A stretch of 64,000 nt of DNA, from NCBI RefSeq assembly GCF_023015865.1, contig NZ_JALKBC010000002.1, positions 248,001 through 312,000 on the forward strand, read 5' to 3'. Made by a program: the position numbers and the translations under genes. Position 1 is the first letter of the stretch. Every line of letters begins with the position of its first letter. The notes beneath the pieces are model-generated. The model did not search any database. It had not been told where the DNA came from and saw only the letters and a program-made list of their open reading frames with translations. This document shows positions 1 to 64,000 of the stretch, one piece after another. Source of the DNA: Arenibacter sp. F26102. Its GTDB lineage: Bacteria > Bacteroidota > Bacteroidia > Flavobacteriales > Flavobacteriaceae.

Positions 1-557
1 TATAACCATTGATCTTTTTGGCTTTTTTCGTCCTCCGTTTTTTTGGACTTAATTTTGGTAAGCTGTACGGTACTCCCGTTGGCTATGTTCCAGGTAAAAA
101 GTTTTTTATCCTTTTGGTAGGCCACTTTGGTGCCATTCTCCGTGAAATGGGGGCTGCTTTCGTATTCTTCGGTCTGGGTTATCTGGGTAATATGTTGGTT
201 TTTAAGATTTAATAGAAATATATCGCCCCGTTTGGCATATAATTTCAGAGATCGATCCTGGTTATAAACCCCGTTAGTACTTGGTAGAGCGTATTCGGTC
301 TCAAAATCGGTTTTTATCGTCTTGGCCGATTTTAAATGGTAGGTGTAAAGGGAGTCACTTTGTGCGTGTATGGGGTTCCAATCAAAATATAGAGTCTGAC
401 CATTTATGGACCACCGGGGGTTGGAAGGAAGATGCCCCACAAAGTCATCGCCCTGCATAATTTCCTTAATTGTTAATGTTGAGGTATTACCTTGCTGAGC
501 AAGACAAGGGATAATGGACAATAGAAATATGCCGCAGAGTAGACAAATGTTCTTCAT
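1..557 (-). CDS. S9-peptidase-like beta-propeller protein, 5' part only
   Basis: The frame is open from an ATG at 557 to the left window edge, so only about 185 N-terminal codons are visible. It opens with a Sec signal peptide (hydrophobic core ICLLCGIFLLSIIPCLAQQ) followed by repeated propeller-like blades, e.g. RWSINGQTLYFDW, RSLKLYAKRGDIFLLNL and ESSPHFTENGTKVAY. Such blades are typical of the N-terminal half of DPP IV/prolyl-oligopeptidase (S9) enzymes and of TolB-like proteins of Bacteroidota; the catalytic part would lie outside the window. Product is therefore inferred from the propeller only. The protein should be periplasmic or surface located. No partner gene lies next to it; the MarR group downstream is in the same orientation but starts upstream of it. 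Confidence 0.6.
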   Translation of the reverse strand, partial: MKNICLLCGIFLLSIIPCLAQQGNTSTLTIKEIMQGDDFVGHLPSNPRWSINGQTLYFDWNPIHAQSDSLYTYHLKSAKTIKTDFETEYALPSTNGVYNQDRSLKLYAKRGDIFLLNLKNQHITQITQTEEYESSPHFTENGTKVAYQKDKKLFTWNIANGSTVQLTKIKSKKTEDEKSQKDQWL

Positions 558-702
558 TTACTTTATTTAAAAGCCTAGGGTGACCTTAGTTTGGATTTAC
601 CAGTTTTTCTTAAAACATGGAAGCCGTAAATATCCTAAATCTTGGCTAATATCACAAAGTTGTGGAGAAGATATTCTATTATAGGAGTTTGGACCGGAAG
701 TT

Positions 703-1314
703 TTAGTACGCGTGCCTTTCTTCAAATTCAGGGCAATCCAACCTAATATCCGTATTCAATAATTCCTTGTTCAACAAATTACAATAGTCCTGCTCGTTGT
801 TCCTACTGTAAAATTTACAGCCGTAACAGGTCCTTTGAACGGTAAGTATTCCACTTCTATTTAATTGATAGATAAGTTTGCTTATGGTGCCGAATAAACC
901 TTCCAGGTCGGTCTGATTTATATTTGTGAGCTGAGCTTTTAAGGGATTGGCAAAATTGGAGGTTTCTTCCACCATTTTATTGCCAGTTGTGGACAAACCA
1001 ATGGAATAACTTCTACTATCATTGGAGGAGTAGTTTTTGGTTATTAAGGCTTTCTTGTCCAACACTTTAATAGCATCACTTATAGTTGGTTTGGTAATAT
1101 TGAATTCTTTGGCCAAGTGACTTACATTACAAAATTCGGTTTTGTGGTAAGCGATGAAAATTAAGATTTGGATTTGAATGGGACTTAATCCCAATAATTT
1201 AGCTTTATCCCATAGCAATACCTTGAACGCTTCGGATATACGTTCAAGTCCGGCAACAATTTTACTGGAAACGTCCATCTCCTGATGGTCTGGATTAAAA
1301 ATACTCTTGTCCAT
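703..1314 (-). CDS. MarR-family transcriptional regulator with C-terminal Cys cluster
   Basis: A 203-residue DNA-binding regulator. Residues about 20-130 carry the MarR winged-helix fold (SPIQIQILIFIAYH, then the recognition region NVSHLAKEFNITKPTISDAIKVLDKKALI and a wing with DSRSYSIGLS). The unusual part is the tail: four cysteines, C163-x2-C166-x11-C178-x15-C194, which could bind zinc or an Fe-S cluster and act as a sensor. It is the last gene of a minus-strand group (CDF-like transporter, thioredoxin-like, DUF2024, marR), and palindromes of one sequence type precede the last three genes, so autoregulation and control of its neighbours is likely. The ATG at 1314 sits right behind the U-tract of an intrinsic terminator and has no clear ribosome site; the internal ATG at 1278 (MDVSSK) is an alternative start. 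Confidence 0.85.
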   Translation of the reverse strand: MDKSIFNPDHQEMDVSSKIVAGLERISEAFKVLLWDKAKLLGLSPIQIQILIFIAYHKTEFCNVSHLAKEFNITKPTISDAIKVLDKKALITKNYSSNDSRSYSIGLSTTGNKMVEETSNFANPLKAQLTNINQTDLEGLFGTISKLIYQLNRSGILTVQRTCYGCKFYSRNNEQDYCNLLNKELLNTDIRLDCPEFEERHAY

Positions 1315-1321
1315 ATAAAAA

Positions 1322-1347
1322 GCCTGCCGGGATTTTGCCCGACAGGC
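1322..1347 (-). terminator. Intrinsic terminator/attenuator in the marR leader
   Basis: Ten-base-pair stem with a 6-nt loop; on the minus strand the only imperfect pair (1327/1342) becomes a G-U wobble, and the stem is followed by five T residues that run straight into the marR start codon. This polarity shows it works on the minus strand, ending DUF2024 transcripts or attenuating marR. Confidence 0.7.
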
Positions 1348-1351
1348 AAAG

Positions 1352-1364
1352 TTAGTTATCCTAA
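1352..1364. promoter_or_regulatory. Putative MarR operator 1 (upstream of marR)
   Basis: TTAGTTATCCTAA, 11 of 13 bases identical to the perfect palindrome TTAGGAATCCTAA found at 1666. It lies 38 nt upstream of the marR ATG, just past the stop codon of the DUF2024 gene. Confidence 0.5.
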
Positions 1365-1369
1365 TTATA

Positions 1370-1633
1370 TTATTGGCAATTTTTCATTTCTATGATATAA
1401 TACCCATTTTTATTGATGGTATCCGCTATGGTATCTGGAACTTGTTCCATATGGTAGAACTTACATTCCTTGGAGGATAATTCAGCTGTTTGGAACGGCT
1501 TTTTGGATAGAAATTCACGACCGTAACTAAAAATAAAGTCCTTATTTTTCATAGTACTGGGTACTAGTATATCAAAATTCATGGTCTATTGGTCTTCACG
1601 GGCTACGTAGGTGTCCCAAACCCATATTTTCAT
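1370..1633 (-). pseudogene. DUF2024 family protein interrupted by an in-frame TAG
   Basis: Reading from an ATG at 1633 gives KIWVWDTYVAREDQ, then TAG at 1586-1588, then in the same frame TMNFDILVPSTMKNK and on to the stop at 1370. The two parts together reproduce the layout of DUF2024 proteins: a DTYV strand, a (H/N)FDILVP strand, a late CKFYH cysteine/histidine site and a GYYIIEMKNC tail, total about 87 residues. The stop is probably a single-base change (AAG or GAG to TAG). Translation could restart at the ATG at 1582 two codons later, giving a 70-residue product without the first strand. Function of the family is unknown to me. It sits between marR and the thioredoxin-like gene, behind a perfect operator, so it belongs to the MarR regulon. 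Confidence 0.75.
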
Positions 1634-1665
1634 GGCGTTCATTACTAAAATTATGAAATAAATTA

Positions 1666-1678
1666 TTAGGAATCCTAA
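1666..1678. promoter_or_regulatory. Putative MarR operator 2 (perfect palindrome)
   Basis: TTAGGA-A-TCCTAA, a perfect odd-length palindrome, 33 nt upstream of the DUF2024 start codon. Same sequence type as the sites at 1352 and 1976. Confidence 0.65.
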
Positions 1679-1697
1679 CTTTTTGGGTTAATTTTTT

Positions 1698-1931
1698 TTA
1701 ACCCTTTACATCTGCCATGGAAGCGCCAAAGTTAATGTGGAGCACATTTCCAGTAGGGGTAACCAAAGCTGGAACCGATTTAACACCTGCTTTTTCGGCT
1801 TCGGGAATACGAGATTTGCTGGTACCGAAATGTACAATTTCTACATTGTCTTTTCCTACTAATTCTAAGATCTCATGTTCTGCACTTAGGCATACTGGAC
1901 ATCCTGCGTGATAAAAAACTGATTTTTTCAT
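1698..1931 (-). CDS. Small thioredoxin/glutaredoxin-like protein (CPVC)
   Basis: A 77-residue single-domain thioredoxin fold: first strand SVFYHAGCPVC with the redox motif C11-P-V-C14, a helix SAEHEILELV, a second strand VEIVHFG, and the cis-proline strand SVPALVTPTGNVLHINFG. It has no signal peptide, so it acts in the cytoplasm, probably as a thiol reductant or thiol carrier. It starts with ATG at 1931 behind a well-formed Bacteroidota promoter whose spacer contains a palindromic operator. It lies 126 bp downstream of the CDF-like transporter and 64 bp upstream of the DUF2024 gene. A thiol-based partner for the Cys-containing MarR regulator is plausible but inferred. Confidence 0.85.
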   Translation of the reverse strand: MKKSVFYHAGCPVCLSAEHEILELVGKDNVEIVHFGTSKSRIPEAEKAGVKSVPALVTPTGNVLHINFGASMADVKG

Positions 1932-1966
1932 TGTTCTTAAATTTAGGTTATAGCATTATTGCAATA

Positions 1967-1997
1967 CAAATATAGTAAGGAATCCTAACTATTCAAA
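1967..1997 (-). promoter_or_regulatory. Promoter with embedded operator 3, for the thioredoxin-like gene
   Basis: On the minus strand a TTTG (1997-1994) is followed after exactly 19 bp by TATATTTG (1974-1967), the Bacteroidota -33/-7 consensus TTTG-N19-TAnnTTTG. The spacer holds TAAGGAATCCTAA (1976-1988), 12 of 13 bases identical to operator 2, so a bound repressor would exclude RNA polymerase. The start codon is 36 nt downstream of the -7 element. Confidence 0.8.
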
Positions 1998-2057
1998 TTA
2001 TATTGATCATTTTTGCAATAACACATATGATTTCAGGTTAGTTTCGGGTGGTGGGAA

Positions 2058-2705
2058 TCAATGGCAGCCACAATATTTATCGCTATTGGCCTTTTCAAAA
2101 CATTCCTTCCCTTCCTTAAATGAGAAATATGAAAGCCCCAATGTGCCAATACTATCTATGTAAGGAATGTTCCACAGTTCATAGATACCGCTACTGATCA
2201 AAAGGATAATTGACATATATACACAGACCATGGTACAATTGGCATCGGAGAGAATAGGTTCCGAAGCCAGTTTTTTTCCCACATTTCTTTTGCCCACTAC
2301 AAGCATCCACATGATGGCAATGGAGACGATAGAAATGACAACACCCCAAAAGGTGGTAATTGGTTTGTGACCACTCCATATGTTATAAAGGCTGGTAAAT
2401 ACCAAGGCCACCACCAGACCATAAAAGGCGAATCCTGTAATCCTCAAAGCGGTACGTTCAAAGGGATCTTTATTACTATCAGGTCTTTTTTGAATCCTAA
2501 TAATCATATGTGCTATTCCAATACCGGAGATGACCTCTATAAAACTATCCGCACCAAAACCGAAAAGCGCCAGACTCTCGTCTTCGAAGCCCAAGTAGGT
2601 GGAGATTAGACCTTCGGCAATATTGTAGATTATGGTGAACAAGGCAAATCTAAGGGCAAGTTTATAAAGGCGGTTATTGTCTGTGGTTGCCATTATATTT
2701 TCCAT
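2058..2705 (-). CDS. CDF-like cation transporter family membrane protein
   Basis: 215 residues with five or six predicted transmembrane helices and the layout of the cation diffusion facilitator membrane domain: helix 2 carries ESLALFGFGADSFIEVISG (D in place of the usual HxxxD pair), and helix 5 starts with EPILSDANCTMVC, where an SDA site replaces the canonical HxxxD. There is no C-terminal cytoplasmic metal-binding domain; instead the tail ends in KYCGCH, a possible metal site. The substrate is uncertain because the standard zinc ligands are altered. Two start codons are possible (2705, or ATG at 2693). It is upstream of and co-oriented with the thioredoxin-like/DUF2024/marR set, but no MarR-type palindrome is visible in front of it. 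Confidence 0.7.
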   Translation of the reverse strand: MENIMATTDNNRLYKLALRFALFTIIYNIAEGLISTYLGFEDESLALFGFGADSFIEVISGIGIAHMIIRIQKRPDSNKDPFERTALRITGFAFYGLVVALVFTSLYNIWSGHKPITTFWGVVISIVSIAIMWMLVVGKRNVGKKLASEPILSDANCTMVCVYMSIILLISSGIYELWNIPYIDSIGTLGLSYFSFKEGKECFEKANSDKYCGCH

Positions 2706-2825
2706 TTTGTTCGATTTATATTATACAGCCAAAAGAGATTGTTGTTTTATGGAATGCCATTTTAATGATTTCTATTTTATGTAAAGATATTCAGACTTTA
2801 GTAAAATCTTGGTCTCCCTTGACTT

Positions 2826-3314
2826 TTAATTTAGGTTCTTGGTCAAATCCAATTCGAAATACTTGGCCGATTCGTGGGGATTATGGCGATAGGCAGAAAT
2901 TTCTACAAAACCATTGTCCGTATACAATTTTATGGCCGATTTCATAAAGTCGGCCGTGTCCAATTTTACACTTTTGTATTGTAGTTTCCTGGCGGTATCC
3001 AGACATTTTTTCAATAACAGTTGCCCTATGCCCAAGCCTCTGCTGTTTGGTTTTACGTACATTCTTTTAACTTCACAATCTTCCGCGTTGAATTTACGGA
3101 TACCGGCGATGCCAACGGCCTCCCCGTTTATATAGGCAAGAAATAATCCACCGTCCTTGGGGTTATACATTTGCGGTAAGCCTTCCATTTCTTGATCAAA
3201 GTTTTGAAAGGAGAGGTCAATTCCCAACCAGGCTACATATTCCAAAATCAACTCTTTTGCCTCAAGGTATTGGGTCGTGGTTTGGGCCAGTTTTATTTCA
3301 ATCTTGTTTTTCAT
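2826..3314 (-). CDS. GNAT family N-acetyltransferase
   Basis: 162 residues with the full GNAT fold. The acetyl-CoA binding motif A is PNSRGLGIGQLLLKKCLDTA (R/Q-x-x-G-x-G/A type), preceded by the strand VKRMYVKP and by GGLFLAYINGEAVGIAG, and followed by the motif B region LYTDNGF. It transfers an acetyl group from acetyl-CoA to an amine; the acceptor cannot be told from sequence. The protein is cytoplasmic and monocistronic, 120 bp upstream of the CDF-like gene in the same orientation. Confidence 0.85.
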   Translation of the reverse strand: MKNKIEIKLAQTTTQYLEAKELILEYVAWLGIDLSFQNFDQEMEGLPQMYNPKDGGLFLAYINGEAVGIAGIRKFNAEDCEVKRMYVKPNSRGLGIGQLLLKKCLDTARKLQYKSVKLDTADFMKSAIKLYTDNGFVEISAYRHNPHESAKYFELDLTKNLN

Positions 3315-3588
3315 GCAGGATTTAATGGATTATTCGGTTAAACTAGTATACGAAAAGTTTGGAAATTTACAGAAGAATCACTGGAAAATTAGGTTCGGGA
3401 AATGTTTTTGTTGAAAGCAATATGCACTTTCCAAAATGGCCAATTTTTTACTAGCAGTCTGTTTCTTAATATAATACTAGAATGCCAAAGGGAGGCAGGT
3501 ATTAAGAACTGATTAGTCGTCCTTTTTGTATAGGCCCGATTTGAATCCCTTTATAATTATTAAGTGTCTTATCCAAGATTTATTTTCA

Positions 3589-4224
3589 TCAGTTTGCTAA
3601 AACGTTAATATCCTCTATTAATCGCTCAATTTCTTCACTATTTGTCCCATCATAAATTCCTCGTATTTGTTTTTTCTTATCAACCAATATAAAGTTGGGG
3701 GTATGAATAAAATCTTGCAGTCCACCATCACCTTGCTCAACAACGGCAAAAAAACTTTTCCTTGCTAATTCATAAATATGCTTTTTATTTCCAGTAGTTA
3801 TATTCCATTTAGAATCTACTACGCCTTTGTCGGTTGCGTATTTTCGCAGGACAGGAATGCTATCAATGGTAGGTGTTACGGACAATGATAAAAACATAAC
3901 TTCGTCGTTGTTTAGAAATTTATGTTGAAGTTCAACCATATTGTTAGTCATTACAGGACAAATACTTGGGCAATTTGTAAAAAAGAAATCGACGACATAT
4001 ATTTTGTCTTTGTAGTCTTCTTGCGTTATAATTTTTCCATTTTGATTTATCAATTCAAAATTGGCAACAGTATGATCTTTAGCAGTACTTTGTAAACTGA
4101 TATCTACTAATTCTGGATTAAAGTCGGAAGGATTATAGACGGGTAATTCTTTTTTTGTCGTCTCATTACAAGACAACAAGCACCAAATAAGGGAGCCTAT
4201 GAGGATGTAATAGAGCCTGTTCAT
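3589..4224 (-). CDS. SCO1/SenC family lipoprotein
   Basis: A thioredoxin-fold copper chaperone or thiol reductase of the SCO1 family. The start chosen is the ATG at 4224, one nucleotide past the stop of the upstream TPR gene; an earlier in-frame ATG at 4245 would overlap that gene. From 4224 the protein starts MNRLYYILIGSLIWCLLSC, a lipoprotein signal with Cys19. The copper/redox motif CPSIC (C-x3-C) follows FFFTNCPS, and the third SCO ligand is the His of DFIHTPNF. SCO proteins help assemble the CuA site of cytochrome oxidase; it could in principle also serve NosZ (31 kb), but this is inference. Translationally coupled with the TPR lipoprotein. Confidence 0.85.
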   Translation of the reverse strand: MNRLYYILIGSLIWCLLSCNETTKKELPVYNPSDFNPELVDISLQSTAKDHTVANFELINQNGKIITQEDYKDKIYVVDFFFTNCPSICPVMTNNMVELQHKFLNNDEVMFLSLSVTPTIDSIPVLRKYATDKGVVDSKWNITTGNKKHIYELARKSFFAVVEQGDGGLQDFIHTPNFILVDKKKQIRGIYDGTNSEEIERLIEDINVLAN

Positions 4225-4225
4225 T

Positions 4226-5908
4226 TTAAATGATATTCTTTTCAAGGAATGTTTTGGCCTCTTTTATTTCTTGTCTATCGCTATCTGCGTTCTTTGTTAG
4301 TTCTATCAATGCTTTAAAAAAGGCTGTTGCTTTTTCTTTATTGCCTGCCTGTTTAGATGCAATTGCTGCACCATAGATTCCGTTGAATCTGTTAGGGCGC
4401 CGTTCTAGATTTAACTCATAGGCGGCTAAGGCCTCGACAGGTTTGTTTAGTGTTAGGAGCATGTCTGCCAAAAGTTCATCTGCGGGTAAAATTTCCCCTG
4501 GCGTTACCGGATGTTTGGAGGTGAGGCTTTCCATTTCTGCGGCCGTATTCATTAATGATAGAGCTTCTTCACTATTCCCTTTTTTTAGATGAAGCCATGC
4601 CTCTATTGATTTAATTTGGATGGCTACTTGGTTAGCTTTATAAGGATCGTTCAATGTTATTAACTCCTTTTCAAGAGAACGCAGCAAATCAAGTTCTTCC
4701 TGAGCGGCTGATAGATTATTGGTATGAATATTCCCCAATGCCTTTGCAAATTGTAATAGGGCTTTTTGCCAAGGGAATTTCTGCCATTCCATCTCCGCAA
4801 TTTGAGGCAGCTCTAAAGCTGCTGCTTCTTCCCAATCTTTGTTTTCCACAGCTATTCGTGTAGGAATGGATGCTGCTGTATATGCAATTTTAAAATTCGG
4901 CGGAAATATTTTTTTAAACGATTTAAGATAAGCGTACTGTTCCTTGGCAAGTGTATTGTTTCCTGTTTGCAAATAGGCATAAACCAGATATTCCATTGCA
5001 TGTACTTCCTCATCCCAATGAGCTCCGGGTTCTATGCTTTCTGCATAACAAACAGCTGAAGCTGCTGAATTGATATTGGTGTTAATGGATTCTTCCCAAA
5101 GGCCCAAACGTGTAAATATGTGCGACGGCATATGCTGTGCGTGCGCAGAATTTGGAGCAATACTGGCATAGCGTCTGGCTGTGCTAAGGCCTAAGTGGGC
5201 CAATTCCGGATAATCATAAGAATGAATTATATAATGGGCAATGCCCGGATGGTTCGGTTCTTTCTTAAATAAATCTTCCAATATTTTTCCAGCTTCCCGT
5301 TGTTTGGAATAGGTTTTATCCGACTCTACAGCCGATGCACTAAGGGCCAAGGCATAGAAAACAGCTACTTCGGTATCCTCTCTATTTTCTTCATACATCT
5401 CTTTCATTTTTTGAGCATAAGCTAACTTCCTGGTTTGGTTATCTACTGTTTCCCAGTCCTTGTAAAAAGCACCTATGGCGGCAATATATTGTTCTGCTTT
5501 TTTTGACTTAGGCAATTTTTCAGCTATTGCAAGAAGTTTCACCCCCTTTTGTAATACGGATTTTTCAGGAGGTGCCCATAAACCGTGGTAAATACTCATA
5601 GCTACACCCCAATAGGCCATGGCACAATCTGGATCTTTATCCAATACCTGTACAAATGCTTTTTCTGCCTCGATATATTCAAAGGAATGAAGCAGAGAAA
5701 TAGCAAGATTAAAAGTTTCCCTTGTTTCATAACTGCAGGCTTCAGAAAAGTTGACGTTGCCAAATTGTCCATTTCCACATAATTGCAGTTCACCTCTCAA
5801 AAGATTCAAAGAGGCTAAGTTAGGGTCCGGTTTATTGTTTTTACAGCCGATAAAGAAAGAAAGCACCACAACACTTGTAATCACCCATATTTTTTTTGAA
5901 CGTTTCAT
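4226..5908 (-). CDS. Tetratricopeptide repeat lipoprotein
   Basis: About 560 residues from the ATG at 5908 (MKRSKKIWVITSVV, lipobox FFIGC); a start at 5938 would put ten extra residues before the signal. The mature part is a chain of TPR-type helix pairs: EAEKAFVQVLDKDPDCAMAYW near the N-terminus, a central conserved segment HPGIAHYIIHSYDYPE and AHAQHMPSHIFTRLGLWEES, and C-terminal repeats (EALAAYELNLERRPNRFNG, KEKATAFFKALIEL). The central His-rich segment is characteristic of a widespread family of uncharacterised TPR lipoproteins. It forms an operon with the downstream SCO1 gene, which suggests a periplasmic role connected with metal or respiratory enzyme assembly (inference). Confidence 0.8.
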   Translation of the reverse strand: MKRSKKIWVITSVVVLSFFIGCKNNKPDPNLASLNLLRGELQLCGNGQFGNVNFSEACSYETRETFNLAISLLHSFEYIEAEKAFVQVLDKDPDCAMAYWGVAMSIYHGLWAPPEKSVLQKGVKLLAIAEKLPKSKKAEQYIAAIGAFYKDWETVDNQTRKLAYAQKMKEMYEENREDTEVAVFYALALSASAVESDKTYSKQREAGKILEDLFKKEPNHPGIAHYIIHSYDYPELAHLGLSTARRYASIAPNSAHAQHMPSHIFTRLGLWEESINTNINSAASAVCYAESIEPGAHWDEEVHAMEYLVYAYLQTGNNTLAKEQYAYLKSFKKIFPPNFKIAYTAASIPTRIAVENKDWEEAAALELPQIAEMEWQKFPWQKALLQFAKALGNIHTNNLSAAQEELDLLRSLEKELITLNDPYKANQVAIQIKSIEAWLHLKKGNSEEALSLMNTAAEMESLTSKHPVTPGEILPADELLADMLLTLNKPVEALAAYELNLERRPNRFNGIYGAAIASKQAGNKEKATAFFKALIELTKNADSDRQEIKEAKTFLEKNII

Positions 5909-6179
5909 ATTCCCTAGGTATTGGATTATAATACTCAATGTTTTTGATACCCATAAGGTACAGTGTTAGATTATGATTGTGAATCATAATTCTGTTCCAA
6001 GCGTTAATCTTGGTCTTAAAAATGAGAGGGAGGTATTGAAGAGTTAAGGTACGATATTTTTTTGTATTTGCCTTGTATGTTAAAGGCATTGTCAGTAACA
6101 GGTTATTACCTTTTTAGCTAAGGTTTACCATGAAGTGTTACAACTAAATTTGGCAGTATATTACCATTGGAATTCTGTT

Positions 6180-6347
6180 TTACTCCTTGCTTACTTTCTT
6201 ACGAATTTGGGAAACCAAACCAATTACTAATACAACGCCGGTTATAATAATCGGAGAATTTACGCTGCCTTTTTTGTATACCAATACTGTACCAATAACC
6301 CAAAGAACAAGAGCGATCGCAAATTTTATCTTTGTTGAGTTTTTCAT
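6180..6347 (-). CDS. Small two-helix membrane protein (55 aa)
   Basis: An ORF of 56 codons from ATG 6347 to TAA 6180. Translation shows a short charged start (MKNSTKIK), one hydrophobic helix (FAIALVLWVIGTVLVY), a turn KKGSVNSP, a second helix (IIITGVVLVIGLVSQI) and a basic tail RKKVSKE. This is the layout of a small inner-membrane hairpin protein with both ends in the cytoplasm. I do not recognise a family. It stands alone between the TPR gene and the DUF1801 gene. Confidence 0.6.
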   Translation of the reverse strand: MKNSTKIKFAIALVLWVIGTVLVYKKGSVNSPIIITGVVLVIGLVSQIRKKVSKE

Positions 6348-6583
6348 ATTTCTTTCTAAATATTGATTTTTATACTTGCTGCCAACAATTATATATAATC
6401 ATTGGTCATTGGCGTTTAACTGCGGTAATAATAAGTGGGGGAAGTATGAAGGTATTAATTTACAATATTTTTTTAAGTGTGAGCTTGGCTACTTCTGAGT
6501 TGTACAAATAATCAAATTATCTTGTTGTTATTTACTATGTTTTCCGTGACGGACTTTGACGATTCCTATTCCATCCTCAAAAT

Positions 6584-7012
6584 TTACATGCCCAAGGTAG
6601 GCAAATGTTTTACCTTGTGATAGGTGAGGGCAGCGGTAATGCAAGCTTGAAGTTCCTCTTTTGGAATACTGTCCTCCAATTGAAAAATGATGGCCCTATT
6701 GCCTTCGAATTTAAATGTATTGTTGAACACCATTTTAAAGGTAGGTACCAATTTACTGGTACACTTGAAGTACATGGCGTACTGATTTGGGGTTTTCGGT
6801 TTCCAATCTATTCTAATGGTACTTCCGGTTTTGGTTAAATAACTGGGTTCGCTCCATTTTAAAGTTTCTTCCAACACCCTTAGACCTTCTATTTTCTTGG
6901 CGGATTCAAGTATCAGCGTTCGTAGGTATTCTATTTTTTGTCGGATCTCTGGGGGGTAATCGTCAAAAACCATGGCAACCTTGGGATTCGTCTTTATCTG
7001 TAAACTAGTCAT
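6584..7012 (-). CDS. DUF1801 domain-containing protein
   Basis: 142 residues matching the YdhG/DUF1801 fold: N-terminal YPPEIRQKIEYLRTLI helix, the conserved EETLKWSEPSYLT segment, and a beta-rich core with RIDWKPKTPNQYAMYF and a final helix ALTYHKVKHL. The family resembles frataxin-like small cytoplasmic proteins, and a biochemical role has not been established to my knowledge. A more distant relative of the same superfamily (YdeI) is encoded at 9.7-10.3 kb. Single gene; ATG at 7012. Confidence 0.8.
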   Translation of the reverse strand: MTSLQIKTNPKVAMVFDDYPPEIRQKIEYLRTLILESAKKIEGLRVLEETLKWSEPSYLTKTGSTIRIDWKPKTPNQYAMYFKCTSKLVPTFKMVFNNTFKFEGNRAIIFQLEDSIPKEELQACITAALTYHKVKHLPTLGM

Positions 7013-7418
7013 TGTCTATAATTTGGACTTAATGTTGGTTTTGGCCTTTACATGTTTTGGATTACTAAAGGTAGCGGATAGATTAAATTTATGCAATGGA
7101 TTAAAAAAAAACCGTTGCATATACCTGGCGTTGATCATCTAATTATTAAAAATTAACAAAAATCTATGGCTGTTAACGTTAACGAATAAAAAAATAATAC
7201 TAACTTTCATAGCAAAAGATAAAAGCTATTGTTCTGTTGCTCAAAATAAGGTCACCTTTACAGGGGAATAAACACCTGAAAAGGAGGAAGTGACCATGGA
7301 AGGCATTACCTACAAATGGGCGACATAGAGTCTTTTGCTTAATTGTTTAAACAATAAATAAAATGTTATAGTAAGTAAAACTATTGTGTAATTAAAGTTA
7401 ATGTAAATATAGAGTCAA
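7013..7418. other. Intergenic region with LacI-type palindrome and hairpin
   Basis: No gene. It holds a perfect palindrome GTTAACGTTAAC (7172-7183) with the central CG typical of LacI-family operators, and a larger imperfect inverted repeat GGTCAC...GTGACC (about 7251-7294). Both lie between the divergent DUF1801 gene and the Gfo/Idh/MocA gene and are candidates for control of the latter. Confidence 0.5.
7171..7184. promoter_or_regulatory. LacI-type operator candidate
   Basis: TGTTAACGTTAACG contains a perfect 12-bp palindrome with a central CG step, the signature of LacI/GalR-family sites. It lies about 235 bp upstream of the oxidoreductase start. No LacI gene is present in the window. Confidence 0.4.
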
Positions 7419-8756
7419 ATGAAATCAACGAGAAGATCTTTTATTAAAAGAACGGCTGTGGCCAGTTCGGCTGTTATTGCCGCACCGACCATAATTTCAT
7501 CCACCGTCTTTGGGGCCAACGACCGTATTAATGCGGCAGTATTGGGCGTCAATGGCCGTGGAAAAAGCCATATCCAGGGCCTTATGGCACAAAAGAATGT
7601 ACAGGTTACCACTTTATGTGATCCGGACATGGATTTGTTGAGGGAGCGCCAAAAAACCTTTAAGGAAACGTATAAAAAAGATGTTGCCCTGGAGCAGGAT
7701 CTTCGCAGGGTTATGGATAATAAGGATATAGACGTGGTTAGTATTGCATCACCAAACCATTGGCATGCCCTTTCTGTAATTTGGGCCTGCCAGGCAGGTA
7801 AGGACGCCTATGTTGAGAAACCGGGGTCGCACAATATCTGGGAAGGCCGTAAAATGGTGGAAGCAGCAGAAAAGTATGGCCGTATTGTACAGCACGGGGT
7901 TCAATTGAGAAGTTCCCCCGCTGTTAACGAGGCTATCAACCTAATGCGGGATGGATATATAGGTCGAGTATATATGGCCAGAGGCATTGTTTTTCGTTGG
8001 AGGGGCGATATCGGTGACCAAGGTTTTTCTCCCGTGCCGGCAGGAATCGATTACGATCTTTGGACTGGGCCTGCCCAAAAGCGTCCATTTACCAGGAATT
8101 TGGTGCATTACAATTGGCATTGGCATTGGGATTACGGAAATGGCGATGTGGGCAACCAGGGTATTCATGAAACCGATCTATGTATGTGGGGCTTGGATGT
8201 TGGGCTCCCTACTAAAATTACCTCCATGGGCGGTAAGTTCCTTTGGGACGATTGCAAGGAAGTGCCAGAAGTACTTACTTCAGTATATAACTACCCTGAA
8301 GAAAGGAAAATTATACAGTTTGAAGTACGGCCATGGTGTACCAACACCGAGGAAGGTGCCACTGTAGGAAATATTTTCTATGGAGATAAGGGAATATTGG
8401 TCGTAGACGGTTATGACAAGTATAAAACATATTTAGGAGAGGACAGAACACCAGGCAAATCTGGTGAGGATGGTGGAGAGTCCGGATCTGGAATGGACCG
8501 TGGTGCCGGGGGTACGGACGGGCATTTTGCCAATTTTATAGAGGCCGTGCGCAAGCGTGACAAAACTATTTTGAACGGACCGGTAGAAACTGCACATCTT
8601 TCCTCAGGATTGGCACATTTGGGCAACATTGCCTACAGAACGGGTCGTGTCCTGGACTTTAATCCAAAATCCGAATCCTTCGTAAACGACCAGGAAGCAG
8701 ATAAAATGTTGAGACGAGATTACCGTAAAGGGTTTGAAGTTCCAGAAAATGTATAA
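7419..8756 (+). CDS. Tat-exported Gfo/Idh/MocA family oxidoreductase
   Basis: 445 residues. The N-terminus STRRSFIKRTAVASSAVIAAP is a twin-arginine signal, so the folded NAD(P)-bound enzyme is exported to the periplasm. The Rossmann part follows (INAAVLGVNGRGKSHIQG), then the family's EKP motif in AYVEKPGSHN and the active-site region NQGIHETDLCMWGLD. A long C-terminal domain carries HFANFIEAVR and GPVETAHLSSGLAHLGNIAY, typical of the large secreted Bacteroidota subfamily that acts on oxidised sugars or glycosides. Substrate unknown. The gene is alone, with a LacI-like palindrome upstream and a strong terminator downstream. Confidence 0.88.
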   Translation: MKSTRRSFIKRTAVASSAVIAAPTIISSTVFGANDRINAAVLGVNGRGKSHIQGLMAQKNVQVTTLCDPDMDLLRERQKTFKETYKKDVALEQDLRRVMDNKDIDVVSIASPNHWHALSVIWACQAGKDAYVEKPGSHNIWEGRKMVEAAEKYGRIVQHGVQLRSSPAVNEAINLMRDGYIGRVYMARGIVFRWRGDIGDQGFSPVPAGIDYDLWTGPAQKRPFTRNLVHYNWHWHWDYGNGDVGNQGIHETDLCMWGLDVGLPTKITSMGGKFLWDDCKEVPEVLTSVYNYPEERKIIQFEVRPWCTNTEEGATVGNIFYGDKGILVVDGYDKYKTYLGEDRTPGKSGEDGGESGSGMDRGAGGTDGHFANFIEAVRKRDKTILNGPVETAHLSSGLAHLGNIAYRTGRVLDFNPKSESFVNDQEADKMLRRDYRKGFEVPENV

Positions 8757-8808
8757 TTGGATAATGACTCCCGTTTAAGTAAATAAGACTGGAATGTTTA
8801 GTAAGATT

Positions 8809-8847
8809 AAAACCTTGGTCAGGGAATTCCTGGTCAGGGTTTTTTTA
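8809..8847 (+). terminator. Intrinsic terminator after the Gfo/Idh/MocA gene
   Basis: Fifteen-base-pair stem beginning AAAACCTTGGTCAGG with three G-U wobbles, a 5-nt loop and a run of seven T. It lies between convergent genes. Confidence 0.8.
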
Positions 8848-8910
8848 TTTAATTCGAATTGTGCATAGGCCGAATAAGGGAGTACCGGTCCTTTTTATGG
8901 GGCTTATTGT

Positions 8911-9711
8911 TTACTGAAAGAGCTGTATGGTATAATCCAATAATGCCGTGCCCCCGTATTCGCCATGACCCGGGATTACAATTTTGGTATCAGGGTATTT
9001 TAATTTGATATTCTGCACGGTTGCTGGCCATTCAGCTGTATTGGCGTCACCTAAGTATCCTTTGCCTGCGTTTTTCTCTTTTATGAGGCATCCGCCAAAA
9101 ATAGTTTCATCCTCAGGGAAATATCCTATAATATTGTCTTCGGTATGGCCTTCCCCAAAGTATTCCGCATACACTTTTTTCTCTCCGATATTCAAACTAA
9201 GCTTGCCGTTAAATTCATTTATGTGTTTGCTAAAGTTTAATTTCTTCGTTTTAAATAATGCCATTGTTTTATTATTGGCGTATACGGGAATGCCCTTATC
9301 AACAAAATTAGCGATCCCTCCAATACAATCTTCATGAAAATGGGTCGGTATTACAGCAGTTATATCCGTTTTCAATTTTTTGGTCACAAATTTTATTAGT
9401 TCCAAGGAACTTTTGTCGTCCGTGGGGGTGTCGAACACCACTCCTTTATGGTTATTGATGACCAACATTCCGTTAGAGGCAACTTTTCCGAAATCATCTG
9501 TATTTAAAAACGAAATATGCTGGTAAATATGCTGTGACAGTTTAAGAACAATTAAATTTTCGGATTCATAAACTTTTAAGCTGTCACTAGGAGCCAAGTT
9601 CATTACTTGAATTTTACCTGTCTTTGTAGTACTTGTTTGGAAGGGCGATGCCTTGAACGCCAACAAACTTAGCGCCGTAATTAGAATTATTGGCAATGGG
9701 TATTTGTACAT
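8911..9711 (-). CDS. Subclass B1 metallo-beta-lactamase
   Basis: 266 residues with a signal peptide (LPIILITALSLLAFKASPF). All zinc ligands of subclass B1 enzymes are present in order: H124-x-H126-x-D128 in PTHFHEDCIGG, H189 in GEGHTEDN, C208 in FGGCLIK and H249 in VIPGHGEYGG. The Cys ligand and the lysine in CLIK separate B1 from B2, B3 and glyoxalase-II type proteins. The enzyme should hydrolyse beta-lactams, including carbapenems, in the periplasm. In the loop after the Cys ligand the sequence is KGYLGDAN rather than the usual NLGDA(N/D). It is 6 bp downstream of a YdeI-like gene, forming an operon. Expressed function is untested. Confidence 0.85.
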   Translation of the reverse strand: MYKYPLPIILITALSLLAFKASPFQTSTTKTGKIQVMNLAPSDSLKVYESENLIVLKLSQHIYQHISFLNTDDFGKVASNGMLVINNHKGVVFDTPTDDKSSLELIKFVTKKLKTDITAVIPTHFHEDCIGGIANFVDKGIPVYANNKTMALFKTKKLNFSKHINEFNGKLSLNIGEKKVYAEYFGEGHTEDNIIGYFPEDETIFGGCLIKEKNAGKGYLGDANTAEWPATVQNIKLKYPDTKIVIPGHGEYGGTALLDYTIQLFQ

Positions 9712-9717
9712 AAAAAT

Positions 9718-10308
9718 TTATGATTTTTGGTAGTCATTTAATCCCTTGCCGTTGAGAATTTGCTCCAAACATTTTTCTATTCTGGATACTCTGGTTTTGG
9801 ACTGTTTGGGTTGGGAAAAATGAAGAAGATATCCTCTTTGTCGGCCAGGGGTAAGTGATTCGAAGGCAGATTTTAATTCAGGGGTTTCATTAAGTTTCTT
9901 TTGAAATTCCTCCGGCACCTTGTATTCCTTGGTCTTTTTAAAATCTATTTTTAATCCGGCTTTTTCTACCTCTACGGCCTCAAAGATGTAGGCCTTTAGG
10001 GTAGTTTCCATCTCCGCTATTTCCGCAGCATTGGTAAACCTTATCTGCCGTGCTGCCTGTACATTTTCGGTTTGTTGAACAAGGATGCCATTGGTATCCT
10101 TTAAAAGAGCGCCTTTGTGGAATAGCAGTGCACAGTATTCCTTAAACCCATGTATTAGAACTATGTTTGTACCCTTGAAGGTGTAACAGGGTTTGCCCCA
10201 TTTCAATTCTTCCGTAAGTCCACAATCCAGAATAAGCATTCTCAATTTCTTATAAGCGTCCTGCCACTTACTAGCCTTATTAAAGAAAAAATCAAGCTCG
10301 GGATTCAT
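9718..10308 (-). CDS. YdeI/OmdA family protein
   Basis: 196 residues with two parts: an N-terminal DUF1801/YdeI-like domain (about 1-115: ELKWGKPCYTFKGTNIVLIHGFKEYCALLFHKGALL) and a C-terminal OmdA-type helical segment with the conserved PEEFQKKLNETPELKSAFE and LTPGRQRGYLLHFSQPKQSKTRVSRIEKC. The family includes proteins linked to resistance to cationic peptides and outer membrane stress (E. coli and Salmonella YdeI), but the molecular function is open. The stop is 6 bp from the start of the metallo-beta-lactamase gene, so the two are very probably co-transcribed, an association worth noting for envelope or antibiotic stress. Confidence 0.85.
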   Translation of the reverse strand: MNPELDFFFNKASKWQDAYKKLRMLILDCGLTEELKWGKPCYTFKGTNIVLIHGFKEYCALLFHKGALLKDTNGILVQQTENVQAARQIRFTNAAEIAEMETTLKAYIFEAVEVEKAGLKIDFKKTKEYKVPEEFQKKLNETPELKSAFESLTPGRQRGYLLHFSQPKQSKTRVSRIEKCLEQILNGKGLNDYQKS

Positions 10309-10467
10309 AGGTTTCTAGTATATAAAATATCATCTAATGGGTTCTGAATGTTTTTACAATATTACAAGTAAAGATTGTTCTCTTAAAGAACACATTTGCA
10401 ATAAAAATAAGAAATCTGGTGCAATCATCAAACGGTAGGCCTGAGCCAGAAATTGGCTTAGTTTATT

Positions 10468-10856
10468 TCAACCTTCATATGTGTGAAATTCGGTAACCGT
10501 TAAATAATAGCCATCGGGATCTCGAATTGAAAATTCCATTTTCCTCGAGTTCTTATTTAAGTGAATATCTTCTTCCATCGGGTAGCCCAATGCTTCGATG
10601 TTTTGTCGTATTCCTTTCATATTATCAGTCCTGAAATAAAGGATAAGTCCATTTCCAGGGGTAATTAGTGGATTGTTCATGGTAGGATGCTGGTGTTCTC
10701 CCCATTTGTGAAGGCAAATTAGGACTTCATCATTTTCAGACAACAAGACCTCAAACTCGTTTCCACCGTGCATACTTCTACAACCAAATACTGACTGATA
10801 CCATTTAGAACTGGCTACAACATCTTTAACAGCTATTATGGGTCAGTTTTAATCAT
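10468..10856 (-). pseudogene. VOC family protein with N-terminal frameshift
   Basis: The intact frame from 10773 (MHGGNEFEVLLS) lacks the first beta-alpha unit of a VOC (glyoxalase/bleomycin-resistance) domain. That unit exists immediately upstream in the same frame (IIAVKDVVASSKWYQSVFG), and a sensible start MIKTDP (ATG at 10856) lies one base out of frame. A single missing base near 10839-10843, in a GGG/CCC run, restores a continuous protein of about 128 residues. The remainder shows the paired motifs LICLHKWGEHQHPT, GLILYFRTDNM and MEFSIRDPDGYYLTVTE. Either a true frameshift or a sequencing error. Catalytic role unknown; such single-domain VOC proteins can be metal enzymes or binding proteins. 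Confidence 0.75.
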
Positions 10857-10948
10857 TACCTATGTTCTTTAAACTTGAATCGTTGGGTTAGTTGAGTGTT
10901 CGCTTATTGACTTTGTTTTCTAATGGGTTTTCTTTATTTCCAATTATT

Positions 10949-12553
10949 TTATTCTAGCACTTGCATCATCTCTGCCGATTCAATATCGGTTTTGTTGGTC
11001 CAACCGGCTTTTGGGTTTTCACCCTTCATCTGGCGCTCGTAAAAATTCCGGTCAGCTTCATTTGCGTACATATACTCATCAAAAACATGCCCATTTCCAA
11101 ACATGCGAGGGTCTTTTTGTTCTTTTAATTCTTTAATTAATTGTGTTTCCAAATTACCCGCAGTTTCTAACAATCCAGGTTGGTCTATCAGATTATTAAT
11201 GCAAAAAGGATCATCAACTACATTATATAACTCTTTATAGGGCCGTTTCCCAAAACAGAGATCCCAATACTTATTCGCACCCATTTTCCTTCTGTCATCC
11301 AATATTTGAGTTTTTGTAGCACCTCCATCGGTGTTTAAATAACCTGTTTCCGGATTTCCTGCAGGCCAGCGGTCTGTTTCAAAATTAAGTACCAACAAAT
11401 AATCTCCCTTGCGAATGCCTCTAATTGGATATCCCGCATCATTTGGTCGTCCTACATCATGGCGCTCTTTACCAATTAGTACATGATCTCTGTCTGCCGA
11501 TATATTTTCTCCATTATCGGAATATAATATATCAGTTAAACTTCTTCCTTCGATTGGCTGCATTTGTGATTTGGATTGTTCAATACCTGCCAATTCAAGA
11601 AATGTTGGTGCAAAATCGATAAAACTTACAAAATCATTAATATTACGACCTGGTTGTTTTAAACCGTCTTTCCACATAATTGCAAGAGGCAAATGGTTGG
11701 AATACTCATAGGCTTGACCTTTAACACGCGGAAATGGCATTCCGTTATCTGATGTTACGATAACAATTGTGTTGTCTAACATTCCCCTTTCCTCAAGGGT
11801 TTTTAGCATTCTCTCCAGATGTGAATCGAAATATTCTATTTCGTAAGCGTAATCGAGCATATCAGTTCTAACTGCTTCCGTGTCTGGCCAAAAACCCATT
11901 ACTTCATCAACATCTTCGAGCTTCTTATTGCCTTTGTTTATACCGCTGCCATATTCATATTCACGATGAGGTTCGAACCCTCCATACCAAAAACAAAAAG
12001 GTTTGTCTTCTGTTTTCTCATTTAAAAATTCAATAAAATTGGCCGCGTAATCTATATTGGACATTGCAGTTGTGGGAGGCGTTGTTTTCTTTTCGTTAAA
12101 TTCCTTTCCCAAAACAAGTCTTTGTTTTCCACTTTCGGTCAAGGCCACGGTTGGAGCCAATCCTTTGGCAGTTAAACCCACATGATAGCCGTTCTCACTG
12201 AGCGTTTCGGCATATGTTTTAAATTTAGTTGGAAAATAACTCCAATGATTACCCGCCTCTTCCAATTGTCATGAATTACGACCAGTTACAATACAGGAAC
12301 GTGAAGGTGCGCACTTTGCATTAGGGGTATATGCGTTGGTAAACAGTAAACCTTGTTCAGCAATTCTATCGAATGTTGGAGTTTTTACCCAAGAGCTGCC
12401 ATAGGCACCCATGTGCCTATAGGTAGCATCATCGGCAATACAGAAAAGTATGTTGGGAGGAGGACTTTCTACCTGTTTTTTTGCTGGATTGCAACTTAGC
12501 ATTATCCACAAAAAGGTAATTGTTGAAAGGAAGGTGATTTTTAATTTATTCAT
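10949..12553 (-). pseudogene. S1-family sulfatase split by an in-frame TGA
   Basis: Two adjacent frames join perfectly: residues 1-94 from ATG 12553 end at a TGA (12266-12268), and the next codon continues [19 protein letters not shown] to the stop at 10949. In homologues this site reads GRNSWQLEEA, so TGG became TGA. Together they encode a lipoprotein sulfatase of about 534 residues (lipobox LWIMLSC). The N-terminal part has the metal-binding start [20 protein letters not shown] and the formylglycine motif C-A-P-S-R with SCIVTGR; the C-terminal part has [10 protein letters not shown] and [14 protein letters not shown]. The family includes N-sulfoglucosamine and related glycan sulfatases. Without suppression the product is inactive. 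Confidence 0.85.
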
Positions 12554-12598
12554 TACGGGAAATTATATTTTTTGATTAGCCTAAGTTAAAACTTTTCA

Positions 12599-13315
12599 TT
12601 AACCAATATTTACATTAAATAAATACCCGACCATAGCAGTCAACCCCATTGCCACTGTGCCCCAAAATGTGATTCTGATGATAGCCTTACTAATACCTGA
12701 TCCACCCGTTTTTGCTGCTAGCGCCCCTAGGATGATCAGGAAAAAAAGAGCAAAACCGTAAAGGGAATACTCCATGCTTTTTAAGGGCAAGAAGAGGGTT
12801 ACGATGAGAGGTAGTATTCCACCAACTGTAAAAGCTGCTCCGGAGGCAAAAGCGGCTTGCATGGGTTTGGCTTTACTTATTTCATTCAAGCCCAATTCAT
12901 CTCTCATGTGTGTTCCTAACGCATCGTGTTCTGTTAGTTCTTTTGCTACTGTTATTGCGGTTTCTTTTTTCAGTCCTCTTTTTTCATAAATCTCAACTAA
13001 CAGCTGCAATTCGATCTCAGGTGTTTCTGTTAATTCTATTTTCTCTCTTTCAATATCTGCTTTTTCTACATCGGTCTGGGAACTTACGGAAACGTATTCA
13101 CCTGCTGCCATAGATAGAGCACCAGCTACCAATCCTGCTAGAGTTGCTAACACAATTGGGTCTCTAACTTCACTTGCAGCGGCAACACCTATTGCAAGAC
13201 TTGCCGTTGATAAAATTCCGTCATTGGCCCCAAGAACAGCTGCTCTTAACCAGTTACTTCGGTGGATGTAATGGTTGTCCAAATAATTGTCTATATTCTT
13301 TTTGGGTCCTTTCAT
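12599..13315 (-). CDS. VIT1/CCC1 family iron/manganese transporter
   Basis: 238 residues with five predicted transmembrane helices. Helix 1 carries LRAAVLGANDGILSTASLAIGVA, the hallmark of the VIT family; helix 2 includes GLVAGALSMAAGEYVSVSSQTD with the conserved metal-site Met and Glu. A cytoplasmic helical loop rich in Glu (DVEKADIEREKIEL through ELTEHDALGTHM) is the metal-binding domain. Helices 3-5 follow (FASGAAFTVGGILPL). These proteins move Fe2+ or Mn2+ out of the cytosol. The gene stands between the broken sulfatase and the first cassette-like repeat. Complete and apparently functional. Confidence 0.9.
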   Translation of the reverse strand: MKGPKKNIDNYLDNHYIHRSNWLRAAVLGANDGILSTASLAIGVAAASEVRDPIVLATLAGLVAGALSMAAGEYVSVSSQTDVEKADIEREKIELTETPEIELQLLVEIYEKRGLKKETAITVAKELTEHDALGTHMRDELGLNEISKAKPMQAAFASGAAFTVGGILPLIVTLFLPLKSMEYSLYGFALFFLIILGALAAKTGGSGISKAIIRITFWGTVAMGLTAMVGYLFNVNIG

Positions 13316-13327
13316 TTTATTGGTTTG

Positions 13328-13573
13328 GTTTAACAGTTTCGGCCATGAGTAGTTGTATGTGTTAGCGATTAATCCCGCTCGTACTGAACGATACCTGCCC
13401 GACTTTGTTATTCAGGTGGGCGTTCGGGCCAATTTGCTAGCAAACACCAAACTGAAAATCTGTCCTGCCACGCTTTTGAGTGTAGAGGATTTTCGGCACG
13501 AAATCGAGCCGATTAAAAATAAGAAATTCTCAGTTTTCTATGTATAATGACTGAATTATAAACAATGTTGTAC
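13328..13573 (-). repeat. Cassette-type repeat A (downstream of the metalloprotease gene)
   Basis: About 246 bp of non-coding DNA that shares a core with repeat B: both contain (C)TCGTAC(T/C)GAACGATACCTGCCC, TTTGTTATT and GCAA..AACACCAA. In the minus orientation it starts with GTACAAC (13573-13567) and ends with GTTAAAC (13334-13328), resembling the R'' and R' core sites of integron attC elements (GTTRRRY fits exactly at one end). It directly follows the 3' end of the minus-strand metalloprotease gene. Confidence 0.6.
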
Positions 13574-13612
13574 AATGTTTTTAATCTCAATAAAGTTAAA
13601 ATATTTTTAAAT

Positions 13613-14644
13613 TTATTGAAGAATAGAATTCTCTATAATATACTCCTCAATTAACATTCTCATTTCAGTTTGTGTCAAACCAACCGAAGTGCCTGAATGG
13701 TATAAAGCTTTAATGATTTCTACATCAAATGTATTAAATTCTGGGGCTGGTGCGGAACACATAAAACTACGACCCCCATTGTCGCAATACTGATTAGAGG
13801 TATGACCTAATCCTAAAATATGACCCAATTCATGAATAAAAATACCTTTATTAGTGTTATTCACCCAAATCCGGCCCTCAATTATATGATTATTTGCATT
13901 CGCATTATATAAGGCATAGCCTTGCAAATTACTGTCAGAAACTAAATTAAACATATCGGGCCATATTTGCTGAATGGAAGACTGTGCTCCCAAAATTAAA
14001 TGTACGTTAGATTCTTCCAAACTGCTAACAAGGGTTAATGTCGTATTATCCGTAATTAGAGCATTGAATTCTTCAAGAAAGCTCTCTATCATTTGTTGAT
14101 AGGCGGTAGTGATGTTTCCCTCTATGAAAAGTTTAACTTCATTTTGCCATTTTTCACTTAGAGAACCACCGCTAGAGGTTGGCGACAACTTATAGGTTAA
14201 ATAAACGTACTCATTAATAAAACTTTTCTGCAAATTAGTCAAAGGACCATCATCTACATCTAATACATTGATGGTAATAGTTGCAGTTTTTTTTCCTCCT
14301 TTATTATCTTTGATACTCACATTGAAATTTAGTGTGGTTTCATTTTCATAATCAAGAATAGAATTAGCTGTTGTTTTTATTTCTCCAGTCGATGAATTAA
14401 CTAATAAGTCAATGTCAGATTCTAGTTGAAAGGTAAGGTTGTCATTATCTGCATCTGTTGCTTCCAAAATGCCAATGGTTTTCAATTTACCTAGATCTTC
14501 AGGAACATCAAATTCTTGATTTGTCATAACTGGGATGTTATTTGGAATAGGGTCAGGATCAGATGTTTCGTCAGTACTACAGGAAATGACAAATAGTATA
14601 AAACCCAAAACGTATACTTTTGGTAATAATTTTTGCATTTTCAT
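13613..14644 (-). CDS. Secreted matrixin-like zinc metalloprotease with cadherin-like domain
   Basis: 343-residue lipoprotein (lipobox FVISC). Residues about 35-135 form a cadherin-like domain: NQEFDVPEDLG, GILEATDADNDNLTFQLES, IDLLVNSSTGEIKTT and FNVSIKDNKGGKKTATITI. After a helical linker comes a metzincin-type zinc site HELGHILGLGH (HExxHxxGxxH) in IFIHELGHILGLGHTSN, followed by RSFMCSAPAPEFNTFD with the expected Met-turn. It would act on the cell surface. The gene is flanked by repeats A and B in a cassette-like arrangement and has no functional partner nearby. Probably acquired horizontally (inference). Confidence 0.85.
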   Translation of the reverse strand: MKMQKLLPKVYVLGFILFVISCSTDETSDPDPIPNNIPVMTNQEFDVPEDLGKLKTIGILEATDADNDNLTFQLESDIDLLVNSSTGEIKTTANSILDYENETTLNFNVSIKDNKGGKKTATITINVLDVDDGPLTNLQKSFINEYVYLTYKLSPTSSGGSLSEKWQNEVKLFIEGNITTAYQQMIESFLEEFNALITDNTTLTLVSSLEESNVHLILGAQSSIQQIWPDMFNLVSDSNLQGYALYNANANNHIIEGRIWVNNTNKGIFIHELGHILGLGHTSNQYCDNGGRSFMCSAPAPEFNTFDVEIIKALYHSGTSVGLTQTEMRMLIEEYIIENSILQ

Positions 14645-14679
14645 TTTTGTTATTTAAATGTTAAGACTGTTAAAATATT

Positions 14680-14893
14680 GTACAACGGTCTCGGAAATGA
14701 GTAGCTGCATTTGTTGGCGAATTATCCTGCTCGTACCGAACGATACCTGCCCAACTTTGTTATTTAGGCGGGAGTTCCGGCGGATTTGCAAGTAAACACC
14801 AAGAGCAAGAAACCGGCCAGTATACCCGTGCCGGTATGGACGGGAACGATGCTGTCGGGCAGGTTACATATGGTCATTATTGTGCGTTTGTAT
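14680..14893 (-). repeat. Cassette-type repeat B (downstream of the decayed membrane gene)
   Basis: About 214 bp related to repeat A over roughly 110 bp (core around 14729-14805). In the minus orientation it starts near ATACAAAC (14893-14886) and ends with GTTGTAC (14686-14680), the inverse of the GTACAAC start of repeat A. It occupies the same position relative to the upstream gene as repeat A: immediately after its stop. Confidence 0.6.
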
Positions 14894-14912
14894 TTTTAAA
14901 CCTATAATCGTT

Positions 14913-15639
14913 TTATTGTGTAATCGGTGGCCCTACAAACCATTCTGCAATTGAATCCCACAACGGGAAACTTACTTGAAAGAAAATAAGATAGTGAAAA
15001 ATAATAAACATACCTAAAAGTATAGGGAATACCCATCGTCCGTTTTTTTGTTTTCGTTCCAGGAAAATTACCGATATAATTAGTGTATAAATAATGATAA
15101 TCGTAATTCCCAAGCCAAGCATAAAATCTGGCTCGGGTAATAAGGTGAGAATAATAAAACGTCCCAAAGTAGGTTCTATAAATACAATACCCGTTGCAAT
15201 CATAGCACGTGCATGCACTTGCATATTATGTCTGTTTCTCATAGCTATGGCAAACATGAGTCCGATAATAACCAAATCTTTTAATTGCAACCATAAACTT
15301 GCTCCTAAGCCTACTGTAACTTCACCTCCAATATTGAAATGTTTTAATAAAATTACGGATATATAGTACAAGGGTAAAATGATAAAACTCAATTTTCCGT
15401 TTTGTTTATGGATTGAGAATTTCTTTTACCTAATTAGTGTTGGTTGAACTATTAGTAGTGCTATCTATAGGGATGCTATTACAAAATGAAAATGAAAATA
15501 ATTATTGAAGTTGGCTGTACCATCAAAGAATTTTGAAAAATAGGTAGGTCAAAAACCTAAAAAAGCCAAAGCAATTAATCCTATGGCAAAATATCCAGCT
15601 TTATCGAAATTGATATTTTTTTGTGATAGTTGCTTTCAT
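14913..15639 (-). pseudogene. Decayed polytopic membrane protein gene
   Basis: The only intact frame (15392-14913) begins with a TTG inside the coding sequence. Reading upstream in the same frame gives a coherent membrane protein interrupted by three stops: TGA at 15549-15551 (in ALAFLGF*PTYFSKFFDG), TAG at 15465-15467 (FVIASL*IALLIVQPTLI) and TAA at 15426-15428 (IR*KKFSIHKQNGKLSF). The first two replace probable Trp codons. A one-base insertion in an A run near 15615-15621 separates the ATG at 15639 (MKATITK) from this frame. The reconstructed product is about 240 residues with some seven helices and histidines in or near them (NYFHFHFV, NRHNMQVHARA). Family unknown to me. Repeat B follows its stop. 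Confidence 0.8.
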
Positions 15640-15941
15640 TTTTACGGATTTTTTGATTGGTTAATTGTACTGTATTTGGTCCTCTGCTTTCCTGTAAATT
15701 TTGTACCTATTCAAGTAGCCATTATTCAGGACGGGTCAATATGCCGCAACGTATGTATATAGTAGTTCCTTACTATATTTCTTTTATATAACTGTTTTCA
15801 AGCATATATTAGACGTATGCACTACGGGTATTTATTAAGGTTTAATTTAAGATATTTTTTAATGAGGTGGGGTTAAGACGGGTTGTAATATCTTTTTCTT
15901 AATTAGTAGTACTAGAGCGGGGTATTTTCTATCTTTGCGCC
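15640..15941. other. Intergenic region before queE
   Basis: About 300 bp without a convincing gene, AT-rich. The only clear signal is the queE -7 element at its right end. Confidence 0.6.
15930..15937 (+). promoter_or_regulatory. Bacteroidota -7 element of queE
   Basis: TATCTTTG matches TAnnTTTG. It ends 4 bp before the queE ATG, so transcription should begin at or next to the start codon, giving a leaderless mRNA. No good TTTG element is seen 19 bp upstream. Confidence 0.6.
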
Positions 15942-16574
15942 ATGGTAAAAGAAGATGTTTTAGCGCTGGTCGACCAAGGCCTAATGCTTCCATTAATGGA
16001 AGAATTTTACACTATTCAGGGCGAAGGGTTCCACAAAGGTACCGCTGCTTATTTTATTCGTGTAGGCGGTTGCGACGTAGGTTGCCATTGGTGCGATGTT
16101 AAGGAGAGCTGGAATGCAGAAACCCATCCGCCTACTGGCATAGACCATATTGTAGCGAATGCGGCTAAATATTCCGATACCATAGTCATTACCGGGGGTG
16201 AACCCCTCACCTGGGATATGGGCCCCCTAACAGATGCCCTAAAGGCCAAAAATCTAAAGACCCATATTGAAACTTCCGGGGCCTATCCTCTTTCAGGAAG
16301 CTGGGACTGGATCTGTCTTTCTCCAAAAAAGAATAAGTTGCCAGAGGGCATTATCTATGACAAGGCACATGAATTAAAGATGATCGTGTACAATAAGCAC
16401 GACTTTATTTTTGCCGAGGAACAGGCGGCCAAAACCAATAAGGATTGCATTTTGTACCTGCAGCCGGAATGGAGCGTTAGGGATAAGGTTACTCCCTGGA
16501 TCGTAGATTATGTAATGCAAAACCCCAAATGGAAAGTGTCGCTTCAAACGCATAAGTATTTGAATATACCGTAG
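15942..16574 (+). CDS. queE: 7-carboxy-7-deazaguanine synthase (QueE)
   Basis: 210-residue radical SAM enzyme that converts 6-carboxytetrahydropterin to 7-carboxy-7-deazaguanine in queuosine biosynthesis. The [4Fe-4S]/SAM motif is C-x3-C-x2-C in GGCDVGCHWCDV, preceded by the substrate-site strand EEFYTIQGEGFHKGTAAYFIR. The GGEP motif follows in TIVITGGEPLTWD, then ETSGAYPLSG and the C-terminal WKVSLQTHKYLNIP. This short form lacks extra domains, as is normal for QueE. No other queuosine gene is in the window. Expression probably starts from a leaderless transcript. Confidence 0.95.
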   Translation: MVKEDVLALVDQGLMLPLMEEFYTIQGEGFHKGTAAYFIRVGGCDVGCHWCDVKESWNAETHPPTGIDHIVANAAKYSDTIVITGGEPLTWDMGPLTDALKAKNLKTHIETSGAYPLSGSWDWICLSPKKNKLPEGIIYDKAHELKMIVYNKHDFIFAEEQAAKTNKDCILYLQPEWSVRDKVTPWIVDYVMQNPKWKVSLQTHKYLNIP

Positions 16575-16923
16575 ACTGTTAAAGAGCCAAGAGCCAAGAG
16601 CCAAGAGCCAAGAGCCAAGAGCCAAGAGTTAAAAGGTAAAAAGTCTATGGTTTCGGGTTGAAGTGGTTCTGAGCTTAACCGAACATAACCGCACTTATTA
16701 ACACCACAGCAATAAACAGATTGCCGCGCTGCGCCTCCCTGTTGGTTGGGAAGCCTGTCTATCGACAGGTAGACTCGTAATGACGGTAATTACTTTGAAC
16801 TATTAAGGTCTAGTTTCCATATTCTTGGTTCTTGATTCTTTTTTCTCCCACTACTACTGTTCACTGTTCACTGCCCACTGTTCACTGTTCTCCGCCCATT
16901 GTTCTCTGCCCACTGCCCACGGC
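16575..16923. other. Non-coding region with two heptamer arrays
   Basis: Between convergent queE and dinB. It contains a GAGCCAA array (16584-16628), a small perfect hairpin CCTGTC-TATC-GACAGG at about 16754-16769, and a second heptamer array (16854-16930). No gene. Confidence 0.7.
16584..16628. repeat. Heptamer tandem repeat (GAGCCAA)
   Basis: Six perfect consecutive copies of GAGCCAA (16584-16625) followed by a partial GAG. It starts 10 bp after the queE stop codon. Confidence 0.95.
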
Positions 16924-16930
16924 TCACTGT
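16854..16930. repeat. Degenerate heptamer tandem repeat (YCACTGY)
   Basis: Eleven in-phase 7-bp units (CTACTGT, TCACTGT, TCACTGC, CCACTGT, TCACTGT, TCTCCGC, CCATTGT, TCTCTGC, CCACTGC, CCACGGC, TCACTGT). The last unit overlaps the stop codon of dinB on the other strand. Confidence 0.9.
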
Positions 16931-18138
16931 TTCCTATGTGCCAATACTATAGGTGGCTGTCCGTTGAACGGATTCTGCATTCTTCCAATGGTCTTGGCTC
17001 CCATACCAGAGGCTCTTATAACACTTTTATCCCCATAGCGTTCCCTAATCTTATCCAAGGCATTGTATAGATTTAGTATTTCCTCGGTATCGTCGAATAG
17101 ATTGATCTGGTAATGACCCTGTACCAAATGACTGAAGCGAATACCGATCAACCGGATCAACAGTCTTTTGTTGTAAAGCGTATTGAAGAGGTCCAAAATC
17201 TTGGGAATCAGGATATGGTCCGCACTGGTGTAAGGAATCTTTAGTTGTTTGGAATAGGTATTAAAGTCCGAATAACGAATTTTTACTGCAATACATGCGG
17301 TAAGTTTTTTTCCCCTCCGCAACTGATAGGCCAGATTCTCGGTCATGGCAATAAGGATCCCCCGCAGTTTAATGACATCTATGGTGTCCTTGTCAAAAGT
17401 ACGTTCGGTGGAAATGGATTTCCGCTCGGAAAAAGGAATAACAGGGGTGTTGTCTATGCCGTTGGCTCGCTTCCAGATTACGCCACCGTTGGCGCCCAAT
17501 ACCCGTTGCATCATATCCATGGGCATTTCTTGAATGGTTTTTATTTGCCGCAATCCCAAATTCCGAAGGGTCTGATAGGTTTTATCGCCCACCATAGGTA
17601 TTTTTTTAATGGATAAAGGTGCTAAAAATGGTTTCTCGTGCCCTATATCTATCCGTAATTCATTGTTGGGTTTGGCTTCATTGGTGGCTACCTTGGATAC
17701 CACCTTATTTGCCGATAGCCCAAAGGAAATGGGGAGTCCGGTTTCCTTAATGATTTTGCGGCGTAACTCGCTGGAATATTGGTGGCAACCATAAAACCGA
17801 TCCATTCCGGTAAGATCGGCGTAAAATTCATCGATACTGGATTTTTCGAATAGGGGGACGTGTTCTTTGATAATATCGGTTACGATATCGGAATGCTTGC
17901 TGTAGTTTCCAGCGTTCCCTTTTATGATGATGGCCTCCGGACAAAGTTCCTTGGCCATTTTCATAGGCATGCCGGAGTGCACTCCAAAACCCCTGGTCTC
18001 ATAGCTACATGCTGCTACAACCCCTCTATCGCTAACACCACCAACGAGTATGGGCCTATGCTCCAATTTACTGTCTTGAAGTCGCTCTACGGATACAAAA
18101 AAAGTATCCAAATCCAAATGAAGTATTGTTTTGTCCAT
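16924..18138 (-). CDS. dinB: DNA polymerase IV (Y-family)
   Basis: 404 residues, full length for DinB. The palm motif is LHLDLDTFFVSVERL with the first catalytic Asp pair; the second catalytic site is SSIDEFYADLTG (S-x-D-E). The steric-gate region and ACSYETRGFGVHSGMPM (the Y-family SYxARxxGV variant) are present, then the thumb HhH segment IKKIPMVGDKTYQTLRNLGL and the little finger ending DDTEEILNLYNALDKIRERYGDKSVIRA. It performs error-prone translesion synthesis in the cytoplasm. A pair of tandem palindromes 30-61 bp upstream of the ATG is a good candidate for a damage-response operator. No lexA-like gene is in view. The last 3 residues fall near a heptamer repeat. Confidence 0.95.
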   Translation of the reverse strand: MDKTILHLDLDTFFVSVERLQDSKLEHRPILVGGVSDRGVVAACSYETRGFGVHSGMPMKMAKELCPEAIIIKGNAGNYSKHSDIVTDIIKEHVPLFEKSSIDEFYADLTGMDRFYGCHQYSSELRRKIIKETGLPISFGLSANKVVSKVATNEAKPNNELRIDIGHEKPFLAPLSIKKIPMVGDKTYQTLRNLGLRQIKTIQEMPMDMMQRVLGANGGVIWKRANGIDNTPVIPFSERKSISTERTFDKDTIDVIKLRGILIAMTENLAYQLRRGKKLTACIAVKIRYSDFNTYSKQLKIPYTSADHILIPKILDLFNTLYNKRLLIRLIGIRFSHLVQGHYQINLFDDTEEILNLYNALDKIRERYGDKSVIRASGMGAKTIGRMQNPFNGQPPIVLAHRKQ

Positions 18139-18167
18139 TGCACACCAAAAAAAGGTATGCTAAATTA

Positions 18168-18199
18168 TGGAATATTTCCAATATTTTGGATAATATCCA
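18168..18199. promoter_or_regulatory. Double palindromic operator upstream of dinB
   Basis: Two 13-bp palindromes with the same arms, TGGA-ATATT-TCCA (18168-18180) and TGGA-TAATA-TCCA (18187-18199), lie 19 bp centre to centre inside a larger dyad (ATTATGGA ... TCCATAAT). The arrangement fits cooperative binding of a dimeric repressor, possibly the SOS-type regulator. Confidence 0.65.
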
Positions 18200-18355
18200 T
18201 AATTTATTTTAGAACTAATCTTATCCTTAGATCAACAACAAAAAAACTGTTCTGGTTATGTTGTCCAGGTGGGGGAACTAACATAACATTAAAAAAACAA
18301 GGAAATAGTACAAAATAAAAAGCTAGCAAAACCTTGGGCTTTGAAATAAAATATT

Positions 18356-18502
18356 CTATTCAAAAGTATATAGCAAGATAGAGAACAAGGCTAGGAAAAA
18401 GCACAGAAACACCAATATCAACAACAACTTTAGTGTTATTGGAACTTCAATTCCATCACTTTTTCCTATCAATAATTCTCTTAAATACTGCATACTTTTC
18501 AT
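18356..18502 (-). CDS. Small single-helix membrane protein (48 aa)
   Basis: ORF of 49 codons, ATG 18502 to TAG 18356. An amphipathic start MKSMQYLRELLIGKSDGIEVP is followed by one long hydrophobic stretch LKLLLILVFLCFFLALFSIL and the end LYTFE. The KSDGIEVPIT segment before the helix looks conserved in style rather than random, and codon use resembles neighbouring genes. No function known to me. It is 20 bp downstream of a second tiny membrane protein gene in the same orientation, so the two probably form an operon. Confidence 0.55.
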   Translation of the reverse strand: MKSMQYLRELLIGKSDGIEVPITLKLLLILVFLCFFLALFSILLYTFE

Positions 18503-18522
18503 ACTAATGCATTTCTTATTTT

Positions 18523-18693
18523 TTAGTCCCAAACAAATCCGGTAGCCAATCTAAAAATGAAAGCGTACAATACTACGGCAAACATAGCTATACTGAACCA
18601 CAAGAAAGCTTTGAAATAATTTCTAACAATGATGTTTCCCAGGTTTTTAAATCCTTCGGAATAAATTTCTTTAACGAGTAATAATGTTTTCAT
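18523..18693 (-). CDS. Small membrane protein, DUF6747-like (56 aa)
   Basis: ORF of 57 codons, ATG 18693 to TAA 18523. The sequence begins MKTLLLVKEIYSEGFKNLG, then NIIVRNYFKAFLWFSIAMF leading into one transmembrane segment and ending RLATGFVWD. I believe this matches a short flavobacterial family (DUF6747) of unknown role; the identification is from memory and should be confirmed. It precedes the 48-residue membrane protein gene by 20 bp. Confidence 0.6.
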   Translation of the reverse strand: MKTLLLVKEIYSEGFKNLGNIIVRNYFKAFLWFSIAMFAVVLYAFIFRLATGFVWD

Positions 18694-19071
18694 ACCTTTT
18701 GTTTAATGTTATACGGCAAAATTCGACCAGCCTTGGCCTAGATGGAAATTTAGTGGTTGAAAGGGATAAAAATTGGTTAAAACACGAGTTGAAGAATGTT
18801 GTCCGGATGAACGGTTGTTTACAAAGGACAAATCGCAGTTAAGCTCCTAAAGGTATATGGTGTTTCAAGGGTTTTAATGGCAGTTTAACGGAGGGGGGTG
18901 ATTATTTGAGTGGTAATCATAGTTAGTCACAAACCCCTTTAGACAAGGAAGGACCCATTGCAGTGTCTCGGATTAAATGCCCTATAGAAGAACCCAGAAC
19001 TACAGAAGCTTTAAAAACGGCATGAAAAAGCCAATAAAATAATAGAAAATAAGTCCAGTCGGAAAGGTAGA
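18694..19071. other. Intergenic region without recognised features
   Basis: About 380 bp. I found no gene, no clear terminator and no strong repeat. Confidence 0.6.
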
Positions 19072-20187
19072 TTAATAGTTAAGCCATTTTTTAAATTCAG
19101 AAACCTTATTCTTACTAATAACTATGGTCTTACTGGATGCGGGATTTAATTTAATCTTAAGTTGATTGTTACCATATCTAAAAATCTCATAAATCCCCTT
19201 TACCGAAATAATAAATTGTCTATTGGCCCTAAAGAAATATGAAGGGTCTAGACTGCTGATCAGTTCATCCAGGCTAGAGGTACTTGAATGTTTTTGACCA
19301 TCCAAACAGGTTATTGTAGTCAATGAATTCTCGGTATTAACAAAGGCAATTTCATCTACTCTTACCGAAATGAGTTTGTCTTTAGAGTAGGTTAGCAAAC
19401 GGTTTTTTATTTTATTATTGTCATCGCCTTCATCACCTTTATCTTCTTTTTCATTCTTCTTGTTTAATTGGTTCTTGAGGAAGTACAAATCTGAATTTAA
19501 CTTGGATAAACTTATTACTTCTTCTGCTAATTTCTCATTTTTCAATTCCAATGCCTTTTCATAATAGCTCCCTAAAAAACGAACCATCAGCAAGGCTAAC
19601 AGGGAAATTACAGAACTAGAAAGTAAATATATCAGCAAAAAATTTACTTTAAGCCCTTTCAGCTGTTCTTCAATTTTATCCAGATTGGCATGCGCCGCCA
19701 TTATCCAGTCAGAATTTTTTACGGGATAGAGATAAATAATTGGGGAATTAGTATTTCCAATTGATGGGTCGCTCTTTTGCTTTTTATTGCTGATAAGGTC
19801 GTAAAATTCCCCAGGATTTATTTCACTGTCCAAAGCTCTGGTATAAGATACATCTGGATTATTTTTTTTACCTATTTTTTGTGGATCTGGATGGCAAATT
19901 TCTACACCTGACCAGTCCAACATACAGACAAATCCGGTTTCCAGATTGGTCCCTTCAATATTTTTTTGAAAATTATTAATCACTATTTGGCGATCTATTC
20001 CATTATCCAATTGTGTCGATATCAATCCTGCCAATTCCTTTGCTTCTCGTTTACTGGATTCTATCTGAATTGCAAGAATTTGGCTTGTACTTTCATTAAG
20101 CATATAGCTCATGGCAAAATAACCTATAATAAAGACTATTAAGGAAATGGCAAGCAACGTAAGTAAATAGAGATTGTCCTTTTTCAA
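19072..20187 (-). CDS. Membrane-bound Cache-like sensor with LytTR DNA-binding domain
   Basis: 371 residues in one chain: TM1 (about 8-30), an extracytoplasmic domain of about 150 residues resembling a single Cache sensor (GFVCMLDWSGVEICHPDPQKIG and IIYLYPVKNSDWIMAAHANL), TM2 (about 178-200, VNFLLIYLLSSSVISLLALL), a coiled coil (ALELKNEKLAEEVISLSKLN), an acidic-lysine linker, and a C-terminal LytTR domain (about 270-371: DKLISVRVDEIAFVNTENSLTTI, FFRANRQFIISVKGI). It therefore senses outside and binds DNA directly, without a kinase. It is divergent from the secreted-protein operon starting at 20322, its obvious candidate target. Confidence 0.85.
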   Translation of the reverse strand: MKKDNLYLLTLLAISLIVFIIGYFAMSYMLNESTSQILAIQIESSKREAKELAGLISTQLDNGIDRQIVINNFQKNIEGTNLETGFVCMLDWSGVEICHPDPQKIGKKNNPDVSYTRALDSEINPGEFYDLISNKKQKSDPSIGNTNSPIIYLYPVKNSDWIMAAHANLDKIEEQLKGLKVNFLLIYLLSSSVISLLALLMVRFLGSYYEKALELKNEKLAEEVISLSKLNSDLYFLKNQLNKKNEKEDKGDEGDDNNKIKNRLLTYSKDKLISVRVDEIAFVNTENSLTTITCLDGQKHSSTSSLDELISSLDPSYFFRANRQFIISVKGIYEIFRYGNNQLKIKLNPASSKTIVISKNKVSEFKKWLNY

Positions 20188-20321
20188 AAGAAGGTCGAAT
20201 TTTTAAAGTTAATTTTTCCGTTTCAAACTCAATATTTTCCCCTTCACATAATTTTTTTTGAAATTGTGGAAGGTGTGAGGTTAATTTACTTCCTATAATT
20301 AATCTTAACACATCACAAATT

Positions 20322-21911
20322 ATGAAAAAAATACATTCCTTATGGTTCATCCTTAGCTTAATGTGTATTGGATGTAGTAATAATAATGATGGAGACCCCG
20401 ATCCAATTGAACCGGAACCAACAGTTAATACTGTAAAATTGGCCAATAATACTTCATTTGGTAAAATATTGACGGATGCCAATGGTGCTACCCTATACTT
20501 TTTTTCCAGGGACACCAAGGAAACCTCGGAATGTTCTGATGGATGCTTGGGTGTTTGGCCAGTATTCTATTCAGAGAAAATAACGGTAGATGCTGGTTTG
20601 GATTTATCGGATTTTACTACCATTGACCGTGTCGATGGTTCTAAGCAAACAACATATAAGGGCTGGCCCCTTTACTATTATTCAGGAGATGGTCCTGCGG
20701 GCGACACTAAAGGAGACGCATTTAACAATGTTTGGTTTGTTGCCAAACCAGATTATTCGCTCATGTACGTACAATCTCAATTGATTGGGCATGATGGGAA
20801 AAATTATCTGGAAGATTATACGGAAGGTGAGGGGAATACTTTTTACCTTACCGATATTGAAGGGAGAACATTGTATATTTTCATTAATGACAGCAAAGAC
20901 ACCAATAGTTTCACTAATCCCGATTTTTCTAATGATGCAGTATGGCCGGTAGCGGAAATAGATTTGGCAAGTATCCCTAGTATTTTAGAGGTTGATGAGT
21001 TTGGGTCCATAGACGTATATGGACGAACTCAAATTACTTATAAAGGTTGGCCATTGTACTACTTTGGTCAGGATACGGAACGCGGGGACAATAAGGGGAT
21101 TAGTTTTCCTGCTCCAGGAATTTGGCCAATTGCCAATGTTGATACTCCGATGGCCCCGGAACCACAGCCGGTTGAAAATTCGGTTAAACTAAACGAAAAT
21201 GCCACCTTCGGAAAAATATTGACCGATTCCAATGGTGCAACACTTTATTTCTTTTCTAGGGATACTCAAGACACTTCAGTTTGTCTTGGTGGTTGTTTGG
21301 ACCTATGGCCTATCTTTTATGTGGAGGATCTTACCCTGGATGCCGGATTGGATGAGATGGATTTTGCTACCATTGATCGTACGGACGGTTCAAAACAGAC
21401 TACTTACAAAGGATGGCCATTATATTACTACGCCAGTGATGCCGTAGATGGGGACACCAATGGAGATGCATTCAATAATGTCTGGTATGTTGCCAAGCCG
21501 GACTATTCCCTAATGTATGGCCGTGCGCAATTGATTGGCCATGACGGAAAAAATTATTTGGAGGATTATTCTGAAGGTGACGGGCTTACCTCATATATAA
21601 CCGACACCAATGGCAATACCCTATATATTTTTATTAACGATACCAAGGATATGAATAGTTTTACCAATCCTGATTTTTCCAACAATTCGGTCTGGCCCAT
21701 AGCGGAAATAGATTTGGGAAGCATCCCTAGTATTTTAGAGGTAAATGACTTTGGGTCAATTGAAGTATATGGAAGAACACAGATCACTTACAAAGGTTGG
21801 CCTTTGTATTATTTTGGGCAGGACAGTGCACGTGGTGATAATAAAGGTGTAAGTTTTCCTGCAGCTGGAGTTTGGCCTATCGCTAACGTAAATACAGCTC
21901 TGGCACAATAA
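20322..21911 (+). CDS. COG4315-type secreted repeat lipoprotein, internally duplicated
   Basis: 529 residues, lipoprotein signal ending LMCIGC. The mature part has four copies of the secreted repeat known as Lipoprotein_15/COG4315 (PF03640 type), each with a GxTLYxF strand, a Cys-bearing or acidic turn, VWP, and TTYKGWPLYY(Y/F). They form two nearly identical halves, residues about 31-278 and 279-529, with shared strings such as GKILTD, QLIGHDGKNYLEDY and FGSI(D/E)VYGRTQITYKG. Only repeats 1 and 3 contain the C-x3-C pair (CSDGC, CLGGC). The family is poorly understood; a role in periplasmic electron transfer or binding has been suggested by context. First gene of a five-gene operon facing the LytTR regulator. 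Confidence 0.85.
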   Translation: MKKIHSLWFILSLMCIGCSNNNDGDPDPIEPEPTVNTVKLANNTSFGKILTDANGATLYFFSRDTKETSECSDGCLGVWPVFYSEKITVDAGLDLSDFTTIDRVDGSKQTTYKGWPLYYYSGDGPAGDTKGDAFNNVWFVAKPDYSLMYVQSQLIGHDGKNYLEDYTEGEGNTFYLTDIEGRTLYIFINDSKDTNSFTNPDFSNDAVWPVAEIDLASIPSILEVDEFGSIDVYGRTQITYKGWPLYYFGQDTERGDNKGISFPAPGIWPIANVDTPMAPEPQPVENSVKLNENATFGKILTDSNGATLYFFSRDTQDTSVCLGGCLDLWPIFYVEDLTLDAGLDEMDFATIDRTDGSKQTTYKGWPLYYYASDAVDGDTNGDAFNNVWYVAKPDYSLMYGRAQLIGHDGKNYLEDYSEGDGLTSYITDTNGNTLYIFINDTKDMNSFTNPDFSNNSVWPIAEIDLGSIPSILEVNDFGSIEVYGRTQITYKGWPLYYFGQDSARGDNKGVSFPAAGVWPIANVNTALAQ

Positions 21912-22054
21912 TGTAAGCCAATTTTTTTCTTAGGTGGAGGTTATACCATTTGAAATAACCCGTGATAAGTTTGGATGTTGAGTACAAAGTACCTTCATGA
22001 ATAACACTTGTCTAAATGTAGGCAAGTCTATCAAAAAAAACTTAATTTAAACAG

Positions 22055-22408
22055 ATGAAAAAAATATTTTCAATAGGCTTTAATATCTCCTTGGCAGTTG
22101 CTATTGCATCATGCGAATACAATTATGAGGAAGAAACCGTGGATGGGGGCGTCAATAATTGTGATATTGCAGTTTCATATACTGATTTCATAAGGCCGTT
22201 GATCGATAATAATTGTATGCCCTGTCATAATGGAGATGGTAATGAGCCATTTGCCCCTGATTTAAGAACATTCAATGGCGTAAAGGGTATAGCGGAGCTT
22301 GTCAAAGAAGTAACTTTGAATAGAAGAATGCCAAAAGACGGCAGTCTTACCAATGAGCAAATAGCTTCCATTGGCTGCTGGGTAGATCAAGGTGCTCTGA
22401 ACAATTAA
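22055..22408 (+). CDS. Small c-type cytochrome lipoprotein
   Basis: 117 residues; lipobox AIASC, then a single heme motif CMPCH in IDNNCMPCHNGDG and a C-terminal axial-ligand region RRMPKDGSLTNEQIASIGCWVDQG. This is the pattern of short mono-heme cytochromes found in surface/periplasmic electron transfer sets of Bacteroidota. Codon 1 is ATG at 22055, 143 bp after the COG4315 gene, and the stop is 11 bp before the next gene, so it is operonic. The likely job is to pass electrons to or from the neighbouring secreted proteins. Confidence 0.85.
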   Translation: MKKIFSIGFNISLAVAIASCEYNYEEETVDGGVNNCDIAVSYTDFIRPLIDNNCMPCHNGDGNEPFAPDLRTFNGVKGIAELVKEVTLNRRMPKDGSLTNEQIASIGCWVDQGALNN

Positions 22409-22419
22409 AGCTGGGAAGG

Positions 22420-22842
22420 ATGACAGGCAAAAAATTTAAAATAATCCTTAGTTTGCTCGTACTTGTCATTATTGGTTTGGTTGTTTCTTTTTTATATTAT
22501 AATAAACCCCATGCCAACATTGAAAAATCGAAATCGGATTACAGTTTAACGGCTAATCAACTTATTAAGGAATATAAGGAGCAAGGTATAGAGGCTGAAA
22601 AGAAATATTCTGAGCGCATAATCCAAGTTCAAGGGCAAATACACAAAATTTCCACCCTCAAGGGCAATAGTGTAATAACCCTACAGTCATCTGATTCAGA
22701 ATCAAGTGTAATCTGCCATATGCTGCCAGAGGAAAATGCAAATGTTTTAAAATTGAAAAACGGCCAAGAGATTATGGTAAAAGGAAAGTGTACAGGATTT
22801 TTACTGGATGTTATTATGGTTAGATGTATCTTAGTTGAGTGA
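22420..22842 (+). CDS. Membrane-anchored OB-fold (tRNA_anti-like) protein
   Basis: 140 residues with an N-terminal membrane anchor (IILSLLVLVIIGLVVSFLYY) and a soluble domain with the OB-fold pattern of the tRNA_anti-like family: LIKEYKEQGIEAEKKYSERIIQVQGQI, SVITLQSSDSESSVICHM and GQEIMVKGKCTGFLLDVIMV with paired cysteines. It lies outside the cytoplasm, so a nucleic-acid role is unlikely; in Bacteroidota such proteins often accompany YceI and cytochromes. It ends 4 bp before the yceI-like start. Confidence 0.75.
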   Translation: MTGKKFKIILSLLVLVIIGLVVSFLYYNKPHANIEKSKSDYSLTANQLIKEYKEQGIEAEKKYSERIIQVQGQIHKISTLKGNSVITLQSSDSESSVICHMLPEENANVLKLKNGQEIMVKGKCTGFLLDVIMVRCILVE

Positions 22843-22846
22843 AAAT

Positions 22847-23389
22847 ATGAAGGAAATTTATATAATAATAATCAATTTATTGGTGTTGAATTGCGTATCG
22901 GCCCAAGGAAAATTCCTTACTAAAGATGGTTATGTTTCATTTTTTTCTCATTCCGTAGTGGAAGATATTAAGGCGGACAATAATCAGGTTTTAAGTATTG
23001 TGGATAGTGATACCGGCGAGATTGCGATTCAGCTCCTTATGCGATCATTTATGTTTAAAAAAGCGTTGATGCAGGAGCACTTTAATGAGAATTATGTGGA
23101 ATCCTATAAATATCCAAAAGCAACTTTCTCGGGTAAAATCATGAAATTCAATGAGTTGGATGAGTTAAAAGGGGAGACGGAAATTGTAGGAACACTTAAT
23201 GTTCATGGACGTGACAAGGAAATTAGTACAAAAGTTAATGTCGAAATTAATGAAGATGAGATAATACTCAAGGGTGATTTTTATGTGGAAGTTGCAGACT
23301 TTGACATAAAAATTCCGGCTATAGTAGAAAACAATATCGCCAAAACCATTAAAGTTAATTTTGAACTTCGCCATAAACCATATAAGTAA
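22847..23389 (+). CDS. YceI family protein
   Basis: 180 residues from ATG 22847 (a GTG at 22835 is possible but extends upstream of the signal peptide). After a signal peptide (IIIINLLVLNCVSAQG) the lipocalin-like YceI barrel follows: GYVSFFSHSVVEDIKADN, IAIQLLMRSFMFKKALMQEHF, SYKYPKATFSGKI, VGTLNVHGRDKEIS and VEVADFDIKIPAIVENN. YceI barrels bind isoprenoid or other long hydrophobic molecules in the periplasm. Fourth gene of the operon, tightly coupled to the OB-fold gene and followed by the DUF5777 barrel. Confidence 0.9.
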   Translation: MKEIYIIIINLLVLNCVSAQGKFLTKDGYVSFFSHSVVEDIKADNNQVLSIVDSDTGEIAIQLLMRSFMFKKALMQEHFNENYVESYKYPKATFSGKIMKFNELDELKGETEIVGTLNVHGRDKEISTKVNVEINEDEIILKGDFYVEVADFDIKIPAIVENNIAKTIKVNFELRHKPYK

Positions 23390-23479
23390 TGTGAATAGAG
23401 TCGATCTTAAAATCGATATCAAACTAGATGTTTATTTGCGAATTACATGTCGCCAATAACAAACTTTAAATTTGAAGAA

Positions 23480-24364
23480 ATGAAAAAAGCCTTATCATGT
23501 ATAGTAATTATACTTTGCGCCTTTAATGGTGTTGCCCAGGATTTGGGAGATATTCTAGACCAAGAGGCATCGGATACAACCTTTTTGGTTGCTAGTACCT
23601 TCAATGGTACTAGGTTATTGAACGGTCATTCTGTGGAAACCAGAAAGGAAGGCGTACTGGAATTTTTGATATCCCATCGTTTCGGTCGTATTAACTCCGG
23701 GTTCGAACAGTTATTTGGCTTGGATGACTCCAATATAAGGTTTGGCCTTGAATATGCAATTAACGACAGACTTACTATGGCATTTGGCAGGAGTTCTTTT
23801 GAAAAAACTTTTGATGTCTATGGGAAATATAGATTATTACAGCAAAAAACTGGACAAAACCCATTTCCTTTTGGTCTCACAGTTTTTGGAAGTGCTACAC
23901 AAAAAACCATAAAAGATTATGAGCCAGACGACAAGCCTTCTTTCAGTGATCGATTGACTTATACAGGACAGCTTTTGATTGCGCGTAAATTCGGCCCCAG
24001 CCTTTCGGTTCAATTAGCTCCAACTTTTATCCATTTTAATACCGTTCCAGAATCTGTTGACCCCAATGATATTATTTCAATTGGCCTAGGTACGCGTGTT
24101 AAGATTAGTAAACGGGTTTCTCTCAATGGTGAATACTTTTACAATGTTAATCCATTCGAATCTGTAAATGTTAATAATTCATTGGCATTTGGAGTAGATA
24201 TTGAAACAGGGGGCCACATTTTCCAGCTCATACTAACCAATTCTGTTTCAATGATAGAAAAAGGATTTGTTGCGGAGACCGGAGGTGATTTTTTTAAGGG
24301 TGATATTCATTTCGGATTTAACATATCCAGGGCATTTCAGATAAAAAAAACGGATAGGCCTTAA
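23480..24364 (+). CDS. DUF5777 family outer-membrane beta-barrel protein
   Basis: About 294 residues from the ATG at 23480 (MKKALSCIVIILCAFNGVAQD signal; an upstream in-frame ATG at 23447 lacks a signal). The body has the alternating strands of a porin-like barrel and the family's conserved opening VASTFNGTRLLNGHSVET and VLEFLISHRFGRINSGFEQLFGLDDSNIRFGLEY, with aromatic strand ends up to the last GDIHFGFNISRAFQ. DUF5777 barrels regularly occur with YceI and cytochrome-type lipoproteins in Bacteroidota, which is the case here. Last gene of the operon, followed by a shared terminator. Confidence 0.85.
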   Translation: MKKALSCIVIILCAFNGVAQDLGDILDQEASDTTFLVASTFNGTRLLNGHSVETRKEGVLEFLISHRFGRINSGFEQLFGLDDSNIRFGLEYAINDRLTMAFGRSSFEKTFDVYGKYRLLQQKTGQNPFPFGLTVFGSATQKTIKDYEPDDKPSFSDRLTYTGQLLIARKFGPSLSVQLAPTFIHFNTVPESVDPNDIISIGLGTRVKISKRVSLNGEYFYNVNPFESVNVNNSLAFGVDIETGGHIFQLILTNSVSMIEKGFVAETGGDFFKGDIHFGFNISRAFQIKKTDRP

Positions 24365-24430
24365 ATGCGATATAAATTATTTTGGTGCCCAAATCTCCAA
24401 CAATTGTACTAAATATTTATGAATTACAAC

Positions 24431-24460
24431 AGCCCTTAGTTGTCATAAGGGCTATTTTTT
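24431..24460. terminator. Bidirectional terminator
   Basis: AGCCCTTA and TAAGGGCT arms (8 bp) with a 7-nt loop and a run of T, between the DUF5777 gene and the convergent His-rich lipoprotein gene. Confidence 0.8.
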
Positions 24461-24487
24461 GTCTAAATAAACTTAGTCATATTTGCC

Positions 24488-24880
24488 TCACGCACAGGAT
24501 ACAGTTACTGAATGCGTGTGTCCGTCTCCAGAAGTAGAATCAACTGTTATTGAACTGTTACTTTTCAATGAATTAAAATTTGCCGCAGTTAGGGTTACTT
24601 CATGATTATGACCTGAACTTCCTTGAATAGAATAGATTTTCTGTGCGCCGGCCTGTATATCGGCTGTTGATACAGCTAAACTATGTCCGTGATTAGTGGC
24701 AATTGTACTCTTGGTTCCGTTAGCCAAACAGTTACCTTGTGGATTTGGATTTGGATTAGGGTCGGGGTTGGTATCCGAATCATTGTCGGAACTTGAACAC
24801 GCGACCAACGAATAGGCAGGCAAAGCAATAAGCATGGCCCCCATTGTTTTTTGAATAAAAGCTTTTCTGTCCATTTTCAT
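24488..24880 (-). CDS. His-motif lipoprotein of unknown function
   Basis: 130 residues. The N-terminus MKMDRKAFIQKTMGAMLIALPAYSLVACS combines an R-K type Tat-like start with a lipobox. A spacer rich in Asp-Pro-Asn is followed by a small beta domain with three spaced histidine pairs: NHGHSLAV, SGHNHEVTLT and DGHTHSVTV, plus two cysteines (one after the spacer, one at the C-terminal end). The repeated G-H-x-H strands suggest a copper or zinc site. I do not know a name for the family. It is monocistronic, convergent with the DUF5777 operon. Confidence 0.7.
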   Translation of the reverse strand: MKMDRKAFIQKTMGAMLIALPAYSLVACSSSDNDSDTNPDPNPNPNPQGNCLANGTKSTIATNHGHSLAVSTADIQAGAQKIYSIQGSSGHNHEVTLTAANFNSLKSNSSITVDSTSGDGHTHSVTVSCA

Positions 24881-25032
24881 GACTTTTTATATACAAGATA
24901 CTAAAAATTAGGAACTTATAGATCTATGGAAGCAGTTAATATGGGTGCTTAAACCCATAAAAATAAACTTAGGGGTATGAATGAAAAAAGATGGTAATGC
25001 TAGAATAATATTAAGATTAATACGGGTCTTTC

Positions 25033-25899
25033 TTAATCCGCCCTAGTGTTGCGCATTAATCCTTCCTGTGCCACGGAGGCGACCAGAACACCATTTCTGT
25101 CAAAAATACTCCCTCTGGAAAACCCTCTGGAATTACCTGCACTGGGACTGTCCATAGTATACAAAAGCCATTCGTCTATTTTAAATTTGCGGTGGAACCA
25201 TATGGCATGGTCTATACTGGCATAAAAAGTCTTTCCCTTCCTAAGTTCTTCGCGATGTGGTAGGGATGCGGTGGTAAGTATGTTGTAATCGGAGGCATAT
25301 GCCAATAACTGCTGCTGCAAGGGTAAATCGGCTTTTACCTTTTCCGTAGAGCGCATCCACATGTGGTTAAATGGCGGACCATTTTTAGCAAGTAGGGCGG
25401 TTAGGCGTTCTACCGGTTTAAATTCAAAAACTTTGGGATGTGTAAGTTTTATATAATTATAGGAGTCCGGATCTGTTTTTTCCATTTCCTCAATTTGTTC
25501 CAAGCTGTTCATTAATTTTTTTGGGGTAATTAAATTGGGCATGGTAATCTGATGCTCCACCCCATCTTCCTTGACCTGAAAAGATGCGGCCATGTTAAAG
25601 ATAGCCTTGCCGTTTTGCTTGGCTACCACTCTACGTGTAGTAAAACTACGTCCGTCCCTTAAACAATCTACTTCATAGGTAATGGGAATGCTCAGGTCTC
25701 CCCCTAAAATAAAATACCCGTGCATGGAGTGTGCAATGCGATCATCGGCAACTGTTTGGTAGGCGGCATGCAAAGACTGTCCCAATACCTGACCCCCAAA
25801 AACACGGCCCCAGGGAGCTTGATAGTTTTGTCCCACAAAGGTATTGTCATTAATACGTTCTAGGGTAAGTAATTGTATAAGTTCTTCTAAATTGCTCAT
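25033..25899 (-). CDS. tesB: Acyl-CoA thioesterase II (TesB)
   Basis: About 288 residues from ATG 25899 (MSNLEELIQLLTLERI; a longer start at 25917 is possible). Double hot-dog enzyme: first domain with QAPWGRVFGGQVLGQSLHAAYQTV and MHGYFILGGDLSIPI; second with DYNILTTASLPHRE and the catalytic region ASIDHAIWFHRKFKIDEWLLYTMDSPSAGNSRGFSRGSIF. It hydrolyses acyl-CoA to free acid and CoA in the cytoplasm. It is 42 bp downstream of the carboxyltransferase gene and is the last member of the acyl-CoA carboxylase operon, where it may relieve CoA trapping. Confidence 0.93.
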   Translation of the reverse strand: MSNLEELIQLLTLERINDNTFVGQNYQAPWGRVFGGQVLGQSLHAAYQTVADDRIAHSMHGYFILGGDLSIPITYEVDCLRDGRSFTTRRVVAKQNGKAIFNMAASFQVKEDGVEHQITMPNLITPKKLMNSLEQIEEMEKTDPDSYNYIKLTHPKVFEFKPVERLTALLAKNGPPFNHMWMRSTEKVKADLPLQQQLLAYASDYNILTTASLPHREELRKGKTFYASIDHAIWFHRKFKIDEWLLYTMDSPSAGNSRGFSRGSIFDRNGVLVASVAQEGLMRNTRAD

Positions 25900-25941
25900 G
25901 TGATGGTATTGATTCAATATTACTTTAAGCTGTTGGTAAAA

Positions 25942-27483
25942 TTACAAAGGTATGTTTCCGTGTTTTTTCTTTGGCAAATTCACCACTTTATTCTCTAACA
26001 GGGCAAAGGCCTTTATTAATTTTCTACGGGTATTCTTGGGGTGAATAACTTCGTCTATAAACCCTCTTTCCGCCGCGCTATAGGGGTTGGCAAATTTATT
26101 GGCGTATTCCTCCTCTTTTTCCTTTAGAATGGCATCGGGGTCATCTGCCGAAGTGATCTCTTTCCTGAAAATAATCTCGCTTGCTCCCTTGGCACCCATT
26201 ACCGCAATTTCGGCTCCTGGCCATGCATAGTTAAGGTCTGCCCCAATATGTTTGGAATTCATAACGTCATACGCACCACCGTAAGCTTTTCGGGTAATAA
26301 CAGTGACTTTGGGAACCGTGGCCTCACTTAGGGCATATAGCAACTTGGCACCATTGGTGATAATACCGTTCCATTCCTGGTCCGTACCTGGTAGGAATCC
26401 AGGAACATCTACCAATACCAAAAGTGGAATATTGAAACAATCACAAAAACGGGTAAATCGGGCTGCTTTTTTGGAACTGTTTACATCTAAAACTCCGGCC
26501 AGGCTCATGGGCTGATTGGCAACTATCCCAATACTTTTTCCCGCCAACCTTGCAAATCCCACGACTATATTTTCCGCATAATGCTTATGGACTTCAAAGA
26601 ATGGGGAATCATCAATGATTTCAGTTATGATATGTCGCATATCATATGGCTGATTGGCGTTTTCGGGAATAATGGTTTCCAACTTTTCCCGGATTTCCGT
26701 ATTTAAGGAATAGGGCAGTGGTTTTGTTGTTTCCTCACAATTTTGAGGCAAGAAACCAATGAGTTCCTTTATTTGAGCAATACAATCCAAATCATTTTCC
26801 GCTGTAAAATGGGTAACGCCGGATTTGGTGGCATGGGTCATTGCCCCGCCCAATTCTTCCGAACTAACCTCTTCATTGGTTACCGTTTTTACAACATTGG
26901 GCCCGGTGACGAACATATAACTGGAATTTTCCACCATTAGGGTAAAGTCGGTCATGGCAGGGGAGTAGACAGCTCCACCTGCACAGGGGCCCATAATGGC
27001 CGATATTTGTGGGATAACGCCGGAAGCCATTACATTTCTGTGAAAGATATCTGCATAACCGCCTAATGATCTTACACCTTCCTGTATTCTTGCTCCGCCA
27101 CTGTCGTTCAATCCAATTAAGGGAACTCCTATTTTCATGGCCATATCCATTACCTTGCAAATTTTTTCGGCATGGGTTTCGGAAAGTGAACCTCCAAATA
27201 CGGTAAAATCCTGGGCGAAAACACAGACCTGTCTACCATTAATGGTTCCATAACCGGTAACTACCCCATCGCCATAAAATATTTGTTTACCCATACCAAA
27301 ATCTTTGGTTCTGTGGGTTACCAAGGCACCCAGCTCTTCAAACGAACCCTCGTCCAATAAAAAATGAATGCGCTCACGGGCTGTAAGTTTGCTCTTGGAA
27401 TGCTGGGCATCTATACGTTTTTGACCTCCACCCAATTTTGCCTTGGCAATTTTATCTTCGAGTGCTTTTATGTTTTCCTTCAT
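25942..27483 (-). CDS. pccB: Acyl-CoA carboxylase carboxyltransferase (beta) subunit
   Basis: 513 residues with two crotonase-like carboxyltransferase domains. N-terminal region: [65 protein letters not shown] and [19 protein letters not shown]-terminal: [47 protein letters not shown] and [25 protein letters not shown]. This is the propionyl/acyl-CoA carboxylase type, not bacterial AccA/AccD. It transfers CO2 from carboxybiotin to propionyl-CoA (or a related acyl-CoA), forming methylmalonyl-CoA. Substrate choice is inferred from the family. Confidence 0.92.
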
Positions 27484-27528
27484 TAACTAATGCTTTTTGC
27501 CATTTAAAATTATTGGTCCATGTGGCGT

Positions 27529-29007
27529 TTATCTCTTGGTTCTATTTAATGACCAATTGGAGTTTTTATAATCGGGAAGTCTAAGCTGATCGTTGTGCTC
27601 CAAGAACAGTTTTAACCCTACCAAAGCTGCAATTTTACGCTCCTGCCCATATTGTTGGTGTAATAATTCCGGTGTGAAGTAGTTCTTTACAAAATGGGTA
27701 TCGAAATTTCCGGAAGTGAAGGCTTCATGTTCACAAACAAACTTCCCAAAAGATAGGGTAGTGGAAATCCCCTTGATCTTAAAGTCCGATATGGCACGGA
27801 TCATTAATTGAATGGCTTCCTCACGATCTTTTCCATAAGTAATTAACTTGGCCAACATGGGGTCATAAAAAATGGGTATGGTCATGCCTTCCTCAAAGCC
27901 GTCATCCAATCTAATGCCTTCGCCTACTGGACGCTTATAGGTTTCCAAAGTGCCCATACTGGGTAAAAAATTGTTCATGGGATCCTCCGCATAGACCCTA
28001 ACTTCAAGAGCATGTCCCTTAATACTTAAATCCTCCTGTGAAAATGCCAATTTTTCATTTCTAGCAATTTTTATCTGTTGCTCCACCAGATCAATACCAG
28101 TAATCAATTCCGTTACCGGATGCTCTACCTGCAAGCGGGTGTTCATTTCAAGAAAATAAAATTTGTTATCACCATCCAATAGAAACTCCACGGTTCCTGC
28201 ACCTACATAGTCACACGCCTTGGCTACTTTTACGGCCGCTTCCCCCATTGCTGTTCTTATTTCTGGAGTCAATATGGCAGATGGAGCTTCTTCCACAACT
28301 TTTTGGTGTCTTCTTTGTATACTACATTCCCGTTCAAAAAGGTGTAAAATATTGCCATGGGTATCGGCCAGTATTTGGATTTCAATATGTCTGGGAGATT
28401 CAATATATTTTTCCAAGAAGACGGAACCATTTCCAAAAGCAGCCTTGGCCTCGCTAATGGCACGCTCCATTTGTTCAGGTAATTCGGAAAGGTGATGTAC
28501 TACCCTCATGCCTTTACCTCCGCCACCGGCTGAGGCTTTTATTAAAACAGGAAAGCCGATATTTTTGGAAATTTTCTGGGCCAGGGCAATATCGGTAATG
28601 GCCTCCTCAATTCCAGGTACCATGGGAATATTATAACCTTTTACGGCCTCTTTGGCCGCTAATTTATCGCCCATAACTTCTATGGCATGTGGTTTTGGAC
28701 CAATAAAACATAGTCCGTTTTTGGTTACAAGTTGGGCAAAAGCAGCATTCTCACTTAAAAACCCATAGCCTGGGTGAATACCTTCAGCCTTGGTTTGGTG
28801 GGCCGCATTCACTATTTTATCCATATCCAAGTAGGATTCCGAAGAGGGTGAATTTCCCAAATGTACCGCCTCATTTGCAAAGCGAACATGAGGCGCGTCC
28901 CTATCTGCATCCGAATAAACGGCAACGGTTTTTATCCCCATCTTATGGGCTGTCCGCATGATCCGTAATGCTATTTCTCCACGGTTGGCTACCAATATTT
29001 TTTTCAT
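27529..29007 (-). CDS. accC: Biotin carboxylase subunit of acyl-CoA carboxylase
   Basis: 492 residues, ATP-grasp enzyme that carboxylates biotin. N-terminal LVANRGEIALRIMRTAHKMG, the glycine-rich ATP loop KASAGGGGKGMRVV, catalytic-site strings HIEIQILADTHGNILHLFERECSIQRRHQKVVEEAPS and VEFLLDGDNKFYFLEMNTRLQVEHPVTE, and EVRVYAEDP near the end. A C-terminal extension of about 40 residues goes beyond plain AccC, as usual in the acyl-CoA carboxylase alpha subunits of Flavobacteriia where the biotin carrier is a separate protein. It sits 13 bp downstream of the carrier gene. Confidence 0.93.
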   Translation of the reverse strand: MKKILVANRGEIALRIMRTAHKMGIKTVAVYSDADRDAPHVRFANEAVHLGNSPSSESYLDMDKIVNAAHQTKAEGIHPGYGFLSENAAFAQLVTKNGLCFIGPKPHAIEVMGDKLAAKEAVKGYNIPMVPGIEEAITDIALAQKISKNIGFPVLIKASAGGGGKGMRVVHHLSELPEQMERAISEAKAAFGNGSVFLEKYIESPRHIEIQILADTHGNILHLFERECSIQRRHQKVVEEAPSAILTPEIRTAMGEAAVKVAKACDYVGAGTVEFLLDGDNKFYFLEMNTRLQVEHPVTELITGIDLVEQQIKIARNEKLAFSQEDLSIKGHALEVRVYAEDPMNNFLPSMGTLETYKRPVGEGIRLDDGFEEGMTIPIFYDPMLAKLITYGKDREEAIQLMIRAISDFKIKGISTTLSFGKFVCEHEAFTSGNFDTHFVKNYFTPELLHQQYGQERKIAALVGLKLFLEHNDQLRLPDYKNSNWSLNRTKR

Positions 29008-29020
29008 CTATATACTAAGC

Positions 29021-29500
29021 TTATTCCATTTCAATTATAATCTGTCCTTTGTCAACCGCATCATTAACTTTGACTTCGATATTTTTTACAATCCCTTCCC
29101 CAGTGGAAGTGATTATATTTTCCATTTTCATTGCCGATAGCACGATCAACGGGTTACCGGCTTCCACCTTTTGCCCTATCGTGGCCATAATATCTATAAT
29201 AAGTCCGGGCATAGGAGCTTTAATACTATTTATTTTATGCGTTTTGGCAGTTAATAAACCCATTTTTTCAACCATCTGATCGTATTCGTCCGCCAGGGTC
29301 ATTTCATAACTATTGCCATTGACCTCCACAGTCATTGTTTTGCTGGCAAAATCGGCATTTAGGATATTGACGATATAGGATTGATTGTCCTGTAAGGCAT
29401 GATATTGCAGCGTACCAGTGGCAATTATATCTGAGGATACGATATCCTTTGGGCCAATATTAAAATTTTCCTTATCAACAATGATATTATAGTGGGTCAT
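29021..29500 (-). CDS. Biotin carboxyl carrier subunit of acyl-CoA carboxylase
   Basis: 159 residues; the C-terminal 70 residues form the biotinyl domain with the biotinylation motif AMKM (LIVLSAMKMENIITSTGEG) preceded by IKAPMPGLIIDIMATIGQKVEAGN. The N-terminal part has small beta strands (QSYIVNILNADFASKTMTVEVNG) that dock it to the carboxylase, as in acyl-CoA carboxylases rather than AccB of fatty-acid synthesis. First gene of the operon carrier - biotin carboxylase - carboxyltransferase - TesB. A dyad exactly filling the promoter spacer upstream (29606-29624) may be its operator. Confidence 0.92.
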   Translation of the reverse strand: MTHYNIIVDKENFNIGPKDIVSSDIIATGTLQYHALQDNQSYIVNILNADFASKTMTVEVNGNSYEMTLADEYDQMVEKMGLLTAKTHKINSIKAPMPGLIIDIMATIGQKVEAGNPLIVLSAMKMENIITSTGEGIVKNIEVKVNDAVDKGQIIIEME

Positions 29501-29597
29501 ATATTACAGTTTCATAACCCGGCACGGAATTATTTTACTAGGACCAGGTGCCAGGATCAATTAGCTAAAAAATTACCTAGGATTACTAAGTTTCATC

Positions 29598-29624
29598 TAA
29601 ATGTAAAATGGTATTAAACCATTT
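29598..29624 (-). promoter_or_regulatory. Carboxylase operon promoter/operator candidate
   Basis: On the minus strand a -7-like TACATTTA (29605-29598) is preceded by exactly 19 bp that are the perfect dyad AAATGGT-N5-ACCATTT (29624-29606). A TTTG at the -33 place is not seen. The position suggests a repressor that blocks the promoter, perhaps acyl-CoA responsive (inference). Confidence 0.45.
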
Positions 29625-29950
29625 GGTAATGGTGGAAATCTTAATTATCCATACTTGTGCTTTCAATGTTTAGGTTGAAAGTAATTTTAAACAGTCCTAA
29701 ATAATATTAGGCCAATAGCACAGATGATTCTGGTTTAGTGCTTTCACTAAGATATGTAAAAGATTTAAAAGACAATTGCGTCCAGGATATTTCCCAACAT
29801 TCAAAAATAATAGAACTTATAGAAAGAAGTAGGTAGTACTTTGATACTCAAGGGCTTGATATTTTTCTTGAAGTTTTGTTCCATAAGAAGGGGCTGTATA
29901 CTTGATTCACTCCCCTTAAAATTTTTAAAAAAGGACAATTTTATCCTTAA

Positions 29951-29995
29951 TATGATTTTTATCATGTTTTTTGTTTCAATGGCAGCCTAATTTTG
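29951..29995 (+). promoter_or_regulatory. Crp/Fnr-type site and -7 element before the nos operon
   Basis: TGAT-TTTT-ATCA (29953-29964; FNR-like half sites) is centred 36.5 bp upstream of the end of TAATTTTG (29988-29995). With transcription starting about 5 bp after the -7 element, the site is centred near -41.5, the class II activator position. It replaces the -33 element, which is absent. The first codon downstream is at 30113. Confidence 0.7.
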
Positions 29996-30112
29996 TCCAA
30001 ATAAATTGTTAAAACCAATAAACGATAAGTGAAATGGACAATTCATATGCACCGATTTAAATATTACGAATAATTAATAAACATTGACCAATAACAATTA
30101 AATAATAAGCAA

Positions 30113-30619
30113 ATGAAAATAATTTTAAAAAGTAGCGCAGTTCTTTTTTCGGTTTTGATGATGAGCTGTGGTGGTAAAGAAGAAAAGAAAAAAGAAGGTT
30201 TTAGTGTAGATAGGGCAAAAACTACAACCGAGCAACCTGCACCCAATCCGGCGGAAGTAACTACCAAGGCTTCAGAGACCATTGATTTAACCAATAAGGG
30301 GGTGGGGCCAATTACCTCTGTAACCTTGGCGGCCGAAATTGATCAAGAAATGGCTAAAAAAGGTGAGGAAATATACGGTCAAATGTGTTTGGCCTGCCAT
30401 AGAGTTGGTAAGAAGTTCATTGGGCCGGCCCCAGATGGTGTCTTGGAAAGACGTAGTCCGGAATGGGTCATGAACATGATTTTGAATCCTGAGGTTATGG
30501 TTAAGGAAGATCCATTGGCAAAAGCATTATTGGCAGAGTTTAACGGCGCTCCAATGGCCAATCAAAATCTAACCGAAGAACAGGCAAGAGCAGTATTGGA
30601 ATATTTTAGAACCTTATAA
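30113..30619 (+). CDS. c-type cytochrome lipoprotein of the nos cluster
   Basis: 168 residues; lipobox LMMSC followed by a basic and Pro/Thr-rich linker, then a mono-heme cytochrome c domain (about 80-168) with CLACH in IYGQMCLACHRVGKKFIGP and a Met ligand region NGAPMANQNLTEEQARAVLEYF. It is the first gene after the Crp/Fnr-type site and lies 18 bp before the fasciclin gene, ahead of nosZ. A natural role is electron donor to NosZ in the periplasm, replacing NosR which is absent here. Confidence 0.9.
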   Translation: MKIILKSSAVLFSVLMMSCGGKEEKKKEGFSVDRAKTTTEQPAPNPAEVTTKASETIDLTNKGVGPITSVTLAAEIDQEMAKKGEEIYGQMCLACHRVGKKFIGPAPDGVLERRSPEWVMNMILNPEVMVKEDPLAKALLAEFNGAPMANQNLTEEQARAVLEYFRTL

Positions 30620-30637
30620 AATTAAATATATACAACT

Positions 30638-31219
30638 ATGTTTCCGACCAATTACATAAAATTAATGGTGGTGTCATTTTTTATTCTGGGCCTTACGTCC
30701 GGTTGTAAAAATGAATCAAAAACGACAACGACTCCAAATTCTGACAATGTAGGAACGGAAGAGGTGGAAAAGCAGGGACAAGCCTACATAGAGAATGATG
30801 GTTCTACCCCTAATGTATTGCAAATTGCCATAGGCTCCCCGGACCATACCACTTTAGTGGCGGCCGTGCAGGCTGCACAATTGGAAAACGTTTTGGTAAA
30901 TGCAGGTCCCCTAATGGTATTTGCACCTACGAATGAGGCTTTTGCCGCACTACCGGCAGGTACTGTGGAAGATCTTTTAAAACCGGAGAACAAAGACGCT
31001 TTGGCAAATATTCTAAAATATCATGTTACCGCTGGTAATTACAGCAAGGAATTTTTAATGAAGTTTAAAAAATTGGGGCAGGCCAATGATCAGAACGTTG
31101 CCGTTGAGGTAGTAGGGGAAGATGTTTTGGTAGGAGGCGCTAAAATTTTGGCCAGTGTACCTGCGGGCAATGGAATAGTACATGTGGTAGACAAGGTAAT
31201 GTTACCTACTACAGAATAA
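30638..31219 (+). CDS. Fasciclin-domain lipoprotein
   Basis: 193 residues; lipobox LTSGC, a Thr/Asn-rich linker, and one FAS1 domain (about 60-193): TLVAAVQAAQLENVLVNAGPL, VFAPTNEAFAALPAGTVEDLLKPENKDALANILKYHV and NGIVHVVDKVMLP. FAS1 domains mediate extracellular protein or surface binding. It lies between the cytochrome c gene and nosZ in the same operon, a position that suggests a scaffold or docking role at the outer face of the inner membrane (inference). No metal motif is visible. Confidence 0.9.
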   Translation: MFPTNYIKLMVVSFFILGLTSGCKNESKTTTTPNSDNVGTEEVEKQGQAYIENDGSTPNVLQIAIGSPDHTTLVAAVQAAQLENVLVNAGPLMVFAPTNEAFAALPAGTVEDLLKPENKDALANILKYHVTAGNYSKEFLMKFKKLGQANDQNVAVEVVGEDVLVGGAKILASVPAGNGIVHVVDKVMLPTTE

Positions 31220-31253
31220 CTATAAAACTCAATAAACAATTAAATTATAAACA

Positions 31254-33215
31254 ATGAAAAAATATACTTATTTAGTACTAGGATTCTTAGGCTTTGCCGG
31301 CTTATTGACGAGTTGCGGTAACGGTAACCAAGGTAAAGGTTCTTCCGGGGCATTAAACTCGAGCAATGCCGAAAAAGTCTATGTGGCTCCAGGGGAACAT
31401 GATGAATTTTACGCTTTCATGTCTGGAGGATATAGTGGCAATTTAACAGTTTACGGCCTGCCATCTGGACGTATGTTCAAGGAAATTCCCGTATTCTCAC
31501 AATTTCCCACTTCGGGCTATGGCTATTCTGAAGAAACAAAGCCTATGTTAAATACCTCTCACGGGTTTGTGCCCTGGGATGATTCCCACCACCCAGATAT
31601 TTCGCAAACTAACGGAGAACTGGATGGACGCTGGATCTTTATTAATGGTAATAATACACCAAGGATTGCACGGATAAGCTTAACGACCTTTGAAACAGAA
31701 GAGATTATTGAGGTGCCCAATAGTGCCGGTAATCACAGTTCATCTTTTGTTACAGAGAATTCTGAATATGTTGTGGCTGGAACACGCTTTTCGGTACCTA
31801 TTCCACAGCGTGATATGCCCATAAACGAGTATAAAGGAAACTTTCAAGGGGCTCTATCTTTCATAAGTGTTGAGCCCGAACACGGCCATATGGATATTAA
31901 ATTCCAAATCATAATGCCTGGGTTTAACTATGATCTTTCGCATCCCGGACGTGGAAAATCCCATGGTTGGTTCTTCTTTACTACCTATAATACTGAGGAA
32001 GCCAGTACATTACAAGAAGTGAATTCTTCCCAGAACGACAAAGATTTTATAGCCGCTATAAACTGGAAAAAGGTTGAGGAGTATGTTAACAATGGTGGAG
32101 GAACCAAAATGCCGGCCAATTACGCGCATAACGTATATGATGAGTCTACACATACAGCAACAAGTACCATGAAAAAAGAAGTACTTACAGTAAACCCACT
32201 AGATGTACCTGGCGCGGTATTCTTTCTGCCAACTCCAAAATCTCCCCACGGTTGTGATGTTGATCCTTCTGGAGAATACATCATTGGTAATGGTAAATTA
32301 TCTGCGGACTTAACAATACACTCTTTTGATAATATGATTGCTGCTATTGAGGGTAAAAAGTTTGATGGTGAGGCGTATGGTATACCTATCTTGAAATTTG
32401 AAGATGTACTTGCCGGGACGGTAAAAAGTGGTGGTCTTGGGCCATTGCATACCGAGTTTGATGGTGAGGGCAATGCATATACTACCTTCTTTATTTCTTC
32501 GGAAGTTGTAAAATGGAAATTGGGGACTTGGGAGGTTATCGATAGAAAACCAACTTATTACTCTGTAGGTCACTTGATGATTCCAGGTGGAAATTCAAGA
32601 AAACCTTTTGGAAAGTATGTAGTAGCACTTAATAAGATTACAAAAGATAGGTATTTACCAGTTGGTCCAGAGATGGAGCACTCGGCTCAGATTTATGATA
32701 TCTCTGGTGAAAAAATGGAACTTCTTTATGATTTCCCTACTCATGGGGAGCCACATTATGCAGCAGGAATCCCAGCTGAATTGTTGGCTCCTAAATCGAA
32801 AAAGTTTTATAAACTCTCAGAAAACAAACACCCCTACGCTACTTTAGGAGCAAATGATGCCAAAGTGGTACGTGAAGGTAAAGATGTACATATTTATATG
32901 TCAACGATACGAAGCCATTTTACCCCCGATAACATTGAAGGTGTCAAGGTAGGTGACAAGGTGTATTTTCATATAACGAATCAAGAGCAGGATTTTGATG
33001 TACCACACGGTTTTGCTGTGATAGGAGCAAATACCTCAGAATTGTTGGTTATGCCAGGGCAGACCAAGACAATAATTTGGGAGCCTAAGCAAGTTGGGGT
33101 ATGGCCGTTCTATTGTACCGATTTCTGTTCTGCTCTTCACCAGGAGATGCAAGGTTATGTTAGGGTTTCACCGGCAAGTTCCAATTTGGAAATTTCATGG
33201 TCCCTAGGCGATTAG
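31254..33215 (+). CDS. nosZ: Nitrous oxide reductase, Sec-dependent (clade II)
   Basis: 653 residues. Reduces N2O to N2 in the periplasm. The N-terminus MKKYTYLVLGFLGFAGLLTSCG is a Sec/lipoprotein-type signal with no twin arginine, the mark of clade II (atypical) NosZ. The seven-bladed propeller with the CuZ histidines includes DDSHHPD, GNHSSSFV, HPGRGKSHGWFFFT and KSPHGCDVDPSGEYI. The C-terminal cupredoxin CuA domain has H585 (DVPHGFAV) and the C621-x3-C625-x3-H629-x2-M632 set in CTDFCSALHQEM. Catalytically complete. It is followed by an intrinsic terminator and the accessory genes nosL, nosD, nosF, nosY. Confidence 0.97.
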   Translation: MKKYTYLVLGFLGFAGLLTSCGNGNQGKGSSGALNSSNAEKVYVAPGEHDEFYAFMSGGYSGNLTVYGLPSGRMFKEIPVFSQFPTSGYGYSEETKPMLNTSHGFVPWDDSHHPDISQTNGELDGRWIFINGNNTPRIARISLTTFETEEIIEVPNSAGNHSSSFVTENSEYVVAGTRFSVPIPQRDMPINEYKGNFQGALSFISVEPEHGHMDIKFQIIMPGFNYDLSHPGRGKSHGWFFFTTYNTEEASTLQEVNSSQNDKDFIAAINWKKVEEYVNNGGGTKMPANYAHNVYDESTHTATSTMKKEVLTVNPLDVPGAVFFLPTPKSPHGCDVDPSGEYIIGNGKLSADLTIHSFDNMIAAIEGKKFDGEAYGIPILKFEDVLAGTVKSGGLGPLHTEFDGEGNAYTTFFISSEVVKWKLGTWEVIDRKPTYYSVGHLMIPGGNSRKPFGKYVVALNKITKDRYLPVGPEMEHSAQIYDISGEKMELLYDFPTHGEPHYAAGIPAELLAPKSKKFYKLSENKHPYATLGANDAKVVREGKDVHIYMSTIRSHFTPDNIEGVKVGDKVYFHITNQEQDFDVPHGFAVIGANTSELLVMPGQTKTIIWEPKQVGVWPFYCTDFCSALHQEMQGYVRVSPASSNLEISWSLGD

Positions 33216-33240
33216 TTTTACTTAAATTTTGTTTTTAATA

Positions 33241-33280
33241 AAAAAAAGCGGGTCTGGTTTAACTATCTGCCCGCTTTTTT
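33241..33280 (+). terminator. Intrinsic terminator after nosZ
   Basis: AAGCGGG and CCCGCTT arms around a 17-nt loop, flanked by A and T runs. Some read-through or a separate promoter must serve the downstream nos genes. Confidence 0.75.
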
Positions 33281-33347
33281 AACAAGTTAAAGAATAGGAA
33301 AACCATCCAAAACATTTTTCGATTTGTAACTTATAAAGACCGCAGTA

Positions 33348-33992
33348 ATGAAAAAAGCAAGTTTATTAATGATTATAGGCCCATTGTTTTTATTGGGTTT
33401 GTTTGCCTTTCCTTTATGGAATATTATGTTGGGTGCACCACAGTATCCCGAGCCATTGGGAATGAATATACATATCTCGGGAATTCAGGGTGTCTCGGAA
33501 TTTGATCTGCAGAATATAGACGGGCTCAATCATTATATAGGAATGAAGACCATACCTAAACCTGGTGAAATGTGGGAATTTAATATTTTCCCCAAGGTTA
33601 TTATCGGAATGATAGTCTTCGGGGTACTTATAGGGCTGCTGGGATTTTATGGAAAAGTAGATTACAAATGGTTTTTGGGCTGGTTTCTTCTAATGTCTAT
33701 TTTAGGAATATTGGGTATGTACGATTTTAATGTATGGTTAACGGACTATGGCTCCAATTTAGATCCCCACGCCATTATAAAAGTGGTTAATGAGGATGGA
33801 ACGCCAATGACTTATAAACCGCCCTTGTTTGGGAATCAAAAGATGTTGAATTTTGACGTAACTTCACTTCCAAGTTTTGGTGCATACGCCATGTTTGTTG
33901 GCATGGCACTTACTTTGGCAGCTTCATATTTAGGCTGGAAAAGCACGAGGTCCGTTGTAAAACAGGAGCCAAAAGAAGCGGTTGCCGCATAA
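33348..33992 (+). CDS. Membrane protein of the nos cluster (NosB-like position)
   Basis: 214 residues with about four transmembrane helices: SLLMIIGPLFLLGLFAFPLW at the N-terminus, FPKVIIGMIVFGVLIGLLGF, FLGWFLLMSILGILGMYDF and YAMFVGMALTLAASYLGW. Two extracytoplasmic loops contain APQYPEPLGMNIHISGI and YGSNLDPHAIIKV. Clade II nos clusters often have a membrane protein right after nosZ (NosB), which this may be; I cannot confirm homology. The next gene is nosL, 18 bp away. Role probably in electron supply or NosZ maturation (inference). Confidence 0.7.
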   Translation: MKKASLLMIIGPLFLLGLFAFPLWNIMLGAPQYPEPLGMNIHISGIQGVSEFDLQNIDGLNHYIGMKTIPKPGEMWEFNIFPKVIIGMIVFGVLIGLLGFYGKVDYKWFLGWFLLMSILGILGMYDFNVWLTDYGSNLDPHAIIKVVNEDGTPMTYKPPLFGNQKMLNFDVTSLPSFGAYAMFVGMALTLAASYLGWKSTRSVVKQEPKEAVAA

Positions 33993-34010
33993 TTTTAAAA
34001 AATTGAAGGT

Positions 34011-34445
34011 ATGGTGAACTACAGAATACTTATTTTTTTATTCCTATTATTTGCTTCTTCCTGTGGTATAGGTCCTCAACCCATAGTATATGGATCTGAT
34101 GGATGTCACTTCTGTAGTATGACCATTGTGGATAGGCAACATGCAGCCGAAATTGTTACGGATAAAGGAAAGGTCTTTAAGTTCGATTCAACTGAATGTA
34201 TGATGAATCACGTCAAGGATTTGGACCAGAAGCAGATTGCGCTTTACCTGGTAAACGATTTTGACCAACCAGGGGAATTGATCAATGCTACCAAAGCAAC
34301 CTATCTTATAAGTAACCGCCTTCCAAGCCCGATGGGCGAATTTTTAACTGCTTTTAAGACCGAAAAGGCCGCTGTGGATGCCCTTATGATATATGAGGGG
34401 GACTTAATGACCTGGGAACAATTAAAACTGAGATTTCAATTGTAG
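34011..34445 (+). CDS. nosL: NosL copper chaperone lipoprotein
   Basis: 144 residues; lipobox LFASSC. The NosL Cu(I) site is in GSDGCHFCSMTIVDRQHAAEIV (C-x2-C-x-M), followed by FKFDSTECMMNHVKD, a hallmark of NosL where the Met/Cys residues complete the site. NosL delivers copper to apo-NosZ for assembly of the CuZ center in the periplasm. It is 18 bp after the NosB-like gene and shares the accessory operon. Confidence 0.93.
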   Translation: MVNYRILIFLFLLFASSCGIGPQPIVYGSDGCHFCSMTIVDRQHAAEIVTDKGKVFKFDSTECMMNHVKDLDQKQIALYLVNDFDQPGELINATKATYLISNRLPSPMGEFLTAFKTEKAAVDALMIYEGDLMTWEQLKLRFQL

Positions 34446-34469
34446 GCAATTGGAAAACAGCATATTGGT

Positions 34470-34571
34470 ATGAAAGGTAGGGTAAACTACCACCAGAACC
34501 CAAAAGTTACAGTTTTTCGCCTCTCAGGACTACCCATTTTTAAAATATTATTGATTAAAACAATACAATAA
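34470..34571 (+). CDS. Candidate 33-aa small ORF between nosL and cupin
   Basis: ATG 34470 to TAA 34571, two bases before the cupin ATG (TAACCATG). The product starts MKGRVNYHQNPKVTV and ends with a short hydrophobic/basic stretch IFKILLIKTIQ. The tight spacing suggests coupling, but there is no homology I know of, so it may be only a leader. Confidence 0.25.
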   Translation: MKGRVNYHQNPKVTVFRLSGLPIFKILLIKTIQ

Positions 34572-34573
34572 CC

Positions 34574-34867
34574 ATGTACACCATTAATAGTCAGATTAAA
34601 AATCAGGAATACAATAAGCTTCAGGTAAACAAATTGGTTAAAACAGAAGTTCTGGAGATATTGAACATCAGCCTGGAAAAAGGAGCTGTTTTTCCTGAGC
34701 ATATTGCTCCTACAGATGCGCAATTGATCGTTCTGGAAGGGGAAATCATCTTTCATATCAATGGTAAATCCTATCCTATAAAAAAGCAACAGCACTTTAG
34801 TTTTCCAAAAGAAGTACCTCATTGGGTGTCTGCCGAAGAAAACTCAAAATTTTTGATCATTAGATAA
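34574..34867 (+). CDS. Small single-domain cupin protein
   Basis: 97 residues, cytoplasmic. A cupin barrel: SLEKGAVFPEHIAPTDAQLIVLEGEIIFHINGKSYPI is motif 1 (G-x5-H-x4-D variant) and FSFPKEVPHWVSAEENSKFLII is motif 2 with a His. The metal ligand set is incomplete (one His, Asp, one His), so it could be a binding protein. Its stop overlaps the nosD start by one base (TAATG type junction), which places it in the nos operon. A second, different small cupin lies in the facing NO-stress operon at 41.4 kb. Confidence 0.8.
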   Translation: MYTINSQIKNQEYNKLQVNKLVKTEVLEILNISLEKGAVFPEHIAPTDAQLIVLEGEIIFHINGKSYPIKKQQHFSFPKEVPHWVSAEENSKFLIIR

Positions 34868-36105
34868 TGGGAAAAATAAGTGTTTTAGTTGGCTTTGTTC
34901 TGCTACTCTTTGGGAATCATTTATGGGCCCGGACTATAACGGTCTGTAATACCTGTGAGGTGAAAACTATTAAGGAAGGCGTAGCAGTGGCCGCTGATTA
35001 TGATACACTGTTGATTAAAAAAGGGACCTACCGGGAATTTAATATTCAGGTGAATAAACCCTTGACCATTATAGGGGAAAACTATCCAGTTATTGATGGG
35101 GAAGATCAAGGAGAAATCTTTACAATAGTTTCAAATAATGTTACCATAGACGGATTGTACATTATAAACGTCGGTACCAGTTATACATCGGATTATGCCG
35201 CAATTAGGGTAGTAAAGAGCGAAAATTTTCTGATACAGAATATGGTTTTGGAAAAGTTGTTTTTTGGTATTTATCTGGAAAAGTGCAAGAACGGTGAGGT
35301 ATATAACAATAAGGTTATAGGGGATGCTGTGGATGAATATAATTCTGGTAATGGAATACAATTGTGGTATTCCCAAAACATTGTGGTGAAGAACAATATT
35401 GTTCAGCATGTACGGGATGGCATCTATTTGGAGTTCTCGGATAACATAACAATTGAAAACAATATTAGTTCCGACAATCTTCGCTATGGGTTGCATTTTA
35501 TGTTTTCCAATGATGACATCTATAAGAACAATACCTTTGAAAACAATGGGGCAGGGGTTGCGGTCATGTTTTCCAAAAGAATAAAAATGTTGGGCAATAC
35601 CTTTAAGAAAAATTGGGGAGCCGCCTCATTTGGACTGTTGTTAAAAGAAATAAATGATGCCGAAATTACGGGCAATTCTTTTGAAGAGAATACTATAGGC
35701 ATCAGTATTGAAGGATCCAACAGGATAAATTATTCAAAAAATAACTTTATAAAAAATGGTTGGGCCATTAAAGTACGTGGAGCCTGTTACACCAATACCT
35801 TTATACATAATAATTTTATGTACAACTCCTTTGATTTGGCTTACAATAGTAATCTGAACGATAATATATTTGAAGAGAACTACTGGAGCAATTATACGGG
35901 CTATGATCTGGACAGGAACGGCACTGGGGATATTCCCTATAGACCCGTAAAGTTATTTTCTTACATAGTAAACAGAACCCCCGAGACAATTATACTGTTG
36001 CGCAGTTTATTTATGGATATTATTGATTTTTCAGAAAAGGTATCCCCTGTATTTACACCGGATGAATTAGTTGATGCAAAACCGTTAATGAAAAAGATCA
36101 AATGA
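34867..36105 (+). CDS. nosD: NosD, periplasmic beta-helix accessory protein
   Basis: 412 residues with a signal peptide (ISVLVGFVLLLFGNHLWA). The body is a right-handed parallel beta-helix built from repeated N-x-I/V...N-N turns, e.g. NFLIQNMVLEKLFFGIYLEKC, GIQLWYSQNIVVKNNIV and NDAEITGNSFEENTIGISIEG, ending in the NosD/CASH signature NYWSNYTGYDLDRNGTGDIPYRP. With NosF and NosY it forms the ABC complex needed for sulfide/copper center assembly of NosZ. Its stop overlaps the nosF start by 4 bp. Confidence 0.95.
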   Translation: MGKISVLVGFVLLLFGNHLWARTITVCNTCEVKTIKEGVAVAADYDTLLIKKGTYREFNIQVNKPLTIIGENYPVIDGEDQGEIFTIVSNNVTIDGLYIINVGTSYTSDYAAIRVVKSENFLIQNMVLEKLFFGIYLEKCKNGEVYNNKVIGDAVDEYNSGNGIQLWYSQNIVVKNNIVQHVRDGIYLEFSDNITIENNISSDNLRYGLHFMFSNDDIYKNNTFENNGAGVAVMFSKRIKMLGNTFKKNWGAASFGLLLKEINDAEITGNSFEENTIGISIEGSNRINYSKNNFIKNGWAIKVRGACYTNTFIHNNFMYNSFDLAYNSNLNDNIFEENYWSNYTGYDLDRNGTGDIPYRPVKLFSYIVNRTPETIILLRSLFMDIIDFSEKVSPVFTPDELVDAKPLMKKIK

Positions 36106-36812
36106 TACACGTTGAAAGTTTACATAAGAAATTTGGCAAAAATGAAGTATTGTCCGGATTGGAACTCGATATCCACCAAGGCGGTATTTTTGCCATACTT
36201 GGGCCCAATGGCTCGGGTAAAACGACGCTGATCAAGACTATCCTGGGAATGGTGATTCCCAACAAAGGAACTATTTCTGTAATGGATTCCTTGGTTAAAA
36301 ATAAGTGGAAGTATCGTCAGGATATAAATTACCTTCCCCAAATTGCCAATTTTCCAGGAAACCTTAAGGTCAGGGAATTAATAGAAATGATAAAGGACAT
36401 AAGGCAAAAACCCAGTGAAGAGCAAAAGCTTATAAGCCTCTTTGGGCTGGAGCCTTTTTTGGACAAAAAATTGAGCAACCTTTCCGGAGGTACCAAGCAA
36501 AAGGTGAATATAGTACTGACCTTTATGTTCGACAGTCCTTTGATTATTTTGGACGAACCCACCAATGGTCTAGATCCCTTGGCACTAATTCGTCTCAAGG
36601 AACTTATTGCAGAGGAAAAGGCCAGGGGCAAAACCTTTTTGATTACCTCCCATATTATGCAGTTCGTTGAAGAAGTTTCCGATGAGGTCGTTTACCTTCT
36701 CGAAGGTGAAATCTATTTTAAGGGAAGTATTGCCGAGCTTAAAATTAAAACAGGACAAACCAATTTTGAACATGCCATCGCGGCAATATCAACCCATAAC
36801 AAGCATGATTAA
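36102..36812 (+). CDS. nosF: NosF, ABC transporter ATPase
   Basis: 236 residues with all ABC motifs: Walker A GPNGSGKTT (about 35-43), Q-loop YLPQIANFPG, signature NLSGGTKQK, Walker B SPLIILDEPTNGLDP and the switch ITSHI. It energises the NosDFY complex from the cytoplasm. The ATG at 36102 overlaps the nosD stop (ATGA), and the stop overlaps the nosY start by 8 bp, showing translational coupling. Length normal for NosF. Confidence 0.95.
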   Translation: MIHVESLHKKFGKNEVLSGLELDIHQGGIFAILGPNGSGKTTLIKTILGMVIPNKGTISVMDSLVKNKWKYRQDINYLPQIANFPGNLKVRELIEMIKDIRQKPSEEQKLISLFGLEPFLDKKLSNLSGGTKQKVNIVLTFMFDSPLIILDEPTNGLDPLALIRLKELIAEEKARGKTFLITSHIMQFVEEVSDEVVYLLEGEIYFKGSIAELKIKTGQTNFEHAIAAISTHNKHD

Positions 36813-37587
36813 GATATTAAAATACAGTTTTTACGACCTAATGCGCAGTAGATGGAGTTATGTTTATTTCCTGTTCTATCTGTTGTTGGGGTTTGTACTG
36901 TTGTTTTTAAACAACGAGCTGTCCAAAGCGGTTATTACCCTAATGAATGTAATTATAGTCCTGGTGCCCTTGATAGGGACCATATTTGGTGTAATGTACT
37001 ATTACAACTCCAAAGAATTTACAGAACTTCTTTTGGCACAGCCCATTAAAAGGTCGTCCATATTTTTGGGGCAGTATTTTGGAGTGGCAGGTTCGCTTAC
37101 AATGAGCCTCGTGCTAGGTTTGGGAATCCCCTTTGCCTTGTACGGATTATTTGAAAGTAATGCCATTTGGGATTTTTCACTATTGTTGATTACTGGAGCC
37201 TTTTTAACCTTGATATTTACAGCAGTTGCTTTCAATATTGCCCTATCCAATGAAAATAGGATTAAGGGTTTTGGGTATGCCGTATTGGCCTGGTTATTTT
37301 TGGCCGTAATCTATGACGGACTTTTTTTAATGTCGTTGATCGTTTTTGAGGAATATCCTTTAGACAGTTTTTCATTGGTAGCCACCATGTTTAATCCTAT
37401 AGATCTATCCAGGACCTTAATATTGCTGAAATTGGATATTTCCGCTCTATTGGGTTATACCGGAGCTATTTTTAAGCAGTTTTTCGGCACTAATTTAGGG
37501 CTTGTAATTTCTATTTGTACGCTGCTGCTATGGACTATAATCCCCGTTTGGAGGCTGGGTTATGTCGCAAAAAGAAAGGATTTTTAA
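36805..37587 (+). CDS. nosY: NosY, ABC-2 type permease
   Basis: 260 residues from the ATG at 36805 (MIKILKYSFYDLMRSRW); an open frame extends further upstream inside nosF but this start fits the family and the coupling. Six transmembrane helices: VYFLFYLLLGFVLLFL, VIIVLVPLIGTIFGVMYYY, GVAGSLTMSLVLGLGIPFALY, LLLITGAFLTLIFTAVAFN, YAVLAWLFLAVIYDGLFLMSL and a last LVISICTLLLWTIIPVWRLGY. It contains the conserved MYYYNSKEFTELLLAQP loop. It forms the membrane part of NosDFY. Confidence 0.93.
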   Translation: MIKILKYSFYDLMRSRWSYVYFLFYLLLGFVLLFLNNELSKAVITLMNVIIVLVPLIGTIFGVMYYYNSKEFTELLLAQPIKRSSIFLGQYFGVAGSLTMSLVLGLGIPFALYGLFESNAIWDFSLLLITGAFLTLIFTAVAFNIALSNENRIKGFGYAVLAWLFLAVIYDGLFLMSLIVFEEYPLDSFSLVATMFNPIDLSRTLILLKLDISALLGYTGAIFKQFFGTNLGLVISICTLLLWTIIPVWRLGYVAKRKDF

Positions 37588-37616
37588 TAGTACCTTTAAC
37601 AGAATTTCAATGAAGC

Positions 37617-38834
37617 GTGCTTAACACTAAATCCCATATTAAGTTATCCTTAGGCTATTTTTTATTGGCGGCATTACTAGGGGTGGTATTGAGAAGTTAT
37701 GTAGTAGCCCCTATGCCAATTAATTACCGCTTTATTGTTCATACCCATTCCCATATAGCACTTTTGGGCTGGGTATATATTGCACTGACCACCTTGTTGT
37801 ATCAGCTTTTTTTGAATAAGGAGGAGCTGCAAGGGAAATATCGAGCTATTTTCTGGTTTACACAGTTGTGTTTGTTAGGAATGTTGTTATCCTTTCCGTT
37901 TCAGGGATATGCCTTGTTCTCCATTATTTTTTCTACCTTATTTTTAGTGGCATCCTATTGGTTTACCGCATTTTTTATAAAAAACGCTCCTACCTCCATA
38001 AAGAAAACCAAAGCCTATATCTGTGTAAAGGCAGCCCTATGGTTTATGATTGGTTCCAGTCTTGGGCCTTGGGCACTGGGTGCAATTATGACCATTTTGG
38101 GGCCCGAATCCATATGGTACAGATTGGCCATATACTTTTACCTACATTTTCAATATAACGGATGGATGATATTGGCACTGGTGGGACTCCTTTTTTACGT
38201 GTTGGAAAAACACCAAATTATCATTTCTCCAAAGATTTTTAGTTACTTTTTCTGGTCCACCTTGTTGGGTATAGTACTAAGTTTTTTTCTTTCTACCCTT
38301 TGGACAGGACCAGAACTGATATACTATATTTTAGGAGCTATGGGCGCATTGTTGCAATTGATAGGCTTCGGTATTTTGATAAAGATCATTTATGGAAATA
38401 GGTTGGTATTGCAATCTATTTTTTCCAAGTTTCAATATGGTATTTTAAAATTGGGGGCCATATTGTTATTTGTTAAAATGATATTGCAATTGCTAACTGC
38501 CATGCCATACTTTGCCAACTTGGCTTCAACGGTTTTGGATTTTACAATTGGTTATTTGCATTGGACTTTTTTAGGCGTCATTACTTTAGGCCTATTCTTC
38601 TTTTTGGAATTTCATGGATTTATAAAACTCTCAAAATCCAGCTGTATTGTTTATTTGCTGGGCTTTGCAATAACCGAATTGCTTATTTTTTATAAGGGCA
38701 TGGCAGCCTGGTTGGGGTGGCCACTATTCGAAGCCTACCTAAAACTCTTGGCCCTGGGCAGTTTTCTAATGCCTATTGCATTGATTTTAATTCTTTGGCA
38801 ATCCAAGGGAGTAGATGCAAAGCAAAGTGTTTAA
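37617..38834 (+). CDS. 12-TM membrane protein with heme-copper/NnrS-like histidines
   Basis: 405 residues, about 12 transmembrane helices. Helix 2 opens with HTHSHIALLGWVYIALTTLL, helix 6 has IYFYLHFQYNGWMILALVG and helix 10 GYLHWTFLGVITLGLFFF. The spacing of His residues and the 12-helix count recall subunit I of heme-copper oxidases and NnrS-type heme proteins, but it is short and I cannot place it in a named family. The start is GTG at 37617; an ATG at 37611 is out of frame, so a start-site slip is possible. It directly follows nosY, 29 bp away, and is probably part of the nos cluster. Confidence 0.65.
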   Translation: MLNTKSHIKLSLGYFLLAALLGVVLRSYVVAPMPINYRFIVHTHSHIALLGWVYIALTTLLYQLFLNKEELQGKYRAIFWFTQLCLLGMLLSFPFQGYALFSIIFSTLFLVASYWFTAFFIKNAPTSIKKTKAYICVKAALWFMIGSSLGPWALGAIMTILGPESIWYRLAIYFYLHFQYNGWMILALVGLLFYVLEKHQIIISPKIFSYFFWSTLLGIVLSFFLSTLWTGPELIYYILGAMGALLQLIGFGILIKIIYGNRLVLQSIFSKFQYGILKLGAILLFVKMILQLLTAMPYFANLASTVLDFTIGYLHWTFLGVITLGLFFFLEFHGFIKLSKSSCIVYLLGFAITELLIFYKGMAAWLGWPLFEAYLKLLALGSFLMPIALILILWQSKGVDAKQSV

Positions 38835-39229
38835 ACACCCTTGTTCCTATGCTGGTAAATTTGCATATAGAGCATGGTAGACATTTTTTGGGCCCTGTTC
38901 TTGGCGATCCATGCTACTTCTCCTTCAAAAAATTCATCAATTGTGGCAAACCATTCGTTTAACCAAAGTCCAAAATGCTCCGGAGTAATAGTATGGTTCA
39001 TTTTCTCGTCTACCTCCTGGTGTACAACAATGGGGTTTCCCATATATTTTCGTTGCAGCAACAATTGACTTTCCCAAAAATCGGTAAGCAATTCCAGGTG
39101 ACTGTCCCAATCTTTGATTATGCCATTGAAAATTGGTCCTAATGTTTGGTGCTTCCTTATTTTGGCATAAAAACTAACCACTAAAAGATTAACATCCTTC
39201 CTCGTTTTTATTTCCGATTTTAATGACAT
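38831..39229 (-). CDS. Group III truncated hemoglobin
   Basis: 132 residues with the short globin layout of group III: VNLLVVSFYAKIRKHQTLGPIFN (helices A-E), LTDFWESQLLLQRKYMGNPIVVHQEVDEKM, and HFGLWLNEWFATIDEFFEGEVA, where the His of HF is the proximal candidate and the WL motif is typical. Such globins bind O2 and NO. It is the last gene of the minus-strand NO-stress block and its stop overlaps the 12-TM gene end by a few bases, so the two clusters converge here. A -7 element TACCTTTG (39267-39260) lies 31 bp upstream. Confidence 0.9.
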   Translation of the reverse strand: MSLKSEIKTRKDVNLLVVSFYAKIRKHQTLGPIFNGIIKDWDSHLELLTDFWESQLLLQRKYMGNPIVVHQEVDEKMNHTITPEHFGLWLNEWFATIDEFFEGEVAWIAKNRAQKMSTMLYMQIYQHRNKGV

Positions 39230-39360
39230 AGTTTAAATTTAATTTCTTTGGGCAGATTACAAAGGTAGTTGGTTGAATTTTTAGTTATTGATAATTACTT
39301 TTTTAAATGGCAATAGGTATTCTTAGTATGTATAATTTCTACTTCTCGCCAGTCTCCTAA

Positions 39361-39702
39361 TTAATTGGATCCGTAATCATTTTCCGTTATTACCTTAATA
39401 ACCATATTATTGAGTTCGGAATTAACAGGGATTTGACAGGCCAATCTACTTTGAGTCGAGGCACCATCCAGTTTGGACAAGGTATGTTTTTCATCGCTCT
39501 GCATTTTTGCACTTAATTGGCCTTCAAGAATTTGTATATGGCATGTTCCGCACCATGCCCTGCCTTTACAATCGCCCCATTCCTGTAAGTATTTGTCAAA
39601 AAGAAGATCCATTAGGCTGTGGTATTCGTTTAGCCTAAAATTAGCAGAACAAGTATCCCCAAATTCGTCGATATATGTAAAGGTGTACTTCTCCTGTTTC
39701 AT
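39361..39702 (-). CDS. [2Fe-2S] ferredoxin
   Basis: 113 residues. The cluster motif is C-x5-C-x2-C in GDCKGRAWCGTCHIQIL with the fourth Cys in SRLACQIPVN about 37 residues later, the adrenodoxin/plant-type spacing. The N-terminal strand FTYIDEFGDTCSANF and the helix MDLLFDKYLQEW fit the fold. It carries electrons in the cytoplasm, probably to the di-iron or heme proteins of the neighbouring NO-stress genes. It follows the small membrane protein by 5 bp. Confidence 0.9.
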   Translation of the reverse strand: MKQEKYTFTYIDEFGDTCSANFRLNEYHSLMDLLFDKYLQEWGDCKGRAWCGTCHIQILEGQLSAKMQSDEKHTLSKLDGASTQSRLACQIPVNSELNNMVIKVITENDYGSN

Positions 39703-39707
39703 TTATT

Positions 39708-40001
39708 TTAAATTAGATTTCCAATTATGGTCAGGATACTGAAAAGGATGCTTAAAACGAGTAAGTTAAAGGTTGTTTTAGTACTTAGTTGTGCTAAAAC
39801 CGCCGCATTATAAGCCATACAGAAGATGGTGACCAGGAAAAGTAATGTAAGTTTGATCACCGTTGGCATGTGATTCATGAGAAGTACCATGGCAGCAACA
39901 GATCCAATACAACTTTGACCAATAATGGCAATGGTGGAATACCCCGTTTGTTCCCTTTCAAATTCGTTTAACAACTGCTTATAGAGCTTCATGATCTTCA
40001 T
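39708..40001 (-). CDS. Small three-helix membrane protein
   Basis: About 97 residues from ATG 40001 (MKIMKLYKQLLNEFEREQTGY); the open frame extends further upstream through the hemerythrin gene but that part is not coding. Three hydrophobic helices: TIAIIGQSCIGSVAAMVLLM, KLTLLFLVTIFCMAYNAAVL and FNLLVLSILFSILTIIGNL. I do not recognise it. It is between hemerythrin (10 bp away) and the ferredoxin (5 bp), so it belongs to the same operon; a heme- or electron-related role is possible but unproven. Confidence 0.7.
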   Translation of the reverse strand: MKIMKLYKQLLNEFEREQTGYSTIAIIGQSCIGSVAAMVLLMNHMPTVIKLTLLFLVTIFCMAYNAAVLAQLSTKTTFNLLVLSILFSILTIIGNLI

Positions 40002-40011
40002 TTTTTTATTT

Positions 40012-40473
40012 TTACTCCCAAAACATATCGGAGTTATTATCCAAAAATTTGGTTTCTTCATGATGTTCCAAAAAGGATTCCATTTGTTGTTTGGTGGCCA
40101 CTTTCTGAATTTCATTGAAAAGTACCCTTTCCTCAAAACGGATATGCTGTTCCAATTCTTCCTCTATTAGGTTTAATGACTTTTTTAATTCTAAGGAGCT
40201 ATTGAATAACCGGTCCAGCCTTCTATGTTGTACGATGGCTTTTTTGACTAATTCATTATCGTTTCCCAATATGGGAAAGATGTATTTTTCCTCCTCTTTA
40301 AAATGTGGAATTAAATGGATTTTGTAAAACCAGTCAGTGTAGTTTTTTATGCGATCTACTGATATGCCTTTGGCAAATCCAGTCCTAATTTTCCAAGATA
40401 ACAGAAGTCCCTGATGATGGTCCCTGCTCAATGGTTGCAAAGCCTGATGTCTTTTAATAGGTTGGGTTTTCAT
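40012..40473 (-). CDS. Hemerythrin-domain protein
   Basis: 153 residues from the ATG at 40473 (an in-frame GTG at 40479 is an alternative). Four-helix di-iron site: H in PLSRDHHQGLLLSW, H in IHLIPHFKEEEKYIFPIL with the Glu of FKEEE, H in VQHRRLDRLF, H in LEQHIRFEERVLFNEIQ with Glu. The set HxxxE plus HFxxEE is that of bacterial hemerythrins, which bind O2 or NO or repair Fe-S centers. Cytoplasmic. First in a three-gene run with the membrane protein and ferredoxin, downstream of the RIC gene. Confidence 0.9.
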   Translation of the reverse strand: MKTQPIKRHQALQPLSRDHHQGLLLSWKIRTGFAKGISVDRIKNYTDWFYKIHLIPHFKEEEKYIFPILGNDNELVKKAIVQHRRLDRLFNSSLELKKSLNLIEEELEQHIRFEERVLFNEIQKVATKQQMESFLEHHEETKFLDNNSDMFWE

Positions 40474-40478
40474 AGTCA

Positions 40479-40598
40479 CTATTTTTTAGTTATCGCCCAA
40501 TGGTAGTGTTGGGCATTTTCTTTGTCATGGTATTCGTTAGCCTTTTGGTAAACAGGGACCAATACGGCACGGTCGGGGGGACTTTTAAGTAAAGTCAT
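40479..40598 (-). CDS. Candidate 39-aa small ORF before hemerythrin
   Basis: ATG 40598 to TAG 40479, ending 6 bp before the hemerythrin ATG. Translation starts MTLLKSPPDRAVLVPVYQK and ends QHYHWAITKK. No family known to me; the HYHW tail is notable next to iron proteins. Could also be an untranslated leader. Confidence 0.3.
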   Translation of the reverse strand: MTLLKSPPDRAVLVPVYQKANEYHDKENAQHYHWAITKK

Positions 40599-40668
40599 AA
40601 CCGGTACAGGATTGGTTTGCCTGTTTATTTATTAAATCATTTTGCTTATTGTTTCTTTATACTTGAAT

Positions 40669-41394
40669 TTAATCATTTAATACTTTTTCCAATTCTATGG
40701 CCTTTGGGAAGAGAATGTTATTTTCCAAATGTATATGTTTGTGCAAATCCTCTTCGAATTCCTGTAGTAGTGAAAATGTTACACGGTAAGTGTTGCAGGC
40801 GTCAGCTGGAGGGGTGTAATTATCACTTAATTCTGCTATTAACCTAAAGCGATCCCCTTCGTTCTCGTGTTCTTGCATCATCATTTGTATGGGATTCTGA
40901 ATTGTGCCGAAATTTTGTTGGGCCAGTGGATAACCTAGGTATTTGCTCTGAATCATTTTACGTACGGCAGGGAAAACAATTAGTTCCTCTTTTTTCATAT
41001 GCATGGCAAGTTCGCCAGCACTCTTGTTAAAATGCTCTGTAATTTCCAACAGTTCTGGATGTCGATCTCCATGAACTCTACATAGTTTGGCCAGATATTG
41101 ATTCAAAATAGGTATCTGCGCCTCTACATAGCGGTGATGTTTTTTCTCTATATAGTCAGCCAGTAGGTCCAATGGCCAAGTTTTGAAATCGATATTGCTA
41201 TCGTTTGTTTGATGCTGAACTGTTTCAATTTCTTGTAGCAGGAGATTGGCATCCAACTTATTTTTTTCGGCCACCTCTACAATGTTTCTATTGCCCTTAC
41301 AGCAAAAATCTATTTTGTGATTTTTGAATATTTGCGCTGTGCGATAGTTTTCCGCTACTATTTCTCCAATACTTTTGGTCATTAAATTTTCCAT
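40669..41394 (-). CDS. ric: Iron-sulfur cluster repair di-iron protein (RIC/YtfE/ScdA)
   Basis: 241 residues. The N-terminal ScdA_N domain has the motif KIDFCCKGNRNIVEVAEKN with the vicinal Cys pair; the C-terminal hemerythrin-like domain has the di-iron ligands in KKHHRYVEAQIPIL, CRVHGDRHPEL, MHMKKEELIVFPAV, MMQEHENEGDRF and DLHKHIHLENNILFPKA. RIC repairs Fe-S clusters damaged by NO or peroxide and can reduce NO. The gene follows the small cupin by 5 bp in an operon controlled, by position, by the Rrf2 regulator at 43.5 kb. Confidence 0.95.
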   Translation of the reverse strand: MENLMTKSIGEIVAENYRTAQIFKNHKIDFCCKGNRNIVEVAEKNKLDANLLLQEIETVQHQTNDSNIDFKTWPLDLLADYIEKKHHRYVEAQIPILNQYLAKLCRVHGDRHPELLEITEHFNKSAGELAMHMKKEELIVFPAVRKMIQSKYLGYPLAQQNFGTIQNPIQMMMQEHENEGDRFRLIAELSDNYTPPADACNTYRVTFSLLQEFEEDLHKHIHLENNILFPKAIELEKVLND

Positions 41395-41399
41395 GATTA

Positions 41400-41705
41400 T
41401 TAATTGTTAAAATTTATATTAGCATCTTTTGCCATTATGGCTACTGCTTGAAATTCTTCTAGTATGGTAAGACTGTGTTCCAATCCTGCAGGTACCAACA
41501 TTGAGGATCCTTTCTCCAATAGATATTCGGTTTCCTTGGCTTTAAGGATGGCTTTACCCTCCAGGACAACAATTACCGCTTCTGTGGTACTGTGATGCTT
41601 AGGCATGCCCGTCCCGGACAAGGCCTTAATTTGTAGGATTTTAAGATTTTCACCTACCTGCAGGTGTGTCAATTCTGGTCTGTTCAATACTTCCATAGTC
41701 TTCAT
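41400..41705 (-). CDS. Small cupin protein of the NO-stress operon
   Basis: 101 residues, cytoplasmic cupin with motif 1 GTGMPKHHSTTEAVIVVLEGKAIL (H-H-x4-E) and motif 2 GSSMLVPAGLEHSL (His). The ligands allow a mononuclear metal site, as in quercetinase-like proteins. The start codon at 41705 (or ATG at 41696) lies inside the 3' end of the upstream dioxygenase gene, an overlap of about 50 bp that implies translational coupling. Substrate unknown. It may work with the neighbouring heme and di-iron proteins. Confidence 0.8.
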   Translation of the reverse strand: MKTMEVLNRPELTHLQVGENLKILQIKALSGTGMPKHHSTTEAVIVVLEGKAILKAKETEYLLEKGSSMLVPAGLEHSLTILEEFQAVAIMAKDANINFNN

Positions 41706-42612
41706 ATTTGTTGTTCATTCCCCAGTTTTGTTTTTCGGTTGTCGTCCACAAGGCCGGGAAAAATTTGCGTTGCTGATATTTTGGATGTAGATATTTTTTC
41801 CATTCAGAGCCGCCTGTTGCTGCTTTGTTTTGACCTTTTTTATCCAAGTAATATTCGGCGGTATGTAAATGGACCAATGGCCATTCAATATTATAAAGCC
41901 TGTCAAAAGTGCGAAGTCTTTTTCTTAGGGCATCAGGAATATAGGGTAGTTGTGCCAACTTGTCCTCAAGGGTGTTGCCCATTAAATTGTTGGCGGATTC
42001 GGTATACTGTTTAAGATACTTTTCCTCAAAAAGTTGTAATGTCAAGTTTTTTTGGCCCGTTTTGGGGTTGGTTCCTGCATCCTTCCAATAAACATGTTCC
42101 AAACATTCCCTTAAATCCGGATTATTGGATAAATGGCTTTTCTTCCTAATACTGATCAGGTTGGTCAATGAAGTACAATGAAGTTCTATAAACCTAAATT
42201 GTGCGCTTTGAAAACCGCTGGCAGGGGTAAGGGTAGTACGAAACGCATTATAGTCGTCATAGTCCATGCCCACCGTCATAATATCAAAGGAATTGATCAA
42301 TATAGTGGTGTATTTTATAAGTCGATCCAGTTTGGTAGTAAGAAATTTAGTGGTAGGCGTGGGTTCCGCCACTATTTGCTGCAGTTCGTGCAGCATCATT
42401 TTTAAATATAGTTCGGTTGCCTGGTGGTACATGATAAAAATGGACTCATCCTTAAAATTGGTACGTGGTTTTTGAAGGGAGAGTAAGGTGTCCACTTCAA
42501 CATAATCCCAATATGTTATAGGTTTTGAATGGAGAAGACCCTGAAGATAGGTGTCCGGGTTCTCCCCAAGGGATTGATATTTCTCTGTTATTTTTTGGAT
42601 AATGTCCATCAC
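41650..42612 (-). CDS. kynA: Tryptophan 2,3-dioxygenase family heme protein
   Basis: 320 residues, all-helical heme fold of the TDO family. Signatures: IFIMYHQATELYLKMMLHELQQI (heme/substrate His in HQATEL), VGMDYDDYNAFRTTLTPASGFQSAQFRFIE, and WPLVHLHTAEYYLDKKGQNKAATGGSEWKKYL (proximal His in the H-x-H-T segment and the GTGGS-like loop ATGGSEW). Known members oxidise L-tryptophan to N-formylkynurenine. Here it is not next to other kynurenine genes but lies between a membrane protein and the cupin/RIC genes under the same regulator, so a role in NO or O2 chemistry is an open alternative. Residues needed for tryptophan binding should be compared before naming it kynA. Confidence 0.8.
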   Translation of the reverse strand: MMDIIQKITEKYQSLGENPDTYLQGLLHSKPITYWDYVEVDTLLSLQKPRTNFKDESIFIMYHQATELYLKMMLHELQQIVAEPTPTTKFLTTKLDRLIKYTTILINSFDIMTVGMDYDDYNAFRTTLTPASGFQSAQFRFIELHCTSLTNLISIRKKSHLSNNPDLRECLEHVYWKDAGTNPKTGQKNLTLQLFEEKYLKQYTESANNLMGNTLEDKLAQLPYIPDALRKRLRTFDRLYNIEWPLVHLHTAEYYLDKKGQNKAATGGSEWKKYLHPKYQQRKFFPALWTTTEKQNWGMNNKYEDYGSIEQTRIDTPAGR

Positions 42613-42615
42613 AGT

Positions 42616-43053
42616 TTAGGTTTTATTTATATTAATTCCGTAAATAAATAGTGTCGTTACTTTTATCACCTCTAGACCTACATAATATAGATGGGCGTTG
42701 GATATGGGAACCGGCTTATTTTCAATAATTGCTATAGCCCTAGTGTCCAAGATGGGTAGGAGAATTAGGGTCTGAAAAATTAGAATTGCCAATGGAATAA
42801 GAAAAAGGAGATTTCTCCATAAAAAAATCTTCTTGGAAGCCCTGTATAATGTAAGTAATATGAAAATGGCCAATACCAATTCCACTTTGTTTAGTGCATT
42901 AAACACTAATTTACCTATGCCCAAACCCGCGGACAGCGTTAATGTAGGTTCTTTAAATTTTAACCAAGCCTCCATAAAGCTTATAGCCCCTACAAATCCA
43001 ATCCACAAAAAAACAGCAGCTATTATGTATAGGTTTTTTGTTGTCGTCTTCAT
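42616..43053 (-). CDS. Four-helix membrane protein of the NO-stress operon
   Basis: 145 residues with four helices: LYIIAAVFLWIGFVGAISFM, ALNKVELVLAIFILLTLYRA, LLFLIPLAILIFQTLILLPI and LYYVGLEVIKVTTLFIYGIN. A conserved-looking cytoplasmic or lumenal segment SFMEAWLKFKEPTLTLSAGLGIG follows helix 1. I do not recognise a family (DUF4149-like topology). It overlaps nothing but lies 3 bp upstream of the dioxygenase gene and 43 bp downstream of the Rrf2 gene, so it is the first structural gene of the operon. Confidence 0.75.
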   Translation of the reverse strand: MKTTTKNLYIIAAVFLWIGFVGAISFMEAWLKFKEPTLTLSAGLGIGKLVFNALNKVELVLAIFILLTLYRASKKIFLWRNLLFLIPLAILIFQTLILLPILDTRAIAIIENKPVPISNAHLYYVGLEVIKVTTLFIYGININKT

Positions 43054-43096
43054 ATAAAGAGTTTAATACCTTTTTATCCTTTTATTATTGAAAATT

Positions 43097-43531
43097 TTAT
43101 CTTTTCAGATGGGTCAGGCCAATATCCAAGCCTGACGCCAATTCGTACAAGCTAGTGTTTTGTAGCATTATCTTTAGGTTGTCCCGGATCACTACAAATT
43201 TATGATGAACGGGACAAGGCTGTCTGGCATCACATTGTTTTAATCCTAATCCGCATCCATTAAAAATATCATCGCCATCAATGGCATGTACTATATCGTG
43301 TAATTTAATAATATCTATTCTGGATTCCTCAATCTGAAACCCACCTGTTGGACCCTTATGGGAATCTATAATGCCACTCTTGGCCAAAGACTGTAGTATC
43401 TTCGCAGTAAATGCTACTGGGGAATTCACTTCTTCCGCAATTTCTTTAAGGCTTACGCGCTCTTGGTGCATAGACTTAACAGCTATATATATGGTGGCTT
43501 TTATACCGTATTCGCAGGCTTTGGAAAACAT
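43097..43531 (-). CDS. Rrf2-family regulator, NsrR-like
   Basis: 144 residues from the ATG at 43531 (MFSKACEYGIKATIYIA); the open frame from 43585 adds residues not found in this family. Winged helix: VSLKEIAEEVNSPVAFTAKILQSLAKSGIIDSHKGPTGGFQ. The Fe-S cluster cysteines are in NGCGLGLKQCDARQPCPVHH, spacing C-x6-C-x5-C, close to NsrR/IscR-type (x5-7, x5). Loss or nitrosylation of the cluster would relieve repression. It sits at the head of the block membrane protein - TDO family - cupin - RIC, the classic NsrR target set, so it probably senses NO. Its own promoter contains a dyad (43560-43576). Confidence 0.88.
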   Translation of the reverse strand: MFSKACEYGIKATIYIAVKSMHQERVSLKEIAEEVNSPVAFTAKILQSLAKSGIIDSHKGPTGGFQIEESRIDIIKLHDIVHAIDGDDIFNGCGLGLKQCDARQPCPVHHKFVVIRDNLKIMLQNTSLYELASGLDIGLTHLKR

Positions 43532-43554
43532 AGTTACTCTAAGTTTGATCGAGA

Positions 43555-43586
43555 CAAATATAAGTTTTATTCTTATTTCGGACAAA
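43555..43586 (-). promoter_or_regulatory. Rrf2 gene promoter with dyad operator
   Basis: Minus strand: TTTG (43586-43583), 20 bp, then TATATTTG (43562-43555). The spacer contains ATAAG-N7-CTTAT (43576-43560), a perfect 5-bp dyad, suited to autorepression. Confidence 0.65.
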
Positions 43587-43665
43587 TTTATCCTAAATAA
43601 AATGCATCTCGACTATTAATCTTGTTTTTCACTTCTATTTTTTTTAACTTAAAATTTAAGGGTTA

Positions 43666-43709
43666 TGATATTTGTCATCTTTTAGTGTTTGTGGATTGTC
43701 CTATCTTTG
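43666..43709 (+). promoter_or_regulatory. Second Crp/Fnr-type site with -7 element (copper set)
   Basis: TGAT-ATTT-GTCA (43666-43677) is followed by TATCTTTG (43702-43709). The site centre is 37.5 bp upstream of the end of the -7 element, within one base of the arrangement before the nos operon (36.5 bp). This suggests common anaerobic or NO-dependent activation of nosZ and copper uptake. Confidence 0.6.
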
Positions 43710-43813
43710 TCCGGAAAGATAAAAAAAAAGCAGACTTTGATTGTAAAAGGTGCTTTGTTAATATAATTGTAGTCTTATATTTGGGCTGTAGTTTTCAATT
43801 ATAAAAATATATA

Positions 43814-44188
43814 ATGAAACAAGTAGTATTGTTTGTTGCATTGATCATGCTGATAAAGCCGCTTTGGCCTTTAGCAGAGTATGCGATAAATTATGACTAC
43901 ATAGTTGAGAATCTTTGTGAAAATAGGGATACTCCATCCTTACATTGTAATGGTAAATGCTATTTGGCGAAACAATTGGCCAAAGAATCGGAAGGGAGCG
44001 ATAAAAATCCTTTCGAGGGCAAGCGGTTCAACTTGGAAATCCAGTACATATCTTCATTCGAGCCATTAATGGTTTTTGGAGCTGGTAATGAATATGGAAA
44101 TAGCATTCAGAATAACTTTAAAAGAACCCAGATTCTAATTCCTGGGTTATACACTTCAGATATTGCACAGCCTCCCGAGCTGGGATAA
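43814..44188 (+). CDS. Small conserved protein with CxxxC motif upstream of Cu receptor
   Basis: 124 residues. An N-terminal hydrophobic segment (VVLFVALIMLIKPLWPLAEY) acts as a signal or anchor, then YIVENLCENRD and the central motif SLHCNGKCYLAKQLAKE with H-C-x3-C. The rest is polar and may be extended. I recognise the type: proteins of this kind, with HCNGKC, occur in Bacteroidota next to TonB-dependent metal receptors, but no function is assigned. The Cys/His site suggests copper or heme binding outside the cytoplasm. It follows the Crp/Fnr-type promoter and precedes the copper receptor. Confidence 0.7.
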   Translation: MKQVVLFVALIMLIKPLWPLAEYAINYDYIVENLCENRDTPSLHCNGKCYLAKQLAKESEGSDKNPFEGKRFNLEIQYISSFEPLMVFGAGNEYGNSIQNNFKRTQILIPGLYTSDIAQPPELG

Positions 44189-44400
44189 TTCAATTTTTGC
44201 CATGGTAGTTTTGGAATTATTGTAATTCCCATGTCACTACTATGCCAACTTAAAGGAATTGTATTGTCTAAAAAAATCAAATGAAAGATCGTAGCGTTAG
44301 CATACGCTCTTAATTTTGCAACTCACTTTTTTTAGATAATTAACTAAAATTTAAACGTGTGAAAATTATTAGATGTGCCCATAAAGTATGCTTAATACTT

Positions 44401-46422
44401 ATGGCAAAGAGCAAACCTATATCCAGGTTGGTGCTTTTGTTAGGGATATTACTATCACCTATTTACAATGTCGCACAGGAATTGGTTTTGCATAAGGATT
44501 CGATTATCACAATCAATTTGGATGAAGTTATCCTGATTTCGGCAAGAAAGGCATTGGATTACCATCGTCAGCCCAAACCCTTATCGACCTTGGATGAATA
44601 TTTGGAGTCGTCAAAAAAAGTGGACATGGTTAAACGTGGTGCCTATGCCTGGGAACCTACTTTGAACAATATGTTCTCTGAACGTCTTTCGGTTACCATA
44701 GATGGGATGAGGATTTTTGGTGCTTGTACGGATAAAATGGATCCCATAACTTCTTATGTGGATGTGTCCAATTTGTCAAAGGCCCACATTGCTTCCGGCC
44801 AACAGGGAGCGGAGCACGGTACTACCATTGGTGGCGCCATTAATTTGGAGCTGGATAGGGGTAATTTTAAGGAGACTGGATTATACGGCGGTTTGGAGAC
44901 CGGTTTTGAAAGTAACAGCCAGATGAGCGTTGTTGGTGCCGAGCTTAACTATTCCGATTCCCAATACTATGTGGATACCGATATTATTTATCGCAAGGCA
45001 GAAAATTATTTTGCAGGCGGTGATGAAGAAGTTCAGTTTTCCCAATTTGAAAAATATAATTTTTCTACCAATGGCGGTTATAAAATTACCGAAGGTCGGG
45101 CACTAACAGCGAGTATTATATTTGATGAGGCCAGGGATGTAGGCTATCCGGCATTAACTATGGATGTTTCTTTGGCCAGGGCCATTATCGCATCAATAGG
45201 TTTTGAACAGGATAATTTATGGGGCATTTTAAATAATTGGAAATCCAAGGTGTATTTTAATAAGGTTACCCATGTTATGGATGATACCAAAAGGCCCGAT
45301 GTACCCATTCATATGGATATGCCCGGTTGGAGCGATACCTATGGATTTTTCTCACAAGCCCTCCTAAAGATTAAAAAGCATCAATTTTTGTTCAAAGCGG
45401 ATGGCTATTACAACAAATCCTTGGCAGAAATGACAATGTATCCGAACGACCCCAATGAGTTGCCTATGTTTATGCTGACGTGGCCCGATGTACGTACCGC
45501 CAATGCTGGGATCTATTTAGAAGATGAGCTCAGTTTTAATGGAAGCTTTTTAAAAATAGCGACCAGAATGGCCGTGCAGAATCAGAATGTGGCGGACGAA
45601 TTTGGATTGAACAGTCTAAGGATTTTTTATCCTGATATGGAAAAATCCAAAACACGTTTCCTGAAAAGTATTTCTGGACAATGGCATAAAATGTGGATGC
45701 CCTTGCATTTCAATGCCGGACTATCCTATGGGGATAGGGCGCCTTCCGTTACTGAGGGTTATGGCTTTTATTTGTTCAATAGTTTTGATAACCACGATTA
45801 CATTGGGGATCCGGGACTTGTAAATGAAAAATCGATGGAGGCCAATACCAAGATTTCTTGGGAGAAGTCCAAATTTAAGGTGAGTGCAGAGGCCAATTAT
45901 TTTCACATTAAAGATTATATCATTGGAGAGGTTGATTCTTCCCTTAGTGTAATGACCATTGGTGCGGAAGGGGTCAAGATCTATAAAAATTTGGATTATG
46001 CCAATTTGTTCAACACTTCGTTGGATATGGAATACGCAGTTCTGCCAGAATTGAAATGGTCAGGATTAATTTCCTATCATCGCGGTACCGACAATAATCA
46101 GGAGAACATACCTTTTATAAGTCCATTTTCATATCGATCGGGTCTTCAATATGACAACAGGTCATTTTCAGCCGCTTTAAGGATAACGGGGGCAGCAAAA
46201 CAAGTTAACTATAATCCAGATTTTGGGGAGGATCAAACACAGGCATATACAGTGTGTTCCCTAACCTTAGGGAAAACCTTCAATTTTAATAACGATTCAA
46301 TGTATGCGAAATTCGGGGTGGAGAATATTTTTGATGAAAATTACTCCACGTACACCGATTGGAAAAATATTCCACGCATGGGAAGAAATTTCTTCTTAAC
46401 ACTTTCTTATTCAATAAATTAA
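44401..46422 (+). CDS. TonB-dependent copper receptor (OprC/NosA-like)
   Basis: About 673 residues from the ATG at 44401 (signal PISRLVLLLGILLSPIYNVAQ); a GTG at 44359 is possible. The plug domain contains ERLSVTIDGMRIFGACTDKMDPITS: the C109-x3-M113 pair (C-T-D-K-M) is the Cu site known from OprC/NosA, and HMDMPG later supplies a His/Met patch. The 22-strand barrel ends with YAKFGVENIFDENYSTYTDW ... FFLTLSYSIN. NosA is required for copper supply to NosZ in Pseudomonas stutzeri. Here it is encoded 7 kb from nosDFY and behind a promoter like that of nosZ, so it very likely imports copper for N2O respiration. Confidence 0.88.
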   Translation: MAKSKPISRLVLLLGILLSPIYNVAQELVLHKDSIITINLDEVILISARKALDYHRQPKPLSTLDEYLESSKKVDMVKRGAYAWEPTLNNMFSERLSVTIDGMRIFGACTDKMDPITSYVDVSNLSKAHIASGQQGAEHGTTIGGAINLELDRGNFKETGLYGGLETGFESNSQMSVVGAELNYSDSQYYVDTDIIYRKAENYFAGGDEEVQFSQFEKYNFSTNGGYKITEGRALTASIIFDEARDVGYPALTMDVSLARAIIASIGFEQDNLWGILNNWKSKVYFNKVTHVMDDTKRPDVPIHMDMPGWSDTYGFFSQALLKIKKHQFLFKADGYYNKSLAEMTMYPNDPNELPMFMLTWPDVRTANAGIYLEDELSFNGSFLKIATRMAVQNQNVADEFGLNSLRIFYPDMEKSKTRFLKSISGQWHKMWMPLHFNAGLSYGDRAPSVTEGYGFYLFNSFDNHDYIGDPGLVNEKSMEANTKISWEKSKFKVSAEANYFHIKDYIIGEVDSSLSVMTIGAEGVKIYKNLDYANLFNTSLDMEYAVLPELKWSGLISYHRGTDNNQENIPFISPFSYRSGLQYDNRSFSAALRITGAAKQVNYNPDFGEDQTQAYTVCSLTLGKTFNFNNDSMYAKFGVENIFDENYSTYTDWKNIPRMGRNFFLTLSYSIN

Positions 46423-46440
46423 TTTTAATAATAAACAAAA

Positions 46441-47303
46441 TGAAAACAATAAAACCATTTATAGTAATATTCATAGTAGCCTTGGTATTAAGTTCCTGCA
46501 CATCGGACGGTGACGATTCGCCAAAAATTGAAGAAAATCCAATGGCAGAATTTAATTTGCTTTCAAACATCGAGGCCAACGGGCACAGTTTGGAGCTATA
46601 TTCCAAGGGTAAGAAGGGTTTTACTACCGGATACAATGAAATATTTGTACGTATTAAAGACAATGCCGACGCAAGCTATTTTACCGATCCGGAAATTTCA
46701 TGGCTGCCGGTTATGCATATGACAAGTATGAACCATTCGTGTCCAAAATCAGATCTTAGTATTACGGAAGAAAACAATACGGTTTCAAAGGGATACCTTG
46801 TATTTCAAATGGCCGGAAATACGGATGAATTTTGGGACATAACTTTTACATATATCGTTGACGGGCAGGAATATTCTTTGACGGAAACCATAGATGTTGT
46901 AGCCCCCAGTGATGGTAAACAAAAGGTTAGTTCGTTTATGGGCAGTGATGATGTAATGTATGTCCTGGCTATGGTGGAACCTTCAGATCCACAAGTTGCT
47001 GTTAACGATATACAGGCAATTTTGTTTAAAATGGAAAATATGATGAGCTTTCCAGCAGTGGAAAATTACACCATTGCACTTGATCCCCGTATGCCAAGTA
47101 TGGGTAACCACAGTTCCCCCAACAATGTGGATTTAACCTTTGATGCCGCAGCCAAAAGTTATAATGGAAAATTGTCTTTGACAATGACGGGGTATTGGAA
47201 GCTTAATTTAAGGTTGCTTAATGGCAATGGAGAGGTGTTGAAAGGCGAAGAGGTTACGGATGAAAACGAAGCCAGTAGTTTGTATTTTGAATTGGAGTTT
47301 TAG
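46441..47303 (+). CDS. Met/His-rich lipoprotein, copper receptor partner
   Basis: 287 residues from ATG 46441; lipobox VLSSC. Two immunoglobulin-like beta domains of about 120 residues each, the first with the metal-type string LPVMHMTSMNHSCPKSD, the second with DPRMPSMGNHSSPNNVDL, so each carries a Met-x-Met/His cluster of the kind found in CopC, YtkA and FixH-type copper proteins. The C-terminal strand YNGKLSLTMTGYWKLNLRLL is FixH-like. It starts 18 bp after the receptor stop and is probably co-transcribed. A plausible function is to hand copper from the receptor to NosL/NosZ; this is inference. Confidence 0.75.
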
Positions 47304-47320
47304 AAAAAACTTATCATAAT

Positions 47321-47351
47321 AAAAAAGGCTGCCCGATCGGGCAGCCTTTTT
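47321..47351. terminator. Bidirectional terminator after the copper genes
   Basis: Perfect 20-bp palindrome GGCTGCCCGATCGGGCAGCC flanked by A6 and T5, between the copper lipoprotein gene and the convergent NagB-like gene. Confidence 0.9.
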
Positions 47352-47373
47352 GTGTTTATAAACAAATTTCAGT

Positions 47374-49302
47374 TTAAAATTTATAGCGGACAAATGCTTC
47401 CATTGCTGCATAATGTGCCAATCCCAATTCATCGTATTTGGCGGCAGTTTCTTTATTCCTATCCTCTGCACGTTGCCAAAATTCCCTGGAATCCGATCCT
47501 TGGAATACTACACCATCCTTTTGGGACTGGTGCTTGAAAATTCCATATCGCTTGGCCAAAACCTGACTTGGACTCATTGGTACGGCCATTTCTATGTCCT
47601 CAATATCCCATTCTTGCCATGCTCCCCTGTACAACCATACCCAACAATCATTCATGTAGGATTTGGATTTAAGTCGCTTCAAGGACTCAAAAATAATGTC
47701 CAAACACACTTTGTGGGTGCCATGTGGGTCTGCCAAATCTCCAGCGGCGTAGATTTGATGGGGTTTAATTTTTTCGATCAAATCCATGGTGATTTTGATA
47801 TCTGCCTCACCTGGAGGATTTTTCTCAATGGTACCGGTTTCATAAAAAGGCAGATCGTTAAAATGTATCTGATCGTCCGTAAGGCCAACATAATAACTGG
47901 TAGCCCTTGCTTCACTTCTACGTATAAGTCCTTTGATATTTCTTACCTCTTCAATATCAATTTCACTGGTCTTTTTGTTTTTTATGAACTCAGTTGCCTT
48001 TTTGTAAATTTCAATAGATTTTTTATTGTCAAGTCCAAAGGAACGGTTATAATCGATTACGAAATCCGAGAATCGCAAAGCTTCATCGTCTGCAACAGCT
48101 ATGTTTCCAGAAGTTTGATAAGCTACATGTACCTCATGGCCTTGGTTCTGCAAACGCATAAATGTACCACCCATACTAATTATATCATCATCCGGGTGCG
48201 GACTAAAAATAAGCACACGCTTTTTGGCGGGATCTGCTCTTTCCGGTCTATTGGAGTCATCCGCATTGGGTTTTCCACCTGGCCACCCAGTTATAGTATG
48301 TTGTAGTTTATTGAAAATTCGAATATTAATGTCATATGCATCGCCAACTTCCGTCAACAAATCACTCATACCGTTTTCAATATAGTCGGCCTCTGTAAGC
48401 ATAAGAACTGGTTTCTCCAATCTTAGTGCCAATCCAACAACGGCTTTCTTGATCATTTTTTCATCCCACTCAACCTTCTCTACTATCCATGGGGTACTTA
48501 TCCTGGTAAGTTTGGTAGAAGATCCTTGATCTAGGACAAACACACTATTGGGATGTTCCTGAAGATAGGACGCGGGCACCTGTTCCGTAATAGGTCCTTC
48601 AACAGAAGCTTTAATGATAGATGATTTGCCTTCACCCCAAGCCATAAGGATTACTTGCTTGGCCTGCATTATTTGCTTTATTCCCAGTGTAATCGCCGTT
48701 TTGGGAGTATTGTACAAACCTTGGAAATCTTTACTGGCCGCAACCCTTGTAATATGATCAAGTGTAACCAATCTTGTTTTGGAATTGGGAAGGGAACCCG
48801 ATTCATTGAAACCAATATGTCCATTACCACCAATACCTAAGACTTGCAGGTCTATCCCACCCAAAGCGTCTATTTTGGCCTCATACTCTTTACAATAATC
48901 CGCAATATCCTTTTTTTCCAAAGTTCCATCCGGAATATGATAATTTCCGGGTTCAATATCTATATGGTTAAATAGCAATTCCTTCATGAACCGCACATAA
49001 CTTTGTATGGCATCCGGTTCCATTGGATAATATTCATCCAAGTTGAAGGCTATCACATTCTTAAAACTAAGGTTTTCTTCCTTGTGCAAACGCACAAGTT
49101 CAGCGTACAGCCTTTTTGGAGTGGAACCTGTGGCGAGGCCAAGGACACACATCTCCTTTGCTTTTTGTTTTTTCTTAATTAATGTCGCAATTTCAGCCGC
49201 AGCTGCTTTGGACGCAACCTCTGAAGATTCAAAGATTACCGTGTTGATTTTTTCAAACCTTTTTTCAAAACTGGTAACCTTGTCGATTTTACTTTTAATC
49301 AT
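47374..49302 (-). CDS. nagB: Glucosamine-6-phosphate deaminase fused to PIG-L/LmbE domain
   Basis: 642 residues, two domains. N-terminal about 1-265 is NagB: AEIATLIKKKQ, VLGLATGSTPKRLYAELVRLHKEENLSF, NLDEYYP (catalytic Asp and Glu region), GIGGNGHIGFNESGSL and ITLGIKQIMQAKQVILMAWG. C-terminal about 365-642 is a PIG-L type deacetylase with RVLIFSPHPDDDIISMGGTF (zinc site PHPDDD) and YAAGDLADPHGTHKVCLD. This fusion is common in Bacteroidota. The N-domain converts glucosamine-6-phosphate to fructose-6-phosphate; the second may deacetylate an amino sugar. Cytoplasmic, single gene, convergent with the copper lipoprotein gene. Confidence 0.92.
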   Translation of the reverse strand: MIKSKIDKVTSFEKRFEKINTVIFESSEVASKAAAAEIATLIKKKQKAKEMCVLGLATGSTPKRLYAELVRLHKEENLSFKNVIAFNLDEYYPMEPDAIQSYVRFMKELLFNHIDIEPGNYHIPDGTLEKKDIADYCKEYEAKIDALGGIDLQVLGIGGNGHIGFNESGSLPNSKTRLVTLDHITRVAASKDFQGLYNTPKTAITLGIKQIMQAKQVILMAWGEGKSSIIKASVEGPITEQVPASYLQEHPNSVFVLDQGSSTKLTRISTPWIVEKVEWDEKMIKKAVVGLALRLEKPVLMLTEADYIENGMSDLLTEVGDAYDINIRIFNKLQHTITGWPGGKPNADDSNRPERADPAKKRVLIFSPHPDDDIISMGGTFMRLQNQGHEVHVAYQTSGNIAVADDEALRFSDFVIDYNRSFGLDNKKSIEIYKKATEFIKNKKTSEIDIEEVRNIKGLIRRSEARATSYYVGLTDDQIHFNDLPFYETGTIEKNPPGEADIKITMDLIEKIKPHQIYAAGDLADPHGTHKVCLDIIFESLKRLKSKSYMNDCWVWLYRGAWQEWDIEDIEMAVPMSPSQVLAKRYGIFKHQSQKDGVVFQGSDSREFWQRAEDRNKETAAKYDELGLAHYAAMEAFVRYKF

Positions 49303-49489
49303 GGATAGATAGATTTTTTGTTCATTTTTGGTTGAATCGATAAAAGTAGTACAAACTATTCAAATGCCTAAAAAATATAGGGAATTTTAACCAAGTTTAA
49401 GTATAAAATTTATTTTGTTATACTTTTGATCTTTCCCAATTATGGTCCTTGCATTACTTATAAAATTAATATATTGGTAAATTATTTAC

Positions 49490-49520
49490 TTTCAAGAACA
49501 GCTGAGTTGAAATAATTTTG
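49490..49520 (+). promoter_or_regulatory. Promoter of uxuA
   Basis: TTTC (49490-49493), a 19-bp spacer, and TAATTTTG (49513-49520), seven of eight or better to the Bacteroidota consensus TTTG-N19-TAnnTTTG. Leader of about 45 nt before the ATG at 49569. Confidence 0.65.
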
Positions 49521-49568
49521 TCGAATTGTTGCTTTTGGGGTTATGTTTTATTTAAAAAATTAAAATTA

Positions 49569-50756
49569 ATGAGTTTGACTTTAGAAAATACATGGAGATG
49601 GTACGGGCCCAAGGATCCTGTTTCTTTGATGGATATTAAGCAATCCGGAGCTACCGGCGTAGTTACCGCCCTACATCACATTCCCAATGGGGACATTTGG
49701 CCAGTGGAGGAAATAAAGAAAAGAAAAGCAACGATTGAAGCGGTAGGTTTGACCTGGTCCGTGGTTGAAAGTGTTCCCATACATGAAAGTATAAAGACAC
49801 AACAGGGGGACTATCAGCAATATGTGGAAAACTACAAGATTACCATAGCCAATTTGGCTTCCTGTGGAATAGATACAATTTGTTACAATTTTATGCCTGT
49901 TTTGGATTGGACACGTACCAATCTGGATTATGAGTTGGAAGATGGATCTACGGCCTTGAGGTTTGAAAAGGATGCTTTTGCCGCTTTTGAACTGTTCTTG
50001 CTTAAACGTCCTGGTGCGGAAAAATCATATACCATGGAGGAGCAGAAAGCTGCCAAGGATTATTTTGAAAAAACCTCTGAGAAGGATCGCAAAAAATTGG
50101 TCCAAAACATTATTGCTGGCCTGCCAGGAGCAGAGGAAGGTTATAGCCTAAAGGAATTTAATAAGATATTGGCCACCTATGAACATGTTGGAGCCAAAGA
50201 ATTAAAGCAAAATCTATTTTCTTTTTTAGAGAGTATTATTCCGGTTGCCGAAAAAGGAGGGGTACGTATGTGCATTCACCCGGACGATCCACCATATCCC
50301 ATCCTGGGCTTGCCAAGGGTGGTAAGTACGGAGCAGGATATTTTGGATTTGTATAATGCAGTGGATAGCCCCAATAACGGACTAACCTTTTGTACCGGGT
50401 CTTTTGGGGTTAGGGCGGACAACGATTTGGTGGGAATGGTAAAGCGCTTAGGCCATCGTATTCACTTTATGCACTTGAGAAGTACAGAGCGGGATGAAAA
50501 GGGTAATTTTCACGAAGCCGATCATTTGGCCGGGGACGTGGATATGTATGGTGTGCTGAAGGCTTTGGTAGAAGAGCAACAAAAAAGAAGCGCTTCCGGA
50601 AGGAAGGATCTTCGAATGCCAATGCGACCAGATCACGGACATAAAATGTTGGATGACCTTAGGAAAAAAACAAACCCAGGCTATTCTGCCATAGGAAGGC
50701 TTAGAGGTCTTGCAGAATTAAGAGGACTCGAATTGGGAATAAGAAAGTCCCTTTAA
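49569..50756 (+). CDS. uxuA: D-mannonate dehydratase
   Basis: 395 residues from ATG 49569 ([20 protein letters not shown], the family's start). TIM-barrel enzyme with [79 protein letters not shown] and [14 protein letters not shown]; these include the metal ligands Cys and His of UxuA. It dehydrates D-mannonate to 2-keto-3-deoxygluconate. KdgK and Eda for the next steps are encoded on the opposite strand just downstream, completing conversion of hexuronates to pyruvate and glyceraldehyde-3-phosphate. Confidence 0.95.
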
Positions 50757-50803
50757 GATTTAATAAATCCTAGTTCTAGGAAAATAGCGAACAGATTATA
50801 CGT

Positions 50804-50839
50804 AAAACCCTCCTTTTTTGAACTAAATTGGAGGGTTTT
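50804..50839. terminator. Bidirectional terminator between uxuA and eda
   Basis: AAAACCCTCC and GGAGGGTTTT, a perfect 10-bp stem with a 16-nt loop between convergent genes. Confidence 0.85.
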
Positions 50840-50880
50840 ATATACTAATACATTTGGAAGTCGATTTATGGGCTCAAATA

Positions 50881-51549
50881 CTAATTCCGTATTTTCTTTA
50901 TTAGGGCCAGTGTTTCACGTACGGTCTGTTCCAAGGCGCTGTAATCTTTATTTTCCAATACCGATTTGCTAATTAGGTTAGAGCCCATGCCTACACAGGT
51001 GACTCCTGAATTGAACCAACCTTTTAAGTTGGACTCTTCCAAGGTAACACCCCCAGTGGGCATCACGTTGGTCCATGGTTGAGGTCCCCTTATGGCTTTA
51101 ACAAAACTTGGTCCGTAATTGGCGCCGGGAAATAATTTTATGATTTCACAGCCCAATTCCTCAGCTCTATTGATTTCTGTTAGGGAGCCACATCCAGGGC
51201 TCCATAAAACCTTTCTGCGATTACATACTAAGGCAATATCTTCACGCAAAGAAGGGGTTACAATAAAATTGGCACCCATTTGCATATATAGCGAAGCGGC
51301 TGCCGCATCGGTTATGGATCCCACACCTACCGCCATTTCAGGCAGTTCCTTTATGACGAACTTATTTAGTTCCGCAAAAACTTCGTGGGCAAAATCTCCA
51401 CGTGCCGTGAATTCTATTAGCCTAGCACCACCGGCGTAACATGCTTTTAATATTCTTTTTCCTAGCTCCACATCTGGATGATAAAATAAGGGAACAAGCC
51501 CCGTTTCTTTCATTAAGGTGGCAACTTCAATTCTCGTAAACTGTGACAT
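50881..51549 (-). CDS. eda: KDPG/KHG aldolase
   Basis: 222 residues. Class I aldolase with the Schiff-base lysine in GCEIIKLFPGANYGPSFVKAIRGPQPWTNVMPTGGV and the catalytic Glu region ARLIEFTARGD, plus GSITDAAAASLYMQMGANFIVTP. It cleaves 2-keto-3-deoxy-6-phosphogluconate into pyruvate and glyceraldehyde-3-phosphate. It starts 16 bp downstream of the kdgK stop, so the two form an operon (kdgK-eda) convergent with uxuA. Cytoplasmic. Confidence 0.93.
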   Translation of the reverse strand: MSQFTRIEVATLMKETGLVPLFYHPDVELGKRILKACYAGGARLIEFTARGDFAHEVFAELNKFVIKELPEMAVGVGSITDAAAASLYMQMGANFIVTPSLREDIALVCNRRKVLWSPGCGSLTEINRAEELGCEIIKLFPGANYGPSFVKAIRGPQPWTNVMPTGGVTLEESNLKGWFNSGVTCVGMGSNLISKSVLENKDYSALEQTVRETLALIKKIRN

Positions 51550-51565
51550 ATGAATCTTCTTGTGG

Positions 51566-52588
51566 TTATCTGCTTACTTTTCCAGAAGATTCCCCTCCTG
51601 CCAAAAGCTCTACCTCTTCAAGGCTGGCCAAGTTAAAATCTCCTGTAATGGTGTGTTTTATACAGCAAGCTGCTGCAGCAAAATCGATAGTGTGTTGATT
51701 GTCTATTGAATCCTGTAGCAGACCATATATCAATCCTCCCATAAAGGCATCGCCACTACCTACGCGGTCTACCACTGGGGTTACTTCCCTAATTTTTGCG
51801 TAATGTATTTGTTTTCCATCATATAGGATTCCTCCAATTTTTTGGTGGGACGCATTTACCGAATAACGGAGTGTAGTGGCTATATAACTTAGATCAGGTG
51901 AGTTTTTGTATAAGAGGTCGTATAGTTCGGGCAACGAGTCCATATCTTGATAATCCGGATCTTGCTTTTCCTGACCTGTCATGAAAAATGCAGTATCCAA
52001 ATCACCTAAAATAACATTGCTGTACTTGAGTAGTTCAGGCATAATATCTTTTGGATCTTTCCCATATTTCCATAATTTGGAGCGATAATTTAAATCGGAG
52101 GAAATGGTGATTCCCATTTTATGGGCAGCCTTAACCGCTTCTAAACAAACAGCCGCTGCATTACTGGAAATGGCTGGTGTTACTCCGCTCCAATGAAACC
52201 AATCGGCGCCTTTAAAGACAGCTTCCCAATCGATGGTGTTCGTCTCTATTTCCGCTATGGCACTGCTGACCCTGTCATATACTATCTTGCTACCGCGTGT
52301 ACCTGCACCAGTTTCCAAAAAATAAATGCCCAAACGGTCACCGCCAAACTGTATATTCGTGGTAGCTACGTTGTATTTCCTTATTTCTTGTAGGGCACAA
52401 TCCCCAATATCGTTCTTTGGCAAGCGCGTAACGAATTCGGTGTTAAAACCATAATTGGCCAGAGATACGGCTACGTTAAATTCTCCGCCTCCATAGGTAG
52501 CGTTGAAATTGGTTGCCTGCGAAAAACGAAGGTGTCTTTCAGTTGATAGTCTTAGGAGTATTTCTCCGAAAGTGATTACTTTCTTCAT
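51566..52588 (-). CDS. kdgK: 2-keto-3-deoxygluconate kinase
   Basis: 340 residues, PfkB/ribokinase family. N-terminal VITFGEILLRLSTERHLRFSQATNFNATYGGGEFNVAVSLANYG (substrate-binding GGGEFNVA), the middle DLNYRSKLWKYGKDPKDIMPELLKYSNVILGDLDTAFFMTG and the catalytic C-terminal motif VDRVGSGDAFMGGLIYGLL with the GD base. It phosphorylates KDG using ATP. Forms an operon with eda. The intergenic DNA upstream contains two palindromes that could bind a KDG-responsive regulator. Confidence 0.93.
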   Translation of the reverse strand: MKKVITFGEILLRLSTERHLRFSQATNFNATYGGGEFNVAVSLANYGFNTEFVTRLPKNDIGDCALQEIRKYNVATTNIQFGGDRLGIYFLETGAGTRGSKIVYDRVSSAIAEIETNTIDWEAVFKGADWFHWSGVTPAISSNAAAVCLEAVKAAHKMGITISSDLNYRSKLWKYGKDPKDIMPELLKYSNVILGDLDTAFFMTGQEKQDPDYQDMDSLPELYDLLYKNSPDLSYIATTLRYSVNASHQKIGGILYDGKQIHYAKIREVTPVVDRVGSGDAFMGGLIYGLLQDSIDNQHTIDFAAAACCIKHTITGDFNLASLEEVELLAGGESSGKVSR

Positions 52589-52918
52589 ACTAAAATATTT
52601 GTTATCCTCGATAAAAGTACCAAAGTAAAACTGAAAACTCTAATAGAAAACACTTTTTGACTTTTATAACTATTATTCTGTTTTTTGTTTAACGAATGAT
52701 CCAGAATGTTAAATAAACGTATATACACAGTATTTTGAATAAAATAGCATCAATTTGCAGATTTCCAAAGAATTTGGAACGGTGTATGATAATCACAATA
52801 ATTCCTTTGGAATATTATTTAAAATAACATGCAATGTGGGCGTAATAAAAAGTTGATGCCTCCTATATGTTTTTTAGTAAATTCCATTTGGCCTAGAACG
52901 AAGAACAAATTTTATTAG
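52589..52918. other. Divergent intergenic region with palindromes
   Basis: 330 bp between kdgK (minus) and the esterase gene (plus), no gene. It carries TTCCAAA-GAA-TTTGGAA (52763-52779) and ATTCC-TTT-GGAAT (52801-52813), two inverted repeats with related half sites. Confidence 0.6.
52763..52813. promoter_or_regulatory. Paired TTCC/GGAA palindromes, operator candidates
   Basis: TTCCAAA-GAA-TTTGGAA is a perfect 7-bp dyad; 21 bp later ATTCC-TTT-GGAAT is a second, shorter dyad with the same TTCC/GGAA half sites. The tandem arrangement suggests a dimeric regulator serving one or both divergent genes. Confidence 0.4.
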
Positions 52919-53662
52919 ATGAAACCAAAAGTATTAATTTTTTGTTGCCTATTTATTTTTGAGGGTTGCGCCTCCCAATCTTCTCCAGAATTAGTACATT
53001 CCGAGATGGAGGTTGCTACTTCGGAAACACTGCGGTACTATCTATATTACCCTGAAAATTATGAGTTAAATGCGGACGAGAAGTTTCCTATATTGCTTTT
53101 TTTGCATGGTGGAGGTGAATCTGGAGGAAAATTAAAATCCGTTAAGCGCAATGGTCCCCCCAAACTAATTGCCCATGGCAAAAAATTTCCTTTTTTAATT
53201 CTGGCTCCCCAGAATCCCAACGAAAAAATGTGGTGGAACACCAGAGCGGTTAATAAACTCTTGGATACCATTATTGCCCAAAACAAAGTGGACGAAAATA
53301 GAATATACCTTACCGGGCTCAGTAGGGGTGGTGGGGCAGCTTGGGAAATGGCCGTTCAATATCCGGATAAATTTGCCGCATTAGCCGTAGTTTGTGGAAT
53401 GACACCAGTACCCTATGCATCATGGATAAATAAAAATATGCCTATTAGGGTCTTTCACGGCGATCAGGATAAATCGATCCCAATATCGGAATCTGTAGAA
53501 ATGGTAGCCAAATTAAAGGAAATGGGTTATGATGTGAATTTCACAATTTATAAGGGTGTTGGTCACAACGCGTGGGACAAGGCCTATGAAAGTGATGAAC
53601 TTTATGAATGGTTTGTAAAGCAAAATAAAGCTGAATTTGTCCAGAAATTAACAATCAAATAG
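52919..53662 (+). CDS. Secreted alpha/beta-hydrolase (esterase) lipoprotein
   Basis: 247 residues; lipobox LFIFEGC. Alpha/beta-hydrolase core: FPILLFLHGGGESGG (oxyanion region), FLILAPQNPNEKMWWN, the nucleophile elbow LTGLSRGGGAAWEMAVQYPDKFAALAVVCG (G-L-S-R-G), Asp in FHGDQDKSIPISESVEM and the His in VGHNAWDKAY. This is the PHB-depolymerase/feruloyl-esterase-like type with GxSxG; in Bacteroidota similar proteins are carbohydrate esterases (e.g. acetyl or feruloyl). Substrate not known. It is followed 78 bp later by the DUF255 gene in the same orientation. Confidence 0.85.
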   Translation: MKPKVLIFCCLFIFEGCASQSSPELVHSEMEVATSETLRYYLYYPENYELNADEKFPILLFLHGGGESGGKLKSVKRNGPPKLIAHGKKFPFLILAPQNPNEKMWWNTRAVNKLLDTIIAQNKVDENRIYLTGLSRGGGAAWEMAVQYPDKFAALAVVCGMTPVPYASWINKNMPIRVFHGDQDKSIPISESVEMVAKLKEMGYDVNFTIYKGVGHNAWDKAYESDELYEWFVKQNKAEFVQKLTIK

Positions 53663-53739
53663 CGGTAGAACTTTATCTGATTCTACAATAATTGAAATCA
53701 ATTGTTGTATTTTTCAAAACTAAACGATATTTAGTTTTT

Positions 53740-55851
53740 ATGATGCGAAGTTATAACCTTAGGTTTTATTTTGTTAATCTATTTTTTGTGATGACAATGA
53801 TCATATTTTCCTGTTCCGATATAAAAGGTCAGAAAAAAGACCATAAGTTCACCAATGACCTTATTCATGAAACCAGCCCCTATTTATTACAACACGCCCA
53901 TAACCCTGTAAATTGGAGGCCATGGAGTCCAAAGGCTCTGGAAGATGCTAAAAAGGAAGATAAGTTGGTATTGGTTAGTGTGGGGTATTCTTCGTGTCAT
54001 TGGTGTCACGTTATGGAAGAAGAAACTTTTGAAGATGAGGAAGTGGCCAAGTTGATGAACGAAAACTTTATCAGCATAAAAGTGGATAGGGAAGAAAGAC
54101 CGGATGTGGATCATGTATATATGACTGCATTACAACTTATTAATGGCAACGGTGGATGGCCTTTGAATGTAATTACGCTGCCTAACGGAAAGCCCATTTA
54201 TGGAGGCACCTACCATACCAAAGAACAATGGAGCAAGGTTTTGGCAGAGGTTAGTAAGTTATATAAGGATGACCCAAAAAAAGCCAATGAATATGCCGAT
54301 ATGGTGGCTCAGGGGATACAGGAAGTAAATCTAATAGAGCCTGTTTCCGATCTTGGAATGTTAACCCCGGATGTTTTAAAGAAAAGCGTCGAAAATTGGA
54401 AGGATAATTGGGATCTGAAATGGGGCGGAAATAAAGGGTCGCAAAAATTTATGATTCCCGTTAATTTGGATTTTTTGTTGGATTATGCTGTTCTTACGGA
54501 TGATGAGTCGGCCAAAAGCTTTGTTAAGACCACACTGGACAGAATGGCCTGGGGAGGGGTCTACGATCATATAGCCGGGGGATTTTATAGGTATAGCACC
54601 GATGCACAATGGAAGGTGCCACATTTCGAGAAAATGTTATATGATAATGCCCAGTTAATTAGCCTTTATTCCAAGGCTTACAAGGTATTTAATGAGCCGC
54701 TGTATAAAAAGGTCGTGGAGGAGACCATTTCTTTTTTGAATAGGGAAATGAAAAACCCGGATGGGGGTTATTATGCTGCTATCGATGCTGATAGTGAAGG
54801 TGAGGAAGGTAAATTTTATGTTTGGAAAGAAGAGGAACTAAAGTCTATTCTAGGTTCGGATTTTGAATTGTTTGCCAAATATTTCAATATAAAGCGTTCC
54901 AATATTTGGGAAAATGATGCCTATGTTCTTTCCAGGACCACAGGCGATGCGGAATTTATTAAGGAAAATAATATTTCTACCGAAGATTGGGAAGCCTACC
55001 TAGGCCGATGGCAAAAAAAATTATTAACCGAAAGAAATAAAAGAATTCGCCCCAATACCGATGATAAGATCATTACCTCCTGGAATGCCCTGTTAATTAC
55101 GGGCCTAGTTGATGCCTATAATGCTTTTGGGGAAATTACTTATTTGGATAAAGCGGAGGATGTGTTTCGTTTTATAGAGAAAAATAGTCTGGACAAAAAT
55201 CAGTTGGTACATACCTTCAAAAAGGGGAGTAAAAAGAGTGATGGATTTTTGGAAGATTATTCCTTTTTGGCCAATGCCAGTTTAAAATTGTACGGTTCAA
55301 CAATGGATTCGACTTATTTGGATTTTGCTAAAAACATGAATCAAATAGCAAAAACCAAATTTGCAGATGAGAATTCGGGCATGTACAGTTTTAACTCCAG
55401 TAACGAACTAATTGCGAAAATAATTAAGACCGATGACGGGGTATTGCCCTCGCCCAATGCTGTTATGGCCGAGAATTTGCTTCTTTTAGGGCATATAGAT
55501 TACAACAAGGAAGCCACGCTTAAGGCCCGGACAATGCTTTCGTCCATGATTCCCGTTTTGGAGGAAAATGCCTATAACTATTCCAAATGGAATTCCTTGT
55601 TGCTCAAATCAGCATTGCCCTTTTATGAAATTGCGGTTGTAGGCGATGATGCCAAGCAGTTATTGGCCGAATTACAGCAGTACAATTTACCAAATACCCT
55701 AATTGTAGGTAGTAATAAAAGTAGCGAGTTGCCTTTGTTCAAAGGACGTTATGCTGATGATGGGACTTTTATTTATGTTTGTCAGGACCACACCTGTAAA
55801 TTACCGGTGGCCACTACCCAGGAAGCTCTGGAGCAATTGAAAAATTTCTAG
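53740..55851 (+). CDS. YyaL/DUF255 thioredoxin-domain lipoprotein
   Basis: About 703 residues from ATG 53740 ([13 protein letters not shown]; signal ends TMIIFSC). An earlier TTG at 53692 is not needed. Domains: N-terminal thioredoxin-like DUF255 (about 30-190) with [21 protein letters not shown] and the redox-type motif [22 protein letters not shown] (C-x2-C), [14 protein letters not shown] and [21 protein letters not shown]; then a six-hairpin alpha/alpha barrel resembling N-acyl-glucosamine 2-epimerase or glycosidases ([33 protein letters not shown]). Relatives (SSP411, YyaL) have no settled function. The lipoprotein signal shows periplasmic or surface location. Confidence 0.85.
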
Positions 55852-55990
55852 GAAGCAGATTGTTTTTATAAATAATGGCCAGGGCGATTTGTTTTTTGAA
55901 ACCTAATCGCGTATTTTTAATGGGTCCGGGACAATTTAAGGAAGGGTATTTGCCCTGCTTGTTTTCTTTATTTATTTTTTGCCGATAATC

Positions 55991-56097
55991 ACTGGTTTTG
56001 TGTCAAATTACATGTGTTTTGAGGTTGTTCGGATAAAAAATTTTAAATTAAACTCCTTTTAAACTTATATTGAACCTCTAAATTAATTCTTCGAAGT
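55991..56097 (+). promoter_or_regulatory. Conserved upstream region of GMC gene 1
   Basis: Shares with 59677-59783 (before GMC gene 2) the strings TCAAATTACATG (56003), TTTTGAGGTTGTT, and ACTTATATTGAA at equal distance to the start codon (95 bp from TCAAATTACATG to ATG in both). A duplicated promoter/regulatory region. Confidence 0.65.
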
Positions 56098-57816
56098 ATG
56101 CAGATAAAAGAATCTTCAACTATTTATGATGTAATCATAGTTGGGTCGGGTGCCGGTGGAGGTATGGCTACAAAAGTATTGTCCGAGGCCGGACTAAAAG
56201 TGGCCGTGGTGGAAGCGGGTCCATTTTTTGATCCTAAAAACCCTGAACAAATCACACAATTAAAATGGCCGTATGAATCACCGCGTAGAGGTGCCAGTAC
56301 AACAAGGGCATTTGGAGAATTTGATGCAGCATATGGTGGTTGGGAAATTGATGGGGAACCATATACCCAAAAAAATGGATCGAAATTTTCGTGGTTTCGG
56401 TCTCGAATGTTGGGGGGTAGAACAAATCACTGGGGACGTATTTCCTTGCGTTTTAGTCAACGTGATTTTAAACACAAAGATATTGATGGTCTTGGAGAAA
56501 ACTGGCCCATTGGTTATGAAGATGTGAAACCATATTATGATAAGGTAGACAAGTTAATTGGTGTTTTTGGGTCTAAGGAAGGTTTGGAAAATGAGCCGGA
56601 TGGGTTTTTCCTTCCTGCGCCAAAACCGAGATTGCATGAACTGTATTATATAGATGGAGCCAAGAAATCCAATATTCCGGTCATCCCATCAAGGATGTCC
56701 ATGGTGACAAAAAAGATTAACAACGATCGAGGGGTCTGTTTTTATTGCGGACAATGTGGTAGGTCTTGTCAAATATATGCCGATTTCTCATCAGGAAGTT
56801 GTTTAATCTTCCCTGCGCAAAAGAATGGAGGTCAAATAGACCTTTTTGTGAACGCCATGGTACGCGAGGTAACTACCAATGAAGAAGGAAAGGCCACGGG
56901 GGTACTTTATATTAATAAGGAGGATCGTAAGGAATATGGTCTAAAGGGGAAAATTGTTGTCCTGGCTGCATCGGCCTGTAGTACCGCAAGAATCCTATTG
57001 AATTCTAAAAGTAAGCAACATCCGGCCGGACTGGGCAACAGTAGTGGAGTTGTTGGAAAGTATCTGCACGATTCCACTGGAGGAGGAATGACAGGATTTG
57101 TACCTGACTTAATGAACAGAAAGACATATAACGAAGATGGTGTAGGCGGTATGCACGTGTACACACCTTGGTGGTTGGACAATAAAAAACTGGATTTCGC
57201 CAGAGGTTATCATATAGAAATATGGGGCGGTTTGGGGATGCCAAGCTACGGGTTTGGATTTAATCCAAATGCGCTGAATGAGTTTTTAGGTGAAAAAGTT
57301 GGGGGTTATGGCAATGTCCTTAGAGAGGATGTAAAGAAATATTACGGGGCAATGATCGGTTTTGCCGGACGTGGGGAATCTATTGCCTTGGAAAGTAACT
57401 ATTGTGAAATTGACCCAGGAAAGGTTGACGAATTTGGTATTCCAGTATTGCGCTTTAATTATCAGTGGTCCGATCACGAACGTCTACAAGCCAGGCATAT
57501 GCAGCAAACCTTTGAGGAAATAATTGACAATATGGGTGGACAGGTCATAGGCAAAGCGGCAGGAAAAGATAGTGATTATGGTTTGCTTAACCCTGGAGAA
57601 ATTATCCATGAGGTAGGTACTACGAGGATGGGGGATAATCCTAGAACATCTGTAGTTAATAAATGGGAACAAATGCACGATGTGGATAATGTTTTTATTG
57701 TTGATGCGGGTCCCTTTGTCTCCCAAGCGGATAAGAACCCTACCTGGACCATCTTGGCCTTGGCTTGGAGAACATCAGATTACATAGTTGAGCAATTGAA
57801 AAAACAAAATATCTAG
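56098..57816 (+). CDS. GMC-family oxidoreductase with Cys cluster (copy 1)
   Basis: 572 residues, FAD-dependent. The dinucleotide fold opens YDVIIVGSGAGGGMATKVLSEAGLKVAVVEAGPFF, then RMLGGRTNHWGRISLRF and, at the C-terminus, HEVGTTRMGDNP with VDAGPFVSQADKNPTWTILALAWR (catalytic His/Asn pair in HEVG and NPT). Residues about 214-224 hold CFYCGQCGRSC, a C-x2-C-x2-C-x3-C ferredoxin-like arrangement, probably an Fe-S site as in FAD-glucose dehydrogenase alpha subunits. No own signal; exported with its Tat-signalled partner. The gluconate-2-dehydrogenase subunit 3-like gene starts 4 bp after it. Confidence 0.9.
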   Translation: MQIKESSTIYDVIIVGSGAGGGMATKVLSEAGLKVAVVEAGPFFDPKNPEQITQLKWPYESPRRGASTTRAFGEFDAAYGGWEIDGEPYTQKNGSKFSWFRSRMLGGRTNHWGRISLRFSQRDFKHKDIDGLGENWPIGYEDVKPYYDKVDKLIGVFGSKEGLENEPDGFFLPAPKPRLHELYYIDGAKKSNIPVIPSRMSMVTKKINNDRGVCFYCGQCGRSCQIYADFSSGSCLIFPAQKNGGQIDLFVNAMVREVTTNEEGKATGVLYINKEDRKEYGLKGKIVVLAASACSTARILLNSKSKQHPAGLGNSSGVVGKYLHDSTGGGMTGFVPDLMNRKTYNEDGVGGMHVYTPWWLDNKKLDFARGYHIEIWGGLGMPSYGFGFNPNALNEFLGEKVGGYGNVLREDVKKYYGAMIGFAGRGESIALESNYCEIDPGKVDEFGIPVLRFNYQWSDHERLQARHMQQTFEEIIDNMGGQVIGKAAGKDSDYGLLNPGEIIHEVGTTRMGDNPRTSVVNKWEQMHDVDNVFIVDAGPFVSQADKNPTWTILALAWRTSDYIVEQLKKQNI

Positions 57817-57820
57817 TATT

Positions 57821-58528
57821 ATGGATAGAAGAAAAAGTATAAAGTCCATTATTCTTGGTGGTGTAGCTGGCGGATTGGCAATAAATGGATGCAAGCCTGG
57901 TACAGAAGGAGAGGCTGAAGCTGCCGATGCTTTGGTACAGGATGAAAAACATTTTGGGCGTACCCCGGAAGAAAAGGAATTGCTGCAAGAGCTGTATGCG
58001 GAACAGTTTTTTAATGAACATCAATTGGAGACCTTGGGAGTGTTGTGCGCTTTAATAATACCGGCCAGCGGCACATATGGCAGTGCAACGGATGCTGGAG
58101 TGCCAGATTTTATAGAGTTCATGGCAAAGGATATTCCTGAATACCAAACTCCTCTTGCAGGGGGGCTTATGTGGTTGGACCATAAAAGCAATAAGGAATA
58201 TGGTGTGGAATTTAAAACTGCGGCTGAAGCCCAACAAAAGGAAATTTTGGATGCCATAGCATTTCCGGATAAGGAGAATCCATCCTATGAGGAGGAATTC
58301 TTTTCCCTAATCCGTAATTTGACTGTTACAGGCTATTATACCTCCAAGGAGGGCATTGAGGATTTAGGTTATAAAGGTAATTCGCCCAATGTTTGGGACG
58401 GTGTGCCGGAAGATGTTTTGGCAAAGCATGGAAAATCCTATGACCCTGAATGGTTGGCCAAATGCGTGGACCAAAGTAAGCGTAACGAAATGGCGGAATG
58501 GGACGACGAAGGTAATTTGTTGACCTAG
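57821..58528 (+). CDS. Gluconate 2-dehydrogenase subunit 3-like protein (copy 1)
   Basis: 235 residues. The start MDRRKSIKSIILGGVAGGLAINGCKPG has a twin-arginine-like D-R-R-K and a lipobox, so it is the export chaperone/anchor of the GMC subunit (hitchhiker). The body has the DUF subunit-3 pattern: ERLETLGVLCALIIPASGTYGSATDAGVPDFIEFMAKDIPE-like segment in ETLGVLCALIIPA, GGLMWLDHKSN, and GLTVTGYYTSKEG / GNSPNVWDGVPEDVL. Together the pair forms a membrane-bound sugar or polyol dehydrogenase delivering electrons to a cytochrome or quinone. Immediately followed by the TIM-barrel gene. Confidence 0.88.
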   Translation: MDRRKSIKSIILGGVAGGLAINGCKPGTEGEAEAADALVQDEKHFGRTPEEKELLQELYAEQFFNEHQLETLGVLCALIIPASGTYGSATDAGVPDFIEFMAKDIPEYQTPLAGGLMWLDHKSNKEYGVEFKTAAEAQQKEILDAIAFPDKENPSYEEEFFSLIRNLTVTGYYTSKEGIEDLGYKGNSPNVWDGVPEDVLAKHGKSYDPEWLAKCVDQSKRNEMAEWDDEGNLLT

Positions 58529-58571
58529 AAGCTACTAAGTGTTGTATGGAATAAATGTAATTATAAATAAC

Positions 58572-59405
58572 ATGAAGAAATTACAGGTTCTATGGCTTTT
58601 ATTAATAGGCATATTTTTTTTCGGAACTACAAATGTAATAGCCCAAGAAGTTGGATTGCAGTTATACAGTCTTAGAAATCAATTTAAGGAAGATGTTCCA
58701 AGTACCTTAAAATTGATAAATGACTGGGGTATTACTGTTTTGGAAGGAGGAGATACCTATGGGATGCCAGAGGAGAAGTTTAAAGGCTTGCTTGCCAAAA
58801 ATAATTTGAAGGTGGTCAGCATTGGAGCTGGCTTCGAAGATTTGGCAAATACCCCGGAAGAGGTTGTAAAAAAAGCCAAAAGTTATGGTGCTACCTACGT
58901 AATGTGCGCGTGGATACCACACGATGGAAATAATTTTGGTATAGAAGATACCAAAAAGGCAGTTGAGGTCTTTAATAAAGCGGGAAAGCTTTTAAGGAAA
59001 AATGGATTAAAATTGGCCTATCATGCACATGGGTTTGAGTTTAGGCCATATGAAGATGGTACCTTGTTCGATTATATGGCGGAGAATGCCGATTATTTCG
59101 ATTTTGAAATGGACGTGTATTGGGTACATCACGCAGGTGTCGATCCACTTAAACTACTTAAAAAGTATCCTTCCAAATTTATTTTAATGCATTTAAAGGA
59201 CATGGAAAAAGGAACAAAGAAAGATAATACCGGCCATGCCGATGTGGAAACAAATGTGGTTTTGGGAACTGGGGAAGTAGATATAGCAGGAGTTGTAGCG
59301 GAGGCCAAGAAGTTGGGCATCAAGTATATGTTCATTGAGGACGAATGTTCCCGGGTTGTTGCACAGGTACCAAAGAGTTTAGAGTATTTAAAGGGGTTAA
59401 AATAA
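58572..59405 (+). CDS. Secreted sugar phosphate isomerase/epimerase-like TIM barrel
   Basis: 277 residues from ATG 58572 (MKKLQVLWLLLIGIFFFG, signal cleaved near VIAQE). TIM barrel of the AP endonuclease 2/xylose isomerase-like superfamily: VGLQLYSLRNQF, TVLEGGDTYG, YVMCAWIPHDGNN, LAYHAHGFEF, FDFEMDVYWVHHAGVD, FILMHLKDME and FIEDECSRV, with Glu/Asp/His metal ligands at strand ends. Secreted relatives include 3-keto-glycoside lyases and epimerases. It is between two GMC/subunit-3 pairs, a strong hint that it acts on an oxidised sugar (3-keto glycoside) in the periplasm. Starts 43 bp after the copy 1 pair. Confidence 0.82.
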   Translation: MKKLQVLWLLLIGIFFFGTTNVIAQEVGLQLYSLRNQFKEDVPSTLKLINDWGITVLEGGDTYGMPEEKFKGLLAKNNLKVVSIGAGFEDLANTPEEVVKKAKSYGATYVMCAWIPHDGNNFGIEDTKKAVEVFNKAGKLLRKNGLKLAYHAHGFEFRPYEDGTLFDYMAENADYFDFEMDVYWVHHAGVDPLKLLKKYPSKFILMHLKDMEKGTKKDNTGHADVETNVVLGTGEVDIAGVVAEAKKLGIKYMFIEDECSRVVAQVPKSLEYLKGLK

Positions 59406-59783
59406 TTTCCTACCCATTCCCAATATTATTGATATTAATTCAAAGGCCTCTCTATAGGGGCTTTTTTATTTGGTGAAGGTAAGTAGATAGGCTATTTGCA
59501 TTTTACGGGAATAAAATCTGTGGAAGCCGGGCTGTAGATTGTAATGGCTAAATGCCATAAAGCTTGTTAAAAATAATTTTGTTATTCCTTAGGTTTGAAA
59601 GTAAAGGAATTGGATCCTAAATTATAAGGATTGTATTAAAGGAATTGCCTCTTTTAATAATATATTATCAATTATCAATGGTTTTATATCAAATTACATG
59701 AATTTTGAGGTTGTTTGGTTAAAAAATTCTAATTTGATTCCGTTTTCAACTTATATTGAAGTTCAATATTAATTTAATCTAAT
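59406..59783. other. Intergenic region between TIM-barrel and GMC copy 2
   Basis: About 380 bp, no gene. A weak hairpin with T-run near 59443-59468 may terminate the first operon; the right third (59677-59783) repeats the promoter region of GMC copy 1. Confidence 0.6.
59677..59783 (+). promoter_or_regulatory. Conserved upstream region of GMC gene 2
   Basis: TCAAATTACATG at 59689, TTTTGAGGTTGTT, GGTTAAAAAATT and ACTTATATTGAA, matching the region before copy 1 in order and distance. The duplication thus included regulation. Confidence 0.65.
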
Positions 59784-61505
59784 ATGCAGATAAAAGAATC
59801 CTCAGAAATTTATGATGTAATAATTGTCGGCTCGGGTGCAGGTGGTGGAATGGCCACTAAGCAGTTGGCCGATGCCGGCCTCAATGTTGCGGTTGTCGAG
59901 GCTGGACCATTTTTTGATCCGGCAGACCCCAAAACCATGAATCAATTAAAATGGAATTACGAATCTCCTAGAAGGGGAGCCGGTACTACTAGGGCCTTTG
60001 GCGAATTTGATGCCGCTTATGGCGGTTGGGAGATAGAAGGAGAGCCTTATACCCGTGAACCTGGTACCGAATTTGACTGGTTTCGATCACATATGTTAGG
60101 GGGGCGTACAAACCACTGGGGGCGAATTTCTCTGCGTTTTGGACCAAAGGATTTTAAAGGGAAGACCAGGGACGGTCATGGTGAGGACTGGCCTATAGGT
60201 TATGATGATGTTAAACCGTATTATGATAAGGTAGATAAATTAATTGGGGTATTTGGCACCAATGAAGGACTGGAAAACGATCCAGATGGATTTTTCCTTC
60301 CTCCTCCAAAACCGAGATTACATGAGATTTTCTATATAAATGGGGCTAAAAAGGCGGGAATACCTACTATTCCAGGTAGACTCTCCATGCTTACCAAAAG
60401 AATTAATGCGGACCGTGGCGTGTGTTTCTACTGCGGACAATGTTCACGTTCCTGTTCTGTTTATGCCGATTTCTCATCGGGAAGTTGTCTTATATTTCCA
60501 GCGCAAAAAAGCGGTGGCCGTATTAAATTATTCGTCAATTGTGTAGTGCGGGAAGTGACCACCAACGAAGAGGGCAAGGCAACAGGCGTGTCTTACATTA
60601 GTAAGGATGATAGAAAAGAGTATAAATTAAAAGGCAAGGTTGTGGTTTTGGCAGCTTCAGCCTGTAGTTCCGCCCGTATTCTCTTGAATTCAAAAAGTAA
60701 ACAGCATCCTAACGGATTAGGAAATAGTAGTGATGTTGTAGGTAAGTACCTGCACGATTCTACCGGGGCCAGTAGAGCTGCTTTTGTACCGTCATTGATG
60801 AACAGAAAAGTATCCTATAATGAAGATGGGGTGGGCAGTAACCATGTGTACTCTCCATGGTGGGGAGATAATTCCAAGTTGGATTTTCCTAGGGGATATC
60901 ATATCGAAGTCGGCGGAGGCATGAAGATGCCTGGCTATGGTTTTAGTTTTAATCCCAATGAGTTCAATAAGTTCTTTGGGATCAAAGTAGGGGGTTATGG
61001 AGATAGCTTACGGGACGATGTGAAAAAATATTACGGGTCCGTACTGGGTATTGCCGGAAGGGGCGAAGGTATTGCCCGTAAGGAAAACTATTGTGAAATA
61101 GACCCTACTACAGTGGATCAATTTGGTATTCCCGTATTGAAGTTTAATTACAAATGGTCCCAATTCGAGAAAAATCAGGCCAAGCACATGCAGGACACCT
61201 TTGAGGAGATCTTCCATAATATAGGGGCAGAGCCATTAGGAGAAAAGCCGGGAAAAGATCGTGATTATGGGCTAGAGGCTCCTGGTCGTATTATCCACGA
61301 AGTGGGTACTACAAGAATGGGCAATGATCCCAAAACATCGGTTACCAATAAATTCAATCAGTTGCACGATGTGGACAATGTATTTATAGTGGATGCGGGA
61401 CCTTTTACCTCCCAAGCGGATAAGAATTGTACTTGGACCATTTTGGCATTATCTTGGCGCGCCAGTGATTATATTATTGAACAATTAAAACAGCAAAATA
61501 TCTAG
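59784..61505 (+). CDS. GMC-family oxidoreductase with Cys cluster (copy 2)
   Basis: 573 residues, clearly a paralogue of the protein encoded at 56098 with the same landmarks: FAD motif VGSGAGGGMATKQLADAG, MLGGRTNHWGRISLRFG, Cys cluster CFYCGQCSRSC, and the C-terminal HEVGTTRMGNDP and VDAGPFTSQADKNCTWTILALSWR. In the last motif the position after KN is Cys instead of Pro (KNCT against KNPT), next to the expected catalytic Asn. It is translated just before its own subunit-3-like gene, 3 bp apart, so it repeats the operon layout. Probably different substrate range. Confidence 0.9.
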   Translation: MQIKESSEIYDVIIVGSGAGGGMATKQLADAGLNVAVVEAGPFFDPADPKTMNQLKWNYESPRRGAGTTRAFGEFDAAYGGWEIEGEPYTREPGTEFDWFRSHMLGGRTNHWGRISLRFGPKDFKGKTRDGHGEDWPIGYDDVKPYYDKVDKLIGVFGTNEGLENDPDGFFLPPPKPRLHEIFYINGAKKAGIPTIPGRLSMLTKRINADRGVCFYCGQCSRSCSVYADFSSGSCLIFPAQKSGGRIKLFVNCVVREVTTNEEGKATGVSYISKDDRKEYKLKGKVVVLAASACSSARILLNSKSKQHPNGLGNSSDVVGKYLHDSTGASRAAFVPSLMNRKVSYNEDGVGSNHVYSPWWGDNSKLDFPRGYHIEVGGGMKMPGYGFSFNPNEFNKFFGIKVGGYGDSLRDDVKKYYGSVLGIAGRGEGIARKENYCEIDPTTVDQFGIPVLKFNYKWSQFEKNQAKHMQDTFEEIFHNIGAEPLGEKPGKDRDYGLEAPGRIIHEVGTTRMGNDPKTSVTNKFNQLHDVDNVFIVDAGPFTSQADKNCTWTILALSWRASDYIIEQLKQQNI

Positions 61506-61508
61506 ACC

Positions 61509-62228
61509 ATGGATAGAAGAAAGAGTATACAAACAATAATTCTTGGTGCGGGCGCATCCGCCTTGGCCTTTCATGGTTGTAAGACCGATGGAACTGATAC
61601 GGCAAACGAAGCCGTTGCCGCAGCTGAAAACACGCATTATTTTGGTCGTACCCCGGAGGAGTTGGAGCTTATAGAAAAATTAAATGCAGAACAGCTATTT
61701 ACGGAACATGAAATGGAGACCATAGCGGTATTGAGTACCGTAATACTCCCTCCTAGGGAACCTAATGGAGGGCCCATTGAGGCAGAGGTCCCAGAATTTA
61801 TAGAATTTATGGGCAAGGATATCCCGGAGCTGCAGCTAACGTTAAAAGGGGGGCTAATGTGGTTGGACCATAAGAGCAATTCCGATTTCGGAACCGAATT
61901 TAAGTTGATTTCCTTAGATCAACAAAAGCAAATATTGGATACCATATGTTACCATGATCCTGATAAATCGTTGGACGAGCAACCACTTGAAATACAATTT
62001 TTCTATTTGATGCGTGGATTGACGGTTTCCGGTTATTATTCTTCCAAAGTGGGAGTGGCCGAACTCGGCTATAAGGGAAATTCACCTAACGTATGGGATG
62101 GTGTTCCGGAGGACGTGTTAAATCAGCATGGTGTGGCCTACGATCCCGAATGGATCGCTAAATGTATAGATCATAGTACCAGAAACGAAATTGCTACCTG
62201 GGACGATAAGGGTAACCTTCTGACCTAG
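61509..62228 (+). CDS. Gluconate 2-dehydrogenase subunit 3-like protein (copy 2)
   Basis: 239 residues, paralogue of the one at 57821: MDRRKSIQTIILGAGASALAFHGCKT has the Tat-like R-R-K start and a lipobox; the core repeats GGLMWLDHKSNSDFG, LTVSGYYSSKVGVAELGYKGN and NVWDGVPEDVL. An insertion GPIEAEVPEFIEF region keeps the same length. Expected to escort and anchor the copy 2 GMC subunit in the periplasm. A strong terminator follows at 62289-62316. Confidence 0.88.
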   Translation: MDRRKSIQTIILGAGASALAFHGCKTDGTDTANEAVAAAENTHYFGRTPEELELIEKLNAEQLFTEHEMETIAVLSTVILPPREPNGGPIEAEVPEFIEFMGKDIPELQLTLKGGLMWLDHKSNSDFGTEFKLISLDQQKQILDTICYHDPDKSLDEQPLEIQFFYLMRGLTVSGYYSSKVGVAELGYKGNSPNVWDGVPEDVLNQHGVAYDPEWIAKCIDHSTRNEIATWDDKGNLLT

Positions 62229-62288
62229 GTCCATTAGAATTGGGAGTAGGGAAGGATCAGTAGTTATTGTAAATCCTATTAAATATAT

Positions 62289-62316
62289 AAAAAGCCCCTG
62301 TTTCGGGGCTTTTTTG
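62289..62316 (+). terminator. Intrinsic terminator after GMC copy 2 operon
   Basis: AAAAAGCCCC / GGGGCTTTTTT hairpin with a 6-nt loop, ending in six T. Confidence 0.9.
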
Positions 62317-62382
62317 TTTATTTGCTGTGGGGAGGCATATGTAACCTGGGAATAAAAAGAATTACAATTGGTACTGGAAAAT

Positions 62383-63129
62383 ATGAATTACAAGTGGACA
62401 GCATTTACTGGAATGGCCATTTTGGCCATGGCGCTTATTTTGGGGTGTAAGGAAGTAGCGGTAGACAAGATTATTGAGAATGATGTTGAAACGGAATTGA
62501 AGGTGGTGGATTCACTAATAATGGATATCAGGAAAAAAGAGGTAGTGCCAAAAATCAAACTAAAATCTTTGGAAGGACTAGCCGATACCCTGTTTGTTAG
62601 GCTAGCCGATTACAGTGATGATTTTGTGTACGACCTTCGATATGCCACAGAAAATAATTTTTTAAAGGCCAAGGTCTATGATTGTGCGGAATGTTACACT
62701 AGGGTTAAAACGGCCAGAGCACTGCTTTTGGCCAATAAGGAATTCATGGACAAAGGATTTAAAATAAAGTTTTTCGACTGTTATCGTCCCAATGATGTAC
62801 AATATAAAATGTGGGCCATAGTTCCCAATCCGCAGTATGTAGCCAATCCTGTTAAGGGGTCCATACATAACAAGGGTGGCGCGGTGGATATTACTTTGGT
62901 AACCTTGGACGGGAAGGAATTGGATATGGGGACCGATTTTGATTTTTTTGGTAAAAGGGCTTATCATGATAACTTGGACCTGCCGAAAATTATCTTAAAC
63001 AATAGGTTGATGTTGAAGGAAACTATGGAAAAATATGGTTTTTGGTCCATTAGAACGGAATGGTGGCATTACAATCTGGGTACCGCGTCAAATGATAAGG
63101 TGGCCAACTTTAAATGGGATTGCGATTGA
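62383..63129 (+). CDS. D-alanyl-D-alanine dipeptidase, VanX/DdpX (M15D) family lipoprotein
   Basis: 248 residues from the ATG at 62383 (MNYKWTAFTGMAILAMALILGC, lipobox LILGC); an in-frame ATG at 62368 (MVLEN) does not improve the signal. The zinc peptidase motif is S-x-H-x6-D in GSIHNKGGAVDITLV (S-I-H-N-K-G-G-A-V-D), followed by the catalytic Glu and second His in EWWHYN. Conserved FLKAKVYDCAECYTRVKTARALLLA and DCYRPNDVQYKMW match VanX. It cleaves D-Ala-D-Ala dipeptide in the periplasm. No other van-type resistance gene is nearby, so a peptidoglycan recycling role is more likely than glycopeptide resistance. Confidence 0.9.
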   Translation: MNYKWTAFTGMAILAMALILGCKEVAVDKIIENDVETELKVVDSLIMDIRKKEVVPKIKLKSLEGLADTLFVRLADYSDDFVYDLRYATENNFLKAKVYDCAECYTRVKTARALLLANKEFMDKGFKIKFFDCYRPNDVQYKMWAIVPNPQYVANPVKGSIHNKGGAVDITLVTLDGKELDMGTDFDFFGKRAYHDNLDLPKIILNNRLMLKETMEKYGFWSIRTEWWHYNLGTASNDKVANFKWDCD

Positions 63130-63650
63130 AGGTGTTTCAAAGATTTTGTGCATTTCATGTCCTTGGTATATGCGGGAGGTTTGAGGTGTGCATGCAAACC
63201 TTGTAATTTCGCTTAATACTTAATTAGGCTTCCGATTCCTTCCGTCTTTTCGGCTACTAGCTGAGTATCCACCTTCCCTTGGCCAAGGGAAGGTGCTGAA
63301 AATTATTATTGAAGAAATACCAAAAATTGCACCTTCCCCTTATTAGGCCTGTCCCGCGTTTTCCGCGGGAGGACAAGGTGGCTTCGATAAAGGAGAAGTC
63401 GGAACAGGTTAGAAACGCAGGCCTTTCCATTGATCGGAATAGCTTCGTCGCAAAAGCTTCCGTTGATGTTGTTATTTCATATCCAAATTTGCATAATTTT
63501 TAAAAAATGTAGGTTTTGAAATGACTGGGGCAGTCACTCGGGCATAGTGAAGAATGAGCTCCCGATAACCTTCCCGAGAGAGTCGCACAAATATGGCTAG
63601 AGATATATTCGGTCAATTCACGGTTAATTTGAATGCAATGCGTAGGAACC
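63130..63650. other. Intergenic region with palindromic repeats
   Basis: 521 bp without a gene. It holds a perfect 24-bp palindrome starting ACCTTCCCTTGG (63271-63294) and a second, partly complementary block (63330-63400) with a TCCCGCG-TTTTC-CGCGGGA hairpin. The right part (63500-63650) shows nothing recognisable. Confidence 0.7.
63271..63400. repeat. Compound palindromic (REP/MITE-like) element
   Basis: A 24-bp perfect palindrome starting ACCTTCCCTTGG (63271-63294) is followed by a second copy of the ACCTTCCC motif (63331-63338), a hairpin TCCCGCG-TTTTC-CGCGGGA (63352-63370) and a closing GGACAAGGTGGC. The nested inverted repeats resemble a non-autonomous dispersed element. Confidence 0.6.
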
Positions 63651-64000
63651 CTATGCTTTGTGACAATGCACAACAATTTTTTCACCTTCGGAATTGGTGG
63701 TGAAAAACAGATAGGCTTCCCCGCCGTCCTTTATTTTGTACTTTTTTCGTATTTCGGCTACGCTCATTGGAAAATTACGCACCGTAATATTGGCTTTGTG
63801 TAAATTTAGTTTTTGGATTTCTTTTTTGTTGAAGGGGATGGTTTTTAATATTTTAAATGTCCGTCCAGGAAATGCCAATAGTTGGCTATTTGTGTATAAA
63901 TGTGAGTGATCGTGTAGCTTGTACAGATCAAATTTCCTTCCAACGGTTTTAAAAGCGCCTGACTTTAAGATGGCAGAATTGGGTTCGTATAAGTATTCTT
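63651..64000 (-). CDS. SAM-dependent methyltransferase with THUMP-like C-terminus, 3' part only
   Basis: The frame enters from the right edge and ends with the stop at 63651, giving about 116 C-terminal residues. They read EYLYEPNSAILKSGAFKTVGRKFDL, LHDHSHLYTNSQL, FKILKTIPFNKKEIQKLNLHKANITVRNFPMSVAEIRKKYKIKDGGEAYLFFT-type sequence and end EGEKIVVHCHKA. The pattern E-P-N-S-A-I-L-K-S-G and the NFPxSxxExRKKY-like helix match the THUMP-like C-terminal domain found behind class I SAM methyltransferases of Flavobacteriia. The catalytic part is outside the window, so the call rests on the tail only. Confidence 0.6.
   Translation of the reverse strand, partial: EYLYEPNSAILKSGAFKTVGRKFDLYKLHDHSHLYTNSQLLAFPGRTFKILKTIPFNKKEIQKLNLHKANITVRNFPMSVAEIRKKYKIKDGGEAYLFFTTNSEGEKIVVHCHKA

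Follow-up and report, generated by a model that had tools for sequence, protein, structure and literature searches.

The window, a stretch of 64,000 nucleotides from the marine bacterium Arenibacter sp. F26102, contains a three-gene operon behind a Crp/Fnr-type site (Table 1). The genes encode a small protein with a CxxxC motif, a TonB-dependent receptor and, 17 bases after the receptor gene, a lipoprotein. All three ORFs were found as the earlier note had claimed, and the nos genes are indeed neighbours: the nos cluster extends to about 37.6 kb, and NO-stress-type genes and an Rrf2 regulator occupy the interval up to the copper operon. Within the cluster, cytochrome c, the fasciclin protein, NosZ, NosL and NosD were assigned through Pfam/NCBIfam, and NosF and NosY from sequence and position.

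Table 1. Features of the copper operon and the nos region in the window.
Feature	Position	Strand	Remarks
Crp/Fnr-type site ahead of the nos operon	29953..29964	+	same type as the site of the copper operon; -7 box TAATTTTG at 29988-29995
nos cluster	30113..37587	+	cytochrome c, fasciclin protein, NosZ, orf214, NosL, NosD, NosF, NosY
NosZ	31254-33215	+	Pfam/NCBIfam
NosL	34011-34445	+	Pfam/NCBIfam
NosD	34867-36105	+	Pfam/NCBIfam
Rrf2-family regulator	43097..43585	-	divergent from the operon; Pfam Rrf2 E 4e-24
Crp/Fnr-type palindrome TGAY-N4-RTCA, TGATATTTGTCA	43666..43677	+	upstream of the copper operon
Bacteroidota-type -7 box TATCTTTG	43702..43709	+	3' of the Crp/Fnr-type site
Putative copper-sensing leader ORF (CxxxC)	43814..44188	+	124 aa; invariant columns, Pro-Pro signature
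OprC-type TonB-dependent copper receptor	44359..46422	+	likely true start ATG 44401; phmmer and ligand conservation
Lipoprotein, two CrdA/YtkA-like domains, Met/His clusters	46440..47303	+	287 aa, ATG start; probably surface exposed

The receptor was related to OprC by phmmer (E 6e-18), and its start at ATG 44401 was favoured because the signal peptide, judged by eye, seems to begin there. C123-x3-M127 aligned with C143 and M147 of OprC and H305-x-M307 with H323 and M325, the four copper ligands named in the available text of PMC8610252. These four residues were invariant in 35 receptor sequences and kept in 8/8 distant relatives aligned at 25–29% identity. The alignments of receptors, of 39 lipoproteins and of 44 leaders were hand-picked for spread from the best 80 of 105 relatives. 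Against NCBIfam TIGR01778 the receptor scored 137.6 bits, under the cut-off of 472.45. By sequence, the receptor is of the OprC type and not a TIGR01778 equivalog, and copper import is predicted for it; the OprC/NosA-like receptor with a C-x3-M site that the earlier note described was thus borne out, with all four OprC ligands retained.

In the lipoprotein, M92, M94 and H99 and likewise M218, M221 and H224 were invariant in all 39 sequences, that of the window included. Its AlphaFold2 model (mean pLDDT 91) matched the copper protein CrdA (9ll2) over residues 37–153, with Z 13.4, rmsd 2.6 and 105 residues aligned to a chain of 108, the next row standing at 9.1. When the whole lipoprotein was searched by Foldseek, CrdA ranked 24 (E 8e-4) with its whole domain covered and a TM-score of 0.76 of the target; the top rows (antibody, retromer and other beta-sandwich chains) had TM-scores of at most 0.31 and were rejected. 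The CrdA fold match concerns domain 1, and domain 2 is supported by weak sequence matches. A weak YtkA match was present in 38/39 lipoproteins (13.2 bits in that of the window, under the Pfam cut-off of 25.9), and a profile comparison of the two domains was weak (E 2.7e-4, probability 41%) and aligned their Met/His motifs. Judged from sequence and model together, the lipoprotein is a protein of two tandem CrdA/YtkA-like domains.

Lipoprotein and receptor had the same distribution, both being present in one set of 78 out of 397 family genomes (with a 20.5 kb limit set by hand). We separated a core lipoprotein (E below 1e-70) from a divergent group (1e-61 and weaker), and before counting we removed five weak NosZ matches (E 1e-88 to 1e-100) from the 181. 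NosZ was encoded in 59/65 genomes with the core lipoprotein, compared with 176/397 overall (both 59, core only 6, nosZ only 117, neither 215; odds ratio 18, p 1.5e-17). The association held after collapsing to genera (46/3/78/110, p 4e-12) and in a sample of the phylum (14/19 vs 50/154, p 7.5e-4). The co-occurrence check proposed with the earlier note thus found the genes rarely without nosZ (6/65 core-lipoprotein genomes). The core set is not required for NosZ, since 117/176 nosZ genomes were without it, and the divergent group had no link to nosZ (6/14). Two loci from distant Bacteroidota, L131 and L132, carried both genes within the nos operon, with nosL on one side and nosD on the other. 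In L133–L137 both genes adjoined nos; no nos gene was present in 5/12 fetched loci of the phylum sample.

The Fnr-type site that had been noted upstream was confirmed as a Crp/Fnr-type palindrome, TGATATTTGTCA, which is far above chance across relatives. In 68/77 loci, many of them close relatives, such a site lay in the 300 bases preceding the leader start; the control rates were 4.5% for random windows of 300 bases and 2.7% for shuffles. The stricter form TTGAY-N4-RTCAA was absent from the 64-kb window. The -7 box TATCTTTG was called with what we take to be the Bacteroidota -7 consensus. A -7 box followed 28–31 bases from the site in 52/77 leader loci (shuffled control 0.65%); in nos operons the site was found in 32/34 and a -7 box at 29 bases in 30/34, so that leader and nos promoters had nearly equal geometry, with a spacing of about 29–30 bases. 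The spacing at 43666-43709 fits the class II (about -41.5) activator position relative to a predicted start. In the divergent group, where start codons are uncertain, the site was found in 0/9 loci with a recognised leader. The proposed link to N2O respiration is well supported by the nosZ association, the in-operon synteny and the shared promoter architecture.

A broader role is possible, and we give it a definite but minority weight: the genes may provide general low-copper uptake for several copper enzymes, for instance heme-copper oxidases, with N2O reduction as one client. The core set was present in six family genomes without nosZ, five of them 99–100% complete, and 7/80 loci (the best 80 of 105 relatives) came from genomes without a NosZ match; the divergent group is independent of nosZ, and OprC itself is found in non-denitrifiers according to the available text of PMC8610252. 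Such a role sits poorly with the strong nosZ association, the location of the genes inside nos operons or next to them in several families, and the shared Crp/Fnr architecture. Heme-copper oxidases, being to our knowledge near universal in Flavobacteriaceae, would not produce a nosZ-linked pattern.

An acidic pair, [DE]2, stood near the N-terminus in 63/79 lipoproteins (16/79 were without it), compared with 0/20 NosL and 0/32 NosZ; the N-terminus in the window is CTSDGDDSP, and SDDFE and SDDDD are given as Bacteroidota surface-export signals in the literature excerpts available. Because the N-terminus of most relatives resembles such a signal, we favour a surface capture partner over a periplasmic shuttle: the lipoprotein probably faces outwards and serves the receptor, as sequence and analogy suggest. 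The earlier note had seen in it a candidate shuttle that would carry copper from the receptor to NosL. Its Met/His clusters (MHMTSMNHSC and MPSMGNHSS) are conserved in 39 sequences and of a copper-binding type, and they and the CrdA/YtkA-like domains would suit a copper carrier; CrdA is termed periplasmic in the available text of PMC9182242, and the L131 and L132 genes come after nosL and encode lipoproteins whose mature N-terminus, as located by a simple pattern, is without an acidic run. The shuttle role appears less likely to us, given that most relatives have a run of acidic residues close behind the lipidated cysteine and NosL and NosZ do not, that the lipoprotein pairs exactly with the receptor (78/78) and that it occurs also in genomes without nosZ.

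The first gene looks like a copper gauge more than a working protein. It has a hydrophobic N-terminus, C35, C45-x3-C49 and P120 P121, followed by ELG and the stop codon. In the alignment of 44 sequences (mean identity 32%), C35 and the Pro-Pro were the only invariant positions besides the CxxxC motif used to find members. A PP within the last eight residues was present in 77/78 leader candidates and in 35/1307 other ORFs (leaders removed), lying 64–70 residues after the last cysteine and using all four proline codons. The predicted fold was poorly ordered (pLDDT 57, pTM 0.25), and the leader came first wherever it was matched among the loci of the best 80 of 105 relatives, whichever of receptor and lipoprotein was next. 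The signal-like N-terminus (by eye), the metal motif, the C-terminal proline motif and a same-strand gene within 1000 bases downstream are all features of CutF-like leaders. The small CxxxC protein of the earlier note is better read as a leader ORF: it is probably a nascent-chain copper sensor of the CutF/CruR type, not a carrier, as its sequence and model suggest. We consider it quite improbable that the ORF is a folded periplasmic copper chaperone with an incidental Pro-Pro; its export-like N-terminus and a CxxxC, common in copper proteins, would suit one, but the few invariant positions, the codon usage and spacing of the Pro-Pro, the poor fold and the leading position do not.

The leader family was found in at least 237/397 family genomes. 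Among phylum-sample loci, 2/12 had a recognisable leader-like ORF of the family (L137, itself from the Flavobacteriaceae, and L140), so the leader seems to be a later addition to the set. No DUF2946 match was obtained in Pfam or NCBIfam for any of the 44 members at E up to 0.1, and no other named family gave a credible match, apart from a few weak single-member ones. A conserved stem-loop after the leader stop was considered and rejected, as folding z-scores of 78 leader regions equalled those of 200 control post-stop regions (means -1.88 vs -1.98, p 0.41). A post-leader hairpin is strong in some Arenibacter sequences, with a few compensatory pairs. A terminator-like match at 44293-44308 was discarded because the stretch is absent from the close relative L003.

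That the lipoprotein sequesters copper for resistance has very little in its favour beyond its best structural match, the Helicobacter pylori copper resistance determinant CrdA, given its constant pairing with an OprC-type importer in the family set, its frequent association with nos genes and the lack of an efflux gene within the three-gene operon.

With moderate confidence, we therefore read the locus as a Bacteroidota operon for copper acquisition whose expression is induced along with N2O respiration. The analysis shows the gene pairing, the conserved ligands, the modelled fold, a promoter architecture common to both operons, and the co-occurrence and synteny of the genes; the mechanism that follows is our proposal. 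A Crp/Fnr-family activator would turn on the copper operon and the nos promoter together. The cysteines of the nascent leader chain would sense copper as translation slows at the C-terminal Pro-Pro, making downstream expression copper-dependent. The lipoprotein would lie on the external side of the outer membrane, capture copper and hand it to the CxxxM-HxM site of the receptor, and TonB-driven transport would supply periplasmic copper for loading NosL and NosZ.

All the parts belong to known kinds, and what is new is a variation on them, in the combination and in the lipoprotein; judged by listings, the literature searched held no description of the lipoprotein or of the leader-receptor-lipoprotein set. 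The receptor family and the CxxxM-HxM ligands are shared with OprC/NosA of Pseudomonas, which are expressed anaerobically and repressed by copper (PMC8610252, available text), whereas here the host is a Bacteroidota, the lipoprotein partner is strict and the receptor falls below the TIGR01778 cut-off. An OprC-type receptor with CxxxM-HxM is reported for Bizionia in the available text of PMC11213822. The leader shares with proteobacterial CutF/CruR the export-type N-terminus, the cysteine and C-terminal proline motifs and the first position in copper operons, often with a long gap before the next gene. CruR has CXXC about 45 residues ahead of RAPP; the putative leaders here have CxxxC and 64–70 residues, PP without RA and no DUF2946 match. 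CutF-like proteins of Bacteroidota have already been catalogued, as excerpts of the literature indicate, and RAPP/RGPP-type copper leaders are reported, in the available text of PMC12992588, as not found in several groups including Bacteroidota. The lipoprotein resembles CrdA/YtkA-like proteins in fold and Met-rich motif but has two tandem domains, a lipid anchor, a receptor partner and histidines in both clusters; the CrdA motif has none in the available text of PMC9182242. CrtA of Bordetella is likewise a copper TonB receptor serving respiratory copper enzymes, and a cruR leader precedes it in more than 40% of its operons, but in the excerpts available it lacks conserved Cys and Met residues and is partnered by a PepSY_TM protein. 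Adjacent genes, strict pairing and a surface-type lipoprotein in Bacteroidota recall BtuB-BtuG and SusC-SusD, although the ligand here would be copper and the pairing is seen in the genes. The lipoprotein fold is presumably unlike those of BtuG and SusD. By analogy we suggest, tentatively and with slightly less than even confidence, that the operon encodes the copper equivalent of the BtuB-BtuG 'pedal bin', in which a surface lipoprotein of two CrdA-like domains would feed the OprC-type receptor. Control would be exerted both by a Crp/Fnr activator, for respiration, and by the leader as nascent-chain copper sensor, and the whole would be a dedicated NosZ supply in Bacteroidota.

N2O is a potent greenhouse gas. 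The only enzyme sink known for it, NosZ, is rich in copper, so that copper supply can limit this sink. Work on nosA in two Pseudomonas stutzeri strains gave differing results, and whether outer-membrane copper receptors serve NosZ is disputed (PMC8610252, available text). Since operon structure and promoter architecture here connect both a receptor and its lipoprotein partner with nos, this question becomes testable in culturable flavobacteria, and the leader family is a candidate copper-sensing leader for Bacteroidota.

Lipoprotein matches at E ≤1e-8 and receptor matches at E ≤1e-150 came from an identical set of 78 among the 397 Flavobacteriaceae genomes. The receptor adjoined the lipoprotein in 78 of 80 loci, the best 80 of 105 lipoprotein relatives, and the two exceptions (L038 and L065) were short contigs. 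Gene order within the pair varied between loci, and the leader ORF, where matched in the 80 loci, stood before whichever of the two genes came next.

NosZ matches were obtained from 181 of the 397 genomes, of which five weak ones (E 1e-88 to 1e-100) were dropped, leaving 176. Core lipoproteins (E <1e-70) were present in 65 genomes, 59 with and 6 without NosZ; 117 genomes had NosZ only and 215 had neither (odds ratio 18, p 1.5e-17). Collapsed to genera, these counts were 46, 3, 78, and 110 (p 4e-12), the only co-occurrence test here that does not ignore tree structure. For all lipoproteins (78 genomes), the counts were 64, 14, 112, and 207 (p 4e-14), and the divergent group (E 1e-61 and weaker) by itself showed no NosZ link (6 of 14). 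The earlier note had tied the copper genes to N2O respiration, a link that would be refuted if they were common in genomes without nosZ; core genes without nosZ were uncommon in the family set, and the link mainly stands.

The two gene sets were often close together. NosZ was located ≤20.5 kb away in 38 of the 52 core genomes for which the matches listed gave its position. Among the 80 loci, NosZ lay inside the fetched flank in 32 and elsewhere in the genome for 41 of the other 48; two of these 41 matches span less than half the query, and a stop codon interrupts the reading frame of one. The remaining seven genomes, six MAGs and one isolate (Frigoriflavimonas), had no NosZ. Of 173 genomes sampled from the phylum, 19 had the lipoprotein, 64 had NosZ, and 14 had both (p 7.5e-4); some of these NosZ matches were ~42% identical and contained an in-frame stop, and three of the 19 lipoprotein genomes were also in the family set. 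Loci were fetched from 12 of the 19. The receptor–lipoprotein pair was inside the nos operon, with nosL and nosD on either side, in L131 and L132, divergent from it in L133, L134, and L137 (the last from the same family), and beside it in L135 and L136. No nos genes were found within the fetched stretches of the other five (L138–L142), and the genomes of L138 and L142 carried NosZ elsewhere.

All features named in the earlier note were present in the window. The host genome is Arenibacter-like, and within the named collection, from which the host's own record was possibly excluded, the lipoprotein was closest to that of Arenibacter arenosicollis (91%). The fasciclin-domain protein recurred in most nos loci among the 80 loci, and the position of orf214 was kept in the distant nos loci L131–L136. 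Relatives of the 405-aa membrane protein were matched in 21 of the 80 loci, often near ric. The genes between the nos and copper operons resemble NO stress responses.

Features of the nos and copper regions in the window.
Feature	Position	Description
Crp/Fnr-type site	29953	nos operon
nos cluster	~30.1–37.6 kb
Fasciclin-domain protein	30638–31219	between cytochrome c and nosZ
orf214	33348–33992	between nosZ and nosL; no Pfam match
405-aa membrane protein	37617–38834	beside nos and NO-response genes; no Pfam/NCBIfam match
Intervening genes	38831–41705 and 43097–43585	haemoglobin-like (by eye), ferredoxin, hemerythrin, RIC iron-sulphur repair, Rrf2
Crp/Fnr-type site	43666	copper operon
Leader ORF	43814–44188	124 aa; CxxxC
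Receptor	44359–46422	OprC type
Lipoprotein	46440–47303	287 aa

The copper and nos operons shared a promoter pattern. In 68 of 77 loci, a Crp/Fnr-type palindrome (TGAY-N4-RTCA) lay ≤300 bases from the start of the leader, compared with 4.5% of random windows and 2.7% of shuffles. A Bacteroidota-type -7 box followed the same site at 28–31 bases in 52 of the 77 (shuffled control 0.65%). The nos operons examined had the site in 32 of 34 and the box at 29 bases in 30 of 34. Of five sites in the window, three fell within listed ORFs and the other two belonged to the nos and copper operons. Across the 80 loci and the window, the site was present or absent in 64 and 2 loci with nosZ versus 3 and 3 without (p 0.003). 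The core family genomes without nosZ had it in L093, L094, and L038 (genome G381, as placed by contig and position), and not in L095, L096, and L097. The scan found no site in four core loci with nosZ (L035, L081, L092, and L098), nor in any of nine divergent-group loci with a recognised leader. Close relatives are numerous in all of these promoter counts. In the host, six Crp-type matches exceeded the cut-off, and the reading frame of one contains a stop.

The first ORF is probably a CutF/CruR-type copper-sensing leader. Searching for C.GKC near the receptor–lipoprotein pair gave 78 ORFs, 77 with Pro-Pro within the last 8 residues and one (L094) with it slightly earlier; among forward ORFs ≥70 aa of the same DNA, the frequency was 112/1385 including leaders and 35/1307 excluding them. 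The last cysteine and Pro-Pro were 64–70 residues apart. By pattern, 72 of the 80 loci had a candidate; on inspection, seven of the other eight had the same ending (two partly masked), and L050 starts too near the contig end. In an alignment of 44 leaders (32% mean identity), the sole invariant columns were C35, C45, G47, K48, C49, P120, and P121, four of them dictated by the search pattern, with C35 and Pro-Pro independent of it. All four proline codons were in use, and the predicted structure was poor (mean pLDDT 57, pTM 0.25). L033 and L034 each had two leader copies within one locus. Bordetella CruR has the same plan, combining a copper-sensing cysteine motif with a proline arrest motif that lies three residues from the end, and CruR relatives are found upstream of copper receptors, OprC types among them (PMC9426467). 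CutF combines CxxxC with a proline-rich C-terminus, and after normalisation to proteomes, Bacteroidota account for ~40% of the proteins that resemble CutF (PMC9973294). The leader is thus of a type for which in silico catalogues already exist, and on functional grounds high copper would be expected to turn the operon off, as with CruR.

As judged by sequence, the receptor is of the OprC type. Against solved structures (E up to 0.001) it matched OprC entries only (six distinct sequences, best E 6e-18), and C123, M127, H305, and M307 align with the four copper ligands of OprC as set out in PMC8610252. These residues were invariant in 35 selected receptors and also present in all eight distant receptors aligned (25–29% identity), and both ligand motifs were detected by pattern in four more loci (L136, L137, L140, and L142). 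Its score against the OprC equivalog model did not reach the cut-off, so by that test the receptor is no equivalog.

The lipoprotein is predicted to bind copper. Thirty-nine selected members could be aligned over almost their full length, with M92, M94, H99, M124 and M218, M221, H224, M249 invariant. In a confident AlphaFold2 model (mean pLDDT 91.2), residues 37–153 resembled Helicobacter pylori CrdA (9ll2; Z 13.4, rmsd 2.6, 105 residues aligned of a chain of 108), the next match reaching Z 9.1. CrdA is a copper-binding protein with a Met-rich motif (PMC9182242). By profile, the second domain weakly matched this CrdA chain (E 0.021) and, in 38 of 39 members, Pfam YtkA at E ≤1 (best 2.7e-10, just 0.15 for the window protein).

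Surface export in Bacteroidota is marked by acidic residues directly after the lipid-modified cysteine, as in QKDDE (Capnocytophaga), SDDFE (Flavobacterium johnsoniae), and SDDDD (B. fragilis) (PMC5080379). A simple lipobox pattern, run on 101 sequences (the window and L003–L102, some without the gene or its start), found 79 lipoproteins, of which 63 had an adjacent acidic pair soon after the cysteine (mean 2.87 acidic residues in six). The pair was seen in 0 of 20 NosL, 0 of 32 NosZ, and 1 of 19 fasciclin proteins, some of the latter with misplaced lipoboxes; 17 of 27 nos cytochromes c were positive, with the pair flanked by lysines, so the control was not clean throughout. Outside the family, the acidic run was present in, for example, L134 and L135 and absent from L131 and L132, the distant relatives within nos operons; some others yielded no usable start with the pattern. 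Given these counts, the imperfect control, and the two exceptions, the lipoprotein is likely surface-exposed in Flavobacteriaceae, and exposure is perhaps not general across relatives. Its role, surface capture or a periplasmic shuttle (the earlier note put forward a copper shuttle between receptor and NosL), is the least certain step of the proposed mechanism.

The leader family was wider than the pair, matching at least 237 of the 397 genomes (E up to 1e-4, up to 10 candidates scored per genome). We inspected 20 strong leader loci from genomes without the lipoprotein and scanned 10 downstream proteins. The leader was followed by MbnP with a MauG-like partner, other TonB receptors, PepSY_TM, or outer-membrane proteins. 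The MbnP arrangement was seen in L107–L110, L112, L113, L115, and L122, confirmed by Pfam in L107 (MbnP, E 3e-46) and called by sequence similarity in the others; several of these MbnP proteins had acidic N-termini after the lipid cysteine, making surface MbnP possible. The Crp/Fnr site preceded four of the 20 leaders (L111, L114, L118, and L120), and site and box together only those of L111 and L114, which both run into nosZ. In these two loci a different TonB receptor separates the leader from the genes for cytochrome c, fasciclin, and NosZ, perhaps another way of supplying NosZ with copper. In L120, a different TonB receptor separates the leader from a relative of cytochrome c.

The receptor, the leader, and the lipoprotein domain all belong to known types, and Bizionia was earlier noted to have a receptor of the OprC type (PMC11213822). 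Judged by search listings, the literature covered (mainly the main text of papers outside subscription) contains no report of a tandem CrdA-type lipoprotein, of its strict pairing with the receptor, or of nos wiring with the leader in Bacteroidota. Since most nosZ genomes are without the core set, it is an aid and not a requirement, presumably one for low copper.
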